Origin: Nitrososphaeraceae archaeon
Lineage (GTDB): Archaea; Thermoproteota; Nitrososphaeria; Nitrososphaerales; Nitrososphaeraceae
DNA length: 36,670 nucleotides
Direction of reading: 5' to 3'
Assembly (NCBI GenBank): GCA_009377575.1
Contig: WHTU01000032.1
Coordinates: 1 to 36,670, forward strand
The number at the start of each line of letters is the position of its first letter. Position 1 is the first letter of the stretch. Below are positions 1-36,670 of the stretch, piece after piece. Both the position numbers and the translations under genes were made by a program. Below the pieces are notes generated by a model, which worked only from the letters and a program-made list of their open reading frames with translations, had not been told where the DNA came from and made no database searches.

Positions 1-1
1 G

Positions 2-100
2 ATATTTAGTAACAAACAAGCTGGATTAGGACCAATTTCTGCTGAACTGGCTAAGATAGGCGAAGGTGAGTCAAATGATAAGTCTATTACACTAAAGTGA
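2..100 (+). CDS. 3' end of an unidentified gene
   Basis: An open frame enters from the left edge and ends at TGA 98-100. It encodes the last 32 residues of a protein, ending in GEGESNDKSITLK. The start lies outside the window, so the family cannot be named. The following ~250 bases to the next gene (101-348) are AT-rich and show no convincing gene. Confidence 0.45.
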   Translation: MFSNKQAGLGPISAELAKIGEGESNDKSITLK

Positions 101-348
101 AATCTTGCATTCCTAGGTATAGTATAGGTAAAATACTAATCAATCCTTTCCGGATTAAAATTTACAAGATGCAAGAAGAATATTAATTAGATACTAATGT
201 CTAATAGCATAGAATTGTAATTAGTCATTAATTCTATCTTACATTTTAGTATTCAACACTCTTATATCATGCCATTTTGTTAAATCCTAGCTAAATTTTA
301 CCTTAAGAGCAGAAAAATTTTTGACGTTATCTAGATTCTTTATCAACG

Positions 349-1287
349 TCAACCATTTTCGAGCTGCAATCCAAATGCAGTCATGAGATTGGGATGGATT
401 CTTGTATGGACAATCGTCATTATATCCATTGGAGACGCTTTTCCATCAATACTTGTAACTAGGTCTTCTAATGCAGCTGATACATTGTTAATCGTTTGAT
501 TTGCAGTTTGAGAACCTTCGGATAATGAAGAGTTCATTATCTGGTTGTCGAATAGCTCTTGTACTTTCATAGCTAAGGCTTGTGCAGTCTGATAATCTGT
601 CGTATTTATTAGTATATCGTTAGAATTCGACATATCTTCTATTGACATATTGTTGCTACCATCACCACCACCCATATTCATCGTGGACATCGAATGTATA
701 CTACTATTTTCACTACTATTATTAGTATTATTATTGCCATCCATCGTCATCATCGACATGTTAGTCATATCATATCCAACTGCGAAAGCATATCCGTAAT
801 TCCTAAGTACCTCATCTAGTAACTCTACTACCGCCAGCACCTGTATAGTAGAATTATTCAGTTGATCTGGATCTATTCTTGCAGTAACGATTTCATCTAG
901 AATATCATCGATATCATTAACTAAAAGATCTGTGTCACTAGCCGTTTTGTTACCATGAGCTGATTCTGTAGATGTCTTTAATGATACTAAAGCAGTATTA
1001 AGATCATCAGATAATCTCTGGTTTCTTTCTGCAATCTCTTTATTCACATCATCTGTCATTAGTGCTAATGCTTTGTTCGCATGATCACTAGCCAAAGACA
1101 TGTTATTGGTTGCTAAATTCTGTTGAACCATCTGAGCTTCTGCCTTTAATGTATTAACTAAGGCAAGAAATGATGCACTCTCATCAGGCGAAAAATTGTG
1201 CCCTAAAATAGTATGAGTATTAAATCCTGCTAACAAGACTACTGTGGCCATTAAAAGTGGCATAATTGATTTCTTCTCAATTTTCAT
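349..1287 (-). CDS. Secreted Met/Asn-rich helical protein
   Basis: Predicted exported protein of about 312 residues. The ATG at 1287 gives a typical signal peptide: MKIEKK, then a hydrophobic stretch, then an Ala/Gly-containing cleavage region. A GTG three codons upstream (1296) would only add MRL. Residues ~35-170 look helical and polar, with Leu/Ala/Asp heptad-like spacing. A low-complexity segment at ~180-225 is rich in Met, Asn, Ser, Gly and His (MSMMTMDGNNN, HSMSTMNMGGGDG). Met/His clusters of this kind bind copper in many exported proteins, and ammonia-oxidising archaea depend heavily on copper, so a periplasmic metal role is possible but inferred. The Asn-rich stretch has many N-X-S/T glycosylation sequons. 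No known catalytic motif is visible and the family is not recognised. Confidence 0.8.
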   Translation of the reverse strand: MKIEKKSIMPLLMATVVLLAGFNTHTILGHNFSPDESASFLALVNTLKAEAQMVQQNLATNNMSLASDHANKALALMTDDVNKEIAERNQRLSDDLNTALVSLKTSTESAHGNKTASDTDLLVNDIDDILDEIVTARIDPDQLNNSTIQVLAVVELLDEVLRNYGYAFAVGYDMTNMSMMTMDGNNNTNNSSENSSIHSMSTMNMGGGDGSNNMSIEDMSNSNDILINTTDYQTAQALAMKVQELFDNQIMNSSLSEGSQTANQTINNVSAALEDLVTSIDGKASPMDIMTIVHTRIHPNLMTAFGLQLENG

Positions 1288-1401
1288 TAGTCGCACGACC
1301 TAAAATTCGGATCTCTGATAAATAACATTTATGGTTCAATAAGCTAGACACGAATACTAGTTTATGAAATGGTTATTAGCGATTAACAGCAGGCCAAAGA
1401 T

Positions 1402-1563
1402 TTAGGTTCTGCGTTTAATCACATCAGCAGGGATAATACGTAGACCGCCTTTATCTTCTTCCAAGATTACAATATCCCCCTCATTAATTCCATATTTCTT
1501 GGAAAATGAGTCTGGAATTGAAACCCTTCTTCCTGACAACACCTTTTGATAGTTCGATGCCAT
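1402..1563 (-). CDS. AbrB/SpoVT family DNA-binding regulator
   Basis: A 53-residue protein from ATG 1563 to TAA 1402. It has the AbrB/SpoVT swapped-hairpin pattern: a short N-terminus, a VLSGRRVSIPDSFSKKYGI strand-turn with the usual arginine and IP, then the NEGDIVILEE strand and a basic tail ending in VIKRRT. These proteins dimerise, bind AT-rich DNA and often act as transition-state or antitoxin-type regulators; many archaea carry dozens of them. No toxin gene is adjacent. An AT-rich promoter region (ATATATAG) lies about 35 bases upstream of the start. The fold assignment is fairly secure; the target is unknown. Confidence 0.85.
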   Translation of the reverse strand: MASNYQKVLSGRRVSIPDSFSKKYGINEGDIVILEEDKGGLRIIPADVIKRRT

Positions 1564-1653
1564 AGGGATTAGTTAATAGAGTATTCGACTATATATCCGT
1601 TATACATTAAATGTTTAAATACATCCTGTATGATCTACAATATGTAGATATAA

Positions 1654-1839
1654 ATGGTGAAAAGAAAGGATAACAGCTGGATAAAGAATGCCGAAAAAAT
1701 ATTAATAGGAGGAATTAGCGCAGTGTCAATATTCAAAATGCTATTGGAAATATCTGCCAAAAGATGCCCACACTGTTCTGCTAAATTGACATTTATTAAT
1801 AATTATCATTGTCAACATTGCCAGGTTTATGTAAGTTAA
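1654..1839 (+). CDS. Small zinc-ribbon protein
   Basis: A 61-residue protein. A basic N-terminus is followed by a hydrophobic stretch (ILIGGISAVSIFKMLLEIS, ~17-35) that could be a membrane or amphipathic helix. A compact zinc ribbon follows, with paired CPHC and CQHC knuckles at ~38-41 and ~53-56. The start is an ATG with a TATA-like TTTAAATAC about 35 bases upstream, consistent with a nearly leaderless transcript, and divergent from the AbrB gene. Small proteins of this sort are common in Nitrososphaerales. No function can be given; a membrane-attached zinc knuckle is the most that can be said. Confidence 0.65.
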   Translation: MVKRKDNSWIKNAEKILIGGISAVSIFKMLLEISAKRCPHCSAKLTFINNYHCQHCQVYVS

Positions 1840-1953
1840 TGTTATTAGGCAAGGAATGGTCGTTCAATGCTCTTTCTTTCTGACGTTGTTCTGAATCAAG
1901 TTCCGAACAAGTTAAATTATATACTATATTCATTTAGACTGTGAATTATAATC

Positions 1954-2304
1954 TCATTTTTTAGTACCTCTGGCCGATGAGGGTTTAGCTAAGCTCGCCT
2001 TTAATGCAGCTACCAAATCTTGTTTTCCTTCGGTACTTTTGTAGTTTGTTTAATTAAGTGCCTTGCCTTTTGCTTTTGCATTGATCAGCTTTTCTAATTG
2101 CTCTGTATACTCATCTTCGTAACGAGAGATATCAAAATCTTTGCTAGTTAGATTTTCAACCAGTAATTCACCTAACGAACTTTCTTTTTCATCTATAAGA
2201 CGAACCTTTGTTTCAGATATTTCTTTAATGACTTCTAGGGATTTTATTTCGCTTAAATAATGCAGAGTATGTAGAACAAGTCCTCTTTGATTATTCTGGA
2301 CTCT
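1954..2304 (-). pseudogene. ku: C-terminal remnant of a Ku (NHEJ) gene
   Basis: Reading the minus strand in one frame from ~2304, the sequence matches the C-terminal half of bacterial-type Ku: RGLVLHTLHYLSEIK, then a segment ending DISRYEDEYTEQLEKLINAKAKGKAL. The match resumes after an in-frame TAA at 2050-2052 with DLVAALKASLAKPSS and a final TGA at 1954. The family normally continues through this point to a DLMEAL-type tail, so the TAA interrupts it. The N-terminal Ku beta-barrel core is absent: upstream the frame hits TAG at 2305 and runs into the 3' end of the neighbouring secreted-protein gene. Ku binds DNA ends for non-homologous joining; this copy cannot make a functional one. Both the truncation and the internal stop are read directly from the sequence. 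Confidence 0.8.
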
Positions 2305-2797
2305 CTATCGCTTCTGGGTCAAAGAATTCTTCCTCGTTTATGGGTGGGCCAAAGAATTCTTCCTCGTTTATGGGTGGAGCTGGATCCGGATCACCAGCAC
2401 CTGCATCACCCACGTCAGTTTCCGTATTGAACTGGAATTCTAAGTACCCTTCGAGGAAGCCTTGGTAGTATCCAGCTGCGTATGACTGAGGGTACTGACT
2501 ATCTTGGTATATATCCAGAGGAATGTAAGCAAGCCCAATTGGAGAGTAGTAGGTCCAGTCAGCGTCGTCATTGTATCCATCCATATTTCCAGAATTCAAA
2601 CCCACTACAAATTCGACAGAAGAAAATGATTCAGGCGGCAACCATGTATATACGCCATTCTGTTCTGTGTAAATAGATATTCCTGTTCCACCATCTGTTA
2701 CTTGAACCTGAGATTCTACACTTTGAACCGGCGTAATAGAGGTAAATAAATATATTGATGCAATACAGCTAATAGCTAGAAAGTTATTCAACCTCAT
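2291..2797 (-). CDS. Secreted acidic protein with a repeated C-terminal tail
   Basis: A 168-residue predicted exported protein. The first ~26 residues form a signal peptide (MRLNNFLAISCIASIYLF, then a polar SVESQ region). The mature part is acidic and aromatic, with Gly/Tyr-rich segments (GYYQGFLEGYLEF). Its C-terminus carries two copies of PPINEEEFF, encoded by a 30-base tandem duplication. A similar PIDEDEFF lies near the C-terminus of the CHRD protein 2 kb away. No enzyme motif is visible and the family is not recognised. Its last codons overlap the truncated 5' end of the Ku remnant, which suggests that a rearrangement joined the two. Confidence 0.75.
   Translation of the reverse strand: MRLNNFLAISCIASIYLFTSITPVQSVESQVQVTDGGTGISIYTEQNGVYTWLPPESFSSVEFVVGLNSGNMDGYNDDADWTYYSPIGLAYIPLDIYQDSQYPQSYAAGYYQGFLEGYLEFQFNTETDVGDAGAGDPDPAPPINEEEFFGPPINEEEFFDPEAIESPE
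2321..2380. repeat. 30-bp tandem duplication inside a coding region
   Basis: Two head-to-tail 30-base units (2321-2350 and 2351-2380) differ at only two positions. They encode the doubled PPINEEEFF-containing tail of the secreted protein. The unit length is a multiple of three, so the copy number can change without shifting the frame. Confidence 0.9.
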
Positions 2798-2893
2798 TCC
2801 CGACCATTAAACTTCAATTTATTCGATCGTATTTAAGCTTGGCTCAATAAATGTGATTTATAACATGAAGAGTTAGACTGTGAATCACTAGAT

Positions 2894-3067
2894 TTATACA
2901 CTAAGCCCTTCCTCAGGAATTAATTTAGATATTCCTTTAGACATATCCAAATATGAACGAGTGTAGAAGTAAATATACTCAAATTCTATAGGAAAATTCT
3001 CTTGGGTTTCTAACATTTTGATATATGCCGCCATGGTTTAGCTGTTTGACGCGTATTCATGAGGCAT
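2894..3067 (-). pseudogene. Possible small decayed gene
   Basis: In the 655-base gap 2798-3452, one minus-strand frame reads as protein-like. It runs from an ATG at 3067 (MPHEYASNS), through an in-frame TAA, then a second ATG at 3034 giving a 46-residue peptide (TMAAYIKMLETQENFPIEF...) to TAA 2894. It could be a short real gene starting at 3034 or a 57-residue gene broken by a nonsense change. It is not recognised. The rest of the gap (3068-3440) is AT-rich and appears to be leader and promoter sequence for the next gene. Confidence 0.3.
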
Positions 3068-3239
3068 TCTATTGTTCACGAATTAATCAATTTTATGGTA
3101 TCTCACAAGCTTCTAGCTAATTTACCTGGCTTGAAATGATATTTCAGATTTCAATTCAAATTACATGACGCTATATTTACTTAGGACTTTATGACAGAAT
3201 TGTAATAATATTTTATATAAGAATATGTGATTATTAAGT

Positions 3240-3290
3240 GTCCTTAGTTTGTTATAAGTCAAATTGTTGGGGAAGTCCTTAGAGTGTTAT
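3240..3290. repeat. Direct repeat in leader of the 3453 gene
   Basis: GTCCTTAG-NNN-GTTAT occurs at 3240-3255 and again at 3275-3290, 35 bases apart, in the long leader upstream of the 3453 gene. It could be a paired protein-binding site; no partner is known. Confidence 0.35.
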
Positions 3291-3435
3291 TTATAGCAGG
3301 TCAATAATATATCACTGTGATTGGATTTGCCATTTCTTACTGCCACCCCTTTTATTGGCAAATCATTATCGTGATAATAATATCCTTTTGCGGCATTTCA
3401 CCGTCTAGAAAAAGAGGTAATACGTTCCCCTAACT

Positions 3436-3442
3436 AAGGAGG
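3436..3442 (+). promoter_or_regulatory. Strong Shine-Dalgarno site
   Basis: AAGGAGG lies 10 bases before the ATG at 3453 and fixes that start. Most genes in this window lack such a site, so this gene is probably translated from a leadered transcript. Confidence 0.75.
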
Positions 3443-3452
3443 TTATTGTAAA

Positions 3453-4544
3453 ATGAAGAAGCTAGCATTATTTCCATTAGTAATCTTATTTTTTATTTCA
3501 TACAGTGCGTATGGAACTACAAACCAAACTACAAACCAAACTACGGATGTATCTAATGAAACTCTTGAAATTACAAACACTACCTCTAATGATATCTCGT
3601 TAAATGTAGTTCCTGAATCTTCAGAATATACTGAACTTCAGTCCGTTGAAATTTTTGTTAGAGTTTATACGGAAGAGGGAGGTCTTCGTAAGCTAGTACT
3701 GGAAGTAAGAAATTCAAGTGGCCAAGTCGTTCATGAATCATCACAACTTATTAATGTGAATAAGTGGAAATTCTTTCTTCATCCTGGCCAGGTTGGAACA
3801 TATAATGTTACTGTTAAAGCAATTCAAAATGGAAACGACGAGGAGGTATCTACAAGTTTTAATGTAGTTAGCATATATAATACAAGTACCGTCAGATTCT
3901 TACTTATTTCCGTTGCTTCATTTGTCGGTCTACTCATACTTATTACTGTTGCCAAGAGAGATAATGCAACACAGGAGGTCCTACGATTTGTATTTTTGTC
4001 TGGCATTGTAGTTTCTATACTTCTCTCTTTCATCTTCACTGGCTTAGAAATCGGAAAGGGCTCTCCGATAGGATTGACTAAGGTAGACGCCAATCAGACC
4101 GGAATTGAATCAAGTAGTGATCAATGGGTTTTTAACGTAGGAGGCGAATTATATATACCGATCTATGTCGTAGTTTTCGGTCTGATCGGTGGATATCTTA
4201 GATATTTGTACAAAACTTCCAGGTTATTGATAGACGAGGATTTGAGAAAGGAAAAAGAAGATATGAAGAAATATTTGATAGCTCAAGGTATCACTGACGT
4301 TACTGATCTTACCCAAAGACTAATCTTCTTTGAATCACTAAGAGATGTAGCATTGTTCTTTCTTTCACCCATTCTTGCTGTAGTTGTATGGTTTCTCTTT
4401 TCACAATGGGAACCTATCGCAGGCTCACCCACTATATTAGCAGTATTCAGTTTTGCATCAGGGCTGGTTACAACGGAAATTGTAAATGCTATTTCAAATT
4501 TTACCAAGTCTAATCTAAGTAAACGTACAGCACCTTCAGGTTAA
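3453..4544 (+). CDS. Multi-pass membrane protein with exported Ig-like domain
   Basis: A 363-residue membrane protein. It has a signal peptide (~1-21), a Thr/Asn-rich linker, and an exported beta-rich domain (~45-140) that reads like an Ig/CARDB-type fold (VEIFVRVYTEEG, GTYNVTVKAIQNG). About five hydrophobic helices follow (near 146-167, 176-198, 233-252, 295-315 and 322-343). A charged cytoplasmic stretch (~255-285, DEDLRKEKEDMKKY) lies between helices 3 and 4. The start is fixed by the AAGGAGG site. The neighbours are secreted proteins, so an envelope role is likely. No catalytic residues or transporter signature are visible; a sensor or channel-like role is speculation. Confidence 0.8.
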   Translation: MKKLALFPLVILFFISYSAYGTTNQTTNQTTDVSNETLEITNTTSNDISLNVVPESSEYTELQSVEIFVRVYTEEGGLRKLVLEVRNSSGQVVHESSQLINVNKWKFFLHPGQVGTYNVTVKAIQNGNDEEVSTSFNVVSIYNTSTVRFLLISVASFVGLLILITVAKRDNATQEVLRFVFLSGIVVSILLSFIFTGLEIGKGSPIGLTKVDANQTGIESSSDQWVFNVGGELYIPIYVVVFGLIGGYLRYLYKTSRLLIDEDLRKEKEDMKKYLIAQGITDVTDLTQRLIFFESLRDVALFFLSPILAVVVWFLFSQWEPIAGSPTILAVFSFASGLVTTEIVNAISNFTKSNLSKRTAPSG

Positions 4545-4636
4545 ATCTATTAACAAGGATTCCGTTAATGAAACACACCTTTCCTACATTGATTTATTGA
4601 TGAAATGTTTTTATTTTCCGGTGATATTAATGATTT

Positions 4637-5329
4637 GTGTTACTCTTTGGTTCGATATTGTTTTTTATTTTCTTGCTGTCCTATCAAAATATTCTAGCCT
4701 TTTCAGTAGCAGATGCTAATCCAAGGGAACTGATGACGATGAAGGCGGACGAAACTTTAGATGCTAAACAAAATATAGCTCAGTTAAGCGGTTCAGATTT
4801 GGAAGATCTAGGCATTGTTAGCATCCCGATGGTATTTGCACAAACAGAAGTAGTATTCACCGCTGATCTAACTGGAGGTCAAGAGATACCTCCGGTTATA
4901 ACAAATGCTGCCGGGTCGATTGACTTTACGCTCGATCAAGAAGCGGGTGAAATGTCATACTATATTGATGTTGGAGGCCTCGAAGGGATATTACAAGCTC
5001 ATATTCATCAAGGTAGGGAGAATGAGAATGGTGACATAGTAGTATGGCTATTTAATGCTACTGAATCAACTGACGAGATTCAAGGTGAACCAGTTAGTGG
5101 ATTCTTTACAGCAGAGGACTTTGTAGGACCACTTCAAGGGAAGAACATGTCTGATCTAGTAGATGCTATAGAAAGCAGACAGGCTTATGTAAATATTCAC
5201 ACCGAAGCTAACCCACTAGGCGAGCTTAGAGGTACTATAGTGGAAGAAGGAATTCCTGAACCTTCTCCTGAAGCAGCACCTATAGACGAGGATGAATTTT
5301 TTGCCCAGGATCCTATTACAAACGATTAG
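4637..5329 (+). CDS. CHRD-domain secreted protein
   Basis: A 230-residue exported protein. The GTG at 4637 is the first usable start after an in-frame TGA and gives a hydrophobic signal sequence. A linker follows, then a CHRD domain at ~70-205: TADLTGGQEIPPV, AAGSIDFTLD, LQAHIHQG, AYVNIHTEANPLGELRG. CHRD is the beta-sandwich domain first named in chordin; in microbes it occurs in exported proteins of unknown role, with conserved HIH and NIHT histidines. The C-terminal tail is acidic and Pro-rich and contains PIDEDEFF, similar to the doubled motif in the protein at 2291-2797. The domain call is firm; the cellular role is unknown. Confidence 0.9.
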   Translation: MLLFGSILFFIFLLSYQNILAFSVADANPRELMTMKADETLDAKQNIAQLSGSDLEDLGIVSIPMVFAQTEVVFTADLTGGQEIPPVITNAAGSIDFTLDQEAGEMSYYIDVGGLEGILQAHIHQGRENENGDIVVWLFNATESTDEIQGEPVSGFFTAEDFVGPLQGKNMSDLVDAIESRQAYVNIHTEANPLGELRGTIVEEGIPEPSPEAAPIDEDEFFAQDPITND

Positions 5330-5411
5330 CATGATATGTGTGTCCATACGGCATGGTAAGATGGTAGTATGGAAATACTAAAAAGATAAAACTTCATCAC
5401 TTCCATTCTGT

Positions 5412-5636
5412 ATGGTTGAAATAGAAACGGAAGAGGGAACAGATCAAGAAAAGATGAAAAATATGATATTTGAGAGAACAGGATTTCTTCCCTCAATTTA
5501 TGAGAATGGTACACAGTACGTAGTAAACATGAGATTAAGCTTGGAATTGCTTAAGGAAATTTGTGAATCTCAAGAAGATATAGTAAGCATGACTGGAGAT
5601 TATTCAGGTGGTAAGGGGGAGATAACTCTTAATTGA
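5412..5636 (+). CDS. Small conserved-looking protein of unknown function
   Basis: A 74-residue soluble, acidic protein (MVEIETEEGTDQEKMKNMIF...). The predicted pattern is an N-terminal helix, a strand, a helix (SLELLKEICESQEDI) and a Gly-rich end (GDYSGGKGEI). No cysteine pair or known motif gives a function. The ATG follows an AT-rich stretch suitable for a leaderless promoter. It stands alone between the CHRD gene and a zinc-finger gene on the same strand. Confidence 0.55.
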   Translation: MVEIETEEGTDQEKMKNMIFERTGFLPSIYENGTQYVVNMRLSLELLKEICESQEDIVSMTGDYSGGKGEITLN

Positions 5637-5822
5637 AAGATTAGCTTTTTGGGTGTTGTACCTTGCACAGCGAGGCATTAGATAATAGGAAAACCAACTT
5701 TTATCAATTATCTGGCTAAGAATTATAATATTAAGTCAATAATTGACACATATATTGTAAATTAATAGGTCCTTCCTTGTTTTTATTCACTTTTTTATAG
5801 TATTTTATCCCTATTATTAGCC

Positions 5823-6086
5823 ATGATGGGTATAGAGCACGCAATAAGACGAATAACAAATGTGAAACAGAAAAATGAAAAAGAAAAACATGATAATAAA
5901 CAAGATAGGACAAGAGCAAATGAAGACCTAAAAATACCAGCTGGTTTTGAATGCTTTGTGTGCGGCACTAAATTTGTGACAAATGAAGAAAGGAAGCATC
6001 ATCTAAAAGAGGGCACACATGGTCATTTGTATGATACCACGTCACCCCAGGAACAAGAAGAAGTTAAATTTGCAGAAGATGAGTAA
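5823..6086 (+). CDS. Small C2H2-type zinc-finger protein
   Basis: An 87-residue protein. The N-terminal ~38 residues are highly charged and Lys/Glu-rich. A single C2H2-like finger follows at ~45-66, CFVCGTKFVTNEERKHHLKE, with the histidines HHLKEGTHGH after it, then an acidic tail. Single-finger proteins of this form are widespread in Thaumarchaeota and are presumed to bind nucleic acid or protein. Two ATGs are adjacent at 5823 and 5826; either may start it. Confidence 0.75.
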   Translation: MMGIEHAIRRITNVKQKNEKEKHDNKQDRTRANEDLKIPAGFECFVCGTKFVTNEERKHHLKEGTHGHLYDTTSPQEQEEVKFAEDE

Positions 6087-6186
6087 TTTATGGATTACCA
6101 TGCAGAAAATCTCGTGAGAATGTTTGGCAAAGAATGTCTTCCTATCGTCACTGCTCTATTCTGAAGGTCGACACATGGAAAATCTC

Positions 6187-6561
6187 TTATGCTGCTTCTG
6201 TTTGTGATTTAATCATATCTCTAATAAGGTATCTGTGACAATGATCTCCCACATTATAGCAATGGCATAATAAGGTGACATCTTTGTTTTTACTCAACTG
6301 CCTTAGCTCTTGAATTTTATCTAAAGCTTCGGGATTATTTATTATTTCAATTAGAAATCGTCTTTTATACTCATGCCAGTCTACAGCTTTCTCTTTCATG
6401 TAATCCTTATGCAAGGCCTTACTTGGAGCTAGATCTTTCCACCATTCATTCCAATTCTCTTTAGATTTTGGAAGAGCTCTTGGTCTATAACGTGCAATTA
6501 GTATTCTAAGACCATCTGATTTCTCTGTTATTTCTTTCAATGATTTAACTTTTAGAGCCAT
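6187..6561 (-). CDS. DUF488 (YeaO-like) family protein
   Basis: A 124-residue protein matching DUF488 of the YeaO type: the ILIARYRPRAL strand-turn, a Trp-rich WNEWWKDLAPSKAL segment, the helix HEYKRRFLIEI, and the final strand VTLLCHCYNVGDHCHRYLI. Its C-terminal motif has Cys and His (CHCYNVGDHCH) where many members have a shorter YAA...HN motif, so metal or thiol chemistry is possible. The biochemical function of the family is unsettled. The start is ATG. It lies upstream of, and on the opposite strand to, the 7199 gene. Confidence 0.8.
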   Translation of the reverse strand: MALKVKSLKEITEKSDGLRILIARYRPRALPKSKENWNEWWKDLAPSKALHKDYMKEKAVDWHEYKRRFLIEIINNPEALDKIQELRQLSKNKDVTLLCHCYNVGDHCHRYLIRDMIKSQTEAA

Positions 6562-6666
6562 ATCAAGTTAGTGCTTCCGCCTTGTCATATCCCATAATTT
6601 ATTTGAATTCCAATCTAATTCCTGGTTATCTTCGTAAAAAGTTATTGTGTGTAAATACATTTGGCA

Positions 6667-6981
6667 TTATCTCTGTTTTTTGTTCTTACGATCTAATTTG
6701 GATAAATCTACTCTATCAGTCAATTGTGCTCCAGAAATTATTGCTTCAGCTACACTTTCTTTACTAGCAGGATCAATGAGGGCATTCTCACCTTCCCTTA
6801 TCAGATTCTGATCTAAAGAGCCAATCTTTAGCTTTCTTTTATCCTCGTGTGTTCGAACTGCTTTATTCCAAACTGCTACATCCGGTTTGTCATGAATGTC
6901 AAATATATCGTTAGAAAGGTTTGCTCTCGACGTGTCTAGAAAAGGTTTTTTGTCCTTGTTACTCCTACTGTCTTTCCTCAT
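6667..6981 (-). CDS. Charged hypothetical protein
   Basis: A 104-residue, Lys/Asp-rich protein with a basic N-terminus (MRKDSRSNKDKK) and a basic C-terminus (KLDRKNKKQR) around an amphipathic centre (NALIDPASKESVAEAIISG). No domain is recognised. It is followed by the DUF488 gene on the same strand after ~105 bases. A TAATACATTC...TTAG sequence at ~6990-7005, just upstream, partly resembles the element's putative operator and could be a plain promoter element. The coding call rests on length, normal composition and an ATG start. Confidence 0.6.
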   Translation of the reverse strand: MRKDSRSNKDKKPFLDTSRANLSNDIFDIHDKPDVAVWNKAVRTHEDKRKLKIGSLDQNLIREGENALIDPASKESVAEAIISGAQLTDRVDLSKLDRKNKKQR

Positions 6982-7198
6982 CGATATTCTAATTAGAATG
7001 TATTACAATTTAAGAATTAGTTTCTATGGAAACCTAAACTTAGATTTCCTTCCATCTGTGTAATTATCTCTGGCTTCTGATGCTCTTACATATTTTGTCA
7101 ATGGAGATCATTTGAATAGACCTCAGTTTGATTCTAGGAAAGCTGCTGCACTGCTTAAATGACTTTTCACGACTATTGTATTATAGACACGTATTGGG

Positions 7199-7924
7199 AT
7201 GCGGTATTATATTAAATGTAGATTAAATTCTAAGGATAAACAAAGATTATCAGCTTCGCTCAGCTCTGGATCCTTGGCAAGAAACGAAATATTTTACGAA
7301 GGAATGCAAACAGCATTAAGAGAAGGTACAATAGATGAAAATGGTGTTGTACATTTTATTGAGATCTGCTATTGCTTGGAAGGAGGATTATATCCTATGG
7401 CTATGGAAATTCCCGTATTAGAAGAATATTTTGAAGAGATCGTTGAAGTAAAAGATGTACGCTTGAGAGATCAATGTACTATGGAGTGTGAATTCTGTGA
7501 TTGTACTCGAAATATCCGATTACCTGGGAAATCAATTACTAATGAATTGCATATTGATAAAGAGAAAGAGAAGGTAGGAAAATTAGATGAATTTATCGAT
7601 ATAGGCAGACTGCGGTTAAACAGAAAGAAACGGAAGGAAGGAATTGAAGGACTAAGGAATATAATTGGTAATTCTGATAACAATGACAGGTCAACTGACA
7701 AATTAAAGCCCATATTTGCTGGAGCAGCAATTTCAGGTCTATTTGTGATTTTCTATGACATAGATAATCAAGACTATTTTAGGATAAAAAATATTCCAGA
7801 TACAATTGAAACACGCAAGCTAGTAAATTCATTAGGATTAACGATCGATGACACTGTTGACTCGATGAAAATGACAGCTAGAAGCTCTCTTGCACATACT
7901 GACAAGCGTTCAAATGTTGTTTAG
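7199..7924 (+). CDS. Hypothetical protein with a Cys cluster
   Basis: A 241-residue protein. The N-terminal ~90 residues look like an alpha/beta ferredoxin-like domain (MRYYIKCRLNSKD, VVHFIEICYCLEG, FEEIVEVKDVRL). A Cys cluster follows at ~97-106 (CTMECEFCDC), which could bind zinc or another metal. A basic linker (LNRKKRKEG) leads to a second region with one moderately hydrophobic segment (IFAGAAISGLFVIFY, ~180-194). No family can be named with confidence. It converges on the YwgA-like gene, with only 22 bases between their stops. The ATG start is preceded by an AT-rich region but no Shine-Dalgarno site. Confidence 0.65.
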   Translation: MRYYIKCRLNSKDKQRLSASLSSGSLARNEIFYEGMQTALREGTIDENGVVHFIEICYCLEGGLYPMAMEIPVLEEYFEEIVEVKDVRLRDQCTMECEFCDCTRNIRLPGKSITNELHIDKEKEKVGKLDEFIDIGRLRLNRKKRKEGIEGLRNIIGNSDNNDRSTDKLKPIFAGAAISGLFVIFYDIDNQDYFRIKNIPDTIETRKLVNSLGLTIDDTVDSMKMTARSSLAHTDKRSNVV

Positions 7925-7946
7925 AATCATACTTCCATAAATAAGC

Positions 7947-8360
7947 TTACTCTGAATCCTTTGATTGTATTTTTTTTGATATAGTTACCAATTCCGAAGT
8001 ATCAATATCTCTCAATCTTTCAATGACTATATTCAATTTGTCAATGATAGTTTGTATTCCTTGGAGCTGATTTTGTAGAATGTTCCTTCCCTTATCACAG
8101 ATAATGTAATTATATTGATAAATTCTGCTAGACCTCTCAATAAGCTCTTCGCTAATAGCATCAACACTGCGCAAAGAATCAACAGCCTCCGAAAGCTCAT
8201 CTGAATATGGCCCATAATAATAGGGTCTGAATGAAAATGTAAATGGGATATTATCCACATTTCTCAAAATATAGATTAGCTTTTGCAGTCTTTTTCGTCC
8301 TTCTACCTTTTCCAGTTTATTTATAAGATAAAGGAGAAGAATAATATCTTGAGAATTCAA
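7947..8360 (-). CDS. YwgA-like partner of an HD hydrolase
   Basis: A 137-residue protein resembling the B. subtilis YwgA family and, more loosely, the Panacea/DUF4065 antitoxin fold. It has KRLQKLIYIL near the N-terminus, the FRPYYYGPYSDELSEAVDSL turn-helix typical of these families, and a C-terminal helical segment. Its TTG start overlaps the TGA stop of the upstream HD gene (TTGA), so the two are translationally coupled. The same pairing (ywfO HD protein plus ywgA) is known in Bacillus, which supports both calls. The pair may act together, as regulator plus nucleotide hydrolase or as a toxin-antitoxin-like unit; that is inference. Confidence 0.75.
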   Translation of the reverse strand: MNSQDIILLLYLINKLEKVEGRKRLQKLIYILRNVDNIPFTFSFRPYYYGPYSDELSEAVDSLRSVDAISEELIERSSRIYQYNYIICDKGRNILQNQLQGIQTIIDKLNIVIERLRDIDTSELVTISKKIQSKDSE

Positions 8361-9655
8361 CCTGGAATGCCTTCCAAAACACCTTCAAGAATGGTGTATA
8401 CTCTTGCATTTAATTCTTCTTGCGTTAGAGGGATGTGTACTTCCTTATCCTTGTAGATTTTCAAGAATGTCCTAGGTTTGATAGAATTAATAATTTCTGA
8501 TCTTGATCTGATATCCATAGGTTCTTCCGGATCATTAGGATCAAAAATATGCATTTTCTTTGGCGATCTACTCTTAAATAAATCACATATTAAAGAATAC
8601 TCTTCAATTTTAAGATCTGAGCATAGTTGTATGGTGGTTTTTTCAGATATCTCGTTAGGATCCTTGCTCAGAAGCTTGGGCATCGATCCAATGTTTTGCT
8701 CATCTAATTTAAATTCATATTGCTTTTCGAACAAATCCCGTTTTCTAATACCTTTTACGATCCTTGATGGGTACCCATCTATTTTACCGAGTTCGTTCAA
8801 TAATCTCTCATCGTCTAATCCTATGTATTTTTTTGTGTCCGAGAAAATGGTAGAAGTATCCCTAGATGCTCTAATCGTGGCTTTTTCAAGCATTTTTTCT
8901 GCAATTCTCGAGTTCTCCTTATAGTATACCAACTCATACATACTCTTCCAAATTAAAGTAAAGATTTCTGCAGTTACGACTGCCTCATCTGAATTGATAA
9001 GGCCCAATAAGCACTCCTCGAGTTTCCTATCATCCCCAATTATAGTATAAAGATTGATGAAGTGTTCCAAGTCAAAGCTGTACCTATATCCAATGTTATG
9101 AGAATCTCTTAATAAGTAATCCAGCTTGTCAGCGTCCAGGGGGCCGTTCACAATTCCTGATATAAATGGGTAGTTGTGTTCATCATTTATGATTTTTATG
9201 ACAGATCTTAGCGGAATGCCATAATCTTCCAGTATGCCCAAATCGTTAGTGATAATATCTGAGGCCATTTGTTCGTGCCCTTTCCCACCTAATGAGGTTA
9301 TAACGTAATCTAATGCATGAGAAAATGGGCCGTGGGCTATATCATGTAAAAATGCAGCTGCCATGATCGTATTCTTATTATTCTTCAGATTCTCTGAGAT
9401 ATGCACCCGTCCTTGTTGTGTTTGTTCTCGATGGAGTATATCTACCATTTTACCTGCTAGATGCATTACTCCTAAAACATGTGCATACCTTGTATGAATT
9501 GCACCAGGAAAATCGATATACGCTTTAAGCCCCAATTGCCTTATGAACATCATTCTTCTGACTGGTTCAAGGTTGTCGATCTCACTTAACCAGTCTGGAA
9601 CTTCTATTATCCCATAGATAGGATCAGGGAATCTATAGTTAATCTTTCGTGTCAT
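8357..9655 (-). CDS. HD-domain phosphohydrolase (YwfO/dGTPase-like)
   Basis: A 432-residue HD-superfamily hydrolase. The metal ligands are visible in order: HTRYAHVLGVMHLAGKM (~55-71), AAFLHDIAHGPFSH (HD pair ~105-118) and DADKLDYLLRD (~180-190). This is the arrangement in YwfO, dGTP triphosphohydrolases and SAMHD1, which split dNTPs. The C-terminal half is helical and less conserved. It starts at an ATG and is followed without a gap by the YwgA-like gene. dNTP depletion by HD enzymes is a known antiviral strategy, and this one sits directly downstream of a restriction locus, but its substrate here is not shown by sequence. Confidence 0.88.
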   Translation of the reverse strand: MTRKINYRFPDPIYGIIEVPDWLSEIDNLEPVRRMMFIRQLGLKAYIDFPGAIHTRYAHVLGVMHLAGKMVDILHREQTQQGRVHISENLKNNKNTIMAAAFLHDIAHGPFSHALDYVITSLGGKGHEQMASDIITNDLGILEDYGIPLRSVIKIINDEHNYPFISGIVNGPLDADKLDYLLRDSHNIGYRYSFDLEHFINLYTIIGDDRKLEECLLGLINSDEAVVTAEIFTLIWKSMYELVYYKENSRIAEKMLEKATIRASRDTSTIFSDTKKYIGLDDERLLNELGKIDGYPSRIVKGIRKRDLFEKQYEFKLDEQNIGSMPKLLSKDPNEISEKTTIQLCSDLKIEEYSLICDLFKSRSPKKMHIFDPNDPEEPMDIRSRSEIINSIKPRTFLKIYKDKEVHIPLTQEELNARVYTILEGVLEGIPG

Positions 9656-10100
9656 ACTTGCTAATCCAAGGAGATAATCTTAGATATTCATTCATATCTC
9701 TTGCTGAATTCTCAATAACATGAGCGCTTTATAAACAGCTGGAGATTTATGTTATCCACTATAAGGATAAAGATTTACATCAAGAATTAGTTAGTTTTTC
9801 TGTTGCTTCCTCCGGCTAGCACTTTCACATATATTAAATTCATCATAGTATGTTCCTTGACGAGAAGAATCGACATTATAGACCAATCAAAAGAATGGAT
9901 AGTGTACTATGAAGTCGGGTGTAACGTACCGCATTCTGCTATTGAAGTGATAAATCCATCGACACGACTTTGTACTGTACTGATATAATTGAGGATGATT
10001 TATGCTTAGCTCATAGTCTTCACGAGCTTCATTTAAAAGATCTTTGTCGTAATAAGTTGTTGCCAAAGCTAGTTCATCTTAAAGATAATCTATCTCTTTC
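9656..10100. other. Gap between defence genes, possible decayed ORF
   Basis: 445 bases without a clear gene. On the minus strand a frame from ATG 10108 is stopped at its tenth codon (TAA), then continues open and protein-like (DELALATTYYDKDLLNEAR...) to TGA 9887. This suggests a small broken gene just after the metallopeptidase. It is not recognised. The part nearest 9656 should carry the promoter of the HD operon. Confidence 0.3.
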
Positions 10101-10850
10101 TTAATCATTAACTAGCATCCTGCCATTGTCACTAAGCCAATTAATTTTATCCTGGTAGTTAGGCATATGCCTATAAACTAACTCCCAGTAGCGATGAGAA
10201 TGACCTTTGACCTTCAAATGACACACCTCATGGAGCACGATGTAATCTATTACATCCTGAGGAGCTTTTATCAGATGCATGTTAAAATTGATTGATCCCT
10301 TTTTTGTTAGGCTAGCCCATCGACTTTTCAAATTTCTTTTAATTAAGATTTTTTGTACATGTACTCCTAGTTTCTGTGAGTAAGTTTCAACCTTAGTTTT
10401 TAGAATAGGATAAGCAACTCTTATGATCCACTCTTCATACACTAGTTTGATCAGGGATCTGGCATCTTCTTCCATTCTAGGGCTTGAAATATCCACAATA
10501 AAATGGCCATCAGTAAAAGTGTGAGTATTTCTGGATTGATTCATGTTTACTATTAAAGGATAATTCTTTCCTAAATATGGCAAAGTAGAATTTTCTTCGA
10601 AGGTTGGTTTCATAACCTGTGGAATCAAACTCTTAAACTGGTGCTGTTTTTTAAGAATCCATTCTGCTTTATCTCGAACGATATCCCTGGTATCTTCAAT
10701 GGTCTTATTTAGAGGGGTTCTAACTTCTATTCTATCTGAATCAACAATAAGCTCAGAAGTTTTGATGCGCTTACTTTTCTTTATATAGTAATCTATATTC
10801 GTAGTTCTGTACCGTACCCGATCCTTTGATTCTTGATTATTATGAATCAT
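10101..10850 (-). CDS. YgjP-like (DUF45/M48-type) metallopeptidase
   Basis: A 249-residue predicted zinc metallopeptidase of the YgjP/DUF45 family. The zinc motif is VLHEVCHLKVKGHSHRYW near residues ~209-226, i.e. HExxH followed by a downstream His, preceded by the typical RWASLTKKGSINFN strand. The N-terminal half is beta-rich, as in the family. Its ATG overlaps the HsdR stop (ATGA), making it the last gene of the hsdM-hsdS-hsdR operon. Genes of this family are often found beside type I restriction genes; a role in processing or turnover of the complex is plausible but unproven. Confidence 0.88.
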   Translation of the reverse strand: MIHNNQESKDRVRYRTTNIDYYIKKSKRIKTSELIVDSDRIEVRTPLNKTIEDTRDIVRDKAEWILKKQHQFKSLIPQVMKPTFEENSTLPYLGKNYPLIVNMNQSRNTHTFTDGHFIVDISSPRMEEDARSLIKLVYEEWIIRVAYPILKTKVETYSQKLGVHVQKILIKRNLKSRWASLTKKGSINFNMHLIKAPQDVIDYIVLHEVCHLKVKGHSHRYWELVYRHMPNYQDKINWLSDNGRMLVND

Positions 10851-13816
10851 AGATGTAATTTGGCTAGATCGATGATCCTTTGTGTTAAAACTTCAATACT
10901 TTTATCGGGATACTTATTTTCTACGAGTATGTCATAGATATCAATACTCATTTTTTTCTCTGAACTCCTCTTTGTCTTCCAACCAATCAACTTAGCTTCC
11001 TTAATTACCTTTTTGAATATTTTTTCAGTTACATTCTTGGAAAGCTCTTGATCCTTCTTTACTGATTCCAATTCTTCATAAACAGCAAACTCAAATGGTG
11101 TAGAAAATCCCAGCTTTCTTCGTTGTTCTTTTGTATCTAATGCTTCTTTGTAGACCTTCGCATATTGGTTGAAATAATCAGCACTTTCCTTTCTACGCTT
11201 TTCTTCTTCGTCTATGATGCGTTCTAATCTTTCCCTTAGCTTTTCGTAATATACTGGATTAGTAGGAGCAAGTTCTCTAATAATTTGTCTAGCCTTATTC
11301 TTAATTAGAGCAGTTCTAGCCCTTTCTGTTTTGATTTTAGATGCATAACCCAAAAAATTATTGTACGTAACCTCTCTCTGGTCCATTATTCCCATGATTT
11401 TTAGTGACCTAACTGATTCGTCGATTAATCGTTGTACTTTTTTTCCATCTTGTCTTAGGTTCTGGCCTGGTGGATCGTAGAGGGTTCTTATCATGAATCG
11501 TCTGGCGCTCAGATATTTGAAATCTTCAACAAATGGTTCAGCTTCCCGTTTTGGAAGGACTATGTCTAACGCTTTTGAAAACATTTTGAAAGCATATTCG
11601 AATTCATCTCTAACATTGACGGGTTCAAATTTTTCTAATATTGCAGCATTGTCATTTTTGTTTACATCGTTAAAGAAAGCAATTGCTTCTCTATGCCTAT
11701 TCTTTAACTCATCTAATTCCTTTTCGGCGGGTTCCAAAACGCCCTGAATATCTTCATCCTCAAATATAGCTAAAGCCTTTTGAAGGTCTTTAGTTATCCC
11801 ACAGTAATCGACAATAAGACCATAAGTCTTTGCATTGTCATACAACCTGTTTACTCTAGCTATTGCTTGGAGCAAGGTATGCTCCTTTAGAGATTTATCG
11901 AGATACATCACTTGAACTATAGGAACATCGTATCCCACCAAAAGCATGTCGACAACAATGAGAAGTTTGGTTTCATCTTCTGGACTTTTGAATCTCTCAG
12001 CTTCATCTTCTCTTTGTTCTGGTGTGAGATAATATTCATCCCATTTTCCTCCATTTTCTCCCAGGTTCGATGTCATTATAATTTTTGATTTAGGTGCATT
12101 CAGATTATCAAGTTCTCTTTTGTAAGTAACTGCTGCTTCTCTAGAAGTAGCTACAATCATTGCCTTATAGCCATTGGGTTCGATATGTTCGGCATAGTGC
12201 TTTACTAAATCGAAGCATATTTTTTTGATTCTAGAAGGAGCTTCTGCAATTTTCTCTCTAGTTACATGCTGTTTCTTCAACTTTAGTTTGGTATCTTCAT
12301 CCAGATCTGCAAAAACCTTTTCAAAGATAGGATCGATACTACTATCATTTTCTACATATAGATCTGGCATTCTACCTTCATAAAGTATTTTAAGAGTAGC
12401 CCCATCCTCTTTTGATTCCTCGAATGAATATTTGTCAAGTAAAGGACCAAATACCCTATATGTACTCTTATTTTTCTTGTCAATAGGTGTTCCAGAAAAA
12501 GCAAAAAATACAGCATTAGGCATAGCTGCTCTCATAGCCTGAGCATTGAACTTGTATTGTGTTCTGTGTGCTTCATCCACAAGCGCAATTACTTTTTGTT
12601 CAGTTTGTATATGCTTCTCCTGAGATCCAAATTTCTGAATCGTAGTCATTATTGTTTTTCCCTTTGGATTGCTGAGAAGTTGTTGAAGATGGCTTCTACT
12701 TCTAGCAGCTATTGGATCCGGAAATCCAGAGGCCTTAAAAGTACCATGAATCTGTTCGTCGAGCTGCTTTCTATCCGTTACAATTACAATTGGAGGATTA
12801 CCAAATCTGTACATTATTTGTGTTGCAAGCCATAACATGGAAAGTGATTTTCCTGATCCTTGAGTATGCCAAATAATACCTCCTTTATCTGAAATATCCT
12901 GAGTTAAATCTAGTTTATCAATAGCCTTTGTTACTGCTCGGTATTGTTGATGCTTTGCAATTTTTTTGATCTTTCTATTGTTAACTGTTTCATAGATGAC
13001 AAAGTTTTTTAGTAGATCTAGAAGGTGTGACTTTGATAGCATGCCCGCTATTAAAATTTCCTGTTCCCTTGGCTTACGATTACACATTTTCTCAATTTCT
13101 TCTATGGATTGTGGATAGGCTTCCGACCATCTCGCATAGTGATTAACTTTAGAACCTATTGTACCATGTCTAGCAGCAATACCACATGTGGCTACCAGAA
13201 AGTGATTGAAAAACATCAGTCGTTCGTATCCCGCACCTCTACTCTGGTATCTTTCAAAGTTTTTATCTATAGCTTCTTCGATGGGAGCTCTTATGTATGG
13301 GGATTTACATTCAATTATTACTAGCGGAATTCCATTAACAAAGATCACAATATCAGGATAAATTGGCAGCTTTAGACCTTCTAGTTGAAATTGGTTTGTG
13401 ACAAGAAAATCATTATTTATCGGATTATCAAAATCAAATAATTTTACAGTTTTTTCAATATTGCCTTCGCCAAGATTCTGAGTTACTGTAATGGGTTCCA
13501 ATCCACCTGATCTTGATAACCCAACTAACTTAGCTCTAATCCTTTCATTTGTATCCATTACATCGAGAGTGCGCGGAAAGTTGGATTCATTGATTTGTGA
13601 AAAAGTATCATATACTCCGTCCTCATCTAGCTCAGGATTGATTTTCCTAATAGCAGCTTCAAGCCTATCATACAATAATACTTCTCTGTAATCTCTTCGA
13701 GCTTTATTCAATTCAGCTTGATTCTTGTACTCATAATCCATAGCTTGAAGTTGTAATATTGCTGGTTTTTCGGATTCAAAATATTCATCTTTCTCTGTAC
13801 CGCCGGAAATGCTCAT
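10847..13816 (-). CDS. hsdR: Type I restriction enzyme, R subunit
   Basis: The 989-residue motor and nuclease subunit of a type I restriction system. The N-terminal PD-(D/E)xK nuclease is seen as PDIVIFVNGIPLVIIECKS (~153-171). The SF2 helicase motor follows: Walker A HTQGSGKSLSML (~316-327), motif II LVDEAHRTQY (~411), motif III FSGTPIDK and motif VI LLQAIARVNR. The C-terminal ~250 residues form the helical region that contacts the methyltransferase core. The length is normal for HsdR and no frameshift is seen. The ATG overlaps the HsdS stop by four bases. It should cut unmodified DNA after ATP-driven translocation when bound to HsdM2HsdS. Confidence 0.97.
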   Translation of the reverse strand: MSISGGTEKDEYFESEKPAILQLQAMDYEYKNQAELNKARRDYREVLLYDRLEAAIRKINPELDEDGVYDTFSQINESNFPRTLDVMDTNERIRAKLVGLSRSGGLEPITVTQNLGEGNIEKTVKLFDFDNPINNDFLVTNQFQLEGLKLPIYPDIVIFVNGIPLVIIECKSPYIRAPIEEAIDKNFERYQSRGAGYERLMFFNHFLVATCGIAARHGTIGSKVNHYARWSEAYPQSIEEIEKMCNRKPREQEILIAGMLSKSHLLDLLKNFVIYETVNNRKIKKIAKHQQYRAVTKAIDKLDLTQDISDKGGIIWHTQGSGKSLSMLWLATQIMYRFGNPPIVIVTDRKQLDEQIHGTFKASGFPDPIAARSRSHLQQLLSNPKGKTIMTTIQKFGSQEKHIQTEQKVIALVDEAHRTQYKFNAQAMRAAMPNAVFFAFSGTPIDKKNKSTYRVFGPLLDKYSFEESKEDGATLKILYEGRMPDLYVENDSSIDPIFEKVFADLDEDTKLKLKKQHVTREKIAEAPSRIKKICFDLVKHYAEHIEPNGYKAMIVATSREAAVTYKRELDNLNAPKSKIIMTSNLGENGGKWDEYYLTPEQREDEAERFKSPEDETKLLIVVDMLLVGYDVPIVQVMYLDKSLKEHTLLQAIARVNRLYDNAKTYGLIVDYCGITKDLQKALAIFEDEDIQGVLEPAEKELDELKNRHREAIAFFNDVNKNDNAAILEKFEPVNVRDEFEYAFKMFSKALDIVLPKREAEPFVEDFKYLSARRFMIRTLYDPPGQNLRQDGKKVQRLIDESVRSLKIMGIMDQREVTYNNFLGYASKIKTERARTALIKNKARQIIRELAPTNPVYYEKLRERLERIIDEEEKRRKESADYFNQYAKVYKEALDTKEQRRKLGFSTPFEFAVYEELESVKKDQELSKNVTEKIFKKVIKEAKLIGWKTKRSSEKKMSIDIYDILVENKYPDKSIEVLTQRIIDLAKLHL

Positions 13817-15060
13817 GCTTTAACCCTCATTTTACCTGTTAGGAGGTTTTGCGCGAGTCCTTCCTTGAGAGATTCTAACTTTGCTTTACATGCAATATGG
13901 CCATTTGTATATTTATCAATATTTGATAAAATGTTAGAAATACGAAACTGTTCATCTATATCAGGGCAAGGAACAGTCATCTTTCGGATTATATCAGAAT
14001 TGATATTTGGAAAGGTTGAACCCCCACCTGAAGCTATATTATATATTCTGTTTTGAATTCGTTGAAATTGGTAGTATAACCATCTAGTATTACTCTTAGC
14101 ATGCTTTCCCCTGATTGATGCTAAACCTCGTCCGATGCAGTAGATCTGGTCAGCACGATTAAGTCTTCCAGTTGTACTTCCTCTGACACATAGTAATATA
14201 TCATCTATCTGACATAACTTTGTAGGTTTGGTTGTGAATTGCACAGGCATAGGATACTCAAGTCCAAATTCTGTTGGTCCATTCAGTAAAGGTGTTCCAA
14301 CGTGGTTTGTATTGTATGAATCCCCGGATGGTGATTGACCCATTGTTAGCTCTATAATGTTTGATAACTGAACGTCGGTTCCTTTAGTCAATAATTTCCG
14401 CATCAAACCTTTCTTAAGTCTTTGAGTTTGTTCAATGATTTGATCTGTTTTTTGGATTAGCTTATCCACCTTTGAAAGAATGGATACAATTTTTTCTTGT
14501 TCTATCAATGGCGGTTTAACTATCTTGAAGTTTGATAATTGAGTTAAACTGACATTTGGTTGTGCAGAAATAGTTTTTTCAATATTAATTTGCTTTTCAA
14601 GGATTAAACTTCTTAAAAAATATTGAAGAAATGTCCGATCATATGCTCTATCAGTTATTCTAATAATTCCTAAAGCTTGATTAACATTTGCAGGAGCTTG
14701 ATGCCTTTTTACTATGCCAACTCTACCTAGTGTGCCTGCCAATGAAAATAAAATATCGCCTTCTTTTAGATGAGATCTCAATAGTTTGTCGTGAACATCT
14801 TTGGAGATGTGATTGCAATTAGTAAGATCTAAATTACCCAATTCGTCAATATTTTCCACTCTAAAGAATGGAATTCCTTCTTTTACATAGTCATATCCTT
14901 CTGTAGATGGAGTAGTTCCCTTTGTAATATGTTCTGAAATAGATCCAACTGTAACGATCTGCCAGCTATCTGGAATTAGCGAAAATACTATATTACTATG
15001 TGCATTTAATCTAAAGGGTTTGTATCCTTGATTCGGTTTTTGTAGTTCTTGCGTTATCAA
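13813..15060 (-). CDS. hsdS: Type I restriction system specificity subunit
   Basis: A 415-residue specificity subunit with two target-recognition domains (~25-190 and ~225-385), each followed by a conserved helical spacer (QEKIVSILSKVDKLIQKTD near 187-205; EQFRISNILSNIDKYTNGHI near the C-terminus). Signature turns include IPFFRVENIDELG in the first domain and TPLLNGPTEF and GGSTFPNINSDIIRKM in the second. The two domains set the two halves of the recognition sequence, which cannot be read from the protein by eye. It starts at TTG within the TGA of hsdM (TTGA) and ends in an ATGA overlap with hsdR. Both domains look intact. Confidence 0.95.
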   Translation of the reverse strand: MITQELQKPNQGYKPFRLNAHSNIVFSLIPDSWQIVTVGSISEHITKGTTPSTEGYDYVKEGIPFFRVENIDELGNLDLTNCNHISKDVHDKLLRSHLKEGDILFSLAGTLGRVGIVKRHQAPANVNQALGIIRITDRAYDRTFLQYFLRSLILEKQINIEKTISAQPNVSLTQLSNFKIVKPPLIEQEKIVSILSKVDKLIQKTDQIIEQTQRLKKGLMRKLLTKGTDVQLSNIIELTMGQSPSGDSYNTNHVGTPLLNGPTEFGLEYPMPVQFTTKPTKLCQIDDILLCVRGSTTGRLNRADQIYCIGRGLASIRGKHAKSNTRWLYYQFQRIQNRIYNIASGGGSTFPNINSDIIRKMTVPCPDIDEQFRISNILSNIDKYTNGHIACKAKLESLKEGLAQNLLTGKMRVKA

Positions 15061-16595
15061 ACTCTGAATCCTAATTCCTTCAGATTTTTATTTATCTGAA
15101 CTTTTATCTCCTTCCTTTCGTTTTCTAGTTCTTTCAAATCATTAATCGTAGCTTGAATATCAATTTCTTCCTCGGCTTCAAAAATATCCACATATCTTGG
15201 AACATTCAGATTAAAACTATTCTCTGTTAACTCATTAATTTCTGCGATATGGCAAAATCTATCAATATCTTCATATTTCCTAAATGCAAAAACAATTTTG
15301 GCAATATCTTCTTCTCTAAGCTTATTTCGCATCTTCCCTTCCTCATAATCGCTGGCTGCATGAATGAAGATTATTTTGTTCTTATGCTTAGCAGGTTTAT
15401 TCCTGTTTAGGATTAAAACACAACCTAGAATTCCAGTGCCATAGAATAGCTTCGGAGGAAGAGCAACGATTCCTTCTATAATATCTTCATTTATCATACG
15501 CTTTCGTATATTTTCCTCTTCATTACCTCTAAACAGAACCCCTTGTGAACATATGATAGCCGCTTGTCCTTTGTTATTAAGGCTTGCAAACATATGTTGA
15601 ATAAAAGCAAAATCAGCTTTATCTTGTGACGGAGGAATTCCAAATCTAAATCTATTGTATGGATCTCTTGCCGAATTTTTATTATCCCAGTCCATGCTGA
15701 AGGGAAAATTGGCTAATACTCTGTCGTAGGTGATGAGCTTTCCGCCGTCGACTAATTTGGGATTGACGATTGAATCTCCGTATTCGATCCTGAAATCTTC
15801 AATGCCATGTAGAACCATATTCATCTTACACATACCAATTGTACCATAGTTGATGTCCTGACCTTCTAACACCAGATTTCTAGGGTTTCCTCCGTATTTT
15901 GAAATATACTTCACGGATTCGATAAGCATGCCGCCTGAACCGCAGGTTGGATCACATATCCTCATGCCTTCTTTTGGTTCAACTAGATTTACAAGCAGCC
16001 TTACGACTTCCTTAGGAGTAAAGAAATTACCTCCAGACTTCTTTGTTTCGTCTGCGAACTGTTCTAAAAGGTACTCAAACGCATCTCCAAAGATATCAGT
16101 ACTTTCTAAATCTTCATTACGTAACCGTGGAGAGTTAAAATGTGAAACTAGTCTACGTAATTTATCATCTGGATATTTTCTCTTATCATTGTACCTGGTG
16201 TTTGTAAGAACACCCTCTAGCTCCCGGTTTTCGTCCTCGACAATTCGGCATACCCTATCGATTGTTTCTCCTATATTTTCACCTGTACTGGCAAGAACAG
16301 ACCATCTAGCTTCTTTCGGAACAAAGAATGTATGTCTATTCTTATTCTCGTAAGCTTCTAGCTCCGTCTTCCCTTCATTGATCAAAGCCTCAGCATTTTC
16401 CTCGAACCTGTCATTCAATCTCTTCAGGAATAGCAAAGACATTATCGGTTGCCTATAGTCACCTGGATCCAACGAACCCCTTAGTATGTCTGCAGCGCTC
16501 CATAGGTGTGATTTTAGAATATTAAACGTAATTTTCTGGTTAAAAACCGTATAATTGACTGGTTTAGAATCTTTTTGTTCCCTTTTCTTTGCCAA
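15057..16595 (-). CDS. hsdM: Type I restriction system DNA methyltransferase
   Basis: The 512-residue N6-adenine methyltransferase subunit. An N-terminal HsdM_N helical domain (~20-150, SHLWSAADILRGSLDPGDYR) precedes the SAM-binding motif I DPTCGSGGML (~213-222). The catalytic motif IV reads NFPFS (~295-299) rather than the more common NPPF, a variant that some type I enzymes also have. The C-terminus is a coiled helix (ELENERKEIKVQINKNL). The listed start is TTG 16595; no ATG or GTG lies upstream in frame, although the frame is open back to ~16653 through two extra copies of a 24-base unit. It is the first gene of a coupled hsdM-hsdS-hsdR-metallopeptidase operon. Confidence 0.96.
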   Translation of the reverse strand: MAKKREQKDSKPVNYTVFNQKITFNILKSHLWSAADILRGSLDPGDYRQPIMSLLFLKRLNDRFEENAEALINEGKTELEAYENKNRHTFFVPKEARWSVLASTGENIGETIDRVCRIVEDENRELEGVLTNTRYNDKRKYPDDKLRRLVSHFNSPRLRNEDLESTDIFGDAFEYLLEQFADETKKSGGNFFTPKEVVRLLVNLVEPKEGMRICDPTCGSGGMLIESVKYISKYGGNPRNLVLEGQDINYGTIGMCKMNMVLHGIEDFRIEYGDSIVNPKLVDGGKLITYDRVLANFPFSMDWDNKNSARDPYNRFRFGIPPSQDKADFAFIQHMFASLNNKGQAAIICSQGVLFRGNEEENIRKRMINEDIIEGIVALPPKLFYGTGILGCVLILNRNKPAKHKNKIIFIHAASDYEEGKMRNKLREEDIAKIVFAFRKYEDIDRFCHIAEINELTENSFNLNVPRYVDIFEAEEEIDIQATINDLKELENERKEIKVQINKNLKELGFRV

Positions 16596-16643
16596 TTTCT
16601 GTTTTCTTTTTTTGGCAAATTTCCGTTTTCTTTTTTTGGCTAA
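16572..16643. repeat. Three 24-bp tandem units at the hsdM start
   Basis: Units at 16620-16643 and 16596-16619 are nearly identical, and a more diverged unit at 16572-16595 begins the annotated hsdM gene. Read on the minus strand they encode LAKKRKRK, FAKKRKQK and LAKKREQK in one frame, each opening with TTA, TTT or TTG plus GCC/GCA. Only the last unit opens with a usable start codon (TTG). Loss or gain of whole units keeps the frame. Confidence 0.85.
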
Positions 16644-16795
16644 CCTACTTCACTTATCCTCAGATAGAACTTCTTACGAATGGCTTATGCTTTAAATTTT
16701 TCTTGTATTTTGTTCATCTTTTATATATGACAATAGATTTGGACTTTTATTTTTATAGTCTTAATTCTCCATTTATAATGTTCAAGCTAGAGATG

Positions 16796-19700
16796 CTACT
16801 TGAACCGTCTTCGAGAATACTCATAGAACTCATCCAGAGTGTAAGGCTTCGAAGAATTACCAACACGTACATAGCATTCTTGTTGCTTTCCACCTTCATC
16901 ATATATGAAAATAGGTCTTGAAGAGGGTTCAATCACCACCTCACAAATTTCCTTTTCTTCTATAGGATGAAATTTAATTTTGAGGTATTCGTTCGCAGCT
17001 TTATTCTTTGTATACTTCTCTATTGATTGTCTAAGTTCTATTTCGAAGCCATCAGTGTTCTGCTTTTTCAGTGTTCCGTAGTCATATTGTAATCCGACCG
17101 GGTTGCCCTCGTCATCCACACCAATAAATAAAGTACCTCCTTCTGCATTCATGAAGGCGGCAACTGTTTTTGCAATTATCTTTTCTAAGACCTTTGGGTT
17201 TGGATTTCCAATCTTGATATCGTACCTAAAAGAAGATTTCCGTTCTATGCTACAGCTTTCCCGCTCTTTGATTCTTTCGATAATAAGTCTTTGAGGGTTT
17301 GCTGTCGTATCAGCAATTTTTCCAGTAGCTAAAAGTGAAGGTATATCAAAGACGGCCGTTGTAGTCCTAATCTTCCTTAACTCTTCAATCTTCTCCCTTA
17401 ATCGTATAATCTCCTTGTTAGAATCTTTCCACCAGTTCCTACTCCAGATCTGTTCTACGTTCCATCCTTTGCTCTCAAGAAATTCCTGCCTTGTTATATC
17501 ACGTTCCTTTGTACTTTCTGCTGATTGAAAGGATTTACCATCACATTCTATAGCTAGGATATACTTGGAAGCAAAATCCGGATGGACTACCGCTAAATCG
17601 ATCTTATAATTTGAGTGTCCAATATGAAGATCTACTTGGTATCCTAGTTTTTCTAATTCTATCTTAACTAATTTCTGCAATGAATCATCCTCTTCTGTTC
17701 CCGATACTGCAGTCCAGCTAGGTCGGATAAAGTGTAAAGAGGAAAGTATATCCTGCGTTTCTTGGGGGTTAGATTCGCTAATCGATCTTGCATAACATAG
17801 ATATTCTTTCAATCTTTTTGGTCCTCCATGCATGGCTTTATCAACTCTAATTTTATACGGATCAAAAGAGCAAACTATGATTATTTCTTGTTTAGCCCGA
17901 GCTATAGCTACGTTAAGATAATTTTCACCATCCACACCATTTATTGATCCAAAATGCACACTAAATGTATCCTTGGGATCTGAGAGATCTTTTGCATAAC
18001 CTAGGGAAAAAATAATTATATCACGTTCTTCGCCTTGAACCCTTTCGATATTCCTCACAAAGGGCAGATCACGGATAGCGTAAGTACTCTGATCATCTGT
18101 TGCAGAATATAATGCTTTAAATTCTTGATCATTCTGTTTTCTTCTCTCTATCTCTTCCCAAATTTCTTCCTTCTGGAGAGAGTTAAAAGTAATGATGCCA
18201 ACTGAACGATTTCTACCAGTTTTTTTATTCTCACAGAGAATGGCTTTGAGCTGATTCACAACTAGCTCGGCTTCAGCTTTATTTCTCCTGTCAATCCATG
18301 ATCCATTATTGCATGAAATCCATTTTATTGAAGGAATCAAAGGCTTCGAAACATTTGGTGCAATCTTTAAGGATCCATCATAAAATGCATGGTTTGAAAA
18401 ATCTATTAGTTCTTGGTGAACAGATCGATAATGCCAAGTGAGGTAGCTGTGGTTAAATGTCCTATTTGCCAAAGCAAGCAAACTTTCTGAGAGTAGCTCA
18501 CGGTCGTCTTCCTCACTTAGTATTTCTTCATCATCATCTTTACTTCTAAAATGGGCAATAGGCGGAAGCTGCTTTTCATCACCTATTATTACTACCTTTT
18601 TACCTCTATACAATGCAGCCAGAGATTGTGCAACATGTGATTGACTTGCTTCATCAAATATTATATAATCAAAGATATTCTGTTTGAGAGGAAAAATGGA
18701 AGATACTGCTGATGGTGTGGCTAACCAGCAAGGTGCAATCCTTAATACCATATTTTCGTATATTTCCAATAATTTTTTTATAGGTAATACATGTCTTCTT
18801 TTCTTCAGCTCATCTAAGAGCAATGACCATTTATTGTGTTGTGCTTTGTACAAACCATTCGCTTTTAACGTAATATCTGGTCTAATTACAGATTCATTGA
18901 TTTGGTAAAGTATCTTGTCAACTACAATCTTTCTATGTTCCTTTAACAATTCAGACAATTGTTCCCGATTAGATAGGTATGTTTCAAATGGCTGTCCTTT
19001 CAGATCAGGGTGTTTGCTTTCAACAAGGTCTATCCAATGAGCATAAAACTCTTGCCTTAGTTCTTCCTTCCAATCTAATTCAAACGACAATTTGTCCATA
19101 CATTGACGTAAAATTTCTTGCTCCGGAGTAGATAATTCAGCTTTTCTTCTATCATGGGCTTGTAATTCATCAAAGTCATTGATAGTATCCTGTATCTTGT
19201 TCAGTCTTGAATAAATGGAATCATGCAAGTGTTTAGATAATTCATTTTTCAATTCCTTTACACCATCTTCAGTTAAGAAAGATAAGAAATCATTAAAGTC
19301 ATTCCAAAATTGTAGACCTAATTCTGCACTTCGTATGGCTTCTTTAATCTGTTGTATGTCATCGGGCAGTCTAAGATACCTTTTTACTATCTCTCGCGCA
19401 TTGCGTTCCTTCCCTCCAGAGATAAACTTTCGAAACAGATTTCCTCCTGGGCTACTGTTTGAAAGGGTTTCAAGTGAAACAATGAGGCTTTGTTGGTTGG
19501 CAATGCTATCTGCTAGTACGATCTGTTTTTCCCTCAAATCAAGTATATTATTAACAATTTTTAAAAGTGTATTTTTTTCAGTTAGACCGAAATTGGAAAA
19601 ATCTTTTCTATAAAACCAGGGAGAATGGGCAAGATCAAATTTTTTACATCCATCTTCTAACCTTGCTATTTTGCCCGATAGATAGGATAAGGTATGATAC

Positions 19701-21298
19701 TTTACTTCTTGTACTATATGTCTTAAACTTAGTTTAGTAATGTAATCAGGTCTTGCCAAGGTATAGAGTTTTGTAACTGGCACTCCTACAAGGCTTTCAT
19801 CTCTCAGTGCATCTGCAATCCTTTTTTGTCGTTCAATTATTCTATCAATTTCACAAGAACAATTATTGAATTCTTGGTTGATTTTGGTAGCATTGCCAGA
19901 GGGAGCTTTATAGTCAAGAATATTAGCAAGTTTCTTGTAGAGGGAAAAACGATCCTTGCCATCATACAATGGTGCGATGTATCTCGATAGTCCTATTCTG
20001 TCAAGACGTTGATAAACTACATCTAGTGCATCACGCTTTTCGCAAACAAGAAGAACCTTCTCATCTTTGGCTAAAGCATTGGAAATTATGTTAACAATTA
20101 CTTGGGATTTTCCTGTGCCTGGAGGACCTCTTACTACAATACATTCGCAAGACATAGAAGCTAATACAACGGTGTCTTGGCTTGCATCGCTTGCTATGGT
20201 AGAGTTAAGTCTTGTGGTAGGAAAATCATCTAGACTTATACTCTCAGACTTCTCGTCTTGATTACTTACAGGTTCCGAAAGGCTTACGTCAATTGACTTG
20301 TCATCTGAAAGCAATTTTTCTATTATGCCGAAACTCTCATTACTGGATTCTTTCACTTTATTAATCAGGTCCTCATAGTCAGAATATATCGCATCTTCAC
20401 CTTGTGGGAATATACCTATTATTTTATGATTCACAAGTTGGAGTGGTTCATGTTTGATCCATGTTTGTCTATCATCAGTACTAACCATTCCTCCAGAAAC
20501 GTTAATCTTGCTCAGAGCTTCCACTTTGTTTAACTTATAGTTATTATTAATAATGAATTCATTTTTACTTAAGATGTTGACTAGCCCATCTAAAAATAAC
20601 AGTTCTAAACTCTTGGATCCACCTTCTTGTTCTTCAATTTTATCAAGTAAGTTTTCAAAGTCATTATAAAAGAGAGGTGATAGAGTTCTGCCACTCTCAA
20701 CCCTGATTTTTTCCATTAAAGCTCGATTTAATATTGGATCCTTATCCTCTGTAAAAATAATATACCAGCCACCCGGTCGAGCGTTTTCTTTATAGTCAAG
20801 GGATACTGGAAAAAGGATTAGAGGCCCTCTAACATAGGATTGTCTATCAAAATGACCAACTAAGAAAGGAAAACCTAAATAATTTTCTTGACGACCTGTT
20901 TCTCGCTGAATCTGTATGATATTCCGATATAGTTTTCTTAGCTTTGCCCTTTGCTTTTCAGCTTGTTGAGATCTATCAGAATTGGGCACAATACAAATGT
21001 GCTTTCTGTCAGACAGGGCATGATCAATGATTTTCTTGTCTGTGTCTATTCCAGATAAGTCAAAACACCACAGATCACGGATCCCTCTCAATATAATAGA
21101 ACGGTTTGCAGAATCAATTTTTAGAAGTCGATTCTGATAGTATTCTAACTTTCTAGATAAAACTTGATGCTGCTCATGTACTGGGATATTTGAAACCTTT
21201 GATGTTTGCACAGATATATTAGAATCTGTATCTGATCCGACCAATGTCATGTCAATCATTCTTCCACAGTTAGAACAAAATCTAGACTTGTCAGACAA
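16796..21298 (-). CDS. DUF4011-like SF1 helicase with Vsr-like nuclease and AlbA_2 domains
   Basis: A ~1500-residue multidomain defence-type protein. An N-terminal zinc knuckle (FCSNCG) is followed by a DUF4011-like region (~45-330), then an SF1 helicase split by a long helical insert: Walker A GPPGTGKS (~390), motif II FDEAS (~883), motif III GDEKQLPP, motif V VQGEERD (~1085) and motif VI NVAIARAK (~1130). A Vsr/DUF559-like nuclease follows at ~1215-1315 (KIDLAV, then AIECDGKSF, then QEFLESKGWNVEQIWSRNWW). Last is an AlbA_2 (Schlafen-type) domain at ~1340-1500 (IERKSSFRYD, AAFMNAEGGTLFIGVDDEG). DUF4011-helicase-Vsr proteins are known defence genes (Hhe type); the C-terminal AlbA_2 is unusual. 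TTG 21298 is the only canonical start, but the frame is open to 21367 and the upstream part encodes SCTYCG, the first half of the zinc ribbon. Confidence 0.88.
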   Translation of the reverse strand: MSDKSRFCSNCGRMIDMTLVGSDTDSNISVQTSKVSNIPVHEQHQVLSRKLEYYQNRLLKIDSANRSIILRGIRDLWCFDLSGIDTDKKIIDHALSDRKHICIVPNSDRSQQAEKQRAKLRKLYRNIIQIQRETGRQENYLGFPFLVGHFDRQSYVRGPLILFPVSLDYKENARPGGWYIIFTEDKDPILNRALMEKIRVESGRTLSPLFYNDFENLLDKIEEQEGGSKSLELLFLDGLVNILSKNEFIINNNYKLNKVEALSKINVSGGMVSTDDRQTWIKHEPLQLVNHKIIGIFPQGEDAIYSDYEDLINKVKESSNESFGIIEKLLSDDKSIDVSLSEPVSNQDEKSESISLDDFPTTRLNSTIASDASQDTVVLASMSCECIVVRGPPGTGKSQVIVNIISNALAKDEKVLLVCEKRDALDVVYQRLDRIGLSRYIAPLYDGKDRFSLYKKLANILDYKAPSGNATKINQEFNNCSCEIDRIIERQKRIADALRDESLVGVPVTKLYTLARPDYITKLSLRHIVQEVKYHTLSYLSGKIARLEDGCKKFDLAHSPWFYRKDFSNFGLTEKNTLLKIVNNILDLREKQIVLADSIANQQSLIVSLETLSNSSPGGNLFRKFISGGKERNAREIVKRYLRLPDDIQQIKEAIRSAELGLQFWNDFNDFLSFLTEDGVKELKNELSKHLHDSIYSRLNKIQDTINDFDELQAHDRRKAELSTPEQEILRQCMDKLSFELDWKEELRQEFYAHWIDLVESKHPDLKGQPFETYLSNREQLSELLKEHRKIVVDKILYQINESVIRPDITLKANGLYKAQHNKWSLLLDELKKRRHVLPIKKLLEIYENMVLRIAPCWLATPSAVSSIFPLKQNIFDYIIFDEASQSHVAQSLAALYRGKKVVIIGDEKQLPPIAHFRSKDDDEEILSEEDDRELLSESLLALANRTFNHSYLTWHYRSVHQELIDFSNHAFYDGSLKIAPNVSKPLIPSIKWISCNNGSWIDRRNKAEAELVVNQLKAILCENKKTGRNRSVGIITFNSLQKEEIWEEIERRKQNDQEFKALYSATDDQSTYAIRDLPFVRNIERVQGEERDIIIFSLGYAKDLSDPKDTFSVHFGSINGVDGENYLNVAIARAKQEIIIVCSFDPYKIRVDKAMHGGPKRLKEYLCYARSISESNPQETQDILSSLHFIRPSWTAVSGTEEDDSLQKLVKIELEKLGYQVDLHIGHSNYKIDLAVVHPDFASKYILAIECDGKSFQSAESTKERDITRQEFLESKGWNVEQIWSRNWWKDSNKEIIRLREKIEELRKIRTTTAVFDIPSLLATGKIADTTANPQRLIIERIKERESCSIERKSSFRYDIKIGNPNPKVLEKIIAKTVAAFMNAEGGTLFIGVDDEGNPVGLQYDYGTLKKQNTDGFEIELRQSIEKYTKNKAANEYLKIKFHPIEEKEICEVVIEPSSRPIFIYDEGGKQQECYVRVGNSSKPYTLDEFYEYSRRRFK

Positions 21299-21476
21299 AT
21301 TATACCCACAGTAGGTACATGAAAACAGATCTATCGAGAATGATAAGCAGCAACTAGCATTTAAGTATTAATTAGATTCCAGATTTTACATTATGATAGT
21401 ATGTAGTTTGTATATTTTCTTGTGAACTAATTCTAAGTTAAGAAAAATTAATTACATATCCTTGACTTAATCATTT

Positions 21477-22418
21477 ATGGAAACTTGTGCAGGGTGCGGT
21501 TTTGACCTAGAAGGAGCCGAGAAGTTCTGTCCTTCATGTGGAAATTCTGTTTCTGCTGACAACTCTCTTGACGAGATTATTTTAGATGTAGCCCTCCCCA
21601 TCAGGTTAAGATATGAAGAAGCCATCAAAACTAATATCGAAAACCAGTCAGTGATAAGAGTGTCAGGGGCAAGTCTTGACTTTTATCCTTACTATGTCTT
21701 TGAGTATAAAATAGATATTTCTAAAAATGATCCTTCAGGTAAAAAACACAATCTTCAGAACCAAGACGTAGTTATTGTTGATGCTTTCAATGGTGAATTA
21801 TTATCTGACAAGAAAAGAACCAAATTTGTGAACAATCTCAATCCTTTTCTTTCGAAGAAGAATGTGGATTTAGTACCTAGTGGAATCGCTGGAAGAAACC
21901 AAATCATTATTGATTTAAGAAATATAGAACATATAAGAAATCTTAAATTACAGTTAACAGGGGATTATGCGATTAACCTTATTGATAATAAGGTATCATT
22001 GATAGCTGTTGAAAAGGCTGTTTTGAGAGATATTATTTCAAACAATACGATGGAGATTTCTTACAAGAAAAAAAAGGCTAAAGGCAAGACGGAGGAACAA
22101 AAAATGCGTGTTATTCCTAGACGTCACGAGGTAGAAATCCTGATAAAATCTGTTGTCTATGTTCCTATATGGGTAATAAATATGAAGGCCGGAGATTTTA
22201 ACTATAAGCGCGAGGCCTTAGCAGCATCTAGCACCATTCTTACAGATGAAATTGCATCATGCCCAAAACATTCTTCCATCGCAAGAGTATGGAAGAAACC
22301 AAAGCAGACTGCCGCACTATGCGAAACATGTGGTGGAGCATTTTGCAATGGCCATATCTTTAAAATCAATCAAACGTACTATTGTAAAGAGCACCTACCA
22401 AATACGCCATTACGATAG
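21477..22418 (+). CDS. Zinc-ribbon and LIM-like zinc-finger protein
   Basis: A 313-residue protein with zinc sites at both ends. The N-terminal ribbon is CAGCGFDLEGAEKFCPSCG (~4-22). The C-terminal site combines CPKHSS, CETCGGAFCNGHIF and YYCKEH (~260-308), resembling a LIM or B-box-like knuckle. The middle (~40-255) is beta-rich; it contains YPYYVFEYKIDI and VVIVDAFNGEL, a pattern seen in archaeal proteins that also carry membrane or ribbon parts, and a basic stretch KKKKAKGKTEEQK. It is transcribed divergently from the helicase-nuclease gene across a 178-base shared promoter region, and its ribbon resembles the helicase's own N-terminus. Interaction or co-regulation is inferred. The exact family is not recognised. 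Confidence 0.75.
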   Translation: METCAGCGFDLEGAEKFCPSCGNSVSADNSLDEIILDVALPIRLRYEEAIKTNIENQSVIRVSGASLDFYPYYVFEYKIDISKNDPSGKKHNLQNQDVVIVDAFNGELLSDKKRTKFVNNLNPFLSKKNVDLVPSGIAGRNQIIIDLRNIEHIRNLKLQLTGDYAINLIDNKVSLIAVEKAVLRDIISNNTMEISYKKKKAKGKTEEQKMRVIPRRHEVEILIKSVVYVPIWVINMKAGDFNYKREALAASSTILTDEIASCPKHSSIARVWKKPKQTAALCETCGGAFCNGHIFKINQTYYCKEHLPNTPLR

Positions 22419-22589
22419 CAAATGACAGGATTCTAACAATTTAGGCAGGCTATCATCTTCTTTGCTGTACTTACGCTTACTCAGGTCATTAGAGATTTCA
22501 AATTTTACAGGCATATCAATTTTCACAGGCAGATAGTATACTTTCGGGGGATTGTTTATAAGAATAGATTTTCTAATTTAATTTGAGAA

Positions 22590-23072
22590 CTAAACCGTAG
22601 ACCCATAACGATCCATAAGGAATTCCTCATTATTTTCTAGATCTATGTTTGCAAGCTCTGCTGGTGAATAGCCTTCAAATTCAGTTTGTTCGAGGCCTAA
22701 GTCTTTCTGAAGTTTTCTAATTTGTCCTATAAACCGCCTCATATCATCATGATCGCACTCTCTTTTAGCTAATAGAAATCCATTCCATGATTTGCTGAGA
22801 GCTATCCAGGTCTGATTCCATGTATATCCACTTGATAGCATCTCATCAGGCTCCAGTTCTCGCCAATGTTCAGGCTGCCATGTACGCCAAAATGCAGGTT
22901 TATACGGATCGTACTTTCCTCCCCATTTAGGACCAGTTGAATATCGCATAAAGCCCTTTTTTTCACTAGCTCTCTTTCGATGCCATCGCTTTATGTAAGG
23001 TCTACGTGCATTCCTGTATCTGTAGACTTTTTCAACAAGGTATTTGTCATAGGAGTGTCTTCTCCTCTTCAA
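22590..23072 (-). CDS. Basic, Trp/Arg-rich hypothetical protein
   Basis: A 160-residue protein. The first ~75 residues are strongly basic and aromatic (MKRRRHSYDK, RRPYIKRWHRKR, PAFWRTWQPEHW); the C-terminal half is acidic and helical (RRFIGQIRKLQKDLGLEQ). No domain is recognised. TTG 23072 is the only start in frame, as it directly follows an in-frame TAA. It lies downstream of a ribbon-helix-helix gene on the same strand and has the look of a small plasmid or virus protein that binds DNA; that is inference. Confidence 0.55.
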   Translation of the reverse strand: MKRRRHSYDKYLVEKVYRYRNARRPYIKRWHRKRASEKKGFMRYSTGPKWGGKYDPYKPAFWRTWQPEHWRELEPDEMLSSGYTWNQTWIALSKSWNGFLLAKRECDHDDMRRFIGQIRKLQKDLGLEQTEFEGYSPAELANIDLENNEEFLMDRYGSTV

Positions 23073-23156
23073 TTAATCCTAGAAAGTATACCGTGTTATT
23101 CCCTAAAAGTCTTTTTTTACTACGAACCGATTGAGTCCAAGAAGTTCCTTATGCTC

Positions 23157-23384
23157 CTACTTTTTAATAGCAGATGATTGAGCTGTCTTTTCTTTTTGCC
23201 TCTTAAAATAAATATTCAGTTTTTGCCTCTCTATTTTTTGTTCCCTTAATTCATACAACTTATTCCTCATACATTCCAAAGCAAATTCAGGAACACTTCG
23301 ATACATACCATTTTTTACGGCTAATTCTCCTATTAAATCATAAAGCGCTGTCGGAATATTAATATGAACTAAATTTCTGAGCAT
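23157..23384 (-). CDS. Ribbon-helix-helix DNA-binding protein
   Basis: A 75-residue CopG/Arc-type regulator. The beta strand is NLVHINIPTAL (~3-13), the first helix is YDLIGELAVKNGM and the second helix RSVPEFALECMRNKLYELRE, with the usual turn between them. The C-terminal tail is basic (KIERQKLNIYFKRQKEK). Such proteins dimerise and often repress their own gene or control plasmid copy number. Two copies of a CTA-TTAATACATT-TAG motif lie 36-100 bases upstream of its ATG, and a third lies before the other ribbon-helix-helix gene of the element. Confidence 0.8.
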   Translation of the reverse strand: MLRNLVHINIPTALYDLIGELAVKNGMYRSVPEFALECMRNKLYELREQKIERQKLNIYFKRQKEKTAQSSAIKK

Positions 23385-23419
23385 CTATTGAGTTTCCTAC
23401 TTTAATTATGGTAGTTGGA

Positions 23420-23484
23420 CTATTTAATACATTCGATTAGACCACTTTTTGTCACAAGATTAGCCTACTTAATACATTTAATAG
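23420..23484. promoter_or_regulatory. Two putative operator copies upstream of RHH gene
   Basis: Within the 341-base gap 23385-23725, the core TTAATACATT occurs at 23424-23433 and 23469-23478, 45 bases apart. Each is framed by CTA on the left and TAG on the right (23420-23440 and 23465-23484). The same arrangement, inverted, is at 28637-28657. The core overlaps TATA-like sequence, so a bound repressor could block transcription. The rest of the gap shows no gene. Confidence 0.5.
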
Positions 23485-23725
23485 GACATGAAAAATATCA
23501 TCTTTTATCTATACCTCTACAATATTGTAGTAGCTTCGACACTAGCTTTTTCTATACACTGCATAAATAATCTTAGTTATATAATTACACAATTATGTTA
23601 CAGGAAAGTTGCACCCTCATTAGAAGTTAAGTACAAGGAGAGTAAACGCAGCATAATGGGATAGATTTTTACACAATCATATTCTCTAAGATTAATAAAT
23701 CTCCATTTTCTGTATAATTAGCGGT

Positions 23726-24304
23726 TTGTTAGGTAACGAGCAATCACTCACAATCATTGTGATTGTATCAGTTTTCGGTATGACAATTTTGCAACAAATG
23801 TCAACTACACTTCTGGTACAGGCTTCAAATGATTCTCCGTATAGTTCTGGATATGATCACGGATGTAATGATGCAGCGATATCTGATCCATCTGAGAGAT
23901 ACATTAATCAACCAGGAAAAGGTCCATCATTTCATACGGGAGAATTCATGAACGGATATTACGATGGATTCGATGCCTGTTCAGATGGGGCTGGTGATGT
24001 AGGAAACAATGCTGCTGATGGAAATCTAAGAGTAATCACAAGTCTGGACATGGGTACCTACGGTAATCAATACTGTGCCAGTAGAACGTTCGATATGCGG
24101 ATATATGTCCAATCAGAATTGACACAAGAAAAGATAGTCGGAGCTTGTGAAGATCAAGAAACAACATTCAACGGGCTTAATGTGGCTACTGGTTCATCGT
24201 TCAGAGTGTGCGCATACGGAAATGATTTGGATTTGTCAGGCTGTAAAACTGCAATTAATGGACCAGAATCAAAACCAGAGCGAGTAACCGTCAGAGTTTC
24301 TTAG
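23726..24304 (+). CDS. Small secreted protein
   Basis: A 192-residue predicted exported protein. TTG 23726 gives a hydrophobic signal segment (LTIIVIVSVFGMTILQQM, ~8-25) and an Ala/Ser cleavage region. The mature part begins with a Gly/Tyr/Asp-rich region (SGYDHGCNDAAIS, GEFMNGYYDGFDAC) containing paired cysteines, then a beta-rich domain with further cysteines (C118, C137, C158 and C174 approximately) that could form disulphides. The GY/D pattern resembles the protein at 2291-2797. The function is unknown. It lies among element genes but looks like a chromosomal-type exported protein, perhaps a cargo gene. Confidence 0.7.
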   Translation: MLGNEQSLTIIVIVSVFGMTILQQMSTTLLVQASNDSPYSSGYDHGCNDAAISDPSERYINQPGKGPSFHTGEFMNGYYDGFDACSDGAGDVGNNAADGNLRVITSLDMGTYGNQYCASRTFDMRIYVQSELTQEKIVGACEDQETTFNGLNVATGSSFRVCAYGNDLDLSGCKTAINGPESKPERVTVRVS

Positions 24305-24457
24305 ATTAAAATAGTTAGTTATTGATTTCCTTTGGTAGGCATAGTTCTTTCGTATTTAGGCGCTAGCTTTCAGTGAGTAAAAATTTGCCGGAAACCTAAA
24401 TTGATCCCCATTCGATTTAAAGTTATAAAATAAAGGCGATCGCATTATAAGTCATAG

Positions 24458-25399
24458 ATGATCCCTACGCGATTATCCGAATGGAATTACGAAATAATAA
24501 AGGAATTAGTAGAAAAGGGGTATTTGGAGGCTGATACCTTTGAATTCAAGCGTGAAATAAAGAGTAGAAATCCTAAATTGAATGATAGAATTGTTGAAAC
24601 AGCTTGTGCCTTCGCGAACACTGTAGGAGGATTCATAATATTTGGAATTGATGATCTAGGCAATAGTAAGAAAGACAGAATAATTGGTCTTCAAGAATCG
24701 GATGATTTATCGAAGGAATTTGGAGATAAAATGAAGTCAATTAATCCAACCCCCTATTATGACTTTGTAAATCCTCCGATCAAAATCCAGGAAAAAGATA
24801 CGGTATTATTTGTTACCTACATTCCTCAAAGTAGCGCTCGTCCACATATGAAATCGGATGTGGGCAGATTTTATTATAGAACTAATAAGGGCAATGAAAT
24901 AATGAATTATCAGCAAGTCATGGAAGCTTTTTTACATTATGAAGAAAGGAGAAGTAAACTAAACTTACTATATATTGAATTACTCAGTAATTCTATTATA
25001 GCAAGTGAAATTCTGCGCATTTCAAATAAACAATTAGATGAAGCTGCCAATGGAAAGGAAAGATATCTGCCCTATTCCCCTTTAAAATTTGAATTGACAA
25101 TAACTAGCACATTGCTACCTGAAGTATATAGCATAATACAAAATGACCGTGAATTGACACAATCATTATTTAGGTTGAAATTACAGCTCAGTACGATAAA
25201 TTCAGAAATTAGCATATATCATTCCCTAGATCCTGAACGCAAGGAATTTCAGTATGATACTCACAACGAATACATAAGAGAATGCATCGATGAATATTCA
25301 TTACCTTTGATGAATAATATAATGAAAACATTAGAATTGAAATATGGATTGGCTAATCCTTTTTCTGATTCACAATTTGAAATCTTCAAGAAGATATAA
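24458..25399 (+). CDS. AlbA_2 (Schlafen-type) domain protein
   Basis: A 313-residue protein with an N-terminal AlbA_2 domain (~15-165): the FEFKREIKSRN strand with the acidic-basic pair, then VETACAFANTVGGFIIFGIDD, a DKMKSINPTPYYDF segment, and GRFYYRTNKGNEIMNYQQ. This is the core that Schlafen proteins and many microbial ATP-binding or regulatory proteins share; in some Schlafens it cleaves tRNA or rRNA. The C-terminal half is helical with no known motif. The AlbA_2 domain resembles, but is not nearly identical to, the C-terminus of the large helicase protein 3 kb away. A defence or regulatory role is inferred from context. Confidence 0.8.
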   Translation: MIPTRLSEWNYEIIKELVEKGYLEADTFEFKREIKSRNPKLNDRIVETACAFANTVGGFIIFGIDDLGNSKKDRIIGLQESDDLSKEFGDKMKSINPTPYYDFVNPPIKIQEKDTVLFVTYIPQSSARPHMKSDVGRFYYRTNKGNEIMNYQQVMEAFLHYEERRSKLNLLYIELLSNSIIASEILRISNKQLDEAANGKERYLPYSPLKFELTITSTLLPEVYSIIQNDRELTQSLFRLKLQLSTINSEISIYHSLDPERKEFQYDTHNEYIRECIDEYSLPLMNNIMKTLELKYGLANPFSDSQFEIFKKI

Positions 25400-25548
25400 T
25401 ATATTATTCTTTATCCCCAAAGTTGTAAACTGTCTATGTACAGCCAGATATAACCCTGAGAGTAATCTATCCGATATTCTCTGTATTCTCTATATTTTTA
25501 ATGCTCTGTTCCATTGGAATTCATTATAGTTCCATTGAAGTACGCTTC

Positions 25549-25680
25549 TGTCAAGGTATGTCATAGTTGTCATGGGTAATTTCTATTCCTTATTTTTGTA
25601 AATGGATGAATATATATTATAAACCTATAAAAAAGAGAGAAAATAAAAAATGTACTATGACACTACGACAAACTATGACA
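25549..25680. other. Putative replication origin with inverted iteron clusters
   Basis: In the 330-base gap after the AlbA_2 gene, three tandem units of ~9-10 bases lie at 25549-25576 (TGTCAAGGTA, TGTCATAGT, TGTCATGGG). Three more in the opposite orientation lie at 25654-25680 (ACTATGACA, ACTACGACA, ACTATGACA). Between them is a ~75-base stretch of nearly pure A/T. Short iterons on both sides of an AT-rich segment, beside a primase-helicase gene, is a usual origin layout. The role is inferred; a regulatory site for the nearby genes is the alternative. Confidence 0.55.
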
Positions 25681-25729
25681 GGAGATTGCAATAGACAAGA
25701 ATTATTGCATTGGCTTTGATATAGTCACA

Positions 25730-28048
25730 TTAGCATTCAATAATTGATTCCATTTCTTTCACATCTTTAACCCATTTTATTAATTCAATATTCTTCCAAA
25801 TGGTTTTCCGTTCTTCGCCTGTCGTTTCTCTTCCATCCACAATCCCCTGTTTTTTTATCAGTTTTCCGAATGATTCCTTACGTTCAATAGGCAAACCATA
25901 AAAGCTACAAAATCGAGTGTACGCTTCATACATTTGATCTTTAGTTACATAGTGGGAATGTGTTGGATTCTGAGCTAGAGCATCCCTAATAAATGAAGCA
26001 ACTGAATTGATCATAATATCATGTCGATTTCTTCTTTGCTGGATCGTTTGATGCCTGATTTGTATTCTTCTAGTCCGAAGTATCCTTCTGAGCGCAACCA
26101 TTAATACGTTAAATATTCCGGATAGCTCTTCCTCTGAGGTTAGTTTATTTTGCAGATTTGTATCCGCATTTTCATTTTCAAACTGGTTGGGAAACGCAAT
26201 CGCAATCTCACGCCTAAACCTTGCATCTGAATCATCATCAGTTATTGGCAGCTTATTAGCATTAAAGAAAAGCTTCGTATGCAATATTGTATCATACGCC
26301 CTCTGGTTCTTTCTTTCGATGCGAGTGGGAAGACTTCCAGTTAACCTCTTGAGGATGGAGATATCATTGATGAACCCCGTTGATAGTTCAGTATCTATAT
26401 TAATATCTTTATTTTCCAAGTCAGAAAGAGCAAATCGATCCTTAATCAATGAATGCAGAGGAACATTGCTGATGTTCTTGAACCCATGCAAACCGACAAG
26501 TATGGAGGTAAAAACGCTTTTTCCATTCGCCCCGGTTCCAATGAGTATTACATAGATCTCGTGCGGATTAGATCTTAGAAGTGTATAAGCCATCAACTCG
26601 ACAGCAGTTCTTATTTCGTCAGGATACAACGTTTCGTTCAGAAATTTCCCAAAAAGCTTTGGCTTGGCCTTTGGATCATACACTATCGGTTTTTGATTAA
26701 GTGAAATGTATTGAGGAGTATGGGATTGAAGCTTACCGGTTCTAATATTGTACAAACCATTTTTCACGTTTATAATATTTTCATCCTTGTCATATGCATT
26801 GTGTCTGACATAAGTGTTCCTCATAATATGGCCAATAACTTCCTGAATGTGTACGTTCCTTAATTGATATCCATACATATGTTCGAGCTCCTTTTCTACT
26901 ATTATTTGGCCACCTGAAACATAGACACCGTTATCATAGTACAAAATTTCTTGAGATGCTTCATCCGTAATTGGATGAAATTTCTGCATAATTGATTCAC
27001 TTGCCTCTTCTATATTGATTGGTCTAGATAAAAGTTGTATATGACGCGAAGACTTAAGACATTGTTCATCAATCCTTTCCTTTGCAAATTTCAAAGCACT
27101 ATTCCAAATACTCATTATCTCCTCCTGAGATAACGGAAGTGGTTTACATAAAGAAGAATTTATTTGCAATAAGTAGCTTCTTAAATCATACTCTGACTTT
27201 TTACCTATATATCGGAATAGAATGGAATTAGCAATTGAAATAAGGATTGAGTGTCTGTTTCCTTCTTCTAATTGGATATTACGGTCGATGACAAATGACT
27301 TGAGCATGATTTTGATTTTATCAGATAAGAGGCTGGTTCTCTCTAGATATCGAATACCATGTCTTCGACATATCTGGTCTATGTGTTGTATGAATTCCAT
27401 AGCTTGAATCATATTTAGAGTAACAGGTTCAAGCGTTCCGATAATTTCATATCGATGTCCATTTTTATGTTCAGATGGGCAAGATACAACGTTTCCGTCT
27501 TTACCCGAGCTTTTGACTTCAATCCCAGTGACTTGGTCAGGTGTCTTACGAGGAAATCGTACTGGTGAATAAAAGGAAATATGCGCTCGGTTTAAGTTAT
27601 CCTTGTGTTGTTCCACAAGAAATTTTTCTGATATTCGACGAAGTGAAATTGTCTTTCCAGTTCTTGTACCAAGTTCCTCTATTGCAACAGATGTATCGGC
27701 ATCGATTGACACGAAAAATAGTTGTTTTTTGTCCTCTCTATGCCAAACTCGACCGGGAATAAAGGCCAAGCCATTAGTGAACAAGCCTTTTGATTTCCAT
27801 TCGTCAAACTGAGCTTCAGATACAGGTTTATCTTGCCATGGCTTCCATCGTACAAGTGGTTTTTTCTTGCGGCTATCGACCGGGATTACATTTATGCCGA
27901 TGCAATGCCGCCAAAAATCAGCCCAGGCATCATGGTAATCTTTCCCCTCAACTAAGGTTGAAGCAAAGGGTTTTTCCTCAATACTGTAATTTTGGATTAA
28001 AATATGAAGTCGACGTAAGTACTCTGTTGGCTCGTGAGTAGGTAACAT
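25730..28048 (-). CDS. Primase-polymerase/SF3 helicase (D5/P4 type)
   Basis: Replication protein of an integrated plasmid or virus. From ATG 28048 it has ~772 residues; the frame is open to a TTG at 28102, adding 18. The N-terminal part resembles the bifunctional primase-polymerase domain (GINVIPVDSRKKKPLVRW, FFVSIDADTS). A linker and a D5_N-like region follow. The SF3 helicase core has Walker A GTGANGKSV (~507), Walker B-type DINIDTEL, and the sensor region LFFNANKLPITDDDSDARFRR. The C-terminus looks like a winged-helix DNA-binding tail (YEAYTRFCSFYGLP). It lies last in a minus-strand series after a ribbon-helix-helix gene and a small zinc protein, with the putative origin just beyond its 3' end. 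Confidence 0.9.
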   Translation of the reverse strand: MLPTHEPTEYLRRLHILIQNYSIEEKPFASTLVEGKDYHDAWADFWRHCIGINVIPVDSRKKKPLVRWKPWQDKPVSEAQFDEWKSKGLFTNGLAFIPGRVWHREDKKQLFFVSIDADTSVAIEELGTRTGKTISLRRISEKFLVEQHKDNLNRAHISFYSPVRFPRKTPDQVTGIEVKSSGKDGNVVSCPSEHKNGHRYEIIGTLEPVTLNMIQAMEFIQHIDQICRRHGIRYLERTSLLSDKIKIMLKSFVIDRNIQLEEGNRHSILISIANSILFRYIGKKSEYDLRSYLLQINSSLCKPLPLSQEEIMSIWNSALKFAKERIDEQCLKSSRHIQLLSRPINIEEASESIMQKFHPITDEASQEILYYDNGVYVSGGQIIVEKELEHMYGYQLRNVHIQEVIGHIMRNTYVRHNAYDKDENIINVKNGLYNIRTGKLQSHTPQYISLNQKPIVYDPKAKPKLFGKFLNETLYPDEIRTAVELMAYTLLRSNPHEIYVILIGTGANGKSVFTSILVGLHGFKNISNVPLHSLIKDRFALSDLENKDINIDTELSTGFINDISILKRLTGSLPTRIERKNQRAYDTILHTKLFFNANKLPITDDDSDARFRREIAIAFPNQFENENADTNLQNKLTSEEELSGIFNVLMVALRRILRTRRIQIRHQTIQQRRNRHDIMINSVASFIRDALAQNPTHSHYVTKDQMYEAYTRFCSFYGLPIERKESFGKLIKKQGIVDGRETTGEERKTIWKNIELIKWVKDVKEMESIIEC

Positions 28049-28155
28049 TTTAGTTCTTTGCAAAGGGTGAGTATGCGGATGAGATATAAATGGGTGCGTC
28101 AATGATTGGATCTACTTCCTTGCTGAAACAAAAGGTCTTAATATAATGCTCACAT

Positions 28156-28422
28156 TTAATACTGGTAATCATCCTGAAAATCTCCGTTGGGATGAATAGA
28201 AATGGGGCTGGTCCTGATCTTCTCAATCTGTCTAGCTCCTTTTCTCTGATGGCATTCACAATTGCAGATTATTTGTAAATGAACTTTATCAACTGAAGGT
28301 CGGTAAATCCCGGTGCATTCTTGACACTTTTGTGTAAGGCATCTCCTTACGGATGTTGTTGCATTAACCTTGTATTGATCATGTAGAAGGTTGTTATCGA
28401 GGGATACACACACTTTGTCCAT
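28156..28422 (-). CDS. Small Cys/His-rich element protein
   Basis: An 88-residue protein with clustered metal ligands: CLTQKCQECTG (~28-38) and IICNCECHQRK (~51-61), with an intervening basic region. A zinc-binding knuckle is likely. It starts at ATG 28422, five bases after the end of the ribbon-helix-helix gene, and precedes the helicase gene, so the three should be co-transcribed. The overlapping open frame 28050-28259 is a shadow. The function is unknown. Confidence 0.65.
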   Translation of the reverse strand: MDKVCVSLDNNLLHDQYKVNATTSVRRCLTQKCQECTGIYRPSVDKVHLQIICNCECHQRKGARQIEKIRTSPISIHPNGDFQDDYQY

Positions 28423-28427
28423 CTATC

Positions 28428-28616
28428 CTAATCAACTCGATCCGTAGATTTTTTAAGTGAGGGTATAGAATTTGGCACGCTAATATTTACTGGATTTTCA
28501 TTGATCATGTTCAAAAGGTTAGTAATTACATCGTTAGAAGTATCACCAGCTCTTCCGTAATTTTTCAAGATATCTCGGTTTTTTCGAGATATCGAGATTG
28601 TTGTTCTTTCAATCAT
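28428..28616 (-). CDS. Small ribbon-helix-helix regulator
   Basis: A 62-residue protein. Residues ~4-10 (RTTISIS) form the beta strand, followed by a KNRDILKNYG helix, the GDTSND turn and a VITNLLNMI helix. This is the pattern of short archaeal RHH proteins of the DUF7557/VapB-like type. It is the first gene of the helicase operon and is the likely copy-number or expression regulator. A single inverted copy of the CTA-TTAATACATT-TAG motif lies 21-41 bases before its ATG. Confidence 0.75.
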   Translation of the reverse strand: MIERTTISISRKNRDILKNYGRAGDTSNDVITNLLNMINENPVNISVPNSIPSLKKSTDRVD

Positions 28617-28636
28617 CGCTATAGTTTTTATGAGGT

Positions 28637-28657
28637 CTATAAAATGTATTAATTTAG
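28637..28657 (-). promoter_or_regulatory. Putative operator before the helicase operon
   Basis: Read on the minus strand: CTA-AA-TTAATACATT-TTA-TAG, followed by ACC. This is the third copy of the motif found twice upstream of the RHH gene at 23157-23384. It lies in the 53-base space between the divergent genes starting at 28616 and 28670, so it could control both. Confidence 0.5.
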
Positions 28658-28669
28658 ATACCTACACGT

Positions 28670-29134
28670 ATGGTTATTCTAGTATGCCCTCGGTGCAAAA
28701 AACCTGGATTCCTTTCGCAAAGGAAGGTCTATGCATACTATGTTCCTAAACAATATAGCGAAATTTGTGAATCATATGAAAATGCATTAACAATATTAAA
28801 GAGAAATCCCGACAGAAAGGAAGATATTATCCTTGTAGGATACCCAGAAAAACCCTCGACAATTAGACGTATCAAGCTTAAAGATCATGTAAAAGATATG
28901 CAGAAGGCAATTTCGGGAACTAGATATGCAAATGAAGGATACGGAAATACACCTTACAGAATCCGCAAAACGTATTTTCATTCCTATATTGGACACTATG
29001 ATCGTGAAAAGTACAAGAAACAAAAGGAACGTTATAAAGCAGGTACGATAAGCTATCGACCAAATGGACGAAGGTGGTGTAAGATGAGGTCTAAGGATCA
29101 ATTAAAGATATATTTTAAAACCCAAAAAAAATAA
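28670..29134 (+). CDS. Basic zinc-knuckle protein
   Basis: A 154-residue, strongly basic protein. The N-terminus carries one zinc knuckle (CPRCKKPGF, ~6-14), and a CESYEN Cys lies near residue 33. The rest is Lys/Tyr/Arg-rich (FHSYIGHYDREKYKKQKERY). One C-terminal Cys (RRWCKMRSK) may add to metal binding. It is divergent from the RHH-helicase operon and convergent with the integrase gene, with 34 bases between stops. A nucleic-acid-binding element protein is the best reading; the family is not recognised. Confidence 0.65.
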   Translation: MVILVCPRCKKPGFLSQRKVYAYYVPKQYSEICESYENALTILKRNPDRKEDIILVGYPEKPSTIRRIKLKDHVKDMQKAISGTRYANEGYGNTPYRIRKTYFHSYIGHYDREKYKKQKERYKAGTISYRPNGRRWCKMRSKDQLKIYFKTQKK

Positions 29135-29168
29135 GCCCTAATATTATTAATAAGGATGAATATTCAGC

Positions 29169-30626
29169 TTATTTGCTGGTTTCGAGAATTCCACTTTGAA
29201 ATAGCTGTTTTGCCATCGTATCTATATCGTTCTGATTCTTCAAACTTCCAAAGACGGACATCAGAGTTCTTATTTGTGATTGCATTAAATTGAATTTTTC
29301 TTCCATTTGTAATAGTTTATCTTCTTTCTCTTTCTGTTCTTGAAGAGTTTCATTGTAAGCATCATATGTTAATACTATCGTGCACTTAGCACAAAATCTC
29401 GCATCTGGTTTATTTGGTTCATTACAATTAGGGCATTGCTTTGACTTTAGAGGGTTAGAATATTTCGTGTCTTTGGGAGTGATACCATAGGCTTCTAGTA
29501 AGCTTTCACCTGCTTCATTCCCTAAATAATGAATATAGAGCTGAGGCATATTGGAATTCGACGTCCATCCAGCATATTGTCGGAGAGTATGTTCTTTGAG
29601 TAGTTTGCTTTTCTGTGTTAATGCACTATGCCTTCTGATGTACGGGTTCCAAGGCTTCTTAAGGAGTTCTTGAACCTTTTCTTTATCTTCTTGAGGTACA
29701 TTTGGGTCTTTTAGCAATCTTGGAAAGAAATGAGTTTTATAGTCCTGGTAAACTCTATTCAAACTCTGACTGTTTAGTACCTTATTGATGCTCTTACCAT
29801 AAGCACAAAGAAGTATCGCGTTAGGATTTTCAGGCTGAGGATGCTCGTTGTTTAGATAATCTTTGAGATAAGGAATAGAATCGATGAGGGGTATATGCCT
29901 AGTACCTGTCTTTCCGTTTACGAAAACCTCTGCGTACTGCTTCTTCTCAAATATTTTAAATGATACATCTTTTATTCGAAGCTTGAGAAGCTCATGTGGC
30001 CTACAGCTCGTATCCCAAGACATCGCATGAAAGCATTTATTCCTTTTACTTGGACAATATTTGAGAAAGATGAGATCATCTTTTTCAGTCCATAAATCAG
30101 ATGGCTTATAAATTGATTTTTCTTTTCTTCTTAATGCAGGAATGTTATTCACGACTTTAGGCTTAGGCCTTTTGTTTTGCTCTTTATCAGGAAAAAATAA
30201 CCATTTGAAAAATCTTATTAAGTATATACGATACTGATTATAGGTTCCAACCCACTTATGTAACGGATCAGAAGCTTCAGGCTTCCGTCTGATATTCAGA
30301 AATGAAATGACTTCATCTCGTGTTATAGATTTGAATACCTTATCTTTATTGAATTTCGAAAATGAATATAATAATCGTATATTATCTTTCCTATAATTAT
30401 TAGAAGGATTCGTTTCGGTATACATAGCCGAGATGTAGTCCACTATAACGAATGCATTCTCCTTAGATACACTTTTAAGACCATTAAAAAATTCGTTATG
30501 TAATCCCTCTGTTATCGTACTTAGTCTGGCATCAATTTCAAGAGCTTCAGCAGGATATCTTATCATAGATATAGGGTAGTGTACACCCTTATATAAGTTG
30601 GTATTAACACCTACTTTATGGTTCAA
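29169..30626 (-). CDS. Tyrosine recombinase/integrase
   Basis: A 485-residue archaeal-type integrase. After an N-terminal SAM-like core-binding domain (~40-155), the catalytic domain shows the first Arg in TSCRPHELLKL (~207), Lys in VNGKTGTRHIPL (~238), RRHSALT (~333) and the nucleophile region MPQLYIHYLG (~360). A C-terminal zinc ribbon (CPNCNEPNKPDARFCAKC, ~400-417) and a coiled coil (EQKEKEDKLLQMEEKFNLM) complete it, as in many thaumarchaeal integrases. The start is TTG 30626; an internal Met at ~22 is an alternative. The gene is intact, so this is not an SSV-style split integrase. It marks one end of the integrated element. Confidence 0.9.
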   Translation of the reverse strand: MNHKVGVNTNLYKGVHYPISMIRYPAEALEIDARLSTITEGLHNEFFNGLKSVSKENAFVIVDYISAMYTETNPSNNYRKDNIRLLYSFSKFNKDKVFKSITRDEVISFLNIRRKPEASDPLHKWVGTYNQYRIYLIRFFKWLFFPDKEQNKRPKPKVVNNIPALRRKEKSIYKPSDLWTEKDDLIFLKYCPSKRNKCFHAMSWDTSCRPHELLKLRIKDVSFKIFEKKQYAEVFVNGKTGTRHIPLIDSIPYLKDYLNNEHPQPENPNAILLCAYGKSINKVLNSQSLNRVYQDYKTHFFPRLLKDPNVPQEDKEKVQELLKKPWNPYIRRHSALTQKSKLLKEHTLRQYAGWTSNSNMPQLYIHYLGNEAGESLLEAYGITPKDTKYSNPLKSKQCPNCNEPNKPDARFCAKCTIVLTYDAYNETLQEQKEKEDKLLQMEEKFNLMQSQIRTLMSVFGSLKNQNDIDTMAKQLFQSGILETSK

Positions 30627-30842
30627 TAAATAATTAGAATAATTCGGTTATTAGCACATTTCTAGCCTAAATATTGTGATAGCTAGATAGATACCTGGTC
30701 AAGCCAACCCAATTAGCCGCTATCATGGAATAACTCTTGTTATATCAAACGTGCAAATATGCAAATATAGTATTTAGAGTTAAGATCGCCTACGTGATGT
30801 AGCCTAAAAAGATTTTATACCTATTGGAGGAGCTAGAGTAAC

Positions 30843-30995
30843 GTGGACATCTTGACAGCTAAAGAGATATGCGATGATCCATCTTGTAATCGCATAAAGC
30901 TCAAGACATCTGATAATGGACGACATACAGGCTCTATCATAGAAGCGAATGACCAGGAGCGTTTGGCTGTGATCATGATTCTATCAATCCAATGA
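30843..30995 (+). CDS. Small ORF with Shine-Dalgarno site
   Basis: A 50-residue frame from GTG 30843 to TGA 30993, with GGAGG at 30826-30830, 12 bases before the start. The product begins MDILTAKEICDDPSCNRIKL and has a CxxxxC pair. It lies in the 456-base gap between the integrase and the phasin-like gene. The rest of that gap holds only AT-rich sequence with a GCAAATAT direct repeat near 30750-30768. No homology is recognised; it may be a real small gene or a chance frame. Confidence 0.4.
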   Translation: MDILTAKEICDDPSCNRIKLKTSDNGRHTGSIIEANDQERLAVIMILSIQ

Positions 30996-31082
30996 TATTT
31001 TTGATGCAATTCTATGGTGTTAAATGGGAAATAATACCATTAATTGCCAATGTATATATAAGTGTCATGACAAGATATCAAC

Positions 31083-31715
31083 ATGTCAAAAAGAGAGCAA
31101 GAAAAAGCTATTGAAGACACTCAAAGAGTAGCTGAAGAAGCCAAGAGTATAAAAGATAAACACGATGCAGCTCAAACTCTACAACAAGTTGGACAACAAC
31201 AACAAGTAGTAGCACAAGAATTTCAACACACATTGCACAGATCATTAGATGAGACAAAAGAGAATGTAAAAAAATCAATAGATGAAGCGAGAACTCAAAT
31301 TCCACAATTTACCCATGTAATTACTAACTATCAAGAGCAAGTCTTACAATCCACTGGAAAAATGGTAGAAGATTATATTGATGCTCAAAAATCAGTAATG
31401 AACTCTATCTTTAACTCTGCAAACCCGTACTATGAAAATGCTAATAGAGTGTTTAATTATTGGTTTACTCCAAAAGTCACTGCAGAAATATATGCCAGAT
31501 CAGTCAGCAATATTGCTGAAAACGTCTCAGCATCAGCTAGAATAGGTAACGATATCCTATTTGGAAACATTGAAGCTTTGGGAGACGATTTCGAACGAGC
31601 TCAACGACACACAAAAGAGTTTTCGAGAATCAATGTACACACAGCAAAAGCTATTGAAAATACAGCAAGAGAAACGGCAGCAGAGTTTTCAGTTAATAAT
31701 CAGAGAAGTTTATAG
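31083..31715 (+). CDS. Phasin-like protein
   Basis: A 210-residue, almost entirely helical protein. The N-terminus is Gln/Glu/Lys-rich coiled coil (EKAIEDTQRVAEEAK, LQQVGQQQQVVAQEF). From ~75 it has phasin-type heptads with a QFTHVITNYQEQVLQSTGK helix, an NSANPYYENANRVFNYWF loop and a long C-terminal helix (SASARIGNDILFGNIEAL). Phasins coat polyhydroxyalkanoate granules, and several Nitrososphaerales carry PHA synthase genes, so granule association is plausible. No PHA synthase is in this window. There is no signal peptide. The ATG follows an AT-rich leader. Confidence 0.7.
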   Translation: MSKREQEKAIEDTQRVAEEAKSIKDKHDAAQTLQQVGQQQQVVAQEFQHTLHRSLDETKENVKKSIDEARTQIPQFTHVITNYQEQVLQSTGKMVEDYIDAQKSVMNSIFNSANPYYENANRVFNYWFTPKVTAEIYARSVSNIAENVSASARIGNDILFGNIEALGDDFERAQRHTKEFSRINVHTAKAIENTARETAAEFSVNNQRSL

Positions 31716-31760
31716 ACATAGAACTGCCTGTTAACAGAAATCTGATACATTAGAAATTAC

Positions 31761-31784
31761 TCTAGTCATCAACTGATGACTAGA
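31761..31784. promoter_or_regulatory. Perfect 11-bp-stem palindrome
   Basis: TCTAGTCATCA, a 2-base spacer, then TGATGACTAGA: an inverted repeat with no mismatch, 46 bases after the phasin-like stop. It could be a regulator-binding site or part of a terminator. There is no T-tract directly after it, so a terminator is less sure. Confidence 0.45.
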
Positions 31785-31924
31785 TGAACTAATTATTTCG
31801 CAATTTGATATTTTTATGTATGTTGCTAGCTATCTAATCTATATGTTGACAAACGGGACATATCACCGCCAGAGGTAAAAATTTGGGCGATAACAGAGAA
31901 GGAAGGGACGTGGAGAGACCTGGC

Positions 31925-32392
31925 TCAGCGAGAGATATTAAAATCTTGAACTTTCAAAGTGTCGAAGTCTGTCCACACATTAATTCCAGTAGCTACAAAA
32001 ACCTGAAAGTGAAGATGTGGTAGATAGGTATATCCTGTCATTCCAACCTTAGCTATCTCTTCCCCTGCTCTGACATATTGACCAACCATCACTTTTGAAC
32101 TATTATAGCTTATGTGATCGTATCGAGAGTATTCTCCGTTTGAGTGCATAATTACAATAAAGTTTGTATGCCCCCAATAAACTGGACTAGACCCTCCGAT
32201 ATTAGAGCTATCTTTAACAAAAATTATCATTCCATCGTCTGCTGCAAGAACGGATGTCTCTTTATCAACTATGAAATCAATGGCGTTTCGAAGTTTGCCC
32301 AAATGAGCCGGTGATGAAGTTCTGTCGATACGTTGTAACAGATCTTTCGGTACAGGGAGTTTATATTTATTGATAGCATTTTTCCTCACCAT
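31925..32392 (-). CDS. M23-family (LytM-like) peptidase domain protein
   Basis: A 155-residue protein of the M23/LytM fold. The zinc ligands are visible: HLGKLRNAIDF (H-x-n-D, ~30-40), and HLHFQV (HxH, ~125-130). The fold's strands include SVLAADDGMIIFV, SRYDHISYN, VRAGEEIAKVGMTGYTYLPH. The family cuts peptide cross-links in bacterial walls; archaea lack murein, so the substrate is unclear. Archaeal copies are known and may act on protein. There is no signal peptide, so it could be cytoplasmic or start further upstream. The start is ATG 32392. Confidence 0.85.
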   Translation of the reverse strand: MVRKNAINKYKLPVPKDLLQRIDRTSSPAHLGKLRNAIDFIVDKETSVLAADDGMIIFVKDSSNIGGSSPVYWGHTNFIVIMHSNGEYSRYDHISYNSSKVMVGQYVRAGEEIAKVGMTGYTYLPHLHFQVFVATGINVWTDFDTLKVQDFNISR

Positions 32393-32671
32393 GACTTTAT
32401 GCCTTATTGTTATTTGTTCTACTACATGATTTTTAATGGTTACACTATAGCCTTGTAGGTATGATTACTACATTGGATATAAGTGACTTAATATTAACTG
32501 CATGTCTGATAGAATGCAGTTCCATAATCTAAATCCGTATTGGAATTTGAGAGATAGTCCGTTCCTGTTTTAATAGTTGCTGCTCTTGCCTCATGTACCA
32601 ATTGTCTAATCAACAAGCTATTTAGACACTGTATCAGTTAGTTGCTGCCCCTGCTGGAATGCGGGATTAAG

Positions 32672-33123
32672 TTGGCGAAATCACACCAAGGTTGGTTAGT
32701 AATTTACGTTGTTTTTACAATACTATTTTGTACCTTATCATATCTAAGTTTTATTACCAACAAACCAACTCTACAAATAGTACTTCAGTAGAAGAAGGTG
32801 TAGCAGTAACAGAAAACAATGTCTACGTTACGGCTAGTGGAGCTGAAAGTACTAACAGCCTATATTCCTCTCCTGACACATTCATTAAATCTTCAAATGA
32901 TAATGGACAAACATTTGGCGAGCATATTAACTTGAGCAACTCTACAGGGATAAAATCGACTCGTGCAGAAATAAAAGCATCAGGGGATAATGTCTTTGTA
33001 TCTTGGTGGGATAAGACAGATGGTAAAGACCAATCAATGGTGAGAATAAGTCATGATGGTGGACAAACATTTGGCAAGGAAATTATGCTAACAGCAATTT
33101 CTATCTCATCATCATCATCCTAG
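32672..33123 (+). pseudogene. Frameshifted, truncated BNR-repeat secreted protein
   Basis: From TTG 32672 one frame gives a clean signal peptide (MAKSHQGWLVIYVVF, then more hydrophobic residues) but stops at ~32790. A second frame takes over from ~32755 and continues with TNSTNSTSVEEGVAVTENN and two BNR-type Asp-box repeats (SNDNGQTFG, SHDGGQTFG) to TAG 33121. Joined, they read as the start of an exported sialidase-fold protein of the kind common in Nitrososphaerales. The family is usually several hundred residues, so the end is also missing (it stops in a Ser tract). The frameshift is inferred from the two frames; a sequencing error is possible. Confidence 0.6.
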
Positions 33124-33176
33124 ATGGACTTTAGGAAAGAGAGATGGCTCGCTCGACGCCAGAGATATCAGATTAA

Positions 33177-33320
33177 TTAGTGGCCGCAGCCGCAGCCGCC
33201 GGCTTCGTGTTCATGATGGCTATGACTTTGTTCAGAGCATGAGGGACATGTATTAGTCTCTGTTTCAGACATAAACATCGTGCCACAAGATGCACATTTT
33301 AGTTTTTGAAGACCTTGCAT
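33177..33320 (-). CDS. Small zinc-ribbon protein with His/Gly-Cys tail
   Basis: A 47-residue protein, ATG 33320 to TAA 33177. A zinc ribbon (KCASCGTMF, TCPSCSEQ) is followed by a His-rich SHSHHEHE stretch and the tail GGCGCGH. Both halves can bind metal. Similar tiny proteins occur in ammonia-oxidising archaea. A role in metal handling or as a regulator is possible, not shown. The sequence is GC-richer here than its surroundings (GCCGCAGCCGC run), as the tail demands. Confidence 0.7.
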   Translation of the reverse strand: MQGLQKLKCASCGTMFMSETETNTCPSCSEQSHSHHEHEAGGCGCGH

Positions 33321-33467
33321 ATTAAATCGCAATCTGAGTGTCCCTAATTAAAACTTTGAGAAAGAGATCGGATTATGAGCAATTGCTATAAAGGCTATTA
33401 TAGTCACGAGATGCAATCGTATGACAATATGGCTAATGCTTCATCGAAAAGGCGGTCAACTGCCTAA

Positions 33468-33885
33468 TATGACGTCATTACAAAGCCCAAGGCAACAACT
33501 ACGAGGATCGTTGATATTAGTAATGAAACTGTGAGGCTTGAGAGCAACGATAAGGGAAGTTACTGGAAAACATTATTCAGGAGTGCATTGGGATCCAGTA
33601 GAGGCAACATTGTTAACAGATGGTAGTGTGACCCTGACCATAAGATATTTGCATATGACTAATAAAGGCGAATCGATTACGGAAACTGGAACTGGAACTC
33701 AGATGACCCCAAACAAAAGGGGAATTGCGAAAGTCATTGGTGAGGGAACTATGTGGACTTCTGCTCCTTGATTATCGCATCTGAATGGTGGTAGATGGAC
33801 AGTTGAAGGTGAAGTGAATACCATTAAAGAGACTGTTGAAGTAAAAGGTAATTTCACCATCTCGGGTATGCAAAAACTATCATAA
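33468..33885 (+). pseudogene. Decayed gene of a beta-rich conserved protein
   Basis: Three pieces read as one broken protein. First, an N-terminal part in one frame from 33468 (TTTRIVDISNETVRLESN). After an apparent frameshift near 33550 comes the main part (GKHYSGVHWDPVEATLL, GSVTLTIRYLHMTNKGES, KRGIAKVIGEGTMWTSAP) to a TGA at 33769-33771. The same frame then continues LSHLNGGRWTVEGEVN to TAA 33885. The TGA follows CCT and would be CGA (Arg) by one change. The piece to 33771 from TTG 33538 could be expressed alone as 77 residues. The protein family is not named with certainty; it looks like the small beta-barrel proteins common in this lineage. Confidence 0.65.
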
Positions 33886-34104
33886 TTAACAATTAACTCA
33901 GATACTAATGCTAATAATAATAATGATGTATAAAGATTCGAGCAATATCGAAGAAGGGGTCTAGCTACAATGATAATCTTCATTAATCCCATTCCCGCAG
34001 TCAACTAATGGTCAATTATTATCACTATAATGCATAAAAATAATAGACCTATGAGGTAACGAGGTGTACATACAAACTAATGACAACATATAATAGGCTA
34101 AGAT

Positions 34105-34133
34105 TATAATAATAGTATTTTAAAATTATTATA
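34105..34133. repeat. AT-rich inverted repeat
   Basis: TATAATAAT and ATTATTATA form a 9-bp stem with an 11-base loop, 31 bases before the next gene. It is likely part of the promoter region of the 34164 gene; the all-A/T stem makes a chance match possible. Confidence 0.3.
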
Positions 34134-34163
34134 GCAGTTATTAGACTTAATATAGCGTATGAT

Positions 34164-34484
34164 TTGCGGCTGAAAAAAGCCAAGCTTGAAAATAATGAGA
34201 TATTGCAGCCTATCGATAAAATCTATTTTGTAATTTGTAATTCATGTTACTGGTGTGCATCTTATTTCGGCATTGATGATTTAGAGTCTCTATCTGGATC
34301 TTCATCACATGTTCTCGATTGTCCTTTTTGTAATTCTCATAACACTGAACTAATGCCTATTTCGACTGACGAATCATTTAGAATAGAATATAGTCTAACA
34401 AGAGGGATGGAGATAGAATTCTATAAGACTAACAAAGTTGTTGTTAGACAGCAATCAGTTAATGAACAATATGTAATGCCTTAG
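34164..34484 (+). CDS. Small zinc-binding protein
   Basis: A 106-residue protein with two Cys knuckles: CNSCYWCASYFG (~25-36) and CPFCNSHN (~53-60). A basic N-terminus precedes them and a beta-rich C-terminal region follows (FRIEYSLTRGMEIEFYKTN). The start given is TTG (LRLKKAK read as MRLKKAK); an upstream ATG is out of frame. The layout suits a zinc-ribbon regulator or adaptor typical of Nitrososphaerales; the function is not known. Confidence 0.65.
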   Translation: MRLKKAKLENNEILQPIDKIYFVICNSCYWCASYFGIDDLESLSGSSSHVLDCPFCNSHNTELMPISTDESFRIEYSLTRGMEIEFYKTNKVVVRQQSVNEQYVMP

Positions 34485-34918
34485 TAAGACCTGGATAGTA
34501 AAATTAGAAATTATTAATTATATGATATTAAGTCTGACCTTACAACTTTTTTGATAGTAACGCCTCGGTCGCCTACTACTCACAATAGAAATTGGTTTTC
34601 CCCAGATTACAAACGCACTCTCCAATCCACTGAAATATATAGAAAACTTAAGATCTTACTATATCCAATCCATCACACTGGTTCAATAACAAAAGAATGT
34701 AAGGATAATCTAATTTGATAATGATCTTCGTCAATTTGTATGATCGGTGTGTCAAGAAATATCTTATAATCAGAATAACACACGCAAAAAACAGAAAGCT
34801 TACATTGAAAGGACCGTTAGAACATTAATACGCATACAATGAATTCATCCCAAGTTTTCAGGAGTCTGTTCGTCTACTGTACCATAATACTTAATAAAAA
34901 GTTATAGATCTATGTTTT
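34485..34918. other. 434-base stretch without a clear gene
   Basis: No intact gene is seen. On the minus strand ~34673-34780 a short frame (KIFLDTPIIQIDEDHYQIRL...) looks protein-like but has no start and may be a gene scrap. The last ~40 bases carry an A/T-rich promoter-like TTAATAAAAAG before the ATG at 34919. Confidence 0.35.
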
Positions 34919-35488
34919 ATGCGATCAAATGCTAAATTTCTGTGTATTGCATTCGTAATTGCTGGATTAATCGGATTTAGCACATATGGAATAAACAATA
35001 CAACCACACAGGTACTAGCTAGTCATTCTGCTGGCGATAATATGACAGGAATGGCTGGAATGACAAATATGACTGAAACTGAACACGCGTATAACAAGTC
35101 TGCTCATGTAGTACGCGACTCGGTTGCGGAGCTTCTTGAAGGAAAAACTATACCAGCAGGCCAATTCATTCATCTTTATGACAGTACTCCGTATATGATA
35201 ACAAATGGTCATGTCGCCGTGAATGTACCATGTGAAGACAATTCGACTGCTAGCATTCAGGTCCTCATGGGACAAGCTCCTAATTTCACTGCGGCCGAAT
35301 TAGAAAATCTACCAGAATTATCAACCCCAGGAGAAATGTGTCTTTACCATGTTGATATAGCCCCACATGAAGAAGTAATTACAGATGTGGCCATTGCAAA
35401 CCCTGGAGATTCTGATTTAGACTTTCCTCCTGGAAGTACTGCCGTTATAGGCATAAATGAAATCATGCCATTTGCACACCAGGAGTAA
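34919..35488 (+). CDS. Secreted protein, paralogue of the 36322 gene
   Basis: A 189-residue exported protein. A signal peptide (~1-30) precedes a Met/Asn-rich linker (NMTGMAGMTNMTETEH) and then a compact domain (~60-185) with LLEGKTIPAGQFIHLYDSTP, GHVAVNVPCEDNSTAS and a conserved Cys pair (near ~110 and ~148). The gene at 36322 encodes the same pattern (FIHLYDSTPYVI, CEDNSTASLNVLIGQAPN), so the two are tandem paralogues. The Met-rich stretch and the exported location would fit copper contact, but no cupredoxin-type ligand set is visible. The start is ATG with a leaderless-type promoter. Confidence 0.8.
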   Translation: MRSNAKFLCIAFVIAGLIGFSTYGINNTTTQVLASHSAGDNMTGMAGMTNMTETEHAYNKSAHVVRDSVAELLEGKTIPAGQFIHLYDSTPYMITNGHVAVNVPCEDNSTASIQVLMGQAPNFTAAELENLPELSTPGEMCLYHVDIAPHEEVITDVAIANPGDSDLDFPPGSTAVIGINEIMPFAHQE

Positions 35489-35570
35489 TGGACGTCTTAA
35501 AAATTCCTTTACTCCTATTTTTAACCTCATAACGATGACAATAAAGTAATCAATATCTTCGGTAGCAGAT

Positions 35571-35651
35571 ATGGAACTTACACATATCATTTTATTCGCC
35601 ATGCTAACATTATTTGGGATTGGCGTATTTAGAGTAAATGACAAATTCTAA
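35571..35651 (+). CDS. Possible 26-aa membrane peptide
   Basis: ATG 35571 to TAA 35649 encodes a short peptide with one membrane helix (IILFAMLTLFGIGVF) and a charged end (RVNDKF). It lies 82 bases after the secreted-protein gene, on the same strand. Such peptides can be subunits of membrane complexes, but a chance frame is equally likely. The 833-base gap 35489-36321 otherwise holds only the decayed gene below and an AT-rich promoter region. Confidence 0.25.
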   Translation: MELTHIILFAMLTLFGIGVFRVNDKF

Positions 35652-35813
35652 AATTTCTTAACGGTAGTACCGAGAAGTAATTAGAATAGGCATTCCAGAG
35701 TATGTCGACATACTCGCGAAATAATATGGTTGTCAAAATAACATTATTGACATCTATCTAACGTCAACGTGCGGCTGGAGAATTACTACTATGTTGGCGT
35801 GAGCATGGAATAT

Positions 35814-36017
35814 TCAAAAATTCGAATGAATTGTCAGATTATTACCTTTAGTGATAACTATAAAATCACCCATGGTTGTTACTTCCATATTGTCTTTCAT
35901 TGTCGCATTGGTCGAGAAAGTGAGCTATGTTCTGTTGCCACCAATTTCTTTCTGACTAGTAATCTTTCCCTGTTGTTCAAAGAATGGCTCCTCTAATGTC
36001 AAGGTCTGAGTATATAC
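35814..36017 (-). pseudogene. Decayed fragment of a secreted-protein gene
   Basis: One minus-strand frame reads LTLEEPFFEQQGKITSQKEI, then GGNRT, a TAG at 35925-35927, then LTFSTNATMK and VTTMGDFIVITKGNNLT to TGA 35814. A CAG-to-TAG change would join it. The pattern (EPFFE..GKITSQK, ..GDF..I.KGNN) resembles the start of small exported proteins of this lineage as I remember them, without a secure family name. The plus-strand open frame over the same bases has poor protein composition and is judged a shadow. Confidence 0.4.
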
Positions 36018-36321
36018 TCAAGTAACAAGCGAAACGACACCCCTCAAGAATCTATTACATGAAATAGCTTACTAGTCGAGTTAGACCGCTCAAAATGAGG
36101 CTCTAGTTCGTGCTTGTACAAAAGAAAAAGAGTGTTTGTACGACAGAAACAAGAGACAAAGTCTTTTAAACTCGTGACTTTCTGAAGACTAGATTGTCAT
36201 TAATTAGCTATGCATTCGTTAATAATGAAGGAAAATGGACGTTACTTCCAGTATCGATGAGCTCGCTGTTCGACTAATGTACTATAAAGATTATATAGTA
36301 GAAATTATTCACTTGCAAATA

Positions 36322-36670
36322 ATGCAGAACCTAACCCAACTTATGTTAGGCACTTTTTTAGCCTTCCTCATTTTGACACTTATCTTGGTGGGCTTTCAAA
36401 GCCTTTACGTTAGAGCTCAAGTAACAAACATGTCAAATATGTCAGAGTCATATGGAAATGCAACTGCTCCACATGAGGACGAATTCTACGTTAGAGATTC
36501 ACAAGCCCTCTTACTTGAGGGAAGAACTGTTCCATCACAAGGATTCATTCACCTATATGATAGTACTCCATACGTGATCGGGAACGGACATATAGCAGTT
36601 AACTTGCCCTGCGAAGATAATTCAACAGCCTCTCTTAACGTGCTGATTGGTCAAGCTCCTAATCTCACTG
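36322..36670 (+). CDS. Secreted protein, 5' part (runs off the window)
   Basis: ATG 36322 starts a frame that is open to the window end (116 codons). It has a signal peptide (MQNLTQLMLGTFLAFLILTL...), a short Met/Ser/Asn linker (VTNMSNMSESYGN) and the same domain as the 34919 protein: LLLEGRTVPSQGFIHLYDST, GHIAVNLPCEDNSTAS. The frame is also open upstream to ATG 36235, which would add 29 residues. The later start is preferred because it opens the signal peptide and lies ~27 bases after TTATATAG, as in leaderless archaeal transcripts. Confidence 0.75.
   Translation, partial: MQNLTQLMLGTFLAFLILTLILVGFQSLYVRAQVTNMSNMSESYGNATAPHEDEFYVRDSQALLLEGRTVPSQGFIHLYDSTPYVIGNGHIAVNLPCEDNSTASLNVLIGQAPNLT

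Follow-up and report, generated by a model that had tools for sequence, protein, structure and literature searches.

A DUF4011 helicase-nuclease ending in a Schlafen-type AlbA_2 domain in a Nitrososphaeraceae archaeon, and AlbA_2 tails on other restriction enzymes

The window analyzed here is a stretch of 36,670 nucleotides from a Nitrososphaeraceae archaeon (assembly GCA_009377575.1, contig WHTU01000032.1), and the gene under study is a large reverse-strand gene that lies between a type I restriction-modification operon and an integrated element (Table 1). The first-pass annotation of this DNA had placed the gene beside such an operon and a mobile element, and this description of the site holds, as hsdM, hsdS and hsdR are all present and the element has both an integrase and a P4-type primase. 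However, the location does not amount to a conserved association between this gene and type I operons, a possibility that we rejected because an hsdM-like gene flanks only 3 of 80 relatives (relatives fetched by nuclease motifs, with flanks of up to 6 kb). The gene for a YgjP-like metallopeptidase overlaps the end of hsdR as if it were part of the type I operon. The integrated element (25730-30626) encodes a P4-type primase-helicase (DUF5906/D5_N/Prim-Pol) as well as a tyrosine integrase that carries a zinc ribbon at its C-terminus, and within the window it shows neither a flanking tRNA nor an obvious att repeat. There is also a stand-alone AlbA_2 protein, whose gene lies close to the element's primase and some 3 kb upstream of the fusion.

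Table 1. Features of the locus in window coordinates
Feature	Position	Strand	Remarks
Whole gene, DUF4011 - SF1 helicase - MTES_1575 - SLFN_AlbA_2	16796..21298	-	1500 aa
Double zinc ribbon CTYCGYNLSDKSRFCSNCGR	21260..21319	-	first CxxC 5' of first ATG/GTG/TTG
DUF4011	20708..20968	-	Pfam, residues 111-197, E 7e-9
SF1 helicase, AAA_19/AAA_11 ... AAA_12	17867..20185	-	residues 372-1144
MTES_1575 Vsr-like nuclease	17363..17713	-	residues 1196-1312
SLFN_AlbA_2 (PF04326)	16841..17260	-	residues 1347-1486
hsdM, type I methyltransferase	15057..16595	-	separate module
hsdS, type I specificity subunit	13813..15060	-	
hsdR, type I restriction subunit without AlbA_2	10847..13816	-	
YgjP-like metallopeptidase	10101..10850	-	operon end
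Stand-alone AlbA_2 protein	24458..25399	+	313 aa, domain residues 24-150

The gene is a single unbroken frame of 1523 codons from stop to stop, its length in Table 1 being counted from the first canonical start, a TTG at 21298. A span of 16796-21367 had been proposed earlier, and while the frame does run on to 21367, the first canonical start is at 21298. The true start is probably upstream of this position, at a non-canonical codon near 21326, since the first half of an N-terminal double zinc ribbon (CTYCG...CSNCG), a feature absent from the earlier list of domains, falls 5' of the first ATG, GTG or TTG and is also present in a relative. Specifically, a 46%-identical relative (L002) begins with the homologous zinc ribbon CTNCGQQIPDKANFCPTCG. 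From the N-terminus to the C-terminus the protein contains the zinc ribbon, DUF4011, a complete SF1 helicase, a Vsr-like MTES_1575 nuclease and SLFN_AlbA_2. The first-pass annotation had read the last four of these in one frame, and it was right to do so, as the matches to all four Pfam families (DUF4011, AAA helicase, MTES_1575 and SLFN_AlbA_2) exceed their curated gathering scores; the case that it had allowed for, in which no significant AlbA_2 or nuclease match would appear, did not arise.

The DUF4011 match is divergent and spans the C-terminal half of the model. In the helicase, a long insert separates Walker A from motif II, the best AAA_11 stretch covers residues 818-914 (E 9e-19) and AAA_12 covers residues 943-1144 (E 5e-20), with the motifs GPPGTGK (391), DEAS (882), GDEKQLPP (906), VQGEE (1087) and NVAIARAK (1129) all intact. 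The protein thus has the DUF4011 region, the complete SF1 motifs and the terminal Vsr-like domain that characterize the DUF4011 helicase-nuclease group. Its nearest named families are the ProA and Hhe helicases, beside PDC-S37, a phage-defense candidate of one gene, to which it matches in three stretches with an E value of 2.8e-172 as judged by PADLOC profile match alone. The scores against the curated models are lower than their cut-offs, with 572.1 bits against 1500 for the anti-phage protein ProA (NF058533) and 403.8 bits against 2000 for Hhe (NF042953). The earlier assignment as a defense gene of the Hhe type is consequently retained only in its broader form: an Hhe identity is rejected on a score so far under the cut-off, and what the profile matches support is a place in the PDC-S37/ProA/Hhe group, whose members are candidate or named antiphage helicases. 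The PDC-S37 and ProA proteins share the order of helicase and MTES_1575 with the window protein across most of its length, but their matches stop at about residue 1318, ahead of AlbA_2. The Hhe proteins likewise combine DUF4011, an SF1 helicase and a Vsr-like nuclease, yet they are approximately 1800-1900 amino acids long and nothing in them matches the AlbA_2 tail. The window protein is probably a large antivirus protein, with the defensive role of its family resting on annotation. Archaeal relatives that do not have the tail (G027, L002/L129, and G057, which is L044, from Nitrososphaera sp. WS208) are 46-49% identical to it from the zinc ribbon through MTES_1575. One of these (L129:857-15398) lies amid genes for an SMC-like ATPase, a nuclease-like protein, an AAA ATPase and a UvrD-like helicase and may be part of a multi-gene defense locus.

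The nuclease had been described as Vsr/DUF559-like, of which the Vsr part is well supported and the DUF559 part is not, as MTES_1575 is matched over residues 1211-1304 with an E value of 3.5e-27 (94.7 bits against a gathering score of 38.2) while the DUF559 match is weak (E 0.004). Structure prediction, in which MTES_1575 and the tail were folded as separate domains, gave a nuclease model (pLDDT 85) with I-Bth0305I as its closest fold match (E 3.5e-4), a Vsr-like homing endonuclease of the EDxHD class (PMC3943268). Prediction had been suggested earlier as a check of both active sites; it supports a Schlafen fold for the tail and a Vsr-like fold for the nuclease. From the conserved polar set E, D, E, D, H, D and R the window nuclease retains D1234, E1251, D1253 and D1267, whereas a glutamine occupies each of the conserved positions E1208, H1258 and R1283. 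All three residues are intact in a tail-less archaeal relative that stops 10 residues past MTES_1575.

Among full-length relatives E1208 and R1283 are each conserved in 65 of 65 and H1258 in 63 of 65, in a set that is biased to intact nucleases because it was fetched partly via MTES_1575 motifs. The patterns used for scanning the genome collections were confined to MTES_1575 and came from a mixed alignment in which two rows were hybrids joined from separate loci. Given the possible motif bias, the count was repeated on 74 further nuclease domains, most of which were found through the helicase. In this second set E1208 is present in 68 of 74 with no glutamine at this position, arginine or lysine occupies position 1283 in all 74, and H1258 is present in 59 of 74. 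Thus, E1208Q and R1283Q are unique to the window protein among the 65 and 74 domains, and H1258Q is rare. The window protein departs from 5 of 29 near-invariant columns in the nuclease versus 5 of 95 in the helicase, a borderline excess (Fisher p 0.053) that is suggestive but not decisive. The domain does not appear to be decaying freely, as its core acidic residues are kept and it is 56% identical to that of G027 versus 46% for the whole protein. From its sequence, we read MTES_1575 as an impaired or altered DNase rather than a proven dead one.

The tail matches SLFN_AlbA_2 over model positions 1-117 of 118 (E 6.7e-19, 69.0 bits against a gathering score of 25.3) with residues E1347, E1352, K1354 and D1396 intact. 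Residues E1347, E1352 and D1396 align with the E205/E210/D248 triad of SLFN13 (Glu-x4-Glu ... Asp), mutation of which diminishes or abolishes tRNA cleavage (PMC5862951), and the equivalent residues of SAMD9L are required for its translation block and for HIV restriction (PMC11221667). A profile search against solved structures returned SLFN11, SLFN14, SLFN12, the SLFN13 N-domain (deposited as Schlafen 8) and SLFN5 with E values of 1e-8 to 1e-15. The AlphaFold2 model of the tail (pLDDT 91) in turn matches the fold of the SAMD9 tRNase domain and of the C-lobe of SLFN5, 11, 12, 13 and 14 (E 1e-4 to 1e-6), with 9o0d, 7ksp, 5yd0 and 7lre among its PDB matches. Alignment and model together support the assignment of the tail as a Schlafen-fold domain with an intact catalytic triad, and RNase activity is predicted on this basis. 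The triad is not itself proof of an RNase, as SLFN5 and mouse SLFN1 retain the two key glutamates and still left the tRNAs offered to them uncut (PMC5862951). The acidic triad is common to most of the tails that we examined, including tails on four unrelated proteins, and the E-E-K signature is also found in AlbA_2 proteins outside of restriction contexts (L042).

The four-part order looks private to the window protein across the genomes, plasmids, phages and virus contigs that were searched, and the abundant, already characterized family of the same order that the first-pass annotation had allowed for was not encountered there. None of the approximately 90 relatives examined to their C-terminus carries AlbA_2; they end at or near MTES_1575, a majority within 20 residues after it, or in other tails. 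In 350 genomes of the same class, AlbA_2 follows none of the MTES_1575 matches that lie in a long helicase frame. Similarly, in 593 genomes from two other phyla none of well over 100 helicase or helicase-nuclease matches extends into AlbA_2, with the AlbA_2 matches of those genomes residing in other proteins. No place in 72,556 plasmid records covers 80% of an MTES_1575-AlbA_2 query, and the fusion is absent from the virus contigs and from the phages, which gave only one nuclease match. With the fusion present in one sequence only, independent conservation of the architecture is lacking. Only 10 of 101 relatives gave any match, just 3 of these matching the helicase body at length. Members of the same genus contain decayed remnants of a helicase gene and of AlbA_2 (G003:C142 and G001:C778), the latter a decayed copy of the same AlbA_2, indicating that the module turns over rapidly.

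The closest relative of the tail is 72% identical over 169 residues and comes from a different species within the genus (G001:C16, L124), where it forms the C-terminus of a type I HsdR. That frame consists of a T1RH-like_C end followed by SLFN_AlbA_2, and as the main HsdR body is in a separate frame just upstream, the gene is either broken or mis-assembled. DNA similarity between the two loci begins at about residue 1341 and breaks off at the stop codon, the mark of a clean domain exchange. Comparison of these two intact tails gave a pN of 0.145 and a saturated pS of 0.774, indicative of purifying selection on the tail. Two candidate donors within the window were rejected: the neighboring hsdR has no AlbA_2, its product being only 33% identical to the L124 HsdR, and the stand-alone AlbA_2 protein shows no more than remote similarity to the tail (E 3e-4).

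The next relatives of the tail are C-terminal tails of GmrSD, HsdR and HsdS. GmrSD-AlbA_2 proteins (L126, L127, L132, L133, L202, L204 and L207) occur in two archaea of the same class, on a Sinorhizobium plasmid and one of Haloquadratum, and in genomes from the two other phyla searched; HsdR-AlbA_2 occurs at L203, L205 and L206 in addition to L124. An HsdS-like specificity domain with a C-terminal AlbA_2 is encoded by a 427-aa open frame in the same genus (L125:7749-9029, reverse strand). Like the window protein, the GmrSD and HsdR fusions are restriction enzymes that end in SLFN_AlbA_2; they differ in that their body is a type IV GmrSD or a type I HsdR, in which the DNase motifs are intact where inspected (PD...ELK in HsdR; DGQQR and HHxFP in GmrSD, with DHIFP in L132 and with L207 cut at its N-terminus). 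Other AlbA_2 relatives are stand-alone, DUF2196-linked or located after TPR repeats. The tails on GmrSD, HsdR and HsdS mark AlbA_2 as a recurrent add-on to restriction enzymes, which has evidently been joined to at least four unrelated restriction bodies, the window protein being the fourth. This more general result was unforeseen in the first-pass annotation. One GmrSD fusion from a genome of the same order has the arrangement EVE - GmrSD - AlbA_2 (L126:3775-6504, reverse strand, 910 aa), so that one polypeptide joins a possible modified-base reader to a type IV nuclease and to a Schlafen tail.

The earlier idea of a two-effector fusion survives in part: the tail has an intact triad and fold, but with three conserved residues lost from the nuclease the fusion is not a symmetrical one at the sequence level. 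This imbalance suggests that the effector has been partly switched from DNA to RNA. Our preferred reading, to which we give a probability of roughly 0.4, is that the protein forms by itself an antivirus system of the DUF4011-helicase-MTES_1575 kind, with an output that has been widened from DNA to RNA and may largely have shifted to the latter. As inferred from its family, the zinc ribbon, DUF4011 and the SF1 motor would recognize and translocate on invading DNA, while MTES_1575, which is predicted still to fold but has a probably eroded active site, may bind or weakly cut DNA. Engagement of DNA would then free or pair the C-terminal AlbA_2 domains, allowing the E1347/E1352/D1396 site to cleave tRNA or another structured RNA and halt translation, an outcome that would protect the population. 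The sequences show that the tail itself was acquired as an exact domain from a pool of AlbA_2 tails on other restriction enzymes of the lineage. More tentatively, AlbA_2 could serve as a plug-in RNase module, joined time after time as a precise C-terminal unit to no fewer than four unrelated kinds of DNA-restriction machinery (HsdR, HsdS, GmrSD and the DUF4011 helicase-nuclease) to give DNA-triggered translation shutdown. The swap would then have gone furthest here, where the DNase site appears eroded.

The intact DNase motifs of the HsdR and GmrSD fusions make the general rule look like the addition of a second effector, and the window nuclease has itself retained its core acidic residues. 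Both nucleases may accordingly work, with the DNase as main effector and AlbA_2 as a standby RNase that comes free once DNA restriction has been blocked or overwhelmed, in effect a covalent version of PrrC-EcoprrI; the coupled restriction of DNA and tRNA is cited in PMC12851939 as an established phenomenon. Against this stand the loss of E1208, H1258 and R1283 in the window protein and the fact that no AlbA_2 tail is known to be released in response to an inhibitor of restriction-modification, and we regard this arrangement as doubtful. A tail that only binds nucleic acid or dimerizes, anchoring or clustering the restriction enzyme on DNA or RNA, would be consistent with the SAMD9 AlbA_2 structure, which was crystallized with DNA (7ksp), with the behavior of SLFN5 on the tested tRNAs (PMC5862951) and with the occurrence of AlbA_2 in many non-defense architectures. 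However, the full acidic triad is kept across tails on four unrelated proteins, which goes beyond the needs of binding, and the SAMD9L triad is required for its translation block and antiviral effect (PMC11221667), making a purely binding tail unlikely.

The single occurrence of the fusion, the distribution of the genome over 380 contigs and the decayed remnants in the same genus would also fit an assembly chimera, or a recent, non-selected fusion with no function as a unit. This explanation is quite improbable given the long intact frame, the strong purifying selection seen when the tail is compared with that of HsdR, a tail GC content close to that of the rest of the gene and a genome that holds no second copy of this AlbA_2 available for mis-joining. 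Least probable of all is a cellular helicase of DNA repair or RNA surveillance, for while the SF1 core does resemble IGHMBP2/UPF1, the distribution of the gene is patchy, its location is between a restriction-modification operon and an integrated element, and its best family matches are antiphage models.

The components of the window protein are already known, as are bacterial Schlafens in phage defense, for which PMC12839542 cites a 2025 preprint; Schlafen RNases are also listed there as backup effectors of BREX. In the literature covered by our search, we found no report of AlbA_2 joined to DUF4011 helicases, GmrSD or type I subunits. The fold and the E-E-D triad of the tail are common to the Schlafens (SLFN11, 12, 13 and 14) and to the tRNase domain of SAMD9 and SAMD9L, but the SLFN core is two-lobed whereas the tail is a single AlbA_2 lobe that ends a DNA helicase-nuclease. 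Human SLFN11 likewise joins an RNase to an SF1-type helicase, with a helicase unlike that of the window protein and its domains in the reverse order. There is a further likeness to PrrC-EcoprrI in the coupling of an RNase effector to a restriction enzyme. PrrC, however, is an ABC-ATPase/HEPN protein in its own right that binds to a type Ic complex, whereas the Schlafen domain of the window protein is covalently attached. How bacterial Schlafens are activated is a central question, and these fusions carry the putative activator physically attached, drawn from well-understood families of DNA recognition, so that a link between foreign DNA and RNase becomes directly testable. The same tail on unrelated restriction enzymes suggests a recurrent coupling of DNA attack to the shutdown of protein synthesis.

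Two smaller features flank the gene. A tandem repeat of approximately 24 bp (16590-16650, reverse strand) lies at the start of hsdM and would encode a lysine/arginine-rich N-terminus if translated from upstream. The divergent neighbor on the other side (21477-22418, forward strand), which otherwise has no Pfam match above cut-off, begins with a similar N-terminal zinc ribbon (CAGCG...CPSCG).
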